Virus record (IMG/VR): IMGVR_UViG_3300046683_000404
Span: 1 to 42,654 of that record
Source: a virus
Length of the DNA stretch: 42,654 bases
Strand: one strand, 5' to 3'
Notes under the pieces: model-generated
What the model saw: only the letters and a program-made list of their open reading frames with translations
Told to the model about the DNA's origin: nothing
The model's database searches: none
Translations under genes and position numbers: made by a program
In this document: positions 1 through 42,654 of the stretch, piece by piece
Numbering within the stretch: the stretch's first letter is position 1
How the letters are laid out: each line of letters opens with the position of its first letter

Positions 1-366
1 ACCGAGCACGGATGCGGCGCCGTCGAAGTACGCGCTGATCGCGGTCTGCTGGGCTGCGGTGGCGTCGAAGTCGACGGCGAAGTAGATCGGCCGGGAGTCA
101 GGCATGCCGCAGGCTGTGGCCTGAGCGGCAGATGCCTTGGCATCGGCGGCGCCCGCCGTCTTCCCGTCCAGGGCGCGCTTGGCGGTGGTCTCCCACACGA
201 CGACGCTGGCAATGCCCACAGCAGCCAGGGCCTCCGCCTCAGCCGCCGTGAGGCTCTTGGACGCGTCCGTGGACAGATACCGGCACACGAAGGCCTTCCC
301 TGCCCCCTTCAGCGATGCGGGGCTCGGGTGCGACCAGGCGTAGTCGACGCCGGGGATGCTGGTCAA
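1..366 (-). CDS. Endolysin, glycoside-hydrolase-like (DUF1906-type), left copy, cut by window edge
   Basis: N-terminal 122 codons of a peptidoglycan-degrading lysin; the 3' part lies left of the window. The protein begins MTSIPGVDYAWSHPSPASL and matches the first 122 residues of the complete lysin at 41320-42216 apart from scattered substitutions. The start is TTG at 366, supported by AAGGAG six bases upstream; no better ATG/GTG fits. The fold resembles the DUF1906 (Rv2525c-like) TIM-barrel family found in actinophage lysins: an early DYAW motif and a strand ending FAVDFD near residues 100-106. The gene lies 10 bp downstream of the 115-aa gene at 377-724, in the late operon. Most differences from the right copy are synonymous or conservative and there are no indels, so both copies look functional. 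Confidence 0.85.
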   Translation of the reverse strand, partial: MTSIPGVDYAWSHPSPASLKGAGKAFVCRYLSTDASKSLTAAEAEALAAVGIASVVVWETTAKRALDGKTAGAADAKASAAQATACGMPDSRPIYFAVDFDATAAQQTAISAYFDGAASVLG

Positions 367-376
367 CGGATGCTCC

Positions 377-724
377 TTAGGTCTGATCGAGCAGGTCGGA
401 GCCGACGATGATGCGGATCACGGCCTGCATCTGCCGAGTCAGAGCCGGGACTTGCGCAATGTGGTCGGCGGTGACTGCGGTCCCAGCGGTCACCTTGGCG
501 AGGTAGGCCGCATTGTTGGTGAACGCGGCACGGGCCGCCGCGAGCAGCGCCGCCCGGTTCGCCTGCCGGGCGCTGTCGGTCGCAGCTCCGGCCAGCCACG
601 CGATCTCGGTATCGGTGAACGGCCTCTGCTCGACAACCGCCCCGTACAGGTAGCGGGTGTAGATGCCGGCGTCGGTGTCCCACTGCTGCGTGCTGATCGC
701 GTCTCCCGCGGTGATGACCGGCAC
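377..724 (-). CDS. Conserved phage protein next to lysin, 115 aa, left copy
   Basis: Unknown function. The GTG start at 724 lies one base after the TGA of the upstream glycine-rich gene. Longer readings would run into that gene and are out-of-frame extensions. The protein begins MPVITAGDAISTQQWDTDAG, is alanine-rich and mostly helical, and ends IIVGSDLLDQT. It has no signal peptide or membrane segment. Its place between the last tail gene and the lysin suggests a virion or tail-associated product (inference). A near-identical copy lies at 42227-42574. The stop is TAA here and TAG in the other copy. Confidence 0.8.
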   Translation of the reverse strand: MPVITAGDAISTQQWDTDAGIYTRYLYGAVVEQRPFTDTEIAWLAGAATDSARQANRAALLAAARAAFTNNAAYLAKVTAGTAVTADHIAQVPALTRQMQAVIRIIVGSDLLDQT

Positions 725-725
725 G

Positions 726-1490
726 TCAGGCCTTGTAGGTGATGACGATGACGACGCCGTCGCCGCCCGCCGCGCCGGCAACGGCCGACTGGCTAGGACC
801 GTTGGATGACCCGGACGCACCGCCCCCATACGCCAGGCCAGCCAAGCCAGCCGCAGAACTGACCGATGTACCGGCGGAACGTCGGACTGGCGCCATGTAC
901 GACTGGCCGCCGTGGTTGTACTTCACCGGATAGCCGGAGAGCGTCTGGGCGTTGTTGCCGTCACCGCCATGGAACCGGAAGCTGCCGCCCGTGCCGCCCG
1001 TGCCGCCGTTGGTGCCGCCCAGGCTGTTGCTGGCTCCCGACGAGGCTGTGGAGCCGCCGCTGCCGGTCCCGCCGAGCGCTGTGATCAGCGACCCGAACGA
1101 GCTGGTGCCGCCGTCGCCGCCAGTGGTGGACCCGGTGCCGCCTGCGGTGCCGCCCGCGCCGACAGTGATGGCGACACTGGAGCCCGCGCCGGCTGCGGTG
1201 AACCAGCCCTGCGCGTATTCCCCGCCGCCGGCGCCGGGGGAGGCTGCGCCCTGCCCGGCGCTGGTAGCCGGGCTCCCGCCGGCCCCGCCACCCCCGGCCT
1301 GCACCTGCACGAACACCAGCAGTGCGCCCGCCGGGGCCGTCCAGGTGCCCGACGCCGTGAACGTCTGCACATCGATACCGCCGATGATCAAACCGTCGGC
1401 GCCGGTCGCCAGGGTCTGGATGTGCTCCCACAACCTCGTATGATCCGTCGACTCGGGGTAGGTCAGGCCCTTGCTGGTCTGCTGCGTCAT
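726..1490 (-). CDS. Glycine-rich minor tail / fibre-tip protein, 254 aa
   Basis: The start at 1490 (MTQQTSKGLTYPESTDHTRL) overlaps the TGA of the upstream gene as ATGA. The N-terminus (about residues 1-50) has a short motif common in phage tail-tip proteins (TYPESTDHTRLWEHIQ). A region around residues 55-75 (TFTASGTWTAPAGALLVFVQ) starts a beta-rich glycine-repeat domain, with GGxGG/GGTG tracts from about residue 75 to the end, closing GGDGVVIVITYKA. This layout is typical of glycine-rich tail-tip and receptor-facing proteins (family knowledge). Host recognition is an inference. The last 26 codons plus stop recur at 42576-42654. Confidence 0.75.
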   Translation of the reverse strand: MTQQTSKGLTYPESTDHTRLWEHIQTLATGADGLIIGGIDVQTFTASGTWTAPAGALLVFVQVQAGGGGAGGSPATSAGQGAASPGAGGGEYAQGWFTAAGAGSSVAITVGAGGTAGGTGSTTGGDGGTSSFGSLITALGGTGSGGSTASSGASNSLGGTNGGTGGTGGSFRFHGGDGNNAQTLSGYPVKYNHGGQSYMAPVRRSAGTSVSSAAGLAGLAYGGGASGSSNGPSQSAVAGAAGGDGVVIVITYKA

Positions 1491-2299
1491 CCGCGTCTCC
1501 AGTTGATAACCAGCACCCAGGCCGCAGACCAGGAGGCGCGTCCGGCGAGCTGAATGTAGGGGTCGTCCGAGCTGATGTTGATGGCGATGCCGCCGCGGGT
1601 GCCACCGACCATGGCCTGCGCCCACGAGTTCGGGATCGCGAAAGCGTTCACGGTGTCGCCCACGGCGAGGCTCGGGCCGCTGGTGGACTCGTTGAGGGTC
1701 GGGGCCCCGCTGGGTCGTGTGGACTGCGAGAGCAGGCGCAGCGTTGGTGTGCGGCCCGAGTACACCCCGGCTCCCTTAAGGCGGCGCAGGTGGATCGTGG
1801 CCTTCGTGACGGTCGCGCCGCTGATGGTGCGGGGCTTGCTGCCATAGAACGCGCAGCCCGTGTTCCGTCCGAAGGAGCTGCCGGAGTAGCGGCCCTGGAA
1901 AAGGTCCGCGTAGTCGGTGCGGCCGATGTCGGAGCGCCAGCTGCCGTCGCGGTAGGTCGCCGTGCTCACCGGCGAGCAGGTGAGGGTGCCGGTGGTCACC
2001 GTGGGCTTCGGGGTTGGCGCCTTGTCTCCGGATGAGGGCGTGGTGTCGGGCGGCGGCGCGGCCACGGGCGGTACGACGGGGGCGGCGGCTACGACGTCCT
2101 GCACGAAGTACCGGGAGCCCATGCGCAGCACCATCAGGACGTCGTTGACGTTGATCGTGACCGAGCCGAGGACGCGGGCGGCGACCTGGATCCCGTACAC
2201 GTCGATCACGCACGAGTTGGACGAGACTGTGGATGCCGCGCGGGCGATGAGGTGGCCCTGCCCGGCCAGTGATACGCGGGTGTCGGCGAAATCGGGCAT
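1487..2299 (-). CDS. Minor tail protein with C-terminal beta-rich (carbohydrate-binding-like) domain, 270 aa
   Basis: The ATG start at 2299 overlaps the previous gene's stop as TGATG. The much longer reading to 3310 is a shadow of the neighbouring frame. The N-terminal 75 residues form a beta-rich region (MPDFADTRVSLAGQGHLIAR onward). A proline-rich linker (about 76-100, PVVPPVAAPPPDTTP) leads to a C-terminal domain of about 165 residues (TYRDGSWRSDIGRTDYADLF to VLVINWRRG) that resembles tail-spike or carbohydrate-binding beta-sandwiches. The modular layout and late position suggest a tail-tip adhesin. The exact family is not certain. Confidence 0.7.
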   Translation of the reverse strand: MPDFADTRVSLAGQGHLIARAASTVSSNSCVIDVYGIQVAARVLGSVTINVNDVLMVLRMGSRYFVQDVVAAAPVVPPVAAPPPDTTPSSGDKAPTPKPTVTTGTLTCSPVSTATYRDGSWRSDIGRTDYADLFQGRYSGSSFGRNTGCAFYGSKPRTISGATVTKATIHLRRLKGAGVYSGRTPTLRLLSQSTRPSGAPTLNESTSGPSLAVGDTVNAFAIPNSWAQAMVGGTRGGIAINISSDDPYIQLAGRASWSAAWVLVINWRRG

Positions 2300-3381
2300 C
2301 AGCTGATCACTCGCAGCGTGAGGGCCATCTCGCCCGGGGTGTACGGGAGAGACAGGCTCTCGATGGCGCAGCGGGCCGCGGTGAGTCCGGCCCCGGTGAC
2401 CGTGATGATGTCGCCTGTCACCAGGCCGGGATGGGGCACCATGGTCACGCTCAGCTTCCTTGAGGCCGACCTGCGTAGCGTCATCAGGCGGGTCGCTGCC
2501 GCCGTCCGGCACTGCGCGATCGTGGTGAGCAGCGTGCTGCTGAATGTGGAGGGCACCGGCAGCGGCGAGAACGGGCCGCCGAACAGGAACGGCGAGTTCG
2601 AGTCCGTGTCGTAGGCGACGCCCTGGATCTGTGTACCGAAGGCGTCCTCCCCTTGGGCGACCACGCAGTTGAAGGCGCCGTCCCGGGATGCGGCGCCTTG
2701 CCAGCGCACCACGGTGCCGCCGGTGCCGTCCGTGATGGACAGCACCGAGGCGCCGGTGTCGCTGACGGGTTCCACGAGCAGGAGTCCGTCCTCGGTGACC
2801 CGGGCGGCCGCCGGCCACGCGTCCATGACTTCGTTGAGGGCGCCCAGCCGGTCGTCGTCCCACTGCATGCTGGTGGGTACGGACCGGTCGGTGAGGGTGC
2901 CGTCGAAGGTGACGGTCAGCGCGGGCTCCACCAGGCTCTGGATGGTGGAGGTGAGAGTTCCGCTGGGCTGGTAGGGCGCGACGAACTTTGCTTCGTCGAC
3001 GATGGCCAGCAGTCCTTGCGCGGTGACGCTGACGGTGTCGCCGTCGGTGGTTGACTCGGTGATGAGGAACCAGCCGCGGGCGATCCATTCGAAGTCGCCG
3101 CCGATGTCGACGCCGTAGCTGATGCGCAGTTGCTGGCCGTATGCGGCGAGCGGATGGTCCACGTCGATCGGATCCCACGACATGCCGGTCGCCGCGTCGT
3201 AGCGGGGCACGGTGAGGCTGACGCTCTCCGGCACGTTGAGGCTGCGGTCCCGGGATTCCGAGCCGTCTGCCACGGGCACGTCGTCGGCCAGCAGGACCCC
3301 GTTCAGCCACGACTCGACGCGGACATCCATGGTGAAGCTGCGCTGGACGACGGCGAGGGCGTCATCGGACATGGTGAGCAT
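2299..3381 (-). CDS. Minor tail / baseplate-like protein, 360 aa
   Basis: The ATG at 3381 overlaps the stop of the upstream minor tail gene (TGATG), which rejects the longer upstream reading. The protein (MLTMSDDALAVVQRSFTMDV) is beta-rich throughout, with repeated short strands such as RISYGVDIGGDFEWIARGWF and a C-terminal part rich in S/T/V ending MALTLRVIS. It resembles the actinophage minor-tail proteins encoded two genes after the tape measure, which form the distal-tail or Tal-like hub (family knowledge). The specific assignment is inference. It is co-transcribed and probably translationally coupled with both neighbours. Confidence 0.65.
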   Translation of the reverse strand: MLTMSDDALAVVQRSFTMDVRVESWLNGVLLADDVPVADGSESRDRSLNVPESVSLTVPRYDAATGMSWDPIDVDHPLAAYGQQLRISYGVDIGGDFEWIARGWFLITESTTDGDTVSVTAQGLLAIVDEAKFVAPYQPSGTLTSTIQSLVEPALTVTFDGTLTDRSVPTSMQWDDDRLGALNEVMDAWPAAARVTEDGLLLVEPVSDTGASVLSITDGTGGTVVRWQGAASRDGAFNCVVAQGEDAFGTQIQGVAYDTDSNSPFLFGGPFSPLPVPSTFSSTLLTTIAQCRTAAATRLMTLRRSASRKLSVTMVPHPGLVTGDIITVTGAGLTAARCAIESLSLPYTPGEMALTLRVIS

Positions 3382-4841
3382 CAGAAGCTCCGCTGGGCGA
3401 GGATCAGCAGCGTGGCGTTCGCGTTCGCGATGTCCTGGAGCTGCGTGTAGTTGTTCGCGATGTCCTGGAGCGTGAAGCCCGCCGCCTCCAGTGAGTCGGC
3501 CCAGCCCTCGACTTCGACGGACTCCAGCGTCCACCAGCGGTAGCCGTCGTACCAGGTGGGGGATTCGGTGTCGGAGACGATCGCGTAGTGCCCGTCGAGC
3601 CTGTCCAGGGTGCTCTGTTTGCGGATCATCACGACGCCGTCAGTGGCGCCGTTGAGGACGGCCTGCAGGTTGTCGCCGTCGGCGTCGGATTCGGTCCGTA
3701 CCGTGATGGTGGACTGGGCCTTCGAGCGGGGCCGGCCGACTACGAGGTTCCGGCCGCCGACGTTGAAGATCGTTGCGTCGCGGTCGCGCTTCTTGTCGAG
3801 CGGTGCCTCGATCTTCACGCTGGCACCCAAGGCCTGGATGGCGTCGCTGATGACGTCGGCTGTCACTGTGGACGTGATCGAGCCAGAGGTGACGGTCCAG
3901 GTGTCGCCGTTGACGTCGGTGAGGTCTGCGGCGTAGGAGGTGGCGACCCCGAAGGGCTGTTCGGCGTCGACCCGCAGCAGGGCGTCGGCGCCGGTGACAG
4001 AGACGGCCGTGGCGGCGCGCACCGCTGTGCGGGCTGTTCCGTATACGCGATAGATGCTGGCCGTGGTGATGTTCTCGGCGAGCATCCCGGTCACCGAGCA
4101 CAGCACACGCGGCGGGGACACCGCCTGCGCGGTCGCCGTCAGGGCCGCCGACGCCTCCCGGATCCGCAAGACCGAAGCGACACCGATTGCCGCGGCGCTG
4201 AGCGTCGCCGTCACCGTCGGGGCCTGCGTGCCCGTCCCGGCGGTGACGGTGGCCGTGGCCGAGGCCATGCCCTCGTGGTTGCCGATCGAGGTGATCTGAT
4301 CGTCGGACTGTTCGGTGACCGTGCCGAAGGTGATTCCGGTGGCGGTGATGGCCTCCGCGCTGAACGTGCTACCGGATCCGGCAATGCCGTATCCGATGAG
4401 CGCGAAGTCGCCAGTCGTCCAGGTCACCGCAGTCGAGCAGGCCGCGGAGAATCCGGTGCCCGACGTCTGGTCGTCACCGAACGTGTCGCCCCACCGCCAG
4501 CCGGTGCCGGCGGATCGTGACAGGACGTGGATCCGGCCGGCGATGACCGATCCGGTGCCGGTGGGGATGACCGTCGTCGGCGTTGCGTCGGAGCCGAGCA
4601 GGACGCGGGCGAACCAGGTGATGCGGCGGGGGCCGGTGCCGGATCCGAAGGTGCCGCCGCCGCCCGAGAACGAGTCGACGGCCGTCCACCCGGAAGGCGT
4701 GGACGGGACCGAGTCCGTGGGGCTGCCCGAGGCGACCTGGAGCACCGCCAGGCGGCCGACGGTGGCGCCGGCCGGGTAGGCGGGGGTGATGGTCGTCGCG
4801 TTCTGCGACAGGGCGCCGGCTGCGATGTAGGAGATCGTCAC
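3381..4841 (-). CDS. Minor tail protein, likely distal tail component, 486 aa
   Basis: GTG start at 4841, overlapping the tape-measure stop as GTGA. The N-terminal 230 residues are S/T/G/A-rich and beta-predicted (MTISYIAAGALSQNATTITP). The C-terminal half (about 260-486) contains two Ig-like stretches and ends with a structured domain (HYAIVSDTESPTWYDGYRWW) that resembles distal-tail-type domains. It is the first gene after the tape measure, where siphoviruses usually encode the distal tail protein (family knowledge). The direct repeat LQDIANNYTQ / LQDIANANAT near the C-terminus is visible. Function by synteny. Confidence 0.65.
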   Translation of the reverse strand: MTISYIAAGALSQNATTITPAYPAGATVGRLAVLQVASGSPTDSVPSTPSGWTAVDSFSGGGGTFGSGTGPRRITWFARVLLGSDATPTTVIPTGTGSVIAGRIHVLSRSAGTGWRWGDTFGDDQTSGTGFSAACSTAVTWTTGDFALIGYGIAGSGSTFSAEAITATGITFGTVTEQSDDQITSIGNHEGMASATATVTAGTGTQAPTVTATLSAAAIGVASVLRIREASAALTATAQAVSPPRVLCSVTGMLAENITTASIYRVYGTARTAVRAATAVSVTGADALLRVDAEQPFGVATSYAADLTDVNGDTWTVTSGSITSTVTADVISDAIQALGASVKIEAPLDKKRDRDATIFNVGGRNLVVGRPRSKAQSTITVRTESDADGDNLQAVLNGATDGVVMIRKQSTLDRLDGHYAIVSDTESPTWYDGYRWWTLESVEVEGWADSLEAAGFTLQDIANNYTQLQDIANANATLLILAQRSF

Positions 4842-7800
4842 CTGCGGCCCACCTTTGCCCGGAAGGCGGATTCGGCCTGCGCCGCCTTGATCTTCGGTTT
4901 CACCCGGACGTCGATGAGGTCGCTCAGCCGCTCGTCGTTGAAGTGGACGTGGACCTCGGTGCCGCCGCCCGCTTGGAGTGCGTCCACCAACCGCTGGAAG
5001 GCGGCCCGGTCCTCGCCGGACAGCGGTTGCTGGCCGGACGTCGCCTTCATGCTGAACCGCGGTGTCGCGGGAACCGCGGACATGGCGTCAGCGGAGCGCT
5101 GTGCGGCGGCGACGATGTGCGGGAGATGTGCGTCCATGCCGCCGACCAGGCCGGCGCCGAACATCTTGCCGACCTCGTCCCGGGCGACGACGGACGGAGA
5201 CTTGATTTTCAGCGCCTTCTTGATCGCCTTGATCATGCCCTTGGCGAGCCTGTCCATCTCCTTCTGGATGTCCTTCTCCTGGCTGAGCAGGCCGGTCAGG
5301 AAGCCCTTCGACGCGTTCTTGCCGCTGTCGTACAGGGCGTCGGCCATGGTGTTGCCGAAGGACTTCGCGAGCTTGTTGCCCGAGGCCGAGAGCTTGTTCA
5401 GCTTGGAGATGTCGCCGGTGGTGACGCTGGACAGGGCGGCCGCCAGCTGGCTGCCGGGACCGGCGTCCGCGAGCTGGCCGAGCAGGTCCTTGGACAGGCC
5501 CCGCGCCTGCAGCGACTTGACCTCCGCGGCGAACTTGGTCGCGGTGCCCTGACTGCCCTGCATCTGGGCGATCAGGTCGGTGACGTTGGTTGTCGTGGTG
5601 CCGGAGACGCCGAGGTAGTCCTTCATCGACGTCGTCTGATCGCTCGCGTACTGCTTGGCGGCGGCGATCTGCTGCTGGACGGTGTCGCGTTTGGCGGCGA
5701 GCTTCTCCAGTTTGTCGCCGGTCTTCAACACGGACTTGGCGAGCTTGTCGTAGCCGGCGTTCAGCAGTTTCGTGGTGAGGCTCTTGACCGCCGATGCGAT
5801 CGCCGACGACGTCCCCGTCGACAGGGTCTTCACCAGGCCGGTAGCGATCGTGTTGGCGACCGATGTCCGAGCGGAGCGCTTCGCGTTCTTCAGAGAGATC
5901 TCGGCAGCCTGGAGCGCCTTCTCCGCAGCCTTGAGCTGCTTCTCCGCCGCCGCAACGCCCTTGTGGCGCCGCTTGGCGCGCGCCACGTTGTCCTTGGCGT
6001 CCTCAACGAGCCCGCGGTCACGCCGTACCCGGTCCGCGGCGTTGAGGATAGTGCCCGACGCATAGCCGGGCAGCTTGATGCCGTTCGCCTTGGCGATCTT
6101 CATCGAGTCGCCGTGGCTGCGGACCGTCTCGCCGCCACGGAAGTTGACGAGCTCCGGGCCCTTCTCGCCGACCCACGCCCAGCCCGGGGCCGCGCCGCCG
6201 GTGCCCTTGGCGTACCAGTGCGGGGAGCGGGACAGCCACGCGCTGTACGCCGCGCCCGGGGACCCGTACCGGGACTTGATGTAGTCCAGGCCCCACTTGA
6301 TCTGGGTGGCCGGGTTGGTCTGCCAGTCCGCGCCGGCCGAGGCCATCTTCTTTGCCGGGAGGGCCTGCGGGATGCCGAACGCGCCGGAGGACTTGTTGAG
6401 GGCCTTGGGGTTCCAGCCCGACTCGCCCATCCACAGCGCGCGCAGGGCGGCCCACTGGTCGGCGCTCCAGCCCTTGGCCTGCATCATCTGCTTGCCGAGG
6501 TTCATGATGGCCGTCGAGCCGCTGTAGCCCTTTCCGATCCCGATCCCGCCGAGCACGTCCGAGATCTTCGAACCGGCCTTGTAGACGAACGAGCCGACCG
6601 GGCCGAACCCGAACTTCAGGCCCTGGAGCAGGCCGTGCATCAGCGCGACACCAGCGGGGTGCAGCAGCCTGCGGTCCAGGCTGATCGGGCCCTTGTGGGC
6701 CTTGATCCAGGCCGCGATGCCGGACACCCACTTGGTGAGGTCCTTCCACGGCCCCTTCATGCCGGACCACAGGCCGGAGATGACGGCGTTGCCCGCGCCG
6801 GACAGCCAGCTGCGGGACTTGGTGAAGAAGCCGGTGATGGGGCTCTTCACGTGGGAGCGGAGCCAGCCGCCGATGCGGGCGGCGATGCCGAGGGCGCCGG
6901 CGAGGATTCCCCGGATGATGTCGGCGCCGAGCGGCATCATCACCTTCGCCGGAGAAGCGATCCCGAAGCTGTGCGTGATGGTGCCGACGACGGCGTCTTT
7001 GATCGACTCGCCGAGGCCGGTGAGCCAGTGCCACCCGCCGAGAATGCCGTGCCACAGGCCCGACACGATGTCCTTGCCGATGCCGTACATCCACGAGTTG
7101 GCGCCCCGGACGGCGTTGGCGAGGGTGCCGTTCTTGTGGTCGAAGAAGTGCGCGATGCCGCGGCCTGCCGTCGCCAGCCCACGGTCCATGGCACCCCCGA
7201 CCGCGGACCAGAAGTCCCAGAACGCCACGGCGCCCGTGGCCAGCCCCCGGCCGATCTGCGCCAGGCCGTCGCCAAAGAAACTGATCGCGCCGCCGAGGTC
7301 GTGCCAGGCGCCCATCAGACGGCCGATCACATACGTCAGGCCAGTCACCGCAAGGATCGTCAGGCCGATCGGGCCGAGTGCGGCCACCCACGAGGACGCC
7401 ATCGCGGTACGCAGCGCCCGGAAGGCCGCAGCGAGGTCCACGATCTTCTTCGTGATCGCGGTCGCCACCATCACATCGACGATCGACTTGAAGACCGGAG
7501 CAGGCGTGTGCGTGACGATGCCAGCGAACGCCAGAGCGATACCCCCGGCGGTCTTCGCCACGGGAGCCCACTCCTTCACCAGGCTGGACACGACGTCGTG
7601 CAGCGTCTTCCCGAACTTCTGGGCCTGCGACACCGGCCCCTCCAGGGACTGGCCCTGCGGAACGCCCAGCTTCGGCGTGGGAATGACCGCAGGGCCCTTC
7701 CCCGACAGTCCGGCGAAGAAGTCCTCGAACGTCTTGCCAGCCGTGGCGAAAGCGCCCTTGGGCAGCAGCTTGTTGACCAGGCCCTCGCCGAAGTGGACGA

Positions 7801-8926
7801 CGGCAGGCAGCGCGGTCTTGCTCAGGTAGGACACGAAGCGGGTGACCGGCGGCAGGATCTTCGTGCCGATCTTCACGCTGAGCACTTCGAGGTTGCTGAC
7901 CAGCAGCTTCCATTGGGCCTGCGCGGTCTTACGCTGCGCCACGACCGCCGCCGGGAACTTCCCGATGCTCTTGTTGATCTGGTCCTGCTTCTTCTTCAGG
8001 ACATCCAGGTTGTTGACCAGCGCGAGGATCGTTGACGACGAGCGGCCGCCACCGAACGCCCGGGACAGCAGCTGGGACGCATCCACGGCCGACAGCCCGG
8101 ACTTGTCGAGGTGGTCCTGGATGAGTTGGATAGCGCCGATCAGGCCGTTCGGCCCGCGCATCGCGGTCGCCAGGGTCTTGCCGGACAGTCCGATCTTCCC
8201 GAGCTGCTTCTCGGCCTTGCCCGAGGGCGCCGCCAGCAGCGAGATGGACATGCGCAGCCGGGTCGCCGCGTCGACCGCCGGCACGCCCTCGTCAGTGAGT
8301 GTCGCCAGCGCGGCGCCGACGCTCTTCATGCTCAGGCCGAACGTCTTGGCGGTCGGGAGGATGCCGGTCCCGATGGCCTCGGTGAAGTCAGCCATCCGCA
8401 TGTTGCCTGCGCCGATGATGGCGTTGACCGTGGCCGCCGCCTCACCGAAGCTCGTCGCACCCTTGATACCCGTGCGCCACGCGCCCGCCAGGGCGTTGGT
8501 GGTCTCCTCGAGGTCGGCGCCGCCGACGGCCGCCAGGTCGCTCGCCTTGCGGAGCGCCTTCATCGCGTCGGTGTTGTCCATGCCCACCGACTTGAGGTGG
8601 TACAGCGAGTCCGCGAGCGCCTTCGGGCCCTGCTGCGCGGTACGGCCCATGTCGAGGACAGCCTTGGACAGCACCTGGACGTCCTTGGCGGTGCCGCCGG
8701 CCTGTGTGCTGATCTTCGTCATCGACGCCTGGAACTCGGAGGCCTGCTTCACCGACTCGACGGCGATGATCGCCGCACCGGCGGCCACGGCCTCCCCCGC
8801 GAGCTTCGCCGCGCGCGCGAGCTTCCCGAAGCCCCGGTCGAGGACGCCGGCGCGCCGCCCGATGTGGTCCATGGTGCGGGACGCGCGGTCCCGGGCGATC
8901 AGGTCATAGACGACGGCCTTACCCAT
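4838..8926 (-). CDS. Tape measure protein with lytic transglycosylase domain, 1362 aa
   Basis: The largest gene of the window. It sets tail length and is ejected with the DNA. Residues 1-120 hold the TP901-type N-terminus (MGKAVVYDLIARDRASRTMD), followed by long helical and hydrophobic stretches. An SLT/GEWL-like lysozyme domain is centred at ALWMGESGWNP with candidate catalytic Glu835, followed by GAFGIPQ and YIKSRYGSPGAAYSAW. It is followed by the WVGEKGPELV motif common in phage tape measures. The C-terminus (about 970-1200) is a coiled coil. The start is supported by a GAGAGG-type site. Length compares with a tail of roughly 200 nm (about 1.5 A per residue, inference). The very long opposite-strand ORF here is a shadow. 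Confidence 0.95.
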   Translation of the reverse strand: MGKAVVYDLIARDRASRTMDHIGRRAGVLDRGFGKLARAAKLAGEAVAAGAAIIAVESVKQASEFQASMTKISTQAGGTAKDVQVLSKAVLDMGRTAQQGPKALADSLYHLKSVGMDNTDAMKALRKASDLAAVGGADLEETTNALAGAWRTGIKGATSFGEAAATVNAIIGAGNMRMADFTEAIGTGILPTAKTFGLSMKSVGAALATLTDEGVPAVDAATRLRMSISLLAAPSGKAEKQLGKIGLSGKTLATAMRGPNGLIGAIQLIQDHLDKSGLSAVDASQLLSRAFGGGRSSSTILALVNNLDVLKKKQDQINKSIGKFPAAVVAQRKTAQAQWKLLVSNLEVLSVKIGTKILPPVTRFVSYLSKTALPAVVHFGEGLVNKLLPKGAFATAGKTFEDFFAGLSGKGPAVIPTPKLGVPQGQSLEGPVSQAQKFGKTLHDVVSSLVKEWAPVAKTAGGIALAFAGIVTHTPAPVFKSIVDVMVATAITKKIVDLAAAFRALRTAMASSWVAALGPIGLTILAVTGLTYVIGRLMGAWHDLGGAISFFGDGLAQIGRGLATGAVAFWDFWSAVGGAMDRGLATAGRGIAHFFDHKNGTLANAVRGANSWMYGIGKDIVSGLWHGILGGWHWLTGLGESIKDAVVGTITHSFGIASPAKVMMPLGADIIRGILAGALGIAARIGGWLRSHVKSPITGFFTKSRSWLSGAGNAVISGLWSGMKGPWKDLTKWVSGIAAWIKAHKGPISLDRRLLHPAGVALMHGLLQGLKFGFGPVGSFVYKAGSKISDVLGGIGIGKGYSGSTAIMNLGKQMMQAKGWSADQWAALRALWMGESGWNPKALNKSSGAFGIPQALPAKKMASAGADWQTNPATQIKWGLDYIKSRYGSPGAAYSAWLSRSPHWYAKGTGGAAPGWAWVGEKGPELVNFRGGETVRSHGDSMKIAKANGIKLPGYASGTILNAADRVRRDRGLVEDAKDNVARAKRRHKGVAAAEKQLKAAEKALQAAEISLKNAKRSARTSVANTIATGLVKTLSTGTSSAIASAVKSLTTKLLNAGYDKLAKSVLKTGDKLEKLAAKRDTVQQQIAAAKQYASDQTTSMKDYLGVSGTTTTNVTDLIAQMQGSQGTATKFAAEVKSLQARGLSKDLLGQLADAGPGSQLAAALSSVTTGDISKLNKLSASGNKLAKSFGNTMADALYDSGKNASKGFLTGLLSQEKDIQKEMDRLAKGMIKAIKKALKIKSPSVVARDEVGKMFGAGLVGGMDAHLPHIVAAAQRSADAMSAVPATPRFSMKATSGQQPLSGEDRAAFQRLVDALQAGGGTEVHVHFNDERLSDLIDVRVKPKIKAAQAESAFRAKVGRR

Positions 8927-8992
8927 GCGCCCCCCTCTCGGCGGTGTGCCGTTACGGCACGGCGGGCGTATGGGCTGGAAGCAGGCCGCAGA

Positions 8993-9543
8993 TCAGTAGT
9001 CCGCTCGTTGTGCCTCTGCTTCTTCTTCTCGGTCTTCGGCCTCGATGCGGTAGAACGCCATCCACTCGGTCAGCTCACGCGAGGTGATGCGCCGGAGCAT
9101 CTCCGCTACGGAGCAGTGGAAGACGTCTCGGGCGAGGATGAAGCAGAAGCGCCGGAAGCCGTCGGCGCTTCGGAGTTTCCCGCCAGCTCTTCCTCGTCGT
9201 CGCCGCCGATCCCCGACAGGGCTGCGGCGACGTCATAAAGCCGGTCGATGATCTTGCCGTTCTTCGTGCCGAGCGCGGGCGCATCCCGGTCGGTGAAGAC
9301 CCGCTCACCGGCCTCGTCGATGATGCACTTCACCAGCAGCGACGCCCGCGCGTTGTCGGAGACCGGCACGATCTCCATGTGCTTGGTTCCGGCACCGCGG
9401 ATCTGGCGGCGGGACGCCTCCCAGGCGTCGCGTTCCTCGCCGGTCAGGCCGCGCAGGAAGACGTCGCCGCCCCATTCGGGCACGACGACCTTTTCGATCT
9501 GCACGTCGACGACGGTCAGGATGGCGTCACGGGACAGGGACAT
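8993..9543 (-). CDS. Tail assembly chaperone fusion (G-T) made by -1 frameshift, 183 aa
   Basis: Read from the graphs of two frames: translation starts at 9543, shifts -1 at the heptamer GGGAAAC (plus coordinates 9175-9181, codons GGA AAC), and continues to TGA at 8993. The shifted part is 60 aa, running LRSADGFRRF to QRADY, with the typical second-chaperone motif TSRELTEWMAFYRIEAED. Three bases after the heptamer there is a perfect 9-bp stem (9163-9171 paired with 9146-9154, 8-nt loop) that would stall the ribosome. Position directly before the tape measure is exactly where siphoviruses encode such a pair. The fusion binds the tape measure during tail assembly (family knowledge). Confidence 0.88.
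9106..9543 (-). CDS. Tail assembly chaperone (G-like), unshifted product, 145 aa
   Basis: The zero-frame product of the same start as the frameshifted fusion, ending at TAG 9106-9108. The sequence MSLSRDAILTVVDVQIEKVV, then FLRGLTGEERDAWEASRR and an acidic tail (GGDDEEELAG) fits tail assembly chaperones of actinophages. After the slip site the zero frame becomes a low-complexity A/S/P tail (EAPTASGASASSSPETSS), as expected for the non-shifted end. The 12-bp gap from the upstream gene contains a GGAGCA-type ribosome site. Confidence 0.88.
   Translation of the reverse strand: MSLSRDAILTVVDVQIEKVVVPEWGGDVFLRGLTGEERDAWEASRRQIRGAGTKHMEIVPVSDNARASLLVKCIIDEAGERVFTDRDAPALGTKNGKIIDRLYDVAAALSGIGGDDEEELAGNSEAPTASGASASSSPETSSTAP
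9146..9181 (-). promoter_or_regulatory. Programmed -1 ribosomal frameshift signal
   Basis: The slippery heptamer G GGA AAC lies at 9181-9175 in the chaperone reading frame and fits X XXY YYZ. After a 3-nt spacer, arms GAAGCGCCG and CGGCGCTTC pair perfectly around an 8-nt loop. Slippage puts the ribosome into the frame encoding the T-like domain. Seen directly; efficiency is unknown. Confidence 0.85.
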
Positions 9544-9555
9544 GGGTGGTGCTCC

Positions 9556-10044
9556 TCATCGGGTGATGTCGCGGATGATGCCGTCGAGGACGTAGTTCAC
9601 GGCCACACGGGACCGTGGACCGGCCGCCGGGGCCACGACCTTGTAGAAGTAGGGCTGTGCGGGCTGCTGGACCCACACCTCGCGGTTCCCGAAGACCGGG
9701 TGCCGCCAGCGCGGTTTGACGCCTTCCATGTAGGCCTGGACGGCCTTCGAGTGGTTGGGCATCTTGCGGCCGTCCACACGGATGGACACGCGGGCGTTGC
9801 GGCCGGTGGTCTTGACCTCCAGCCGCGTCGCCTTGGACAGGTCGCTGCGCAGGCCACCGACCCGGTACGGGGTCTTGGACGGGATCCTGCGGATCGATGA
9901 CCGCACGATCGGGACCAGGGGCCGTGCCGACTTGCGCAGTTCCTTGCGCATCCGCTTGACGACCTCGCGGTTGTCCATGCGCCGCAACTCCCGCGACAGC
10001 CGGGACAGATCACGGCCGCGGCGCAGCTCCCAGTCCGGCTGCAC
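9556..10044 (-). CDS. HK97 gp10-like tail completion / neck protein, 162 aa
   Basis: The GTG start at 10044 shares its G with the TAG of the upstream tail tube gene (TAGTG); upstream extensions are shadow. The sequence is basic, with VVKRMRKELRKSARPLVPIV followed by RSSIRRIPSKTPYRVGGLRS, and a beta-rich middle (RVSIRVDGRKMPNHSKAVQA). It ends YVLDGIIRDITR. This pattern of an N-terminal basic helix, then a small alpha/beta domain matches the HK97 gp10 family of tail components. Its position after the tail tube gene is slightly unusual, since these proteins usually precede it. Confidence 0.6.
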   Translation of the reverse strand: MQPDWELRRGRDLSRLSRELRRMDNREVVKRMRKELRKSARPLVPIVRSSIRRIPSKTPYRVGGLRSDLSKATRLEVKTTGRNARVSIRVDGRKMPNHSKAVQAYMEGVKPRWRHPVFGNREVWVQQPAQPYFYKVVAPAAGPRSRVAVNYVLDGIIRDITR

Positions 10045-10523
10045 TACGGCACCGTCAGGTTCTCGACCGGGATGGACGTGATCGTGAACTGAATCATGAT
10101 CTGGCTGGGGTTCTCCACGTCGCGCTGCTTCGGCTGGCCGGCGACCCGGACCGGGAAGACGTCGTACTTCAGGCCCGCGGTGTCGCCCTCGGGGAAGATG
10201 CACACGAAGCCCACCGTGTCGCGCGGCAGCAGCGTGCGGACATCGTTGGACGTGGACGACAGGTACAGGGTGATCGAGCTGTCGTCGGCGGTGATCCGGC
10301 CCGGGATCTTGCCGGTGAACCGGGAGCCGAGGTCCGGGGTGTCGGCCTGGTCCGAGGTCGTCGCGAAGCCGGACACGGCCGCGATTTCCGCCGTCAGGTC
10401 GCTGCCCGCGTTGAGCTCGGAGCGGGTCGGGCTGTTCTTGTTCGCGATGGTGGAGACGAAGTAGTACCTCGTCGTGCCGGGCGGGATGTACCGGCTTGTC
10501 GGGGTGATCGGGGTGGCGACCAT
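10044..10523 (-). CDS. Major tail (tube) protein, 159 aa
   Basis: Builds the tail tube. MVATPITPTSRYIPPGTTRY, then YFVSTIANKNSPTRSELNAG and DLTAEIAAVSGFATTSDQAD resemble the lambda-V/actinophage tail tube families. The C-terminus holds KYDVFPVRVAGQPKQRDVEN and the beta-strand IQFTITSIPVENL. Length and position before the chaperones and tape measure fit. The start ATG 10523 is preceded by GAGGAG; the upstream stop TAA is 3 bp away. Confidence 0.8.
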   Translation of the reverse strand: MVATPITPTSRYIPPGTTRYYFVSTIANKNSPTRSELNAGSDLTAEIAAVSGFATTSDQADTPDLGSRFTGKIPGRITADDSSITLYLSSTSNDVRTLLPRDTVGFVCIFPEGDTAGLKYDVFPVRVAGQPKQRDVENPSQIMIQFTITSIPVENLTVP

Positions 10524-10526
10524 GGG

Positions 10527-10808
10527 TTACTCCTCGTCCTTCTTCTCGGTGGCCTTCGCGCGGGGCCGCGCAGGGGTGGGCTTGTCCTCGGACGCCTCGG
10601 CGGCGACCGGCGCGGGCGTCTCCTGGGCGTTCCCAGCAGCGGCCGCGAGAGCCTTGGCGGTGGCCTCGGCCGCTGCGTCTGCGCGGGCCTGAAGCTCTTC
10701 TTCGGGCACGGGAATCCAGCCGGCGTTCGCGTGATGGGGGACCGCGTCGGCGTCGACCTCGATCTCCTGCTCTTCTGGCAGCGTGGGATGCCGCATGATC
10801 ACGGTCAC
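10527..10808 (-). CDS. Small phage protein with low-complexity tail, 93 aa
   Basis: Unknown function. The GTG start overlaps the preceding TGA (GTGA); an in-frame ATG four codons later (MRHPTLPEEQEIEVDADAV) is also possible. The N-terminal 40 residues form a compact motif, VDADAVPHHANAGWIPVPEE, seen in phage head/tail operons. The rest is alanine-rich then lysine/glutamate-rich (KPTPARPRAKATEKKDEE). It may be an assembly or scaffold-type helper (inference). Confidence 0.65.
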   Translation of the reverse strand: MTVIMRHPTLPEEQEIEVDADAVPHHANAGWIPVPEEELQARADAAAEATAKALAAAAGNAQETPAPVAAEASEDKPTPARPRAKATEKKDEE

Positions 10809-11143
10809 GGGACCCTCACCACCGCGACGGTCACACCCGAGGTAACCGAGTAGCTGGTGATCGTCGCCCGGCCCGTCGACGGATCCGCATAGACCGGCAG
10901 CAGCGGAATCACCCCCACCCCGCTCGTGAGCGGCACAGCGAAGGTGCTGCTCGACGTGGTCAGGCGGCCGTCGACCAGGGCGGGGCAGGCGATGGTCACC
11001 GTGCAGTTCGCCGCGTTGGTGTTCTTGACGTAGAGGAACGTCCCCGGGCCGCAGACGGCTGTGTCGCCGTTGGTGGGAGCCACGAGCAGGGGCGCGATGT
11101 CCGCCCCGACGTTCGGGATGACGTTGGTGACGAGCGCGGTCAT
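10805..11143 (-). CDS. Beta-rich virion protein (possible head decoration), 112 aa
   Basis: MTALVTNVIPNVGADIAPLL starts a protein made of short S/T/V/G strands with two cysteines (VCGPGTFLY and NCTVTIACPA). It ends SVTSGVTVAVVRVP. There is no signal or TM segment. Small beta-barrel proteins at this place are often decoration or connector accessory proteins; that is inference. It is coupled by GTGA to the next gene. Upstream, a divergent plus-strand gene begins 49 bp away. Confidence 0.65.
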   Translation of the reverse strand: MTALVTNVIPNVGADIAPLLVAPTNGDTAVCGPGTFLYVKNTNAANCTVTIACPALVDGRLTTSSSTFAVPLTSGVGVIPLLPVYADPSTGRATITSYSVTSGVTVAVVRVP

Positions 11144-11191
11144 GCGCAGTACCCCTGTTCTGATTGACGGCTGTTCAGGTCGGACGGGACG

Positions 11192-11542
11192 ATGCGGACC
11201 ATGCAGGCAGCGATGCTCATTTCCCTCCTGGTCCTGGCGGTTGCTCTCGGCGTGGTCGTCCGGGCCGCGCGAATGCGGGCGCTCGCGACGGCGCCCTGCG
11301 TTGGCCTGCTGGGACTCCTCGGCATTGCCGCCGGAGCCGCGGCCCGGATGCCCTGGCTGGCGGTATTGGCGTTCTTCACGCTCGTCGCCGCGTTCGCCCT
11401 GTTCATCCGAGGGCTGGTGACGCTCGGCCGCCCGAAGCCGGCACAGGCACTTCCTCCGCCATGGGGCCCGCCGGCCAAGGAGGACACCCCGGGCTGGAGG
11501 CCCGAGGGCGCGCCGGCCTGGCGGCCGAAGGACCCGAGTTAG
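11192..11542 (+). CDS. Plus-strand three-helix membrane protein inside the late operon, 116 aa
   Basis: A lone plus-strand gene between minus-strand structural genes, and the reading on this strand is the convincing one. MQAAMLISLLVLAVALGVVV, then LATAPCVGLLGLLGIAAGAA, then MPWLAVLAFFTLVAAFALFI make three membrane segments. A proline/tryptophan-rich cytoplasmic tail follows, ending GWRPEGAPAWRPKDPS. Starts at ATG 11192 or 11201. Its TAG at 11540-11542 overlaps the opposing stop of 11539-12003. A TTGACG at 11164-11169 could be a -35 box, though the -10 (GACGAT) is poor. It looks like a moron or superinfection-exclusion-type membrane gene; function is inference. Confidence 0.6.
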   Translation: MRTMQAAMLISLLVLAVALGVVVRAARMRALATAPCVGLLGLLGIAAGAAARMPWLAVLAFFTLVAAFALFIRGLVTLGRPKPAQALPPPWGPPAKEDTPGWRPEGAPAWRPKDPS

Positions 11543-12003
11543 CGCAGGGTGTAGGCGTCGCAGTCGACGGTGAAGATGACGACGGCCTGGAGGCCGCGGT
11601 CCGTCTGGTCCTGCGACAGGGAGTGCGACCCGATCATGGCGCGCATGACGGTCTTCTGGAGGGTGCGGTCACGGGCGATGGCCGTGGCGGCGCCCGTCAT
11701 CAGCGCGTAGGCACGGACCCGGGCCGCCGCCACGTCGGTATTTCCCGCGAGGACGGCGGCCGCGCAGCGGATCGACGACTGTTCACGGTCCGGATTGCCC
11801 CCCAGGCCCTCGCCCACGAGCTGCGCCTCGACGTCCGTCTCGCCATCGCCGCCCGTCCAGCCCACCGACAGCACCTCCAGGGCGGCCGTTGACTCGATGG
11901 CGGGGCCGTCGCGGACGATGACACCCTCCAGCTCGGGCGCCGCCCCGAAGATCCTGACGAGCGCGTCGATCGCCGCCGGGACGGAAGACGTCCAGCCGTC
12001 CAT
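11539..12003 (-). CDS. Tail terminator / minor tail-type protein, 154 aa
   Basis: Mixed alpha/beta protein (MDGWTSSVPAAIDALVRIFG) with a middle region VLSVGWTGGDGETDVEAQLV and a final strand VVIFTVDCDAYTLR typical of the small tail-completion proteins that cap the tube. Position after the connector gene and before the tail tube gene agrees with that role. The stop shares bases with the opposing plus-strand gene; the start shares its A with the upstream stop region at 12003. Confidence 0.55.
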   Translation of the reverse strand: MDGWTSSVPAAIDALVRIFGAAPELEGVIVRDGPAIESTAALEVLSVGWTGGDGETDVEAQLVGEGLGGNPDREQSSIRCAAAVLAGNTDVAAARVRAYALMTGAATAIARDRTLQKTVMRAMIGSHSLSQDQTDRGLQAVVIFTVDCDAYTLR

Positions 12004-12560
12004 TACGCCACCCCGGGAAGGCTCAGGCCGAGCAGCTCCAGCGCCCGGCGGGGGATAGCGAAGCCGCGGCCGGGCGTGTATGTCTCGGCGTCACCGCCGA
12101 GCTGCACACCCATCGTGCCGCGCTGCGTCTCCCACAGATGTTGAATGATGATCAGCGCCGCCAGCCGGAACTTCGTCGGCAGGCTGACATACCCGGCCAG
12201 GTAGGAGATCGCCACGAGACCGGTCAGCGGCGGTCCGGACAGCACCGTGACGCGACCGGAACGGGCCTCGACGTGCATCGCAGAAGGGTCGACGCTCCAG
12301 GTCTGCGAGCCGTCCACCGCCGCAATCGACGTCAGCGAAACCACGGGCACCGACTCCAGCAGCCACGACGTGACCGAACCGGAGAAGCGGACCTCATCGA
12401 CGACGGTCCGCTGCTCCAGAACCTCCCCGCGTGCGATCTCGGCGGCCCCGGTCGCCGCATCCATGTACGTGAGCAGTTCGATGTCCTGGCTGGTGTCGCT
12501 GGCGGGGATGTTGAGCTGCGCCTTCACTGCGTCGAGCGTGACGATGGACAACGAAACCAC
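12003..12560 (-). CDS. Head-tail connector (gp6-like adaptor), about 185 aa
   Basis: LDAVKAQLNIPASDTSQDIE, then LLTYMDAATGAAEIARGEVL is the characteristic N-terminus of HK97 gp6-like connectors: a short helical pair followed by a beta domain (VPVVSLTSIAAVDGSQTW) and a closing helix with LGGDAETYTPGRGFAIPRRA. It joins the portal to the tail. The GTG at 12560 sits directly on an AAGG motif, so TTG at 12551 (nine bases after AAGG) may be the true start. Confidence 0.75.
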   Translation of the reverse strand: MVSLSIVTLDAVKAQLNIPASDTSQDIELLTYMDAATGAAEIARGEVLEQRTVVDEVRFSGSVTSWLLESVPVVSLTSIAAVDGSQTWSVDPSAMHVEARSGRVTVLSGPPLTGLVAISYLAGYVSLPTKFRLAALIIIQHLWETQRGTMGVQLGGDAETYTPGRGFAIPRRALELLGLSLPGVA

Positions 12561-12570
12561 CCTTCAGGCC

Positions 12571-12858
12571 CTACAGCCCATCCGTGGGACCGGAATCGGA
12601 AGCCACAGCCTTCTTCGCCGGGGTCCTCTTCGCGGCGGCGCGTGCCGGCTTCGGCTCGACTGCCGCCTCCGGGGGCCTGTCTGCGGCCGCATGCTCGGGT
12701 GCGGCCGGTGCCTGTTCCGGCTCGGCTTCGACGTCATGGCCGTACTGCTCGCGCAGGATCGTCGCGACGTTCTCGGCGTCGGCGTCGCGGCCGGCGCGCC
12801 GGTAGCTCTCGTACTCGGCGATGTAGGCGGCGCGATAGTCCGCCTCGATGTCCCTCAT
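12571..12858 (-). CDS. Small protein with helical N-terminus and Ala/Lys-rich tail, 95 aa
   Basis: Start ATG 12858 overlaps the upstream stop (ATGA); the longer reading is a shadow. MRDIEADYRAAYIAEYESYR then RAGRDADAENVATILREQYG is a helical segment of about 45 residues. The remainder is a charged A/P/K/E tail ending SDSGPTDGL. Such proteins occur next to capsid/connector genes in actinophages; no function can be assigned. Confidence 0.65.
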   Translation of the reverse strand: MRDIEADYRAAYIAEYESYRRAGRDADAENVATILREQYGHDVEAEPEQAPAAPEHAAADRPPEAAVEPKPARAAAKRTPAKKAVASDSGPTDGL

Positions 12859-13541
12859 ATCTCCCTCACCTGCTCGATCTCGGGCAGCCGCGCGTAGTAG
12901 TCGGCCTTGAGTGCCTGGCGCTGCTGCGGGCGCTGCCGGGTACGGTGCTCCATCCGCACGTCCCACAGCCCTTCGGCAGGGTCCACATGGTGCGTGGCGC
13001 TGTTGCCGCACAGCACCCGGGTGCCGTTCTCGCCGGGGGCGGTGACCACGTAGTGCGCCTGTTGCACGCCGATGCCAGGGAGCGCCCGGAAGAGCACCCG
13101 GAGTGTTGATTGCGAGTCCTGGTCGCCGCGCTCCCACATCGTGACCTCGGCGACGTCATGGGCCGTGGCGGCCAGGAGCGTCCTGGTGTCCGGAGGTACC
13201 TGCGTCAGGACCTCGTCGGCGTCGATCCGCAGGAACCAGTCGCCCGGCTGGGCCATCGTCGATCCGAGACGGAACATGAAGTCGCGCTTGGCGACCTCGC
13301 CGCCCCACCACGGTTGTAGTGGTGCGTGGATCGTGCAGCCCATTCCGGCGCCGGCCGCGGTGTGGGCGATGGTCTCGGCCTGCTCGATGCCCGAGGAGGG
13401 CTTGCGTAGTGCGCCGGGGAACAGGGCGTATGGGCCGTCGACGGCGACCAGGTGGTCACACAGCCGGGCGGCGCTGGCGACGCACTCGGCGAGCCAGGGC
13501 GCGGGTTCTTCGTACCAGGACAACAGGCCGATGACCCTCAT
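12855..13541 (-). CDS. Glycosyltransferase-like protein (GT-A fold), 228 aa
   Basis: MRVIGLLSWYEEPAPWLAEC followed by LCDHLVAVDGPYALFPGALR is the N-terminal Rossmann-like half of family-2 type glycosyltransferases. FLRIDADEVL (near residue 105) supplies a DxD-like metal/nucleotide-sugar motif. It has a C-terminal region with GWDVRME-type basic residues and no membrane segment. The start ATG 13541 overlaps the methyltransferase-like gene's stop. Its place between capsid and connector genes suggests it modifies virion proteins (inference). Acceptor and sugar unknown. Confidence 0.65.
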   Translation of the reverse strand: MRVIGLLSWYEEPAPWLAECVASAARLCDHLVAVDGPYALFPGALRKPSSGIEQAETIAHTAAGAGMGCTIHAPLQPWWGGEVAKRDFMFRLGSTMAQPGDWFLRIDADEVLTQVPPDTRTLLAATAHDVAEVTMWERGDQDSQSTLRVLFRALPGIGVQQAHYVVTAPGENGTRVLCGNSATHHVDPAEGLWDVRMEHRTRQRPQQRQALKADYYARLPEIEQVREI

Positions 13542-14038
13542 GCGTGCCAGCCCAGCCAGCCGCCGCGCGGGTTGCACAGGAAGATCCCCGGAAGCCCGGT
13601 TTCCTCAACGGCGTGGCGCATCTGGTCGTGGAAGGTCATGCCCTGGTGGCCGTTGCCGCAGTCGTGGATGACACACACCGAACCCGCCTTACCGTGCACC
13701 ACCCAGGTGCTCAGTTCGGCGAAGCGGTGATCCGGGTCGCTGTCGAGGATCACCAGGTCCGCTGATGCGACCTGCCCAGCGGTCGGCGAGCCGCGCTCTG
13801 GGTCTGCGAGGGGGCTGCGCCACCTCGGGTCGGACTCGAACCCGAGGTACGTCCCCACGGTCATGTCGAGGTGGCCGGTGAGCCGGCCGGTGCCGACGCC
13901 GGTCTCCAGCGTCACCGCGGGCTGCAGCATGCGCTGGAGCATGCCGACGAAGCGGCAGAAGTCCTGCTCCGGCGAGTAGGTGTCCCATGACAGCCAGCCC
14001 GGTTGAGCGTGCGGGGTGAACGCCTGCTCGTCGCGCAT
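13538..14038 (-). CDS. Class I SAM methyltransferase-like protein, 166 aa
   Basis: The start ATG 14038 lies just after the capsid terminator hairpin. The sequence MRDEQAFTPHAQPGWLSWDT leads to motif I VTLETGVGTGRLTGHL (SAM-binding glycine loop), then the acidic YLGFESDPRW and ADLVILDSDPDHRF, and GSVCVIHDCGNGH. These match Rossmann-type methyltransferases, shorter than usual. The pair with the glycosyltransferase-like gene is translationally coupled, so they may act on the same substrate, perhaps a sugar on the capsid (inference). Confidence 0.6.
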   Translation of the reverse strand: MRDEQAFTPHAQPGWLSWDTYSPEQDFCRFVGMLQRMLQPAVTLETGVGTGRLTGHLDMTVGTYLGFESDPRWRSPLADPERGSPTAGQVASADLVILDSDPDHRFAELSTWVVHGKAGSVCVIHDCGNGHQGMTFHDQMRHAVEETGLPGIFLCNPRGGWLGWHA

Positions 14039-14051
14039 GGAGTCTCCTGGT

Positions 14052-14075
14052 GGGGCCGGGCCGAAGCCCGGCCCC
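14052..14075 (-). terminator. Hairpin with UUCG tetraloop after the capsid gene
   Basis: Arms GGGGCCGGGC and GCCCGGCCCC pair perfectly around a 4-base loop; on the minus-strand transcript the loop reads UUCG, one of the most stable tetraloops. It lies between the capsid stop (14083) and the next start (14038). No U-run follows. It may partly terminate or protect the abundant capsid mRNA. Confidence 0.75.
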
Positions 14076-14082
14076 CTCATGG

Positions 14083-15468
14083 TCAGAAGGTCGGGGCGAT
14101 GAGGCCGGCGCCGCCGATCTCCACCACGGAGGCCGGGTAGCGGGCGGCGGTGAACGCCATGTAGCCGTAGATCTGCAGGCGCACCGTCAGGTTTCCCGAG
14201 CCGACGTCCGGCAGGACCCGGGTACGGATGCCCGACTCGAACAGCAGCAGGTCCGAGGCCCGCAGGACGTGGATGACGTCCTCCGTGGTGGAGGCGCCCA
14301 GGGTCGTGGGCATCGACGGGTCGGTGATCACAGGCAGGCCGTGCATCTGCCCCACGACCTGCTGCGAGCCGACCGTGCCCAGCGTGGCGATGGCGTTCAT
14401 CGGGTTGCCGGCGTCCGGCACCACGAGCGGCCGGTTCTGGCTGTCGACGGCGGCCAGGAACCAGGCCCACCGGCGCGGGTGCATCACGATCACGGTCGGC
14501 GGCATGAAGCGGGCCGTGTGAACGCGCTGCACCGCATCGGCGATCTTGCTGTAGATCGCGGCGACGGTCGCGGTGCCCGCGGTGATGGTGGTGATGCCCG
14601 CCGTGGCACGGACACCGGTGACCTGACCGGACGAGCCGGATCCGGAGATGACCTGAAGGTCGGCCTTCGTCGCGTAGTCCGCGGTCAGGTCACGGAAGAT
14701 GACCTGGTCGAAGCTGATCGGGCTCTGGTCGAGCAGCTGGATCGCGACGTCCTGCTGACCGGAGATCGTGCGCACCGGCGCCGCTACCGACGTGTCGGTG
14801 ATGTCGGTCTCCTGCACCGCGGCGTTGTCCGCGGTCTGTGCCGCCGTGGCGGTGCCGGTGGCCAGCTTCGGGATGTTGATGCTGTCGGTGCCGGGCGGCA
14901 GGGGCTGGCCGTTGCAGAGGTTCGCATACGCCCGGCCGGCGCGCGCCAGCTCGATGTACTGCTCCATCAGCCAGACCGGCGGGACGAAGTAGCCGCCCGT
15001 TCCGTCGGTGCGGTTGATGTCGCGGTATTCCTTGTCGGTCGCGACGTCCTGCGCGTGACGGCGCAGCCGCTCCTGTGCGCCGCCGTCGCCGTCCATCTGC
15101 AGCTGGACCCTCATCAGGTCCTGCAGGTAGCTGCGGCCGTTGCCCTGGTCGTAGGTGCGGCCCTCGGCCACCGACGTGGCGCGCTGCTGGGCCTTGCGGA
15201 CCGCCATGGCGCCGGCGGTGATGTCCTGCTCGCGCTCGGCTTCCTCGGAGAGCTCGGCGATGCGGGCGTCGAAGGAACGGAGTTCCTCGTCCTTGCCCTT
15301 GACCGATGCGGTGAGCGTGCGGAATTCGGTGTCCTCCTCCGTGGTGAGGTCCTCGCGGGCCTCCTCCTCGGCGAGATCGGTGATGGCCTTGCGCTGGGCG
15401 AGCAGCTGCTCGCGGTCCTTGGCTGCCTGCCCACGGCGAGCAATCAGCCGCTTGAGTCGCTCGTCCAT
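14083..15468 (-). CDS. Major capsid protein, HK97 fold with N-terminal delta (scaffold) domain, 461 aa
   Basis: Residues 1-115 are a charged coiled coil (MDERLKRLIARRGQAAKDRE, with AEEEAREDLTTEEDTEFRTL), the usual delta/scaffolding domain removed by the prohead protease. The shell region follows: GGYFVPPVWLMEQYIELARA, then INIPKLATGTATAAQTADNA and the E-loop/P-domain segments, with FMPPTVIVMHPRRWAWFLAA and GMPVITDPSMP-like (GLPVITDPSMPTT) motifs of HK97 capsids. The final strand YMAFTAARYPASVVEIGG closes the fold. AGGAGG lies 13 bases upstream of ATG 15468. Adjacent to protease and portal as expected. Confidence 0.95.
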   Translation of the reverse strand: MDERLKRLIARRGQAAKDREQLLAQRKAITDLAEEEAREDLTTEEDTEFRTLTASVKGKDEELRSFDARIAELSEEAEREQDITAGAMAVRKAQQRATSVAEGRTYDQGNGRSYLQDLMRVQLQMDGDGGAQERLRRHAQDVATDKEYRDINRTDGTGGYFVPPVWLMEQYIELARAGRAYANLCNGQPLPPGTDSINIPKLATGTATAAQTADNAAVQETDITDTSVAAPVRTISGQQDVAIQLLDQSPISFDQVIFRDLTADYATKADLQVISGSGSSGQVTGVRATAGITTITAGTATVAAIYSKIADAVQRVHTARFMPPTVIVMHPRRWAWFLAAVDSQNRPLVVPDAGNPMNAIATLGTVGSQQVVGQMHGLPVITDPSMPTTLGASTTEDVIHVLRASDLLLFESGIRTRVLPDVGSGNLTVRLQIYGYMAFTAARYPASVVEIGGAGLIAPTF

Positions 15469-15502
15469 GATGGCGAGCCTCCTGATTCTGGGAAACGGAC
15501 AT

Positions 15503-15553
15503 GACGGCGGCCAGTGCCAGGCCGTGATGTGCCGTCGTCAGCCAGTGCCAGGC
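15503..15553. repeat. 13-bp direct repeat and nested hairpins between protease and capsid genes
   Basis: GCCAGTGCCAGGC occurs at 15510-15522 and again at 15541-15553, and GACGGC (15503-15508) pairs with GCCGTC (15531-15536). The 141-bp gap between the protease and capsid genes otherwise carries only the capsid ribosome site. It may be a processing or capsid-boost signal; no promoter could be read. Confidence 0.5.
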
Positions 15554-15609
15554 ATGCGACAGCGCCGCGAATCCGTGCCGGATCGCGGATGGTTTAGGTG
15601 GTGCGGCGG

Positions 15610-16374
15610 TCAGCCGCTTTCGGGCCCGGCGCCAGCAGCGCGGGCCTCAAGCTCCAGGTCCCCGGACACGATCGCGCGGGCCTCAGCGAGGCTCAGCGAG
15701 CGCGACGCCCGGCCCGGAAGGAGACGTCGTACCGCAGCCAGTTGTTCGGCTGCGCGCTCCGCATCGCCGGCGCCGGCCGCGCCGAGGGAGCGCAGTTCGG
15801 CGACCGCGTCCTCCGGGGCCACGCAGGCGAGGTAGTCCAGGACGGAGCGCATGTTCAGCTGCGCGCTGGTCGCCGGGTTCGCCCCGAAGTTCACGACGCT
15901 CACGTCGCCCTTGTGGAGGGAGACCTCGGTGAGGCGGCGCTGCGAGTCGTCGTCGGACCAGGCGTCCTTCTTGACGCGGAACGCGAAGCTCATCTCGTCC
16001 ATGTCGCCGCGCGCCATCTTCGTTTCCAGACGCTGTACGTCGGGGTCCCGGCGGTCCAGGTCGGCCTTGACGAGCAGCCCGCGGGCATCGGTGTCCAGGT
16101 GCAGCGTGCCGGACTTCGTGCGGGCCAGCGGCATGCCCTCGTGATTGATGAGCAGATGCACGTCCGGCTTGTTGGCCAACGTCACGGCGAACGCCCGACG
16201 GTCCACGACCTCCGTCCAGCCACGCGGAGCTCCACCGAGCACGTCATACGGGTTGTCGAAGATCGAGGCGTATCCGGTCAGGTTCAGCGAGTCGCCGATC
16301 TGCCGCAACTCGAAATCAGTCGCGGCAATCGTGCGCCGCTCCGGGGCGTCGATGAGCGTCCGGCGGTCAACCAT
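15610..16374 (-). CDS. Prohead protease, HK97 type (U35), 254 aa
   Basis: Cleaves the capsid delta domain during maturation. ATDFELRQIGDSLNLTGYAS, FDNPYDVLGG and LLINHEGMPLARTKSGTLHL hold the candidate catalytic His78; the partner serine is Ser129 in GDMDEMSFAF, followed by FRVKKDAW and VSLHKGDVSVVNFGANP, all typical of the U35 family. The C-terminal 50 residues are an alanine/arginine-rich helix. The start overlaps the portal stop by 8 bp. Confidence 0.93.
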   Translation of the reverse strand: MVDRRTLIDAPERRTIAATDFELRQIGDSLNLTGYASIFDNPYDVLGGAPRGWTEVVDRRAFAVTLANKPDVHLLINHEGMPLARTKSGTLHLDTDARGLLVKADLDRRDPDVQRLETKMARGDMDEMSFAFRVKKDAWSDDDSQRRLTEVSLHKGDVSVVNFGANPATSAQLNMRSVLDYLACVAPEDAVAELRSLGAAGAGDAERAAEQLAAVRRLLPGRASRSLSLAEARAIVSGDLELEARAAGAGPESG

Positions 16375-17638
16375 GGTTACCCCTCTGGGTGCGGATGAGA
16401 CGCAGCCGACCGTCCTCGCTGTCGTCGTCCACGCTGCTGCGGATAGGAGGAACGGAGACGTTCGCCCCGGCGGAGATCGGCAGCGGCGTGTAGTCCTTGC
16501 CGGCGCCGTTCGGAAGAGGCGGCTCGTTCTCCTGAGCGCGGATCCCGTCGATGTTGTCGAAGCCGATGAGGCGCTTCTTCTCGTGCACCTCGAACCGCGT
16601 CTTGAGGTCCGCGCGGATCAGGACGTCCGAGTCGAACTTCACGAACTGGCCGCGCGGCAGCAGTGCGGACAGGTGCGACTCCAGCAGCGACAGCCACGGC
16701 AGCAGCGAGAACTGCACCAGCTCGATCTGCCGCTGCTCGGGCGAACTGTAGGTGTAGGAGCCGCCGGTCTCGCCGCCGATCATCTCCGGCGGAATCCCGT
16801 AGATCGCTGCGATCTGCGATGCAGTGAGCCGCATCGTCTGTACGAACTGCGCCTCCTGCGGGCTCACCGCGAAGGGCTCGTAAGTCCAGTCCTTGCCGTA
16901 CACGATCGGCTCATGCGACCGGATCGCCTGCACCAGGCGCCGCTTGATGACGTTCGCATCGTCCTGCTGCACCGTCTGCTGCGAGTTCTGGAACCGGCCC
17001 GGCGGCACACCCCCGGAACGGAACCAATCGTCGGAGAAGCGCTGCGCCGACAGGCCCGTCGACACGGTCACCGCATACGCCCCGATCGGCGACAGCCCCC
17101 ACACATGGCCCGGCAGCTGGAACCACGGGATGTGCACGACATCCTCGGACGGCAGCTTCTCGCCGAGGTAGTACCACTTCGGATTCGTGAACGAGCCCGG
17201 ATCACCCATCGGCATCAGCTGCAGGCGGTCCTCGCACGTCACCATCGACGGATCGAGCCACTCGATCTGGCTCGGGTACTCCAGGTAGTCGCGCGCGGTC
17301 ACGACGCCCACAGCGTTCCCCCGGTACGCCAGTGACGTCACCGAACGGAACACCCAGTCGTGCAGCGTCCCCTGCGCGCACGGCTTCGTGAACAGGCCCG
17401 GCACCGGCAGTCGCTGCGTCTGGTCGCCCATCTGCCGGTACACGCACAGCGGAACAGACGAGATTGTCGCCGCCAGCAGCCGCCCGGCCGCCAGCACCGG
17501 CGCGAGCCGCAGCGCCCCGTTCTCGCTCACCGCCTCCGGTGCCGCGAGCGGCTCAACCGGCCACGACACAGACGTGGAGTCCAGGACGCGCTGCTCCTGC
17601 TGGCCTCGGCCGAGCATGCCTCGGAACGGGTTACGCAT
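16367..17638 (-). CDS. Portal protein, HK97 type, 423 aa
   Basis: Forms the dodecameric DNA channel. Typical blocks are present: ALRLAPVLAAGRLLAATISS near the N-terminus, FRSVTSLAYRGNAVGVVTAR, FQLPGHVWGLSPIGAYAVTV, and LTASQIAAIYGIPPEMIGGE followed by GSYTYSSPEQRQIELVQFSL. LLPRGQFVKFDSDVLIRADL and FDNIDGIRAQENEPPLPNG mark the C-terminal part. GGGGAG two bases upstream of ATG 17638 gives a tight ribosome site. It follows the large terminase by 24 bp. Confidence 0.95.
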   Translation of the reverse strand: MRNPFRGMLGRGQQEQRVLDSTSVSWPVEPLAAPEAVSENGALRLAPVLAAGRLLAATISSVPLCVYRQMGDQTQRLPVPGLFTKPCAQGTLHDWVFRSVTSLAYRGNAVGVVTARDYLEYPSQIEWLDPSMVTCEDRLQLMPMGDPGSFTNPKWYYLGEKLPSEDVVHIPWFQLPGHVWGLSPIGAYAVTVSTGLSAQRFSDDWFRSGGVPPGRFQNSQQTVQQDDANVIKRRLVQAIRSHEPIVYGKDWTYEPFAVSPQEAQFVQTMRLTASQIAAIYGIPPEMIGGETGGSYTYSSPEQRQIELVQFSLLPWLSLLESHLSALLPRGQFVKFDSDVLIRADLKTRFEVHEKKRLIGFDNIDGIRAQENEPPLPNGAGKDYTPLPISAGANVSVPPIRSSVDDDSEDGRLRLIRTQRGNHG

Positions 17639-17662
17639 GGCTCCCCTTCCGGGCGTCAGTCA

Positions 17663-19186
17663 TCAGAAGATGCTCTGCAGCACGTCGTAGCTGGCTGCGT
17701 CGAGCAGGTGCGATCGGGTCTGGAAGGACCAGCGGGCCAAGGACATTGCCACCAGCGGACTGATGTCGACCTCCGCGCCCCTCACCGTCCAGGCGATCGT
17801 GTCCCCGCTGGTCTTGGTCTTCGCTCCGGCGACCGCCACATCCAAATACCGGTTGGGCACATACCGGAACGACTCCTCGCGGACCGCCTCCAGCACCTGG
17901 CCGGCAGCCGCAGCCATATCCACCGCGCCCGTCACCGCCAGGTCCCCGGACTCCGGAACCTCTAGGTCTTCGGGCCGCTGAAAACCCGCCTTGTCCAACT
18001 CGGTCTGCAAGAACGCGAACGTGCCCCGGCCCATCGCCACCGCCACCGGCCCGAGAGCGTCCCGCAACTCCACCAGCCGAGGCAGGAGCCACTTCGAGCC
18101 GGGCCGGTAGTCCGCGAGCTGCACATGCCCGAGGCCGTCCTCACGCAGCCCGTACACGCAGATCGCCGCGTAGTCCCGCAGCGGCGCCAGATCCACACCG
18201 ATCGCCACGCCGCCCGTCCGGCGCGACTCGGCATCGGCCATCCGCGCCCACGCCGCCGCGTCGATGACGATGTTGCCCTGCGACTGGCGCGGCCAGATGC
18301 ACAACCGCTCCCGCGCGAACCCGACATCACCCATCGACCGGCGCTCACGCAAGACCGTCTCAGCGGTCAGCCGGATTCCCATCGCCGGGTTCGACGCCGC
18401 CCACAATGCACGGTCGTCCAGGTCGATCCTGTCCAGATGATCGAGGTCAGCGTCGACGCCCCAGTCCCGCCACCCGAGAGAATCATCCCCGCCGACGTCC
18501 GCGCGGGCCTTCAGCGCGAACATCACCTCGCCGCTCCCGCCGTTCAGCGGCGGCGTCGAGGTGTAGACGATCTGGGCATTCGGCCGTGCCGCCATGGCCG
18601 GCATGAGCGCGTCCTGCTGCTCAAGGGTGAACGCGAAACTCTCGTCGATGATGACCAGGTCACCGGAGAAGCCCCGGCCGCTGCCCTTGGACCGGGCAAC
18701 GAACTTCACGCGGGCCTCGGTGTCGAGCCGCTCGAAGCCCTCTTCGCCATTGGTGTTGACGATCTTTACGAGGACGCCGCCCACATCGAGCAGGTTCTCG
18801 TTGGTCCCCACCTGCTTGCCCAGACGCCTCAGCAGCGTCCGGAAGCGGCGGAATGCCTCCATCGACGTCTTGTACTCGTGCGCCGACCACATGATGAGCT
18901 GCTCGCCCAGCAGCAAGAACCCCGCCAGCGCCCGGATCTCCAAAATGGAGCCCTTGCCGTTCTGCCGGGCGACGATCTCGCCGTACTCGTAGCACGCCCA
19001 CTTGCCATCGGCCCGGCACGCCAGCAGCATGTCGATCGCGTCGGCCTGCCACGCGTCCGGGACCAGCCCGGCCCTGGCCGCCAACTCGCAGGCCTCCGGC
19101 CCGAGGCTGTAGGCATACGGCGGAGCCAGGTCAACCCGAGGCTTCGCGGCGCCTCTCAGCGATGCGCGCACTGAGGTCCGAGACAC
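17663..19186 (-). CDS. Terminase large subunit, 507 aa
   Basis: ATP-driven DNA packaging motor with nuclease. The N-terminal ATPase has GEIVARQNGKGSILEIRALA (adenine/Walker A region), IMWSAHEYKTSMEAFRRFRT and the Walker B strand FSGDLVIIDESFAF. The C-terminal nuclease has GGVAIGVDLAPLRDYAAI and acidic residues near MGRGTFAFLQTELDKAG. I choose GTG at 19186 because GGAGG lies six bases upstream; this overlaps the small-terminase gene by 56 bp. A longer reading to 19261 lacks a ribosome site. Confidence 0.93.
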   Translation of the reverse strand: MSRTSVRASLRGAAKPRVDLAPPYAYSLGPEACELAARAGLVPDAWQADAIDMLLACRADGKWACYEYGEIVARQNGKGSILEIRALAGFLLLGEQLIMWSAHEYKTSMEAFRRFRTLLRRLGKQVGTNENLLDVGGVLVKIVNTNGEEGFERLDTEARVKFVARSKGSGRGFSGDLVIIDESFAFTLEQQDALMPAMAARPNAQIVYTSTPPLNGGSGEVMFALKARADVGGDDSLGWRDWGVDADLDHLDRIDLDDRALWAASNPAMGIRLTAETVLRERRSMGDVGFARERLCIWPRQSQGNIVIDAAAWARMADAESRRTGGVAIGVDLAPLRDYAAICVYGLREDGLGHVQLADYRPGSKWLLPRLVELRDALGPVAVAMGRGTFAFLQTELDKAGFQRPEDLEVPESGDLAVTGAVDMAAAAGQVLEAVREESFRYVPNRYLDVAVAGAKTKTSGDTIAWTVRGAEVDISPLVAMSLARWSFQTRSHLLDAASYDVLQSIF

Positions 19187-19475
19187 CCACGACCTCCGCA
19201 CTGCTCGTCTCCGAAGCCGGAGCATTCCGCCGAAGATCTGCCAGCAGGGATCGAAGAACACCTGACTGCTGCCGGGCCTCAGCCATAAACTTGAGCATCT
19301 CGGCGTAGTGGGCCCGGTTCTCCTCCACCAGCTCGTCGAGGATCTGCAGCCGGTCAGCGATCCGGCAGCCCTCCTCTAGCAGCACCATCTGGCCGGCCGT
19401 CAGGGTGCCTTCGGCGAGGACATCGGCCCACAGTTGGCGGCCTCGGGGTGCGAGTCCGGCAGGGTCCGGAGCCAT
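19131..19475 (-). CDS. Terminase small subunit, 114 aa
   Basis: DNA-recognition partner of the packaging motor. MAPDPAGLAPRGRQLWADVL, then LTAGQMVLLEEGCRIADRLQ and a long helix LVEENRAHYAEMLKFMAEAR match the phage P27-like/actinophage small terminases: an N-terminal HTH region and a coiled C-terminus. ATG 19475 is preceded by GGAGGT at a good distance; in-frame ATGs at 19490 and 19496 are less well placed. It overlaps the large subunit, so coupled synthesis is likely. Confidence 0.82.
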   Translation of the reverse strand: MAPDPAGLAPRGRQLWADVLAEGTLTAGQMVLLEEGCRIADRLQILDELVEENRAHYAEMLKFMAEARQQSGVLRSLLADLRRNAPASETSSAEVVGVSDLSARIAERRREASG

Positions 19476-19496
19476 CACAGCCACCTCCATGATCAT

Positions 19497-19619
19497 CTTG
19501 CCCCCCCTGAAAAAAGAGCGCGGGGGGAGAGGACTTTCAGGTGAGGGCGGGGTCAAAGGCGGCCGAGATCAAAAAACGCGTTTCCGCAGGTCAGAGAGGT
19601 GCGTCTGTGTCGATGCAGG
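19497..19619. other. Gap between HNH and terminase genes: candidate cos/packaging region
   Basis: 123 bp without a gene. It holds a run of seven C (19501-19507) and a run of six G (near 19522) separated by an A-tract (TGAAAAAAGAG), which could form an inverted repeat, and two copies of GCAGGTCAGAG (the second at 19615 runs into the HNH gene). In cos phages the cleavage site is usually next to the small terminase, beside an HNH gene (family knowledge), so this is the best candidate. No cohesive end can be read directly. Confidence 0.35.
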
Positions 19620-19910
19620 TCAGAGGGCCCGCACGTCCACTGACATCGCGGGCTTCAGGCCCTTGCCCCGGAGCTGGTTGGATTTGATCGTGTTGCAGCG
19701 TCGGTGCATGAGCCGGAGGTTCTGCCGGTCCAGCGGATCGCCGCCGGCGTGCAGTTCGTGTACGTGGTCGACGGTTCGGCTCATGGGGTGCGTGCGCGGC
19801 AGTTCCTGGTTGACCCACTTGTGGCACCACCAGCAGTGCGTCTCTTCTGCGTAGACCTGCGCCTGCACCGTCAGCCATGGAGTGCCGGATCGTCCGGGGC
19901 TGTAGGCCAT
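19620..19910 (-). CDS. HNH endonuclease (packaging-associated), 96 aa
   Basis: MAYSPGRSGTPWLTVQAQVY, then THCWWCHKWVNQELPRTHPM gives the zinc CxxC pair; SRTVDHVHELHAGGDPLDRQ gives the DHV-x-H catalytic region; NLRLMHRRCNTIKSNQLRG completes the H and second cysteine. AGGAG seven bases upstream fixes ATG 19910. HNH proteins beside terminases are required for cos cleavage in HK97-like phages (family knowledge); here the role is inferred from position. Confidence 0.85.
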   Translation of the reverse strand: MAYSPGRSGTPWLTVQAQVYAEETHCWWCHKWVNQELPRTHPMSRTVDHVHELHAGGDPLDRQNLRLMHRRCNTIKSNQLRGKGLKPAMSVDVRAL

Positions 19911-19918
19911 GGCGTCTC

Positions 19919-20176
19919 CTACAGCGGGTTGCCGTCTGCGTCGTACCACTCGATCGTCTGGAGGCTGGTCTCTCCGTCGGCGGCGCGGGCGAACGTGGGG
20001 GTCATGCCGTGGGCGCCGGCTGGTGCTTGGGGTGCGTCCATCCAGTACAGGTACTGGCGTTGGCCGTCTGCTTCGCGGTGGTCGATGCGGGCTGGGGTGA
20101 GCAGGTGGGCGTGCTGCTCGAACTGGTCGGCCAGCTCGGCGGCGACGGCGAGGGCGATGAGGTGCTGCTCCGTCAC
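19919..20176 (-). CDS. Small acidic protein of unknown function, 85 aa
   Basis: GTG at 20176 with GGGAGG five bases upstream; the longer upstream reading is a shadow. It starts MTEQHLIALAVAAELADQFE, with TPARIDHREADGQRQYLYWM and a C-terminal EWYDADGNPL. No TM segment or recognised domain. It lies 8 bp before the HNH gene, suggesting one transcript. Confidence 0.6.
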   Translation of the reverse strand: MTEQHLIALAVAAELADQFEQHAHLLTPARIDHREADGQRQYLYWMDAPQAPAGAHGMTPTFARAADGETSLQTIEWYDADGNPL

Positions 20177-20234
20177 GTTCGCCTCCCGGGGTGCGTTAGG
20201 ACCGGTCGCCCAGGGCCGCGCGGACGAGGCGGGG

Positions 20235-20555
20235 TCAGAGATTGCGCTGCTCCTGGTTGACGCGCCATGTCGTGGGCATCTCGACGGCCAGCGGCGTGAC
20301 GCGCTCTTCGGTGGCGGCCTTGGAGTCGTCGTTGTCGACGAGGTAGCAGTGACCTTCCGCATCCCTGCGATAGGCGGTGTAGCGGATCAGTCGCTCACCG
20401 TTCGGGCTGGTCTCGACGGTGATCGTGCTGTCCGCGGTCACGTCGGTGGACTTGATGCCGTTGGCGAGCAGCCAGTAGAGGAGTTCGGGGTGCTGCGGGG
20501 TGTCGAGAATGCGGGGGAAGGTCTCTGCGTTGCAGATGATCTGCGGCTCATTCAT
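20235..20555 (-). CDS. Small protein of unknown function, 106 aa
   Basis: ATG 20555 with AAGGAG upstream. MNEPQIICNAETFPRILDTP then GIKSTDVTADSTITVETSPN and GHCYLVDNDDSKAATEERVT suggest a compact alpha/beta protein. The terminator hairpin at 20597-20625 lies just upstream, so it probably starts a new transcription unit leading into the terminase genes. No family recognised. Confidence 0.6.
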   Translation of the reverse strand: MNEPQIICNAETFPRILDTPQHPELLYWLLANGIKSTDVTADSTITVETSPNGERLIRYTAYRRDAEGHCYLVDNDDSKAATEERVTPLAVEMPTTWRVNQEQRNL

Positions 20556-20596
20556 CGGCAGTCTCCTTGCAGCTGGCTTCTTCCCGGGCATGGCGA

Positions 20597-20625
20597 AGGC
20601 CCCGGCTCGGTGAGCTGCGGGGCCT
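20597..20625 (-). terminator. Hairpin terminator
   Basis: AGGCCCCG (20597-20604) pairs with CGGGGCCT (20618-20625), with an inner GCTC/GAGC pair. It lies after the HTH gene ending at 20674, separating the AICE-like operon from the late genes. Confidence 0.65.
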
Positions 20626-20673
20626 GTCTGCGGGCATGCGGATCTGCCCCAAGTGTTACCGCAGGTCAGAGCG

Positions 20674-20874
20674 TTAGTCAAGCTGCTTGAGTTTCTGGAG
20701 CGCTTCGAGTTCGTCGAGGTCGATGAGGGCGCGTCCTCGGTGGTCGTGGCCGTGGCGGGTGAGGGCGCCGCGGTGGAGCCATGAGCGGAGCTGCGCGGGC
20801 TTCACGTCGGCCGCCAGGGCTGCGGCCTGGGTGTCGGCGAGGCGGGGCTCGGTGGTGGGCTGCATGACTCCCAT
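20674..20874 (-). CDS. MerR-like winged HTH protein (excisionase- or regulator-like), 66 aa
   Basis: Starts at 20874 (MGVMQPTTEPRLADTQAAAL) or 20865. The core ADTQAAALAADVKPAQLRSW then LHRGALTRHGHDHRGRALID is a small winged-helix HTH with the LxxWLxRG turn of MerR/excisionase families, followed by a short helix LDELEALQKLKQLD. It sits downstream of the FtsK/TraB gene and directly after two palindromes (20957-20991) that could be its operators. In mobile elements such proteins act as Xis/RDF or repressor; which one is inference. Confidence 0.6.
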   Translation of the reverse strand: MGVMQPTTEPRLADTQAAALAADVKPAQLRSWLHRGALTRHGHDHRGRALIDLDELEALQKLKQLD

Positions 20875-20951
20875 GATGCCCTGTGGGGCCTTTTTCGCGG
20901 TGCCGCGAGGATGGTCGAAACCCGAAACTTGGCAGCTCAGGGCCGATATCA

Positions 20952-20995
20952 GGGCCGAAACCGGTTTCACCTTGATCCGAAACCGGTTTCGGCCC
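20952..20995. promoter_or_regulatory. Tandem palindromes nested in a 17-bp inverted repeat (operator or terminator)
   Basis: GAAACCGGTTTC at 20957-20968 and CGAAACCGGTTTCG at 20978-20991 are each palindromic and their centres are 22 bp apart, about two helical turns. Together with flanking GGGCC/GGCCC they make a perfect 17-bp stem with a 10-nt loop. They lie 8 bp after the FtsK-like stop and 77 bp before the HTH start. They fit a dimer-binding operator for the HTH protein, or a terminator without U-run. Confidence 0.65.
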
Positions 20996-21002
20996 CGAAC
21001 GG

Positions 21003-23099
21003 CTACCCGTCGGCCTCTCCGGCGTCCTCCGGAAGGTCCGCGTACCGGACGCCCTTGGCGCCGCCGCAGCACTCCCGGATGCTGATCTGCCGGGTGGTCA
21101 CCTTGTGCGGCTTCAACGCGGCGCTGAGCATCGTCGAGCGGGCCCCCGCGTCCGGCTCGTCCATCCACAAGCCGTACAGGTCGGCCCGGTACTTGGCGAG
21201 GGCCTCGACGAGCCGGTGTGAGTGGACTGTGTCGACGCCGTCGGGCCAGATGGCGCGCAGGTGGTCGACGACGGTCTCGATGTCGAGTTCGGCAACCTGC
21301 TCGCCCACGGACTGCCCGGTCAGCGTGCCGGCGGCGGTGCGCAGCGCCAGCGCCCTTTTGCCGATGTCTTCGGCCTCGGTCTGCTTGATGAACGCCGCCC
21401 GCACCGTGATGCCTTCACGGCCGCGGGCCAGGATGCCGGTGCCCTGCTCGTCGACGCTGATGTCGGTGGCGCGCAGGCCCCGGTCGTAGGCGCCGGTGCC
21501 GAGCACGTTGTTGTTGGCCCTCCAGTCCATGACGGCCAGGCACAGCCGTGTGCCGACCGAGCTCGATACGGAGGTGGGCAGGCTCGGGGCGTCGGGGTTC
21601 TGGGTGAGCAGGATCAGGATCAGCCCGTAGGCGCGCCCCTTCTTGATCAGGCGGGTGCACAGGGCGGCGGCTTCCTCCTTGTAGTCGGGGTGGGTGAAGA
21701 GCTCCTGGACCTCGTCGACGACGATGACGCGCGGGCCGAGGTTCTGCTCGGGGTACTTCTCGGACAGAGCGCGGGTGACCTTGCGGCCCTCCGATACCTC
21801 GGACGCGGGCAGGGACTTGATGAACTTCGCGCGCCGCTGATACTCGGCGATCCCGGAGCGCAGGCCGGCGAGCGCGGCCTCCAGGTCCTCGTCCTCGTCG
21901 CCGGACACGTAGCGGTGGCAGACGGGCTTGACGGAGTCCAGGTCGCCGGAGCCCTTGAGCTCGTAAATCCACAGCTCAGCGGTCGGGTCGAGGGCGACAC
22001 CGAGGACGATGGCCAGGGCGCACGAGGTCTTGCCGGATCCGGGGATGCCGCCGGCCAGCAGGTTGGAGTACATGAGGGTGATGTCGATGAGGTTGCCGCG
22101 CGGGTCGAACCCGAAGGGCAGCGGCTGGTACACGTCGGCCTGGCCGTCCTTCATCAGCGGCCACAGCTTGCGAGGTGCCTTGGCCGGGTCGCTCTGGGCG
22201 ACCCACAGCACCAGGCGGCCCGGGTGGGCGCTGCGGTCGCCCTCGGGCCACACCGTGGAGATGGGGCGGCGCATGGCGGCGGCGAGGGCGGCGCGCTTCT
22301 CCAGTACGGCGGTGGCTTCGATGCCGGGCGGCAGGTCGACCTCGGCGCGCCAGCCGGGCCCGTCGCGCTGGACCTCGGCGGCGAACTCGACGCCGCGCCG
22401 TCCCTTCTTGCCTTCGATGCCGATCGCGGCCAGGGCCTCGAACACCTCGGTGCTGTCGAGGGGTCGCATATGGCGGACGGACACGTACCGGGTGATGAGC
22501 GGCCGGTCGGCGCGGCGCCCGGCCACGCCGAGGGCGGCCAGGCATGCGATGCCGGCGAGGGCGGTCCAGCCGGGGACGATGAACGCCGCCACGGTGGTGA
22601 CGATGGTGGTGGCTGCGGCCACGGTGATGGACATGATGCGGCGGGGCCGGATCCGGCGGGAGCGTTCGCGCGACAGCGACAGCCAGGCCTCGATGTCGGC
22701 GGTGGTGGCGGCTTTGGCTTCGACGGGGCGGGCTTCGGCGTCGACGACCCACCGGAACCACTTCACGGTGAGCCGCCAGGCTCCGCGCGGTGAGCGGCCG
22801 GTCAGGCGCACGACGTAGACGGGGATGCGGACGGTGTGGAAGGCGGTGACGTGGGCGAGGTAGCCGGCGGTGTAGCGGGCGGCGGTGGTGAACTCGGTGG
22901 CGTTGCGCAGGAAGGTGGGGATGACGGGCGGCGCTTCCTGCAGGTAGGCGCGGCGTTCGGCGATCCATGTGCCGTCGGGTGCGGCGGTGTCGGGCAGGTC
23001 GACGGGGCGGGGGACTTCGACGGCTTCGACGTACTCGGGTTCGGGCTCGGCGGTGTCGGTGTCGGTGTCTTTGACGAGGCGGAGGACGTTCTCGGTCAT
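21003..23099 (-). CDS. FtsK/SpoIIIE-type (TraB-like) DNA translocase, 698 aa
   Basis: A membrane-anchored AAA+ motor that pumps double-stranded DNA. Residues 155-200 hold two membrane segments (IMSITVAAATTIVTTVAAFI, GWTALAGIACLAALGVAG). Walker A is GGIPGSGKT (350-358, Lys357), Walker B VIVVDEVQELF (Asp462, Glu463), followed by the sensor LILLTQNPDAPSLPTSVSSS. The C-terminus has a winged-helix-like segment (VEALAKYRADLYGLWMDEPD). This architecture is that of the transfer proteins of actinobacterial AICEs and plasmids. Unusual in a phage: it could move DNA between hyphae or segregate the element. Start ATG 23099. Confidence 0.88.
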   Translation of the reverse strand: MTENVLRLVKDTDTDTAEPEPEYVEAVEVPRPVDLPDTAAPDGTWIAERRAYLQEAPPVIPTFLRNATEFTTAARYTAGYLAHVTAFHTVRIPVYVVRLTGRSPRGAWRLTVKWFRWVVDAEARPVEAKAATTADIEAWLSLSRERSRRIRPRRIMSITVAAATTIVTTVAAFIVPGWTALAGIACLAALGVAGRRADRPLITRYVSVRHMRPLDSTEVFEALAAIGIEGKKGRRGVEFAAEVQRDGPGWRAEVDLPPGIEATAVLEKRAALAAAMRRPISTVWPEGDRSAHPGRLVLWVAQSDPAKAPRKLWPLMKDGQADVYQPLPFGFDPRGNLIDITLMYSNLLAGGIPGSGKTSCALAIVLGVALDPTAELWIYELKGSGDLDSVKPVCHRYVSGDEDEDLEAALAGLRSGIAEYQRRAKFIKSLPASEVSEGRKVTRALSEKYPEQNLGPRVIVVDEVQELFTHPDYKEEAAALCTRLIKKGRAYGLILILLTQNPDAPSLPTSVSSSVGTRLCLAVMDWRANNNVLGTGAYDRGLRATDISVDEQGTGILARGREGITVRAAFIKQTEAEDIGKRALALRTAAGTLTGQSVGEQVAELDIETVVDHLRAIWPDGVDTVHSHRLVEALAKYRADLYGLWMDEPDAGARSTMLSAALKPHKVTTRQISIRECCGGAKGVRYADLPEDAGEADG

Positions 23100-23133
23100 G
23101 CTGGTGGTCCTGTCTCCTGCTGGGGGATAGGGG

Positions 23134-23177
23134 CCCGGGGCGGCCGGTCGCTTCGCAGGCTGGACGGCCGCCCCGGG
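23134..23177 (-). terminator. GC-rich hairpin upstream of the FtsK-like gene
   Basis: CCCGGGGCGGCCG (23134-23146) pairs with CGGCCGCCCCGGG (23165-23177) around 18 nt. It lies between the 57-aa gene (stop 23181) and the FtsK-like start. It would weaken read-through into the translocase gene; no separate promoter is apparent. Confidence 0.6.
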
Positions 23178-23180
23178 GCG

Positions 23181-23354
23181 TTACTGCTTCTTGGCGCGCT
23201 TGCGGGCCTGCTCGTCGATGCGTTCGAGCTTGCGGTCGATGTCGCTGAGGTCGACGTTCTCGCCGGCCAATGAGCGCTTGCAGCCGCGCGCGATCAGTGC
23301 GGCCCTGCGCCACTTCTCGCCCGTCGTGTACTCGGGCTTGTCGTCGTCGGTCAT
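23181..23354 (-). CDS. Small basic protein of unknown function, 57 aa
   Basis: MTDDDKPEYTTGEKWRRAAL, then IARGCKRSLAGENVDLSDID and a basic helix ending QARKRAKKQ. ATG overlaps the upstream stop as TGATG, so it is translationally coupled. Highly charged and helical; possibly DNA- or membrane-adjacent. Function unknown. Confidence 0.6.
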   Translation of the reverse strand: MTDDDKPEYTTGEKWRRAALIARGCKRSLAGENVDLSDIDRKLERIDEQARKRAKKQ

Positions 23355-23665
23355 CACTTGCCGCCTTTCCGGATGTCCTGCCAGACCTGCCGCAGGATGA
23401 GAACGCAGATGGTCAGGGACACGGCGGAGATGGCCACCGCGATGGCGGACAGGGCGAACGCCAGCAGGAAGATGGAGCTGCCGACTCCGATGCCGATCCA
23501 CTTCGCGGCCTGCCCGGACTGCTGCGGGGCCGGCGCCTGGTGATGGCACTGCGGCGGCTGCTGGGCAACCTGCGCGGCCTGCACCGCGGCGAGCATCATG
23601 GCGAATTGCTCGCCCTGCCTGGCGGCCTCGACCGCCTCCTGGCTGGCCTTGCTGAGGTCGGTCAT
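23354..23665 (-). CDS. Membrane protein of the transfer operon, 103 aa
   Basis: A cytoplasmic N-terminal helix (MTDLSKASQEAVEAARQGEQ) and a glutamine/proline linker precede two membrane segments (AKWIGIGVGSSIFLLAFALS, AISAVSLTICVLILRQVW). It ends with a short basic tail. Start overlaps the DUF2637-like gene's stop (ATGA). Such small membrane proteins accompany TraB-type translocases in plasmids as Spd (spread) proteins; that role here is inference. Confidence 0.6.
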   Translation of the reverse strand: MTDLSKASQEAVEAARQGEQFAMMLAAVQAAQVAQQPPQCHHQAPAPQQSGQAAKWIGIGVGSSIFLLAFALSAIAVAISAVSLTICVLILRQVWQDIRKGGK

Positions 23666-24636
23666 GCGTAGCCGCCTCCGCCCTGGCCGATGCCGTCGCG
23701 GGACTTCTTGGCGCGGGACAGGACGGTGCGGACGTAGCCGTCGTCGACGGTGATGCGGTGCCGCTGCTGGACGAAGCTGGCGATGTCGGCGGCCCTGGCG
23801 TCGGGGCCGAGGAGGGACGCAGCGTCGACGATCGCGGCGGACAGGGTGACGGGCGGGAGCTCTGCGACCTGCGGCGCATCAGGGTCGGGGTCGGGCGCAT
23901 CACCTCTCTCGATGGTGATGCGGGGGTCTCGGTCGGCGAGGACCAGGGCGACCTGGACGGCGTCGACGATGACGCCATAGCCGACGAGGAGCGCGGCGAG
24001 TTCGGCCGGCGGCATGTCGGGCTGCGCATCGTTGGCGATGCGGACCGCATCAGCGGGGTCCATCTCGGCGAAGCGGCGCCGCAGCACGTCCGTGGCGGAG
24101 TGCGACCGGATGGGACTGGGGTCCTGCTGGGACCTCTGTCCGTCGGCCTCGATGTGCTCGACCGCCCGGGACTTCACGGCCTTGCCGGCGCGGGCGGGGG
24201 CGAGGAGCCAGGCCCAGCCGCCGAACACCGGGAGCCGGTACGGCCGCTCGCCCATGTCGGCGCGCTTGACCGCGCGGGGTCCTGCCCACGACATCTCGGA
24301 GACGGCGAGCAGGCCGATGGTGGGCACCGCGAACAGTACGGCCGCCGGGGCGCCGCCGCCGATGAGGTGGGAGTGGGTGACGTTGAGGTACACGGACACG
24401 GTGGCCATGAACAGGGCGGTGACGCGTGCCCCGAACGCGGACCGGCCGGCGGCGGAGGCTTCGGAGGCGAGGTGCAGGCAGGCGTAGGCGATGCCGTCGA
24501 ACACGGCGACGGCCGCGGCGGCGATGGGCTGGGGGGTGTCGTAGTGGCGGGCCACGGCGTACAGCGACCAGCCGGTGGTGGCGAGCGCGGCGACCGAGAC
24601 GACGGTCAGGGCGAGGCGCCAGGCGTTTCTGTTCAC
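23662..24636 (-). CDS. DUF2637-like membrane protein, 324 aa
   Basis: GTG 24636 with GGAG six bases upstream; the reading from 24837 is a shadow. N-terminal half with four membrane segments: LALTVVSVAALATTGWSLYA, IAAAAVAVFDGIAYACLHLA, ARVTALFMATVSVYLNVTHS, AAVLFAVPTIGLLAVSEMSW. The C-terminal half is cytoplasmic, with two helical domains (VLRRRFAEMDPADAVRIAND and VDDGYVRTVLSRAKKSRD, an HTH-like end). This resembles DUF2637 proteins found beside TraB in Streptomyces AICEs and plasmids (family knowledge). The C-terminus may bind DNA (inference). Confidence 0.65.
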   Translation of the reverse strand: MNRNAWRLALTVVSVAALATTGWSLYAVARHYDTPQPIAAAAVAVFDGIAYACLHLASEASAAGRSAFGARVTALFMATVSVYLNVTHSHLIGGGAPAAVLFAVPTIGLLAVSEMSWAGPRAVKRADMGERPYRLPVFGGWAWLLAPARAGKAVKSRAVEHIEADGQRSQQDPSPIRSHSATDVLRRRFAEMDPADAVRIANDAQPDMPPAELAALLVGYGVIVDAVQVALVLADRDPRITIERGDAPDPDPDAPQVAELPPVTLSAAIVDAASLLGPDARAADIASFVQQRHRITVDDGYVRTVLSRAKKSRDGIGQGGGGYA

Positions 24637-24821
24637 GTGAGGCTCCGGAAGGTGCGGGCGATGCGCGGCCAGGCGAGCAGGCCGGCGATGAAGGCCCACA
24701 CGGTGGGCTGACTTGCGGCGGCGACCAGGAGGGCGCCGAGGAAGCCGAGGACGGCCGTGCCGAGCGCGGGGTACGCGACGAGGAGGCCCAAGAGGGCGCC
24801 GAGGATGAGCCAGAGCTTCAT
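24633..24821 (-). CDS. Two-helix small membrane protein (Spd-like), 62 aa
   Basis: MKLWLILGALLGLLVAYPAL, then VLGFLGALLVAAASQPTVWA and FIAGLLAWPRIARTF form two hydrophobic helices with a short basic C-terminus. Coupled to both neighbours by overlapping start/stop codons (GTGA). Likely a transfer- or spread-type accessory protein. Confidence 0.6.
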   Translation of the reverse strand: MKLWLILGALLGLLVAYPALGTAVLGFLGALLVAAASQPTVWAFIAGLLAWPRIARTFRSLT

Positions 24822-25189
24822 CGGCCGTCCTCCTCAAGGAGTCGGGCGAGGCGCGGGCCGAGGGAGCGCACGAGGCGGGCGCACTCTTCGAGGGCGGCGG
24901 CGGTCTCTTCGAGCAGCTCGGCCGTGTCTGGGTACACGGCGACGTCGACCTCGACGGCCAGGTACGGCCGGGTGTAGTCGGCGGTGCCGTACTCGTACTT
25001 GCCGACTCCGGTGGTGATGACGACTTCCCCGATCGAGGTGGGCACCCTGTGGCGCTTGTTCTCGCCCGCGTGGGAGATGTCCGCGCGGATGGTGCCGTCG
25101 GTGTGCTCGATGCCGCACCAGGCCGGGTCGGTGAACGTCACGTTGCCGGCGTCGTCGGTGCGGATCGTGATGCGGCGCGGGGCGGTCAC
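24818..25189 (-). CDS. DUF6907-like protein, 123 aa
   Basis: GTG 25189 overlaps the next-upstream stop. TIRTDDAGNVTFTDPAWCGI then EHTDGTIRADISHAGENKRH has the PxWC...H...H pattern seen in actinobacterial plasmid/AICE proteins assigned to DUF6907. The C-terminal half is an alpha-helix of heptads (VYPDTAELLEETAAALEECA). Function unknown. Confidence 0.55.
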   Translation of the reverse strand: MTAPRRITIRTDDAGNVTFTDPAWCGIEHTDGTIRADISHAGENKRHRVPTSIGEVVITTGVGKYEYGTADYTRPYLAVEVDVAVYPDTAELLEETAAALEECARLVRSLGPRLARLLEEDGR

Positions 25190-25356
25190 TCGGCACCCCC
25201 GGCGCGGTCGATGACGGTGAGGGCGGCGCGCATCGTGGACTGCAGCTCGCCGATCTGACCGGACAGGTCACGCACGTACCCCTGACCGCGGGGCTTGGGC
25301 TCCAGCGCGTCGGCGAGCAGCTGGCGGACGAGGGCGAGGGCTTCGGACTCGGTCAC
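25186..25356 (-). CDS. Small helical protein, 56 aa
   Basis: GTG 25356 overlaps the TGA of the upstream gene. MTESEALALVRQLLADALEP, then KPRGQGYVRDLSGQIGELQS and a final helix. Predicted helical, no motif recognised. Confidence 0.5.
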   Translation of the reverse strand: MTESEALALVRQLLADALEPKPRGQGYVRDLSGQIGELQSTMRAALTVIDRAGGAE

Positions 25357-25532
25357 GGCCGTACCCCCTCGATCGTCTCGACGAGGTTGCCGATGACGAC
25401 CTCGGCGCGGCCGAGGAGGTGGCTGAGCTGAATGTCGGTGACGGTGCTGTAGTCGATGTCGGCGATGTCGACGAGCAGCAGCTGGGCGCTGGCGGTGCGC
25501 AGCTCGGTGAGGGTGTCGTTGGGCTTGCTCAT
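25353..25532 (-). CDS. Small helical protein, 59 aa
   Basis: MSKPNDTLTELRTASAQLLL, then VDIADIDYSTVTDIQLSHLL and GRAEVVIGNLVETIEGVRP. Coupled ATGA with the sigma-like gene. No family recognised; the hydrophobic middle is short and not clearly a TM segment. Confidence 0.5.
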   Translation of the reverse strand: MSKPNDTLTELRTASAQLLLVDIADIDYSTVTDIQLSHLLGRAEVVIGNLVETIEGVRP

Positions 25533-25939
25533 CGGGCACCGCCGATCGTCGCGGTGCGGAAGCCGGTGCGGACGGGCTCGTAAGCGCCGGAGGCGGCCGG
25601 GGTGAGGTTGCTGTTGGCGAACGACCAGTGGCCGGTGTCGACGGCGGTCTCGCGCTGGTTGCGGCACAGCCGGTAGTGGTCGCTGATGCGGCGGGACGCG
25701 ATGGCGGCGAGGAGGCCGAACGGCTTGTCGCCGATGGTGCGGCCGGCGGTGGTGTAGCTACGCCACACGCTGATGAACGTCTCGGCGGCGAGGTCCTCGG
25801 CGAGCTGGCTGTCGGGGCGCGGCAGCCGGTTGGCGATCCAGCCCTCGATACGGGGCCGGTACGCGGCGTAGAGCTCGCTGAACTGGACGTCGGGGGTGAT
25901 CACGCCGGGCATGGGCGCGCTAAAGTTCTGGTGGTCCAC
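25529..25939 (-). CDS. Sigma-70 region 2-like protein lacking region 4, 136 aa
   Basis: FSELYAAYRPRIEGWIANRL, then DSQLAEDLAAETFISVWRSY and LLAAIASRRISDHYRLCRNQ are the sigma region 2.1-2.4 pattern (core-binding helix and -10 element recognition). The protein ends within 35 residues of region 2, with no region 4 HTH. It opens the transfer operon. GTG 25939 has GAGG and AGGAG motifs upstream; an in-frame ATG (MPGVITPDVQFSELYAAYRP) is nine codons in. It may need a partner for promoter -35 binding; the nearby HTH gene at 26024-26269 is a candidate. Confidence 0.7.
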   Translation of the reverse strand: MDHQNFSAPMPGVITPDVQFSELYAAYRPRIEGWIANRLPRPDSQLAEDLAAETFISVWRSYTTAGRTIGDKPFGLLAAIASRRISDHYRLCRNQRETAVDTGHWSFANSNLTPAASGAYEPVRTGFRTATIGGAR

Positions 25940-26002
25940 GGGAGCCTCAATCTCCTAGTGGTCAAGTGGTCCCCGGCCGGCGGTGCAGTCGCCTAAGCCG
26001 GG

Positions 26003-26023
26003 GGCCCGCTTGCTTTGCGGGCC
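26003..26023 (-). terminator. Terminator of the HTH gene
   Basis: GGCCCGC (26003-26009) and GCGGGCC (26017-26023) pair around a 7-nt loop, immediately after the TAA of the HTH gene (26024). Confidence 0.7.
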
Positions 26024-26269
26024 TTATGAAGTTGTGTTCGGGGAGTCGGTGGGCGGTGCAGTCGCCGTTCCGTACTCGCGGATGGACTTCCGTACTGCGC
26101 TGACGTCGATCCCGATCTCTCGGGCGACAGCCGATTTGCTGCCGAGCTCTGTGACGCCTTCCTCGAAGGCGAGTGCTCGCCGTCGGGCGCTTGCTGAGAG
26201 CTCGGCTTGCAAGTCGCGCTGCAGCCGGTTCTCGGCCTCAACGCGTTCGCGCCACGGGATCTCTGGCAC
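26024..26269 (-). CDS. HTH protein (sigma region 4-like), leaderless, 81 aa
   Basis: Starts at GTG 26269 (MPEIPWRERVEAENRLQRDL). A coiled/helical N-terminus leads to the HTH EEGVTELGSKSAVAREIGID then VSAVRKSIREYG, in the layout of region 4-type or homeodomain-like DNA-binding helices. The gene has its own promoter and terminator. The GTG lies 7 nt after the -10 hexamer, so the mRNA probably starts at the codon itself; a longer reading to 26314 would place the promoter inside the gene. Together with the region-2-like protein it could form a split sigma factor (hypothesis). Confidence 0.65.
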   Translation of the reverse strand: MPEIPWRERVEAENRLQRDLQAELSASARRRALAFEEGVTELGSKSAVAREIGIDVSAVRKSIREYGTATAPPTDSPNTTS

Positions 26270-26276
26270 GCGTCCC

Positions 26277-26305
26277 ACAGTACTAGGAACCAGGGTCCTA
26301 GGCAA
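26277..26305 (-). promoter_or_regulatory. Leaderless promoter with palindromic operator in its spacer
   Basis: On the minus strand: -35 TTGCCT (26305-26300), 17-bp spacer, -10 TACTGT (26282-26277), then 7 nt to the GTG at 26269. The spacer and its edge hold a 19-bp near palindrome with arms CTAGGAACC (26283-26291) and GGGTCCTAG (26293-26301), 8 of 9 positions matching. CTAG is rare in such GC-rich DNA. A repressor bound there would block RNA polymerase. Confidence 0.7.
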
Positions 26306-26318
26306 TGCCAACATGCCG

Positions 26319-26486
26319 TCACTTCCCCACCGCAGAGCGGGCCTTGAGCACCTCGTCGAGCAGACGCTTCGCCTCGGCCAGGTGACGAACGCAGATCTTG
26401 AGCTCTGCGTCAGCCACCACAGCCTCGCCAGTGCACTGGTTGCCGCGGCCGGACACCACACGGCAGGTCACGTACTTCGCGGTCAC
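26319..26486 (-). CDS. Small CxxC-type protein, 55 aa
   Basis: MTAKYVTCRVVSGRGNQCTG, then EAVVADAELKICVRHLAEAK. GTG 26486 has GGAGG four bases upstream and overlaps the previous stop. Three cysteines and a histidine (CVRH) suggest a small zinc ribbon. Function unknown; last gene of the operon from 29012. Confidence 0.6.
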   Translation of the reverse strand: MTAKYVTCRVVSGRGNQCTGEAVVADAELKICVRHLAEAKRLLDEVLKARSAVGK

Positions 26487-27121
26487 GATGCCTCCAGCAT
26501 CTCGGCCTGGGCGGCGCGCAGTTGCAGCCACCGGTCGGGGCCCCAGTCGGTTCCGCACCACCGGCAGGGCGCCGTTGCGGCTCCGGGGCGCAGCGTCACA
26601 ACGGCACCGCAGTAGCCCTCGACCGTGACCGTGGCGCAGTACCCGAGCCGCCGCGGCCGGTCGGCCGGCTCGACGGGGTCGACGACGCTGGCGATGGCGG
26701 CCGTGATCTCGGCGACCTCGCGGTCCAGGTCCCGGATGCCGGGGTGCTGGTCGCACAGCCACAGCAGGTTCGCCCGCAGGAATGCCACGGTGCCCGTGAC
26801 GGCCTGCTCGACCGAGCCCCGGAACGGCGGCGGCGGCCAGCGCAGCAACTCCCGCGAGTCGCGCTCCCATTCGGCGAGGCGCTCGATGCCGCCCCGGGCC
26901 CGCAGGTCGAGGACGTCCAGGCGCACGGGCAGCGGCGCCTCGTCCCGCACACGGGCCCCTTGGCGGTCGCCGGCGGGCGACGGGACCAGCCAGAGGGCGA
27001 GAGCCCGCCAGGCGCCCGGGAGTGCCTTCAGTCGGCCATCGAGGCGCTCCCGGCATCCGTCGTGCACGCGCACGGCCGCCGGATAGTCGCACACCTGACA
27101 AAGATTTTCGTAGCGGTCCAT
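26483..27121 (-). CDS. Zinc-binding protein of unknown function, 212 aa
   Basis: N-terminal MDRYENLCQVCDYPAAVRVH has a CxxC pair and an H/C motif (HDGCRERL), and the C-terminal APCRWCGTDWGPDRWLQLRA another. A helical middle (RANLLWLCDQHPGIRDLDRE) links them. The layout recalls actinophage early proteins of unknown role. TGATG overlap with the HNH gene. Confidence 0.6.
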   Translation of the reverse strand: MDRYENLCQVCDYPAAVRVHDGCRERLDGRLKALPGAWRALALWLVPSPAGDRQGARVRDEAPLPVRLDVLDLRARGGIERLAEWERDSRELLRWPPPPFRGSVEQAVTGTVAFLRANLLWLCDQHPGIRDLDREVAEITAAIASVVDPVEPADRPRRLGYCATVTVEGYCGAVVTLRPGAATAPCRWCGTDWGPDRWLQLRAAQAEMLEAS

Positions 27122-27819
27122 CAGGACGCCTCCTTCCGACGCGCGTGCCGGCCCTTCGCGACCATGTCGCGCATGTTGTCGGAGTGGGTTCCGGCGAAGA
27201 GGTGGCCCGGGTTGACGCAGGGCGGGTTGTCGCAGCGGTGGCAGGCGAGCAGGCCCTCGGCTATCGGCCCGTGGTGCAGCTCGTAGGAGTAACGGTGCGC
27301 CCCGACGTTGGGGGCGCCGGCGGGGCAGAACGTTCCGTAGCCGTGGTCCCCGCGGGCCGCGGTCCAGATCCAGCACGGACCGAGTTCCGGGACGAGCGTC
27401 GGGCCGTCCTTGTCCACGCGCATCCAGAAGCGGGTGAGTTCGTTCTCGCGCGGACGGAGGCCGATCAGATTGCCGTGCCTGAGCAGGCGCGTGTAGTGCT
27501 TCTTGCAGTACCCCAGACCCGAGTGCTGGCTCTCGCATCCATCGACCTTGCAGCCGTCAGCCGGGATGAAGACTTCGGCAACAGGGTCACCGTGCTTCTT
27601 CCACCGCCAGTAGTGCGTGCTGCACCAGCCACGGCCCTTGGTCGGCTGTGGGCAACCGTCGACGCTGCACTCAGAAGCGTGCTTACGGCGCAGCCTGTTG
27701 TTGTGGGCGGGCAGGAAACGAAGCGGCTGGCCCTTCACGTGGCCCCGGGCGATACGCGTTGCTGCGGCGATCGGCGCCGGCTGGCCGCATCCGCATTCGC
27801 AGAGTTTCGTGGTGCTCAT
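27121..27819 (-). CDS. HNH homing-endonuclease-like protein with zinc fingers, 232 aa
   Basis: N-terminal MSTTKLCECGCGQPAPIAAA, then two finger-like units SVDGCPQPTKGRGWCSTHYW and KVDGCESQHSGLGYCKKHYT. The C-terminal HNH_3 domain is FWMRVDKDG, then CWIWTAARGDHGYGTF, AHRYSYELHHGPI and LACHRCDNPPCVNPGHLFAG followed by THSDNMRDMVAKGR. It may act as a site-specific nuclease or homing endonuclease. It is embedded in an operon with no intron or intein visible. The start overlaps the preceding stop. Confidence 0.8.
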   Translation of the reverse strand: MSTTKLCECGCGQPAPIAAATRIARGHVKGQPLRFLPAHNNRLRRKHASECSVDGCPQPTKGRGWCSTHYWRWKKHGDPVAEVFIPADGCKVDGCESQHSGLGYCKKHYTRLLRHGNLIGLRPRENELTRFWMRVDKDGPTLVPELGPCWIWTAARGDHGYGTFCPAGAPNVGAHRYSYELHHGPIAEGLLACHRCDNPPCVNPGHLFAGTHSDNMRDMVAKGRHARRKEAS

Positions 27820-27983
27820 CGGGCCGCCTTCCGCTGGGCGTCTGCGAGCAGCTGCTCGTCCGCCTGGCGGCGCCTCCGCTCCCGGCGGGCGTCGAGGATC
27901 TCGTAGCCGAAGTGCATGGCGACGGCCAGCTCGAAGCCGATCGCGATGCCGGACAGCAGCAGGACGAGTTCGGTGTGGGTCAC
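27816..27983 (-). CDS. Short membrane protein, 55 aa
   Basis: GTG 27983 with AAGGGA upstream; overlaps both neighbours (GTGA and ATGA). MTHTELVLLLSGIAIGFELA, then VAMHFGYEILDARRERRRRQ and a charged helix: one membrane segment followed by an arginine-rich cytoplasmic helix ending RKAAR. It fills exactly the gap between its neighbours. Confidence 0.65.
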   Translation of the reverse strand: MTHTELVLLLSGIAIGFELAVAMHFGYEILDARRERRRRQADEQLLADAQRKAAR

Positions 27984-28219
27984 GGCGTGGTCCCTTCGGT
28001 GGGCTCAGTGGCGCTGAGGGCAGGGGTTTCGGTCTGGGCGAGACCCTTTCCGTCCGTAGCGCGGACGGAATCCGCCTCCAGCCGGGCGAGCTTCACGCGG
28101 TGCCGTGCGATGAGCCCGGCCTGCCTGGCGGCCTGCTGGGTGGCGCGCCGCCGCTTGTTGGCCTCGATGCGGCGGCGGGCCTGCTCGATCCGCTCGGCCA
28201 CGACGTCGTCGACGTTCAT
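27980..28219 (-). CDS. Basic helical protein, 79 aa
   Basis: MNVDDVVAERIEQARRRIEA, then NKRRRATQQAARQAGLIARH and RVKLARLEADSVR form an arginine-rich helix that could bind nucleic acid. The last 25 residues are low-complexity (T/P/E). Coupled by ATGA. Function unknown. Confidence 0.55.
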   Translation of the reverse strand: MNVDDVVAERIEQARRRIEANKRRRATQQAARQAGLIARHRVKLARLEADSVRATDGKGLAQTETPALSATEPTEGTTP

Positions 28220-28647
28220 GCGGCACCGCCGTGGTGGGCGGCGAGCAGGACAGGCAGGACCTGCCCGCGTAGCCGTTCGATCGCGGGCGTGGTCCGGCCA
28301 TCGCCGATGATCTGCCGCTGCTCGAAGGTCGATCGCTTCACCCGCCCGTACACCTTGGCGAGCGGGATGTTGGTGACGGCGACCAGGTAGCCGTGCTCCC
28401 GGTACGGACCGCTCTGGTAACCGCAGTGCGGGTAGCGGTGCAGGATGTCGCCGGGCTGGTTGGTGTGGTCACCGTGGATGTGCCAGTTCGCGCACCAGGT
28501 ACACCAGGCGTAGACGCTCACGAGGGAAGTCGCCTCGCGCGGGCGCCGGCCGAGGAAGCCGAACAGAGTGGGCGCCTTGAGCCGGGCGCGGTTCCGGCAG
28601 GCCTGGCAGAAGCATTCGCCCTGCGGGTGCTCGTGCACGTCGGTCAC
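28216..28647 (-). CDS. Zinc-ribbon-type protein, 143 aa
   Basis: MTDVHEHPQGECFCQACRNR (CxCxxC), then VSVYAWCTWCANWHIHGDHT (CxxC and HxxxH) and an alpha/beta C-terminus (KVYGRVKRSTFEQRQIIGDG). The cysteine/histidine clusters suggest two zinc sites. Found in the early operon; function unknown. Confidence 0.6.
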   Translation of the reverse strand: MTDVHEHPQGECFCQACRNRARLKAPTLFGFLGRRPREATSLVSVYAWCTWCANWHIHGDHTNQPGDILHRYPHCGYQSGPYREHGYLVAVTNIPLAKVYGRVKRSTFEQRQIIGDGRTTPAIERLRGQVLPVLLAAHHGGAA

Positions 28648-29012
28648 TGTGTCTCCTTGGGAAGCACGAGCTGGTGGCGGTGGTACTTGCCTTCGGGGTC
28701 GGCGGCGAAGGCGTTTGCGAGGTTGTGGGCGAGCTGGCGCACGAAGTCCTCCAGGTCGTCCCAGAGGTCGATCCAGCCGTCGGCGAACGGATACTGCTGC
28801 TCAATCCACACCTCTAGGGCTCGGCCGCAGCGGCCCTTGTGTGCGACGTAGATGGGGGTCTGCCGGTGCGGCCCGGGCTCACCGTCCTGGCCGATCGTGG
28901 TGGCCCACGTGACGATGCCCTGGCCGACGACCTGCTTGCGGCAGGTGTCGCAGATGAAGGCCGGGCAGTTCATGGCCTCGGGCGGACCGGAGCGGGCGAC
29001 GTACTCGATCAC
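28644..29012 (-). CDS. CxxC protein of unknown function, 122 aa
   Basis: MIEYVARSGPPEAMNCPAFI, then CDTCRKQVVGQGIVTWATTI with CxxC, a single C (KGRCGRALE) and an acidic helical end (FADGWIDLWDDLEDFVRQLA). First gene of an operon that starts just left of the iteron region; no consensus promoter seen. A later ATG (MNCPAFICDTCRK) is possible. Confidence 0.6.
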   Translation of the reverse strand: MIEYVARSGPPEAMNCPAFICDTCRKQVVGQGIVTWATTIGQDGEPGPHRQTPIYVAHKGRCGRALEVWIEQQYPFADGWIDLWDDLEDFVRQLAHNLANAFAADPEGKYHRHQLVLPKETQ

Positions 29013-29235
29013 GGTTTCTCCTCTGGTGGATGTGCGGATTGCGACTCTGTGTGGTGTCGGACCCTTTGGTGTCGGACCCGAAAGGTCCGACAGTGGTTCG
29101 CTGAGCGACCTGGGGTTTCGCGCGTTTCGTGAGTCTCATCTGAAGTGTTTTGTCTATTAATGTCCGTATTTAGAGAGAGGGACTGTCGGACCTTTGGGTC
29201 CGACAGGTCCGACGGTCCGACAGCACTCCCCGTAG
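29013..29235. other. Candidate replication origin: seven GTCSGAC iterons around an AT-rich core
   Basis: GTCGGAC at 29056, 29071, 29185 and its complement GTCCGAC at 29085, 29198, 29207, 29215 (7-mers). Two sets pair as hairpins: GTCGGACC/GGTCCGAC (29071-29078 with 29084-29091) and CTGTCGGACC/GGTCCGACAG (29183-29192 with 29197-29206). Between them, roughly 29120-29175 is unusually AT-rich (TTTTGTCTATTAATGTC). It lies directly downstream of the prim-pol/helicase gene. Iterons flanking an AT-rich segment are typical of theta-type origins; a regulator-binding or terminator role is the alternative. Confidence 0.6.
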
Positions 29236-31905
29236 TCAAAGCTGCTCCGGAGCGACCGAACCGGCAGCCAAGAGACCACCAGCCAGCGGCACCAGCCAGC
29301 CCTGCTCGCACCCGTGCTGGAGCGCCGCCGACCACAGAGAATCCGTCGCCCCGGACGCCCGGTACTTGTCGCGGTCCGGCTTCTTGATGCAGCTCCGGTT
29401 CACGTCGCGCACCGGGATCTCACCGGCCTGGCGCGTGAGGTAGCGGTGGGCGCGCTTGGCGACGTTCACGACGGACGGGTGTACGCCGTTCACGACCTCG
29501 TACACCGCCGCCTGAGCCTCCGCGGCCGTCAGGACAGCCTCCGCGCGCCGCGCGTCCTGCTCGGCCTGCACGCGCCGCTTGGCCGCGTCCTGGACCCTGT
29601 CGCGGACCTTCCTGGACGTCTGCCACATCACGGTGGCCCTATCCCAGTCCTCGGTCCGGACCGAGGTACGCCCGTGCAGGAGAGCGAGCAGCGCAGCGCA
29701 CTTCAACCGCCACAGTGGTTCGTGCGTGTCCAACGGGGCTTCGGCGCCGCGGCCGAAGGAGATCGCGAGGGCCAGCTGGTCGAGTTCGTCCGTGACGTGC
29801 GCGGGCACCGGGATGGTGGTGTTGTGGAGCCGGGAGACCCATGTCGTGACGGGGATGTCCTCTCCCTGCTGGGTGGTGACGGTGAGCGGCCCGGTGGTGG
29901 CCGGCCTCTTCTCGGGGGTGTCGGGGCCGAGGGTGGCGTGGGCCCAGGCGAGGCGCTGCGGGAGGCCGATGGAGCCCATCTCCAGCAGCTTCGCCGCGGG
30001 CTCTTCCTGTACGCCGAGCGACATGGACAGCGTGTAGCAGCCCTTGGGGATGGCGCGGCGGCGCTCGACCTCGGCGTTGGATGTGCCCTGCCGCTCGCTC
30101 ATCCACGCCTTGCAGAGAACGCCGTTGAGTGTGGCGGCGGCGGACATCTGCGCCATGGCGTCGAGGACGCTGCCCTCGGTGGCGAGAGCGTAGCCGCGGG
30201 TCCTCTTCTGCACGAGGATCTTCTTCTTCCCGTCCTCGTCATCGGGGTCGATGTCGAGTTCGAGGTAGGCGGCGATCAGGCCCTGCCCGGTGGAGATGTC
30301 GATGTAGGCGAGGTCGACGGCCGGGAACGGGGTAAGTTCTTCGGCGGTGTTCTCGGCCTGGCCCTTGCCGCTGCCGGACGGGCCGAACAGTCCGCAGTAC
30401 CAGCCGATCGTCGCTGGCTGGTGGATGCCGCTGTCCACGCGGACCGTGGGGTCTGCCATGGCCGCAGTGCGGGCGAGGACGGCATGAAGGACGCCGTCGG
30501 GTGAGGCGCGGCGGGCACGGGCCATCTGCCGGATTTGGCAGAGTGCGGCCGTGGCATTCCAGAAGGCGTCGGGAAGCCGGTCCGCGGGCTCGGCGGGCGC
30601 CTCGCCTGAGTCCTCCGGGGGTTCGTCCTGCGGTCCGTCCCACGGGTCGTCTGCGAGCGGCGCCCGCGCACGCTCGTCGTCCTTCAGGCACCGGCGTTTC
30701 ACCTCGGCGAGGACGGCGTGCGGCAGGTGTCCGGCAGGTCCCAGGGCGCGACCGCCGGCGGCGCGCATGATGTCGCGGGCGGCTTCGCTGACGTCGCCGC
30801 CGTAGTTGAGGTGGGCGTACAGCGTGCCGATGGTGAGCTTCTGTCCGGCGGGTAGTCCGCCGACCGGGAGGTCTGAGCGCTCCGACCAGTTGACCGCGAC
30901 GTGGTCGTTGCAGAGCAGGGAGTAGGCGCTGCTGGCTCGGTCGCCGTTCGCCGCGGGGCGGAGCCATTCCTCCCGGCCGTCGCCGTGCTTGCCCTGATAG
31001 GTGAACCCTGCCGGTTCGAGGATGTCCCCGAATCGCTGCATGTCGGCGAGGACATCGAGGGGCCCATCGCCGCTCGGCGGTCGCTGCCCGGACGGCCGGG
31101 CTTGACGCTGCGCCGGAACGGGGGTGCCGGTCCGTACTGCCTTCCGCTCGCGCTTCTCCCGCGTGGCCTGTTCCATCAGTTCGCGGGCGGCGGGCGCGAG
31201 ACGGTCCACGACCTCGTACAGCTCGTCGATGGTGTAGACGGTGCCGTTTCCCGGGCCGATGGCTGTGGGCCGCGCGAGTCCCTCCTTGCCGTTGACGGTG
31301 CCGATGAGCTTCATCAACCGATCGAGGTTGCCCACCTCGCTGTCCCACGACCAGCCGCACCGGTACGCGGAGGCCGCCAGGATGGTCTGCCATCCGGTGG
31401 TGAGCTCTTTGACGCGGGCGCGATCTTCCTCGTCCTTGATGACGTGCCGTTCGGCGAGGACCCAGCTCGGGTTGTAGCCGCCGCCCGACTCGCTCCAGCC
31501 GGTCGGGTCCGGCAGTCCTGATTCGGTGACGACCTTTACGACGGCCTCCGCGTCGGGCGGCGCGGGCAGATCGTCGGGTCCGGGCTTATGCCCGATGGTG
31601 CCGTAGTCGCCGTCGGCCCACAGGTAGGTGAGGCAGTGGGCGAGGTCTTCGCCGCCGCGGCCTTCTGGGGGGTGCTCGCGGAGCGTGGTGGTCTGGACAT
31701 AGATGCCCTTGGGCTTGCGGCGGCTGAGCTCCATCGCGTACTGGACGGCGCCGCCGAGGCCGGCGGGGTCTGTGGTGAAGCGGCGGCCAGCCCACCCGTC
31801 GGCGTCGGAGCACACGCTGAGCAGCCCCGGCGCCTCGGGGTACAGGGTCCCGAGCCAGGTCAGCATGACGTCCGGGTCGGCGGTCACCAGCTGTCCGTCG
31901 GTCAC
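29236..31905 (-). CDS. Replication protein: prim-pol plus helicase (RepPP-like), 889 aa
   Basis: N-terminal AEP-type primase-polymerase: YLWADGDYG (Asp98, Asp100), SGGGYNPSW (140-148) and RLMKLIGTVNGKEG (196-209) match the three hallmark motifs. A linker leads to a DUF3987/superfamily-3-like ATPase with Walker A GPSGSGKG (508-515), then VDLAYIDISTGQG and a C-terminal helical part. Prim-pol initiators (RepPP class) are one of the replication types of AICEs (established knowledge), and phages also use such proteins. GTG 31905 overlaps the upstream stop. It probably acts at the neighbouring iterons. Confidence 0.82.
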   Translation of the reverse strand: MTDGQLVTADPDVMLTWLGTLYPEAPGLLSVCSDADGWAGRRFTTDPAGLGGAVQYAMELSRRKPKGIYVQTTTLREHPPEGRGGEDLAHCLTYLWADGDYGTIGHKPGPDDLPAPPDAEAVVKVVTESGLPDPTGWSESGGGYNPSWVLAERHVIKDEEDRARVKELTTGWQTILAASAYRCGWSWDSEVGNLDRLMKLIGTVNGKEGLARPTAIGPGNGTVYTIDELYEVVDRLAPAARELMEQATREKRERKAVRTGTPVPAQRQARPSGQRPPSGDGPLDVLADMQRFGDILEPAGFTYQGKHGDGREEWLRPAANGDRASSAYSLLCNDHVAVNWSERSDLPVGGLPAGQKLTIGTLYAHLNYGGDVSEAARDIMRAAGGRALGPAGHLPHAVLAEVKRRCLKDDERARAPLADDPWDGPQDEPPEDSGEAPAEPADRLPDAFWNATAALCQIRQMARARRASPDGVLHAVLARTAAMADPTVRVDSGIHQPATIGWYCGLFGPSGSGKGQAENTAEELTPFPAVDLAYIDISTGQGLIAAYLELDIDPDDEDGKKKILVQKRTRGYALATEGSVLDAMAQMSAAATLNGVLCKAWMSERQGTSNAEVERRRAIPKGCYTLSMSLGVQEEPAAKLLEMGSIGLPQRLAWAHATLGPDTPEKRPATTGPLTVTTQQGEDIPVTTWVSRLHNTTIPVPAHVTDELDQLALAISFGRGAEAPLDTHEPLWRLKCAALLALLHGRTSVRTEDWDRATVMWQTSRKVRDRVQDAAKRRVQAEQDARRAEAVLTAAEAQAAVYEVVNGVHPSVVNVAKRAHRYLTRQAGEIPVRDVNRSCIKKPDRDKYRASGATDSLWSAALQHGCEQGWLVPLAGGLLAAGSVAPEQL

Positions 31906-32126
31906 CGGTCACGCTCCTTGTTCTTGTCCGTCACGTTCCTGGCGACCTCATCCACGATCTGTACTGCGGCGTTGATCCAGCGGCGTCCGGCTGCGCGCAC
32001 GGATGCGGCGGACACTTGCTCCTCCAGGGCGGCCCGCAGGGCGCCAAGGGTGATGTGGAAGCGGGCGCGTTCGGCGCTTGCGCGCCGGTCGGGGGACGCG
32101 TCGTCCGCTTCGTCGTTCGGATTCAC
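31902..32126 (-). CDS. Small helical protein, 74 aa
   Basis: MNPNDEADDASPDRRASAER, then ARFHITLGALRAALEEQVSA and VRAAGRRWINAAVQIVDEVA. GTG 32126 with GAAGAG upstream. Possibly a loader or accessory for the downstream replication protein, with which it is translationally coupled (inference). Confidence 0.6.
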   Translation of the reverse strand: MNPNDEADDASPDRRASAERARFHITLGALRAALEEQVSAASVRAAGRRWINAAVQIVDEVARNVTDKNKERDR

Positions 32127-32170
32127 GGGTGCTCTTCTCTAGCGCGGGCCCGATGGGTGGTGTGGGGGTG

Positions 32171-32198
32171 TGCGGCGCCGCCCGTCGACGGCGCCGCA
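32171..32198 (-). terminator. Hairpin terminator
   Basis: TGCGGCGCCG (32171-32180) and CGGCGCCGCA (32189-32198) pair around 8 nt, between the gene ending at 32209 and the one starting at 32126. It divides the early operon from the replication genes. Confidence 0.75.
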
Positions 32199-32208
32199 CC
32201 GAGTGGGG

Positions 32209-32529
32209 TTAGCCGCTGGTGAGCTGAGCGACGGCGGCGATGACGTGTGCCTGGTGCCGGTCGCAGGCCGGGAAGTCGTACCGCACGGTGGGACTGGCGA
32301 AGACACGCAGGATGGCGTCGGCATTGGCCGGGCAACCGGGGCAGCGGTAGCCACGCCGGTTGTGCGGCGAGCCAGGGCCGTCGGGGCAGTCACACCAGGT
32401 GCAGGTCTCGCCGTTCGGCGGGTCGAGGACGATCGGGATGGTGTTCCCGTCCGTGGCGATATCCCGCGCGAACGCGAGGGCCTGGTCGCTGAGGAACGTG
32501 TCCTGCGGGGTACGCGGGCGCGTGGTCAT
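32209..32529 (-). CDS. Zinc-finger-type protein, 106 aa
   Basis: MTTRPRTPQDTFLSDQALAF, then ETCTWCDCPDGPGSPHNRRG and YRCPGCPANADAILRVF: three CxxC-like pairs, then CDRHQAHVIA. Likely binds two zinc ions. Start ATG 32529 overlaps the previous stop. Function unknown. Confidence 0.6.
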   Translation of the reverse strand: MTTRPRTPQDTFLSDQALAFARDIATDGNTIPIVLDPPNGETCTWCDCPDGPGSPHNRRGYRCPGCPANADAILRVFASPTVRYDFPACDRHQAHVIAAVAQLTSG

Positions 32530-33191
32530 CGGCCCTCACCCCGGAGGAGCTGGAGGCCGCGGCCGAGGCGAGTCTTGCGGCGCGCCTCTTCCCTCGTTAC
32601 GTCGGTGCGGAAGGGGGCACTGTCGCCGTGGATGTCCCGCATGGAGTGGGTCCAGTCGTCGATGGTGTTGTCGACGAACTTCTTGCCGCAGGGCGAGCAG
32701 GCCAGGAGCCACGGCAGCCGACCTCGGGAGATCAGCCAGTCTCCGGCGTGGGACCAGCGCTGCCCGCCGGCGTCGGGCTTGGCCTCGGGGTCGGGCATGG
32801 TCATGAAGAACCCGAGGTCGACGTAGTCCCGCATGTAGTACCAGCCGAGGCGGCCGTCGCCGCGTTCCTCGTCTTCCCGACGCTGGTCGGCCAGGGCGTG
32901 ACTGTGCTGCAACTCGGCCCACGTGTGGGCCTTGTACAGCGGCCAGTCGAGCGGGGCGGCGATCTCCGACAGCAGCAGGTACTCGGTGTCGGCGCTGCGG
33001 AAGTGGACGGGCGCCTCGCCGAAGCTGGCCAGGTCGATGACCGTCCCCGTGACCAGGGTCAGTGGGGTGTTGCGGTGGAAGCGGGCGAGCAGGCCGGCGG
33101 CGTGCGGTCCCTGGTCCTCGGGCCCCGCGTCGAGCAGGTAGGCGTCGTGGCCTTCGGCGACGCGCATGGCGAACTGGTCGTAGACGTTCAT
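32526..33191 (-). CDS. Early-region protein of unknown function, 221 aa
   Basis: MNVYDQFAMRVAEGHDAYLL, then PLTLVTGTVIDLASFGEAPV, LAACSPCGKKF-type motif (LACSPCGKKFVDNTIDD) and an arginine-rich end. One CxxC. Mixed alpha/beta. No family recognised; part of the coupled early operon. Confidence 0.55.
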   Translation of the reverse strand: MNVYDQFAMRVAEGHDAYLLDAGPEDQGPHAAGLLARFHRNTPLTLVTGTVIDLASFGEAPVHFRSADTEYLLLSEIAAPLDWPLYKAHTWAELQHSHALADQRREDEERGDGRLGWYYMRDYVDLGFFMTMPDPEAKPDAGGQRWSHAGDWLISRGRLPWLLACSPCGKKFVDNTIDDWTHSMRDIHGDSAPFRTDVTREEARRKTRLGRGLQLLRGEGR

Positions 33192-33382
33192 GCTGCGGTC
33201 TCCGTCCTGGCGCTGCGGCAGCCCCAGATGGCGAGCCGGATGGCGACTCGCTGCTCGATCGTGAGAGGCGGGGCGGCGTCGGCGTGCTTCTTGACCAGGG
33301 CCCAGTAGGCGGCTCCGCCGGGCCGGGCCGGGCGGCCGGGGAACGTGTCCCCGGCCGTCGGCGCCGTGGTGTCGGCGGTCAT
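33188..33382 (-). CDS. Small protein of unknown function, 64 aa
   Basis: MTADTTAPTAGDTFPGRPAR, then PGGAAYWALVKKHADAAPPL and TIEQRVAIRLAIWGCRSART. ATG 33382 overlaps the preceding stop (ATGA); the longer reading is a shadow. Helical C-terminus. Confidence 0.55.
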   Translation of the reverse strand: MTADTTAPTAGDTFPGRPARPGGAAYWALVKKHADAAPPLTIEQRVAIRLAIWGCRSARTETAA

Positions 33383-33708
33383 GCGGTCGGCTCGGGCAGG
33401 TGGCCGCGCAGGGCGCGGAGTCCGTCGAGGAACGCCTGCAGGTCGTTGATGAAGGTGTCGGTCTCGGGTCCGTCGAGGGCGACTTCCTCCACGAGGCAGC
33501 CGACCTTCACCCACATGTGCGGGACGCCGTAGGTGGTGTCGACGTACAGCTGGGCGGTGAGCGCGTGGGCGTCGGCGGGTTCGGCGCCGGTGTCCGGGTT
33601 GGGTACGGCCAGCTGCTCGCCGTGGTACTCGGTCTCGCCGGGGACGCCGGGCGTGGGGTTGCTGGTCTCGGCCCAGGTGTAGGGGCCGGCCTCGTTGGTG
33701 GCGCTCAT
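33379..33708 (-). CDS. Early-region protein of unknown function, 109 aa
   Basis: MSATNEAGPYTWAETSNPTP, then YVDTTYGVPHMWVKVGCLVE and DTFINDLQAFLDGLRALRGH. Begins at ATG 33708, coupled with the upstream gene. Alpha/beta; unknown. Confidence 0.55.
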   Translation of the reverse strand: MSATNEAGPYTWAETSNPTPGVPGETEYHGEQLAVPNPDTGAEPADAHALTAQLYVDTTYGVPHMWVKVGCLVEEVALDGPETDTFINDLQAFLDGLRALRGHLPEPTA

Positions 33709-34232
33709 GCGCGGGCCTCCGCTCGCGGCCAGGTGCGGGCGAGCGCGTCGGCGTGGTCGCCGTCGTGGTGGGCGTCGAGGGCGCAGTGGAGCATGTCGAG
33801 GTCGTCGTCGGAGTCGAGGCGGCCGGGCCGGTGGTCGCCGCAGGTGACGTTGAACACGACGGTCACGGGCGGGACCTTCGCCTGCTGGGCTCTGTCGGCT
33901 TCGACGGCGTCGACCCAGGGCTTGAGCGACTCGTGGCGGGCGACGCGCTGCGCGACATCGTCGAAGCAGGCGAGGGCTTCGTGCAGGTCGGGGAACTCCT
34001 CGGTCACAGCCAGCGTGATTTCGAAGATGGAGCCGCGCTGGAGCAGCAGCTCGGCGTCGGCGATGGTCTCGGCGTCGGCGCCGGAGTTCTTGACGGCGGC
34101 GAGGATGGTGTGGATGAGGACGGCCGTGGGGGACCGATCCTCGGTGGTGCGGATGCCAGGCGCAGGGGTGGGGTGCGCGTGCAGGTCCTGGTCGGTCGAC
34201 GACTCGAATGCCGTCAGGGCATGATTGAGCAC
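33705..34232 (-). CDS. First early gene after the repressor, 175 aa
   Basis: GTG 34232 with AAAGGA eight bases upstream. MLNHALTAFESSTDQDLHAH, then SPTAVLIHTILAAVKNSGAD, FEITLAVTEEFPDLHEALAC and HRPGRLDSDDDLDMLHCALD. Helical acidic protein. It lies 59 bp after the repressor stop in the same orientation, with no good promoter in between. Confidence 0.6.
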   Translation of the reverse strand: MLNHALTAFESSTDQDLHAHPTPAPGIRTTEDRSPTAVLIHTILAAVKNSGADAETIADAELLLQRGSIFEITLAVTEEFPDLHEALACFDDVAQRVARHESLKPWVDAVEADRAQQAKVPPVTVVFNVTCGDHRPGRLDSDDDLDMLHCALDAHHDGDHADALARTWPRAEARA

Positions 34233-34291
34233 GAGGATCCTTTCGCGGCGGCGCTCGGGTGGCCTGGCAGCTGGCCCGAACGTCGCCGTCT

Positions 34292-34612
34292 TCAGTTAGC
34301 GCTGGTGAGAGGTGATTCGATAGACGGCGTCGAGGCGGCCTGGCAGCTTCCCTCGGCGCCGTCGCTGTCTCCGCTGGAGACGCGAGCTGCGGTACGCAGT
34401 GAGTCGATGAGTCGTCCGTATGCGAGGGCCTGGCGTCCTCGCGGTGTACGGGCTCCCCGTTCCCACCGCCAAACGGTGGACTGGTCGACCCCGCAAGCTC
34501 GGGCGACCTCCCCAATGGACAGGTGTGCCGCCTCCCGTAGTCGCTGCGCTTCGCCGCTTGTCACGGCAGCACGCACCTGTGAGAGGCGCAACAGATGTGC
34601 TGTTTGAGCCAT
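34292..34612 (-). CDS. XRE-type phage repressor, 106 aa
   Basis: LREAAHLSIGEVARACGVDQ then STVWRWERGARTPRGRQALA is a classic XRE helix-turn-helix (about residues 22-58). The C-terminus is a low-complexity tail, without a dimerisation/cleavage domain of the LexA type. ATG 34612 directly follows TAGTAT-CTCCTC with no ribosome site, so the mRNA is probably leaderless, as known for the lambda repressor from PRM. It maintains lysogeny, presumably by binding the TTGCC boxes upstream (inference). Confidence 0.8.
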   Translation of the reverse strand: MAQTAHLLRLSQVRAAVTSGEAQRLREAAHLSIGEVARACGVDQSTVWRWERGARTPRGRQALAYGRLIDSLRTAARVSSGDSDGAEGSCQAASTPSIESPLTSAN

Positions 34613-34624
34613 GAGGAGATACTA
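34613..34624 (-). promoter_or_regulatory. Putative leaderless promoter of the repressor
   Basis: -10 TAGTAT (minus strand, 34624-34619) followed by CTCCTC and then the ATG at 34612. A -35 is weak (TTCCGC about 17 bp further upstream), typical of an activated or autoregulated promoter. No Shine-Dalgarno is present. Confidence 0.5.
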
Positions 34625-34980
34625 GCCGAAGTCTTGCCATCGCGGAAGCTTTGCCACTAGTAAGTCCCAATGCCGGTGTGGCAAGGACTTACTAGGGGTT
34701 GGTTGCATGGGGGGCGTTGCGGTGGGTTGGCGGTGCGTTGCAGTGATTTGGTGTTCCTTTGTAGTGTCGATCGTGGGTCGATCCGTTCTTGTGCGTTCTC
34801 ATCGAGCCCTCTTAGGGGTGCACTCGTCGCCTGAGCTGGTGCTTCATGCGTTGACCGCTAGGCGGCCGGCGCGCCGTTCCGGGATCTAGGTCGAGCGCCG
34901 AGGCCGCTGGCGTGGCAAGTCAGTGGGTGGCGTGAGGCTAGGGCGTTCCTTGCCGCTGACTGCTCGTCATGCAACCACAG

Positions 34981-35010
34981 GCAAGACCGAGCAAGATTGA
35001 GCAAGATTGA
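34981..35010. repeat. Three tandem 10-bp repeats GCAAGANNGA
   Basis: GCAAGACCGA at 34981, GCAAGATTGA at 34991 and again at 35001. The 10-bp phase puts each unit on the same face of the helix. Could be protein-binding sites linked to the TTGCC boxes. Confidence 0.6.
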
Positions 35011-35147
35011 GTCGTACCGAAGAGTCCGACCATCGACAGACTCCTGCAGGAACTTGCTAGATCCTGCTAAATGCCAAAACGGACATGGCTAGGCGATTAC
35101 CAAGCCTAGCCTTGCCACATCCTTGCCGATCGGGCATCGTGGGGTTC

Positions 35148-35801
35148 ATGAGTGAGACAGTCAGGTTGCCATCGGACTGGGAGACCCTTGTTCTCTCAGG
35201 GGACTGGAACCCAGAAGACCCAACCGCACAGGTGCGCACTGTTACCACGCCTACGGCGCTTCTCCCCGAGTCCTTCTTCATGGCGATCCAGACGCCGGCG
35301 ATGGCCACTGAAGCCGAGCCGCCCTTCATCTTCGTCAACTTCTGGGTGACGGAGTCCGAAGGAATCCAGCTCTCCAGCGTTACTGGCGGCGGCGCGAACT
35401 GGATCAAGTACCTAAGCGAGGTGGTGGCTAGGTTCCCTCCGACGCAGTGGGCGGGACACGCCCGGCGGCTGGCAATCGAGTTTGTATCGGAGCCAGAATC
35501 GCGGCCGACAGCGGAAGCCACCGAGGTAGAGAAAGTCGCGAGGCAGAAGCCGGTAATGGTGGCGGTCGGACCAGACCGCACACGCAACCTTGCCGATGCG
35601 GGAGCCCAGCACCGTCGCAAGATCACGCCAGAACATCTCCAGCAGGTGGCCGCGATCTACACCAAGGCGCAGGATGCCGCTGAGCCACCGACGCGGACGG
35701 TATCGGACCACTTCGGGGTTTCTCATTCGACCGCTGCGAAGTGGGTCGGCGCGGCTCGGAAGGCCGCGCTCCTGCCGCCAGTTAAGGTCGCGAACGACTG
35801 A
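35148..35801 (+). CDS. Plus-strand DNA-binding protein with C-terminal HTH, 217 aa
   Basis: Starts ATG 35148 (MSETVRLPSDWETLVLSGDW). The N-terminal 110 residues are a beta-rich domain (PPFIFVNFWVTESEGIQLSS). After a linker, a C-terminal HTH region reads TPEHLQQVAAIYTKAQDAAE then RTVSDHFGVSHSTAAKWVGA. This layout occurs near integrases in Streptomyces mobile elements. Divergent from the repressor and convergent with the integrase. It might be an anti-repressor, recombination factor or transcriptional regulator; none can be fixed from sequence alone. Confidence 0.7.
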   Translation: MSETVRLPSDWETLVLSGDWNPEDPTAQVRTVTTPTALLPESFFMAIQTPAMATEAEPPFIFVNFWVTESEGIQLSSVTGGGANWIKYLSEVVARFPPTQWAGHARRLAIEFVSEPESRPTAEATEVEKVARQKPVMVAVGPDRTRNLADAGAQHRRKITPEHLQQVAAIYTKAQDAAEPPTRTVSDHFGVSHSTAAKWVGAARKAALLPPVKVAND

Positions 35802-35831
35802 GGTCCCGGAAGGACTCCCGCGCAGCACAAA

Positions 35832-35866
35832 GGCCGCCCCCGTCACTGGAATTGACGGGGGCGGCC
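35832..35866. terminator. Bidirectional terminator between the HTH gene and the integrase
   Basis: GGCCGCCCCCGTCA (35832-35845) and TGACGGGGGCGGCC (35853-35866) pair perfectly over 14 bp around 7 nt; AAA on one side and TGCTTGT on the other give short U-rich ends for either strand. It separates the convergent HTH and integrase genes. The rest of 35867-35987 shows nothing. Confidence 0.8.
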
Positions 35867-35987
35867 TGCTTGTGTCCGGGCGCTCGCCACAAGCGCCGTC
35901 GCACTGTCCGGGTCCGAGTAGCCAAGCTCTGGATGGGGACGGTTCATTGTCTCAGGCCCCACCGACACCCGGGGTGGTTTGCGAGGG

Positions 35988-37505
35988 TCAGTCCGACCCT
36001 TGCAACTGCGGCTCCCGCAGCCAGTCGAAGTCGATGGTGGACAGGTCGGTGCGTGTCCCGTCGGGCATGCGCCCGCGCCGGCCGGGGCGGATCACCACCG
36101 TCACAGCGGCTCGCAGGACACCGCGGCGCTGGTCCAGGTCCATGCCCTTCCACACCGCCCACGGATCGTCGGCGCCCACCAGGTCCACCAGCGGGTCCTT
36201 CATCGCGGCGGCGGCCAGCTGGCCCAGCGCCGTCTCCATCTGGCCGGTGGCCACCCGGCTGCCCTCGGCGAGCTGGGAAGCGTCGATCGTGCCCGCGCCG
36301 AACATGCCCGACAGGTCCGTGAGCCGCTGCCGCAGCAGCACCACGTTCGTCTGCAGCAGCGCCACATCCATGCCCGACGGGGCGGGCAGCAGCAGATCGG
36401 CGGCATCCTTGCGGGCCAGGCGCTCCAGGATCACGTCGCGGACGAAGTCGTCCAGGACGTCCGCGCGGCGGGTGACCTTGCCCATGCGGCACCGGTACGC
36501 GGGCTGGTGCCCGACGTTCCCCGACTTCGACACGCGCATCGTCACGTTCCCGCACAGGCAGTCGGGGTTCCCGCACAGGAACAGCCCGGACCCGAGCCAC
36601 TTCGGCTGGTTGCCGGGCGTCGTCCGGCGGGCGGGGTCCTTCAGGACGGCTACGACGGCCCGCCACGTCGGCTCGGGGACGATGTCCGCCCACTTGCCCG
36701 CGGCGATCTCCTGGCCCCGGTAGACGGCGATCCCGGCGTTCCTGGGGCGCAGCAGCATGTCCCGCAGGTCGATGGACGTCCAGGGGTTGCCGCGGGTGGT
36801 GGTGACGTCCGCGTCGTTGAGGCGCTTGACGAGGGACCGCAGGGACGTGCCGGTGAGGATGGCCTCGCTGCATTCGAGGACGTGCCGCGCCTCGTCGGGG
36901 ACGAGCTGGTTGTAGTCGAGCAGCGGGATCTCGTAGTCCTCGCCGGTCTCCTTGTCCGTCAGGGTCCGGGTCTCGCCGGTCGGGGCGCCCCAGCCGAAGG
37001 GGCGGATGCCGCCGGACCACTGGCCGTTCTGCGCGGCCTGCAGCCGGGCCCGGCGGACGCGGTCGCCCTTGTGCTCTGACTCCTGGCGGGCGACCGCGCC
37101 GAGGATGCGGGCGGTCATCCGACCCGAGGAGGTGGACAGATCCACGAGCCCGGCCTGGCAGGTATGGGTGGCTACGCCGCGCCGCTCGGACAGCGAGATG
37201 TAGTCCTCCAGCTCCGTGGGGCGGCGGTGGAGCCGGTCGGTGTGCCACGCGATGACGACGGTGGCCTTGCCCGTGTCGAGGTCGGCAAGCATCCGCTGGT
37301 AGCCGGGGCGCCTCTTTCCCGAGTACGCCGAGATGTCATTGTCCTCATAGACCTCGACCACCTTGAAGCCCATGCGCTTGGCCAGTGCCTCGCAGTCCTC
37401 GAGCTGCCGGGTCACGCCGAGGCCGGCGCCGGTGCGGTCCTGGCTGATGCGCAGATAAATCACGGCGCGAATGGGCACGATGGGCCCCAGCGGAGTCGAC
37501 GTCAT
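35988..37505 (-). CDS. Large serine integrase, 505 aa
   Basis: Site-specific recombinase for integration. The N-terminal catalytic domain has IYLRISQDRTGAGLGVTRQL with nucleophile Ser21, followed by VYEDNDISAYSGKRRPGYQR and AWHTDRLHRRPTELEDYISL. The recombinase domain (about 165-300) has GIRPFGWG, and the zinc-ribbon part has FLCGNPDCLCGNVTMRV and YRCRM. A coiled-coil stretch (VLLRQRLTDLSGMFGAGTID) follows and the end is TIDFDWLREPQLQGSD. Length matches phiC31-type integrases. The start lies near the candidate att site; the ribosome site is weak. The opposite-strand ORF here is a shadow. Confidence 0.93.
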   Translation of the reverse strand: MTSTPLGPIVPIRAVIYLRISQDRTGAGLGVTRQLEDCEALAKRMGFKVVEVYEDNDISAYSGKRRPGYQRMLADLDTGKATVVIAWHTDRLHRRPTELEDYISLSERRGVATHTCQAGLVDLSTSSGRMTARILGAVARQESEHKGDRVRRARLQAAQNGQWSGGIRPFGWGAPTGETRTLTDKETGEDYEIPLLDYNQLVPDEARHVLECSEAILTGTSLRSLVKRLNDADVTTTRGNPWTSIDLRDMLLRPRNAGIAVYRGQEIAAGKWADIVPEPTWRAVVAVLKDPARRTTPGNQPKWLGSGLFLCGNPDCLCGNVTMRVSKSGNVGHQPAYRCRMGKVTRRADVLDDFVRDVILERLARKDAADLLLPAPSGMDVALLQTNVVLLRQRLTDLSGMFGAGTIDASQLAEGSRVATGQMETALGQLAAAAMKDPLVDLVGADDPWAVWKGMDLDQRRGVLRAAVTVVIRPGRRGRMPDGTRTDLSTIDFDWLREPQLQGSD

Positions 37506-37524
37506 GCGCTCAGGATGCCAGCTA

Positions 37525-37576
37525 GATGTGTCCCAGTCCCGGCTTCGTGAACCCGAAAGATGGGTTGAGACACATC
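37525..37576. promoter_or_regulatory. Candidate attachment site (attP-like) next to the integrase
   Basis: A 52-bp imperfect inverted repeat: GATGTGTC (37525-37532) and GACACATC (37569-37576) with further matches inward (C-CA-CC and CTTTCG/GCTTCG). It is 20 bp from the integrase start, as in phiC31-type phages. Its centre lies at 37550-37551 (AA on this strand). Size and symmetry fit a serine-integrase attP. In an integrated prophage the site should be split into two hybrid halves, so an intact symmetric site would favour a free genome. Not proven. Confidence 0.45.
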
Positions 37577-37825
37577 AAGATGAGGGTGACCGTAGGTGAC
37601 CGACGAAAAATGGCCGAGAAGGGTGGGCACCAGTGCCCACCCCCGGCGGTGACCTGCGTTTTTCCCGGTAGCAGGAAGAATCACTGCCGACATTGAGTCG
37701 GTCTGTCGCGCGAGTGTCCACAGACCTCCAGGGCGAAGGTCTGTCCCCGGACATGGGTCGGCCCCCACCGCCGGGCTTGGATGCGGTGGGGGCCTTGCCG
37801 CCCTCGGGGGATGGGCGGCCGTTGG
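37577..37825. other. Non-coding stretch beyond the att site
   Basis: GGTGACCG occurs twice, at 37585 and 37595. A 22-bp palindrome with arms GGGTGGGCAC and GTGCCCACCC and a 2-nt centre lies at 37621-37642, operator-like. A strong 12-bp hairpin is at 37760-37794. No gene is convincing in this stretch; a minus-strand ORF 37502-37768 is rejected. Confidence 0.55.
37760..37794 (-). terminator. Terminator of the accessory genes
   Basis: GGCCCCCACCGC (37760-37771) pairs with GCGGTGGGGGCC (37783-37794) over 12 bp around an 11-nt loop, 32 bp downstream of the 73-aa gene. Confidence 0.75.
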
Positions 37826-38047
37826 TTACCGCCCGCGCGCCGTCAAGGGGGTGCTGCGGCGCGCGGGCGGCGTTTCTGGTGCCGGTTGTTCAGGCGGGCA
37901 CTGCTCGGGGTCCTCGTGGAAGATCAGGCGTATGTCCGCAGTGGACTGACGGGCGATCCAGCGGACGATGCCGTTCTCGGCGTGCTGGCCGCATGCCGCG
38001 CAGGGCCCGGAGTCGCGTTGGGGCTCGGCGTCCCACATCGGGCTCAT
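37826..38047 (-). CDS. Small CxxC accessory protein, 73 aa
   Basis: MSPMWDAEPQRDSGPCAACG, then QHAENGIVRWIARQSTADIR and LIFHEDPEQCPPEQPAPE: a CxxC pair, a conserved-looking ENGIVRWIA/RLIFHEDP segment, and a proline tail. ATG 38047 overlaps the upstream stop as ATGA. Located between the att side and the lysis arm, a typical place for accessory genes. Unknown function. Confidence 0.6.
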   Translation of the reverse strand: MSPMWDAEPQRDSGPCAACGQHAENGIVRWIARQSTADIRLIFHEDPEQCPPEQPAPETPPARRSTPLTARGR

Positions 38048-38226
38048 GAGGGCATCGGTCCCATGCAGCGCGGGCACTCGCACGGTGGGAACACACTGCT
38101 CTGCATCGGCCCGCTGGCGGGCGGGAGACTCCGCGTGACGGCCGGCGTTCGTTCCAGCGTCTGGCGGTCGACCTGGTAGACGCGGACTGTCAGCCCCGGA
38201 CTCGGTTCGCTGCTGTCTGTGGTCAC
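38044..38226 (-). CDS. Small CxxC accessory protein, 60 aa
   Basis: GTG 38226. MTTDSSEPSPGLTVRVYQVD, then RQTLERTPAVTRSLPPASGP and SVFPPCECPRCMGPMPS: a C-terminal CxCxxC. Probably forms a small zinc site; may work with the next gene, to which it is coupled. Divergent from the XRE gene at 38344. Confidence 0.6.
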   Translation of the reverse strand: MTTDSSEPSPGLTVRVYQVDRQTLERTPAVTRSLPPASGPMQSSVFPPCECPRCMGPMPS

Positions 38227-38312
38227 CGTTTCAACATGGCCCGATACGGTGCGTTGCGCGGCGTCGCTGTAGGCGTCAAACCGGCGACATGATGGGCGTC
38301 ATTTCGGTGTCA

Positions 38313-38343
38313 CTCCGGACGCTGCAGGGCTACCGTGATCTGT
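38313..38343 (+). promoter_or_regulatory. Leaderless promoter of the XRE gene
   Basis: -35 GTGTCA (38307-38312 region), 18-bp spacer, -10 TACCGT (38331-38336), 7 nt, then ATG 38344. No ribosome site precedes the ATG. The same 7-nt distance is found for the HTH gene at 26269. Confidence 0.55.
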
Positions 38344-39105
38344 ATGAGCACACCGAACGCCACGCTCCGGGCCGTCCGTATGGGCATGCTCATGAGCCAG
38401 GACGACTTCGCCCGCGCCATCCGCGACGCCGGTACCCGTGTCGGCCAGCCCAACGACGCCAACAAGCGGCTCGTGCAGCGCTGGGAGTCCGGAACCACCA
38501 CCGCACCCCGTCCCGTCTATGCCCGCGCCCTGGAGACCGTCACGGGGCTGCCCATCGAATCCCTTGGCTTCACCATCCCAGTGCCGCAGGCCCGTGTCGC
38601 CGACGACGGCCGCGGCGGCCACGACATGGAATCCTCCCCCGCCGCCGTCACCTCTGCCAGCCCGACACCGCAGCCCGAACCGCTGGGCGCGCGGGGCAAC
38701 TACTCCGGGGTGTGGCTGTCCCGGTACGAGTACTTCTCCAGCGGCCGGGACGCCTCCTACATCGGGCTCCACTACGTGGTGGTCCTGCAGCACGGCAACC
38801 GGCTGACGGTCCGTTCCCTGCCCGGGTCGTCGGACTCGCCGCTGACCATAGACCTGGAGATAGACGGGCACGTCGCCACCGGCACCTGGACCGAGCAGAC
38901 CGCGACCGGCGGCTACTACCGGGGCGCCCGGTACCACGGCGCGATTCAGCTCCTGGTGGAGCCGACAGGGCGCCGCATGTCCGGCAAGTGGGTTGGCTTC
39001 GGCAAGGAGTTCGACGTGAACACCGGCCCGTGGGAACTCGTCTTCCAGGACGCCTCAACGAACCGGGCGACCCTCGACAAGTACAACCACAAGCCCGAGG
39101 CCTGA
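38344..39105 (+). CDS. XRE-type regulator with C-terminal beta-barrel-like domain, 253 aa
   Basis: N-terminal HTH: MSTPNATLRAVRMGMLMSQD, then DFARAIRDAGTRVGQPNDAN and LVQRWESGTTTAPRPVYARA. After a disordered linker (about 85-120) a compact beta-rich domain follows: YSGVWLSRYEYFSSGRDASY, LHYVVVLQHGNRLTVRSLPG, VATGTWTEQTATGGYYRGAR, MSGKWVGFGKEFDVNTGPWE. It resembles a family widespread in Streptomyces elements. The beta domain may sense a ligand. The only plus-strand gene of this arm, so it is likely expressed in the lysogen (a moron). GTG 38335 is an alternative start. Confidence 0.7.
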   Translation: MSTPNATLRAVRMGMLMSQDDFARAIRDAGTRVGQPNDANKRLVQRWESGTTTAPRPVYARALETVTGLPIESLGFTIPVPQARVADDGRGGHDMESSPAAVTSASPTPQPEPLGARGNYSGVWLSRYEYFSSGRDASYIGLHYVVVLQHGNRLTVRSLPGSSDSPLTIDLEIDGHVATGTWTEQTATGGYYRGARYHGAIQLLVEPTGRRMSGKWVGFGKEFDVNTGPWELVFQDASTNRATLDKYNHKPEA

Positions 39106-39120
39106 CTCCGGATACGACGA

Positions 39121-39162
39121 AGCGCCCCATCACTCCGGCACATGCCGAGGTGATGGGGCGCT
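39121..39162. terminator. Terminator between convergent genes
   Basis: AGCGCCCCATCAC (39121-39133) pairs with GTGATGGGGCGCT (39150-39162), with a smaller CGGCA/TGCCG stem in the loop. It lies between the XRE stop and the fibre stop; serves both strands. Confidence 0.8.
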
Positions 39163-39176
39163 GTCGTGTGGGGGGA

Positions 39177-40124
39177 TCAGGCGGACGGTGGGCCCATGTT
39201 GGCCACGAAGAAGAAGCCGTCATAGTCGCCGCCGAAGTAGAGCTTCTGGTTCACGCCGTCGGCCGGGCCCTTGTACGAGAGCACGATGGTGGCGTTGCCG
39301 GAGCCGTCGACCTCGCCGGCCTGGACGATGAACTGGCGCATGCCCGCGATGCCGGTGAACGCGCTCTGTGGGTACATCGGCGCGTAGCCCTCGGTCCGCG
39401 GTGTCGAGGTGCCGGAGCTGGCGTAGCGGGAGACGCCGCCGGCGGCGAGCCTGATGCCGGGGTCGAGGTAGACGACGCCGCCGGTTCGCAGGAATGACGG
39501 GCTCCACCAGATGCGGTCGCCGACGGCCGCCGGGATCGAGCTGCCGATCTCGGTGCCGCCGAAGGTGACGATCGTCCAGGATGCCGCGGCGGCGAGGACG
39601 ACGATGCCCTGGTTGATCCTGCCGTCGTTGCTGACGATGGTCGAGCCACCGCCGCCGGAGGGCATCTGCCAGGTCGCCGTCGTCGCGGACGTGGCGGTAG
39701 GAACCTTGCCTGTCGCCGGCGTCCCGGAGACGACGACGTTGCCGATGTAGCTGGGGTCCTTCAGGACGGTGTACGTGCCGGCCACCGGGTCGGGCACGAC
39801 CACGTCCGCCAGGACGACGGAGGCCGTCGCCTTGGGCAGGGTGACGTAGCGGATCCAGTCGGGTCCATTGGTCAGCATCGCCGTGACCGTGTACGTCCAT
39901 CCGGTGGGGCTCATCCCGGTGGCGTCGGTGGCGACGAGCTGCACGGAGAAGGCGCCGTCGACCAGCGGCACCTCGACGGCGCCGCCGAGCGTCACATCCT
40001 GGGCGCCGATGACCGCCAGGTCCGGGGCGGTGAAGATGAGCTTGCCCTGCATCCACGCCCCGTTGGGCAGCACCAGCGGCTGCCCGGAGGACACGGTGAC
40101 CTTCTCGACGCTGGAGAACGGCAT
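39177..40124 (-). CDS. Tail-fibre-like minor tail protein, 315 aa
   Basis: MPFSSVEKVTVSSGQPLVLP starts a beta-sandwich N-terminus (WTYTVTAMLTNGPDWIRYVT). A linker with VLKDPSYIGNVVVSGTPATG and GKVPTATSATTATWQMPSGG leads to a C-terminal beta domain (ATWTIVTF-like, SSIPAAVGDRIWWSPSFLRT, FIVQAGEVDGSGNATIVLSY). The hinge and TGKVPTATSATTATW motif are common to fibre proteins of actinophages. Likely receptor-binding or virion-surface protein. Start overlaps the collagen-like stop. Confidence 0.7.
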   Translation of the reverse strand: MPFSSVEKVTVSSGQPLVLPNGAWMQGKLIFTAPDLAVIGAQDVTLGGAVEVPLVDGAFSVQLVATDATGMSPTGWTYTVTAMLTNGPDWIRYVTLPKATASVVLADVVVPDPVAGTYTVLKDPSYIGNVVVSGTPATGKVPTATSATTATWQMPSGGGGSTIVSNDGRINQGIVVLAAAASWTIVTFGGTEIGSSIPAAVGDRIWWSPSFLRTGGVVYLDPGIRLAAGGVSRYASSGTSTPRTEGYAPMYPQSAFTGIAGMRQFIVQAGEVDGSGNATIVLSYKGPADGVNQKLYFGGDYDGFFFVANMGPPSA

Positions 40125-40780
40125 CAGAGCCTCCTGTAGGTACCTGTTGCGGCGAGTGCGGCCAGGCCGAGGCCGCCCTCGGTGGGGGTTGGGCTGGGGG
40201 TGTCGTCGCGGTGGCAGGCCAGATAGTCGGGCTGGTCCGGCATGGGCTGCAGCGAATAGCCGTCAGGGCAACTCGGCCCGGCCGGACCACGGTCGCCGGT
40301 GTCGCCCTTCTCGCCCTGCGGCCCGGGGACGGTCGAGTCGGCACCCGGTTCGCCCTGCACCCCTTGCGGGCCCGGGACGGTGGAGTCCGCGCCGGGCTGG
40401 CCTGATGCGCCGGACGGTCCGGGCGACGGGGTGATGGTGGGCGCGTCCTTGCCCGCGGGTCCTGCGGGCCCGGCTGGCCCGGGGATGGGCACGGGGACTT
40501 CCGCGCGGTCGTTGAGGTTCTCGACGGCCTTCGTCGGGTCGGGCGCCACGGGTGTCTTACCGGCGGCCTTCACCTGCTGCCGTAGCGCCCGCACGTCCCC
40601 GGCCAGCGTGCTCACGGCCGTGCCGCGCAGGTCGGCCTCGGTCGCGAGCGAGTTGGCTTTGCGGTCCGCGCCGTCGATGCGCGCCCACGCGAACATCACC
40701 AGACCGGTCAGGCCCAGGAGCCAGCACACGAGGGCGTAGCGCCGCCAGCGGAACGCGAGGAAGCGCTCGGCGGAGGTCAC
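40124..40780 (-). CDS. Membrane-anchored collagen-like protein, 218 aa
   Basis: One TM segment (YALVCWLLGLTGLVMFAWAR), a coiled coil (DLRGTAVSTLAGDVRALRQQ), then Gly-X-Y stretches: GPAGPAGPAGKDAP, GPSGASGQPGADSTVPGPQG and GEPGADSTVPGPQGEKGDTG with two copies of ADSTVPGPQG. A cysteine-containing end (SCPDGYSLQPMPDQPDYLAC) follows. Collagen-like phage proteins trimerise. Here the TM anchor suggests it stays in the host membrane or is a fibre assembly factor (inference). Confidence 0.75.
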   Translation of the reverse strand: MTSAERFLAFRWRRYALVCWLLGLTGLVMFAWARIDGADRKANSLATEADLRGTAVSTLAGDVRALRQQVKAAGKTPVAPDPTKAVENLNDRAEVPVPIPGPAGPAGPAGKDAPTITPSPGPSGASGQPGADSTVPGPQGVQGEPGADSTVPGPQGEKGDTGDRGPAGPSCPDGYSLQPMPDQPDYLACHRDDTPSPTPTEGGLGLAALAATGTYRRL

Positions 40781-41067
40781 GGCAACGTTCCTCCCGGTTG
40801 GATGATGTGGGCGCGAAGCCTGGCGATCTCGACCTGGTCCGCCGCACGGGCGGAGCGCTCCGCCGCCAGCTCGGTGTGCGCGGTGATCAGCTTGTCCTGC
40901 AGGTCGGTGACCTTGCGGTCGAGCCGGTCGCGTTCCTCTTGCAGGTCGCCGGTGAGCGTCGAGTAGCCGTTAATGGCGTTCTCGCCCCGCTTCCCCACGT
41001 AGGTGAACAGGACGCCGCCGGCCCCGGCCGCGAAGGTGAGGACAACTCCGAGGGTCGCGGCGTCCAA
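40777..41067 (-). CDS. TM plus coiled-coil protein of the lysis cassette, 96 aa
   Basis: MDAATLGVVLTFAAGAGGVL gives a single N-terminal membrane segment. A coiled coil from about residue 40 follows (LTGDLQEERDRLDRKVTDLQ). Single TM with a long charged helix fits an actinophage holin-like or pinholin/second-lysis protein (inference). Stop overlaps the collagen-like gene's start. Confidence 0.65.
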   Translation of the reverse strand: MDAATLGVVLTFAAGAGGVLFTYVGKRGENAINGYSTLTGDLQEERDRLDRKVTDLQDKLITAHTELAAERSARAADQVEIARLRAHIIQPGGTLP

Positions 41068-41076
41068 CGTGGTTCC

Positions 41077-41292
41077 TTACTCGACGCGAGGGCTGTGCTT
41101 GGCCTGCCAGCCTGCGAGGAACGTCACCAGCGCCGGAACGACGGAGATGACGAGGGCCTGCAGCCATGCGGGCAGGGGGTTGAGCAGGCTGCTGTCGGCG
41201 ACCACCGAGTTGAGGACGGCGAGCAGCAGGGCTACGACGAAGGTGGCCGCGGTCGCGGACTTCACCTTCTGCTCGATGGGTGCGTTGGCCAT
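41077..41292 (-). CDS. Holin, two TM segments, 71 aa
   Basis: MANAPIEQKVKSATAATFVV, ATFVVALLLAVLNSVVADSS and LQALVISVVPALVTFLAGWQ: two membrane helices joined by a short loop, ending with a basic, charged tail. Position after the lysin is typical. It would form the lesion that releases the endolysin. The start is ATG 41292. Confidence 0.8.
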   Translation of the reverse strand: MANAPIEQKVKSATAATFVVALLLAVLNSVVADSSLLNPLPAWLQALVISVVPALVTFLAGWQAKHSPRVE

Positions 41293-41319
41293 GGGGAGAT
41301 CCGTTTCTGCGGAGAGGGG

Positions 41320-41631
41320 TCAGGCGGTGGGGGTGCCGACGGTGACGTCGACCTTGACGACGGCGGCGGCGATGGCCTGCTGGACGGCGGTCACGACGGC
41401 CGCAGTGTCGACGCCCGAGCCGATGAGCCCGGCCAGTGCGGTGATGGCGGCGGTCTGCGCGGCCTCGTTCGTCTTGATGGCGAGGGTGTCGCCGTGGATG
41501 TGTGCCAGGTAGTACCCGGCGCTGTGCTTGACGGGGTTGCCGCTGGCGTCCTTCTCGGTCAGCGAGCCGATGGTGGTCACCGCGGCGTGGACGGCGGTGA
41601 GTTGGGCGGCCTGCGCGGGGGTGAGTGCCAT
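41320..41631 (-). CDS. Possible short endolysin product from an internal start, 103 aa
   Basis: ATG at 41631 (codon 196 of the lysin; MALTPAQAAQLTAVHAAVTT) is preceded by CTGGAGAAGAC, so GGAG sits five bases upstream. Translation would give only the C-terminal domain. Several endolysins use such an internal start to make a cell-wall-binding subunit that assembles with the full protein (established for other phages). Here only the signals are seen; expression is unproven. Confidence 0.45.
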   Translation of the reverse strand: MALTPAQAAQLTAVHAAVTTIGSLTEKDASGNPVKHSAGYYLAHIHGDTLAIKTNEAAQTAAITALAGLIGSGVDTAAVVTAVQQAIAAAVVKVDVTVGTPTA

Positions 41632-42216
41632 GTCTTCTCCAGGTGTCCACTGGCCGTAGTCGTCGGCCAAGGCGGTGTTGAGGTCGCAGGACACGCCGCC
41701 GATGGTGGCCTGTGCGCCCTGCCGGATGACGGCCCGCGTGTCCCACTTGCCGCCGGACCAGGCGATGGTCTGCCACGCCCACGTCGCCTTGCCGGCGTCG
41801 AGGGTCCGCTTGACGGGGTAGTAGCCGCCGTAGATCCCGACCCGGTCCAGACCGAGCACGGATGCGGCGCCGTCGAAGTACGCGCTGATCGCGGTCTGCT
41901 GGGCTGCGGTGGCGTCGAAGTCGACGGCGAAGTAGATCGGCCGGGAGTCCGGCATGCCGCACGCCGCTGCCTGAGCCGCTGCCGTCTTGGCGTCGGCGGC
42001 GCCAGCTGTCTTGCCGTCCAGGGTGCGCTTGGCGGTGGTCTCCCACACGACGACGCTGGCAATGCCCGCAGCAGCCAGGGCCTCCGCCTCGGCCGCTGAG
42101 AGGCTCTTGCTCGTATCGGTGGACAGATACCGGCAGGCGAACTGCTTGCCTGCGGCCCTCAGGGATGCGGGGCTCGGGTGCGACCAGGCGTAGTCGACGC
42201 CGGGGATGCTGGTCAA
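41320..42216 (-). CDS. Endolysin, DUF1906-like with C-terminal domain, 298 aa
   Basis: TTG start 42216 with AGGGAG upstream. Catalytic N-terminal domain (1-185) of glycoside-hydrolase type: VDYAWSHPSPASLRAAGKQF, CRYLSTDTSKSLSAAEAEAL, VVVWETTAKR, SRPIYFAVDFDATAAQQTAI, DRVGIYGGYYPVKRTLDAGK and WQTIAWSGGKWDTRAVIRQG. A linker (GQWTPGED) leads to a C-terminal helical domain (about 196-298). An internal ATG at 41631 with GGAG five bases upstream is in frame. No signal peptide, so release depends on the holin. Confidence 0.92.
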   Translation of the reverse strand: MTSIPGVDYAWSHPSPASLRAAGKQFACRYLSTDTSKSLSAAEAEALAAAGIASVVVWETTAKRTLDGKTAGAADAKTAAAQAAACGMPDSRPIYFAVDFDATAAQQTAISAYFDGAASVLGLDRVGIYGGYYPVKRTLDAGKATWAWQTIAWSGGKWDTRAVIRQGAQATIGGVSCDLNTALADDYGQWTPGEDMALTPAQAAQLTAVHAAVTTIGSLTEKDASGNPVKHSAGYYLAHIHGDTLAIKTNEAAQTAAITALAGLIGSGVDTAAVVTAVQQAIAAAVVKVDVTVGTPTA

Positions 42217-42226
42217 CGGATGCTCC

Positions 42227-42574
42227 CTAGGTCTGATCGAGCAGGTCGGAGCCGACGATGATGCGGATCACGGCCTGCATCTGCCGGGTCAGCGCCGGGA
42301 CTTGCGCGATGTGGTCGGCGTTCGTCGCAGTCCCGCCGGTCACCTTGGCGAGGTAGGCCGCATTGTTGGTGAACGCGGCACGGGCCGCCGCGAGGAGCGC
42401 CGCCCGGTTCGCCTGCCGGGCGCTGTCGGTCGCCGCTCCGGCCAGCCACGCGATCTCGGTATCGGTGAACGGTCTCTGCTCGACAACCGCCCCGTACAGG
42501 TAGCGGGTGTAGACGCCGGCGTCCGTATCCCACTGCTGCGTGCTGATCGCGTCTCCCGCGGTGATGACCGGCAC
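42227..42574 (-). CDS. Conserved phage protein next to lysin, 115 aa, right copy
   Basis: Same gene as 377-724 with few changes (for example TGGTATNADHIAQVPALTRQ in place of TAGTAVTADHIAQVPALTRQ). GTG 42574 lies one base after the glycine-rich gene's stop. The gene ends at TAG 42227. Unknown function. Confidence 0.8.
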   Translation of the reverse strand: MPVITAGDAISTQQWDTDAGVYTRYLYGAVVEQRPFTDTEIAWLAGAATDSARQANRAALLAAARAAFTNNAAYLAKVTGGTATNADHIAQVPALTRQMQAVIRIIVGSDLLDQT

Positions 42575-42575
42575 G

Positions 42576-42654
42576 TCAGGCCTTGTAGGTGATGACGATG
42601 ACGACGCCGTCGCCGCCCGCCGCGCCGGCAACGGCCGACTGGCTAGGACCGTTG
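42576..42654 (-). CDS. C-terminus of the second glycine-rich tail protein (cut by window edge)
   Basis: The last 26 codons plus stop of a second copy of the 726-1490 gene (ends GDGVVIVITYKA, stop 42576-42578). Bases match the left copy exactly over this stretch. It shows that the right-hand element continues with tail genes beyond the window. Confidence 0.8.
   Translation of the reverse strand, partial: NGPSQSAVAGAAGGDGVVIVITYKA

Follow-up and report, generated by a model that had tools for sequence, protein, structure and literature searches.

The integrative conjugative elements of actinobacteria (AICEs) are defined by an FtsK/SpoIIIE-type Tra protein, an integrase and a replication protein of the RepSA, RepAM or Prim-Pol kind (Ghinet et al., 2011, PMC3218068). 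Translocases of the same type serve Streptomyces plasmids. In pWTY27, TraA (688 aa, two transmembrane segments) and the cis-acting site clt suffice for transfer. This site, which spans the final 16 bp of traA and the following 159 bp, is required for transfer and bound by TraA, and TraB reads repeats via helix 3 of its own winged helix (PMC3583192).

Phages, AICEs, TraB proteins and clt sites are all known kinds. Within the open-access literature (subscription papers and preprints being outside its scope), a search found neither a recurring phage family with the combination described here nor a phage site and an AICE site with a recognition code. Two individual elements come close. The phage-plasmid pPaSha2 of Pseudonocardia alni (CP052773), a circular 41.9-kb record, carries terminase, portal, capsid and tail genes alongside an FtsK (40% identity to the present one) and a DUF2637 gene. 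It differs in two respects: in the tree its FtsK groups on the AICE side, and no element like the one treated below is seen directly after ftsK; judged from its sequence, it is a separate combination of phage and FtsK. The Streptomyces phage Gilgamesh is an isolated phage with an FtsK-like translocase, but it has a 129-kb genome, a very long tree branch and 28% identity at 43% coverage.

The DNA analysed here (the window), an IMG/VR virus record, has 42,654 bases with about 69% GC and carries nearly all of its genes on the minus strand. On balance, we favour reading it as a temperate siphophage of Streptomyces equipped with a TraB-type conjugation unit, consisting of a membrane FtsK-like translocase and a cognate clt-like site.

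Virion, integration and replication genes

By gene content the window is a temperate siphophage of actinobacterial, Streptomyces type, of about 42 kb. PHROG and Pfam scans recover the terminase large subunit (TerL), portal, protease, capsid, tape measure and integrase expected of temperate HK97-type siphophages of the Caudoviricetes. An earlier reading made from the letters alone (the sequence-only reading) had described a full terminase-capsid-tail-lysis set and a serine integrase, and both are borne out by the following matches.

2299-12560, minus strand: head-tail connector, tail tube, tape measure and tail genes (PHROGs)
14083-17638, minus strand: portal, head protease and major capsid genes (phrog_12, phrog_7053, phrog_2263)
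17663-19261, minus strand: terminase large subunit (phrog_9, E 4e-71)
35988-37505, minus strand: large serine integrase (PF00239, E 3e-30; PF07508, E 7e-9)
41320-42216, minus strand: Rv2525c-type glycoside hydrolase-like lysin (PF08924, E 3e-26)

An AICE integrase is recognized by PF00589 or PF07508, and the latter is matched here at 36.3 bits. Adjoining the lysis genes, positions 40124-40780 encode a collagen-like Gly-X-Y repeat protein, probably part of a tail fibre.

The two ends share a direct repeat (1-804 and 41851-42654; 93.5% identity, 52 mismatches, first 99 bases identical) and continue on the same strand, with tail genes exiting at the left end and lysis genes coming in from the right. 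This arrangement fits a circular or permuted, near-complete genome. Because the repeat is inexact, circularity is not proven, and the argument from a perfect terminal repeat was dropped. The 804-bp repeat perhaps reflects a circular genome drawn from a mixed population.

Replication was assigned by the sequence-only reading to a RepPP-like prim-pol of the AICE kind, an assignment that does not survive closer comparison. Two features are involved.

29236-31905, minus strand: replication protein of the primase/polymerase-helicase type, 889 aa, phage lineage (phrog_28894, E 2e-30; DUF3987)
29051-29226, no strand: iteron cluster, candidate replication origin (all six GTCCGACA sites of the genome, in two groups flanking an AT-rich stretch)

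Of the three AICE replication types, the Pfam search covered Prim-Pol (PF09250) and RepAM (PF12307); neither domain is found in the primase, and DUF3987 appears below cut-off only. The nearest relatives are primases of Gordonia, Mycobacterium and Tsukamurella phages and a protein of Nonomuraea plasmid III, a phage-plasmid bearing terminase, portal and capsid genes. Since these relatives are phage primases, the replication part is of phage lineage, and together with the Pfam result they lead us to reject AICE-type (RepPP) replication.

The six GTCCGACA sites, which the sequence-only reading did not mention, all lie within 168 bp directly after the primase gene. Three relatives with related primases (L037, L058 and L152) carry other iterons at the same place, each with a differing 8-mer (GTAGGAAC, TGTCGGAA and GGGGGACA). 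The likeness to the rep-plus-iteron origin of pWTY27 (PMC3583192) suggests that the cluster is a replication origin. It is less likely to be a transfer site, given its location after the primase and a sequence that changes along with the primase. As to whether the element is a phage-plasmid, the window has a primase and iterons and a serine integrase as well, and its relatives are chromosomal prophages.

The FtsK-like translocase and its phage family

The translocase gene lies upstream of the virion genes, in a group of small membrane and regulatory genes.

21003-23099, minus strand: FtsK/TraB-like membrane-anchored dsDNA translocase, 698 aa (PF01580, phrog_1358)
23354-23665, minus strand: small two-segment membrane protein upstream of ftsK, possible spread protein (hydropathy; 41 family loci)
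23662-24636, minus strand: multi-TM protein with weak SpdB2/DUF2637 profile likeness (phrog_29416, E 2e-42; 16 family loci)
24633-24821, minus strand: small two-segment membrane protein (hydropathy; 39 family loci)
24818-25189, minus strand: DUF6907 protein (PF21848, E 1e-16; 26 family loci)
25529-25939, minus strand: sigma-70 region 2-like protein (PF04542, E 5e-8)
26024-26461, minus strand: HTH protein, real start probably near 26267 (weak Cro/YdaS-type HTH; 25 family loci)

The FtsK/SpoIIIE domain that marks an AICE Tra protein (PF01580) is matched at 25.7 bits against a cut-off of 24 (E 9e-6), and phrog_1358 at E 1e-28, yet the NCBIfam equivalog for plasmid TraB is missed, with 15.5 bits against a cut-off of 800. 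In sequence terms the protein belongs to a related family outside the TraB equivalog and is of the AICE/TraB conjugation type. The two transmembrane segments claimed by the sequence-only reading are seen by hydropathy (residues 157-190), together with a RecA-like motor and a C-terminal winged helix. This is the architecture of TraB, a membrane anchor with an FtsK motor containing Walker A and a C-terminal winged helix; the Walker A motif reads GIPGSGKT, and G356, K357 and T358 are invariant among 25 sequences. An AlphaFold model built with 25 aligned homologues (mean pLDDT 76.5) places helices (627-665) and strands (670-685) in a winged-helix-like C-terminal domain, and its structural matches are dsDNA-bound FtsK motor domains (6t8o) and the conjugation ATPase TcpA. 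Values of dN/dS between 0.03 and 0.34 across pairs indicate purifying selection.

Full-length identity to AICE and plasmid FtsKs is 40-42%; in the plasmid search it reaches 40% both for an AICE-like Streptomyces plasmid and for pPaSha2. The AICEs compared, a Nonomuraea chromosomal element (L004; 35% identity) and the NBC_00562 plasmid (L002), share the FtsK family (35-46% identity in the main relatives), an integrase, a same-layout element directly after ftsK and a nearby DUF2637 gene; unlike the window, they lack virion genes and have AICE-type prim-pol or Rep proteins. pSVH1 TraB and pWTY27 TraA resemble the window protein as membrane FtsK-type translocases with a C-terminal winged helix, whose cis site consists of direct and inverted repeats. 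Identity to pSVH1 TraB is, however, only about 31-32% in the motor region (pairwise 31% over 369 aa, E 8e-37), and the window FtsK is phage-borne. Among 50,697 phage records, Gilgamesh gave the sole FtsK match, a weak one.

The neighbouring genes agree in part with the set proposed by the sequence-only reading. A DUF6907 protein and HTH proteins are present as described. For the DUF2637-like protein (23662-24636), Pfam DUF2637 is not matched and the hits are to the phage families phrog_29416 and phrog_10376; a weak likeness to SpdB2/DUF2637 proteins persists (BLASTP E 0.006; hhalign E 1e-4, probability 59%, 81 columns), and such a gene occurs in a minority of the family (16 loci). The small membrane proteins at 23354-23665 and 24633-24821 each show two segments and match no named family, which leaves their Spd-like assignment weak.

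FtsKs close to that of the window were found in roughly 55 Streptomyces prophages and viral contigs, made up of some 45 contigs and 10 loci in Streptomyces genomes. Their identity is 65-98%, followed by a gap and then by AICE homologues at about 46% and lower. Of 51 records searched for a terminase, 39 have one, in many cases located a few kb downstream with the same orientation. For the 26 loci with an extractable TerL, median pairwise identity is 86% for FtsK versus 31% for TerL; clustering gives six TerL groups at 45% identity and a single FtsK group at 60%. Between the window and L005, the figures are 98% for FtsK and 30% for TerL. Nucleotide homology among relatives spans ftsK and stops at the far edge of the element behind it; FtsK and site are, by this comparison, a block common to these phages. 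In three members (G008, G009 and G023; L012, L013 and L027), TerL contains one in-frame TGA, which could mark a pseudogene, a sequencing error, or recoding or an intron.

A gene shared by such different phage backbones could be a moron, for instance for superinfection exclusion or defence, unrelated to DNA transfer, and PHROGs does place phage FtsK proteins under moron/host takeover. We regard this as extremely unlikely: no partner nuclease or effector is seen, a cis site is retained alongside FtsK, and the relatives are conjugation proteins in the same arrangement.

In a sample of 393 Streptomyces genomes, 164 are FtsK-positive, mostly through AICE-type homologues; about ten have the phage-type FtsK and two a 54% relative. 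The 54% relative in G152 lies in a region with a terminase and ORFs reading as portal and tape measure. No member of the family was found among the isolated phages searched. Beside the prophage of Streptomyces scabiei (L153, about 3140-11169), the sequence reads as two integrase-like genes, one DUF2637-like and one relaxase-like gene, perhaps a tandem mobilisable element.

A tree of 65 FtsK proteins unites the phage family in one clade (24/24 rows, support 100/100), next to a group of AICEs and a few other virus-linked FtsKs, including that of pPaSha2; its root is uncertain (long branches, outgroup), and no direction of transfer is claimed. Because other virus-linked FtsKs are scattered among AICEs, FtsK and virion genes appear from the sequences to have been joined more than once. 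Placement in a phage-only clade points to an old phage-adapted relative of the AICE translocases and not to a recent AICE insertion; recent capture from an AICE, as the simple story, is rejected on account of this one old clade and of the 54% relative in the G152 prophage. The sequence-only reading had named phage-only branching without transfer activity as the outcome that would count against it; such branching is found for FtsK. As the clade stands apart from the AICEs, the function of the phage FtsK may have shifted.

Elsewhere in the tree, pPaSha2 (L003) and three further phage-plasmids or viral contigs (L045, L046 and L050) have AICE-type FtsKs of other branches. The element of L050 is of the GTTCC type, that of L046 of the AICE CTAG type. 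These may be independent phage/AICE combinations; among them pPaSha2 alone is closed and has every gene in one record.

The element behind ftsK and its AICE counterparts

Nearly all family members keep a noncoding element of about 100 bp, made up of GTTTCG repeats and palindromes, past the ftsK stop. The sequence-only reading had passed over it.

20910-21002, minus strand: clt-like cis site directly past the ftsK stop (palindromes GAAACCGGTTTC and GATATCG; repeated GTTTCG)
20674-20865, minus strand: small HTH (MerR/excisionase-like) protein just downstream of the site (ORF; MerR_1 weak, E 0.014; 44 family loci)

The phage element is laid out as CCGGTTTCGGATCAAG, a loop with GGTTTCAC, CTTGATCCGAAACCGGTTTCGCCCCCGATATCGG, a spacer and AGTTTCGAGTTTCGGG. 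GTTTCG occurs 4.9 times per 130-bp element versus 0.016 times per 130 bp elsewhere. Each locus has a single cluster. Its start is nearly always no more than about 20 bp from the ftsK stop, L059 being an exception with a distance of 548 bp. The core pattern is present in exactly one copy in each of ten prophage-bearing Streptomyces genomes (7-11 Mb) and absent from four non-carrier Streptomyces genomes, and a reversed control pattern gave 0 copies anywhere searched. The site DNA had no matches among isolated phages and plasmids. In some members, read by eye, the long-arm sequences switch jointly, GGATCAAG/CTTGATCC versus GGGAAGGGG/CCCCGACCC. The inner 22-bp segment GGTTTCACCTTGATCCGAAACC (about 20955-20995) is an exact inversion relative to L005:9806-9870, a hint of recombination or cruciform-driven inversion.

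The position of the element recalls pWTY27, whose clt, by its published description, abuts the 3' end of traA (PMC3583192). In AICE homologues the corresponding position holds an element with the same layout and different cores, for example GCTAGACCTAGC or GCTATCGATAGC; the AICE core is CTAGnnCTAG or CTAnCGnTAG, against GAAACCGGTTTC/GTTTCG in the phages. Over 132 loci, the 170 bp following ftsK contain CTAG[AG][CT]CTAG 84 times, compared with once in 2.53 Mb elsewhere.

The palindrome varies with the C-terminus of the translocase. In AICEs, the class of the FtsK C-terminus predicts that of the palindrome in 113 of 113 classified loci, a count from which 20 loci were omitted for unclassified C-termini and a few for want of a recognised core, and which is partly post hoc, since the classes were drawn on earlier loci and widened ('VAG', GGCC centre) after 60 further ones were viewed. 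Aromatic 'VWG' C-termini pair with CTAGnnCTAG (70/70), and non-aromatic 'xRR' or 'VAG' C-termini with CTAnCGnTAG (43/43). Among phylogenetically independent pairs of AICE homologues, 9/9 are concordant (sign test p 0.0039) on a quick tree built without the last 75 FtsK residues. In the phages, a CCGG motif in FtsK accompanies GAAACCGGTTTC in the site in 52 of 53 cases; site and C-terminus are nearly invariant inside that clade, and the co-variation is the one measured in AICEs. Such co-variation is the signature to be expected, at the level of sequence, of a clt transfer site read by FtsK. The pairing of pump and site, with the phage element as the putative clt-like cognate site of FtsK, is well supported.

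Palindromes between ftsK and the next operon might instead act in transcription, as an operator or terminator to which some other regulator, for example the small HTH protein, binds. The element is indeed palindromic, intergenic and upstream of the small HTH gene in many members, and SpdA2 binds palindromes in Streptomyces plasmids (PMC4170104). This explanation is nonetheless very unlikely in view of the nine concordant switches with FtsK's own reading domain, the absence of a second cluster from all loci, and downstream genes that differ between phages and AICEs. A simple terminator is rejected, as the minus, coding strand has no T-tailed terminator.

A packaging (pac/cos) or genome-processing site, with FtsK aiding packaging or concatemer resolution, would account for why, in many members, the site lies immediately ahead of the terminase genes. 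It would have to accommodate a TerL that swaps family (median 31%) against an unchanging site and FtsK, the presence in AICEs without an adjacent terminase of an element with the same layout and place, and a site type that tracks the FtsK C-terminus there. We consider it highly improbable, and a pac/cos role of the site itself is rejected, because TerL varies and the site does not.

Proposed transfer between hyphae or within one mycelium

Of the AICE-like transfer and replication module proposed in the sequence-only reading, the transfer half is supported, and strengthened by an AICE/TraB-type FtsK next to a clt-like site; the replication half is replaced by a phage-lineage primase. From gene content, conservation, the single-copy site, the same layout in AICEs and the AICE co-variation of site and reading domain, all read from sequence, a mechanism can be proposed. 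The serine integrase would excise the prophage, and replication from the primase/iteron origin would give circular phage DNA. By analogy with TraB, the C-terminal winged helices of FtsK would bind this DNA at the clt-like site, and a ring of FtsK, probably a hexamer, would assemble at the hyphal tip or septal membrane and form a pore. The ring could then pump the unprocessed double-stranded genome to the adjacent hypha or compartment; in some members the small, Spd-like membrane proteins would assist. We infer that phage DNA may pass between hyphae free of lysis, so that the phage would spread through the mycelium from cell to cell as well as in virions.

The main rival holds that FtsK and its site form a dedicated DNA pump within one mycelium, moving or rescuing phage or prophage DNA, as it replicates, across septa (infection spread, segregation) with no transfer between colonies. 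The same FtsK and site evidence applies to it, the hyphae of Streptomyces have septa, and Spd-type proteins act in intramycelial spreading (PMC4170104). In the known systems, however, a translocase with clt drives inter-mycelial transfer (pWTY27, PMC3583192), and a single site per genome suits loading for transfer at least equally. Confinement to one mycelium seems unlikely to us, though worth serious attention.

The idea of transfer between hyphae leads to a wider proposal, which we put forward tentatively and at somewhat less than even confidence. It posits a widespread group of dual-mode Streptomyces phages that combine virions with single-protein dsDNA conjugation and hold FtsK and clt constant amid swaps of the virion set, together with a recognition code shared by AICEs and phages. 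Under this code an aromatic residue would specify CTAGnnCTAG, a non-aromatic one CTAnCGnTAG, and the CCGG motif GAAACCGGTTTC. If true, the line between phages and conjugative elements as classes of transmission would fall away in mycelial bacteria, a single genome being able to take both routes.

Independently of the dual-mode proposal, the comparison predicts cis-acting transfer sites for many AICEs and offers a putative protein-DNA recognition code open to testing by simple binding and mating experiments. Candidate clt sites following the two-class code are found in more than 100 AICEs (L002, L004, L064-L133 and L155-L214), in the first 170 bp after ftsK.
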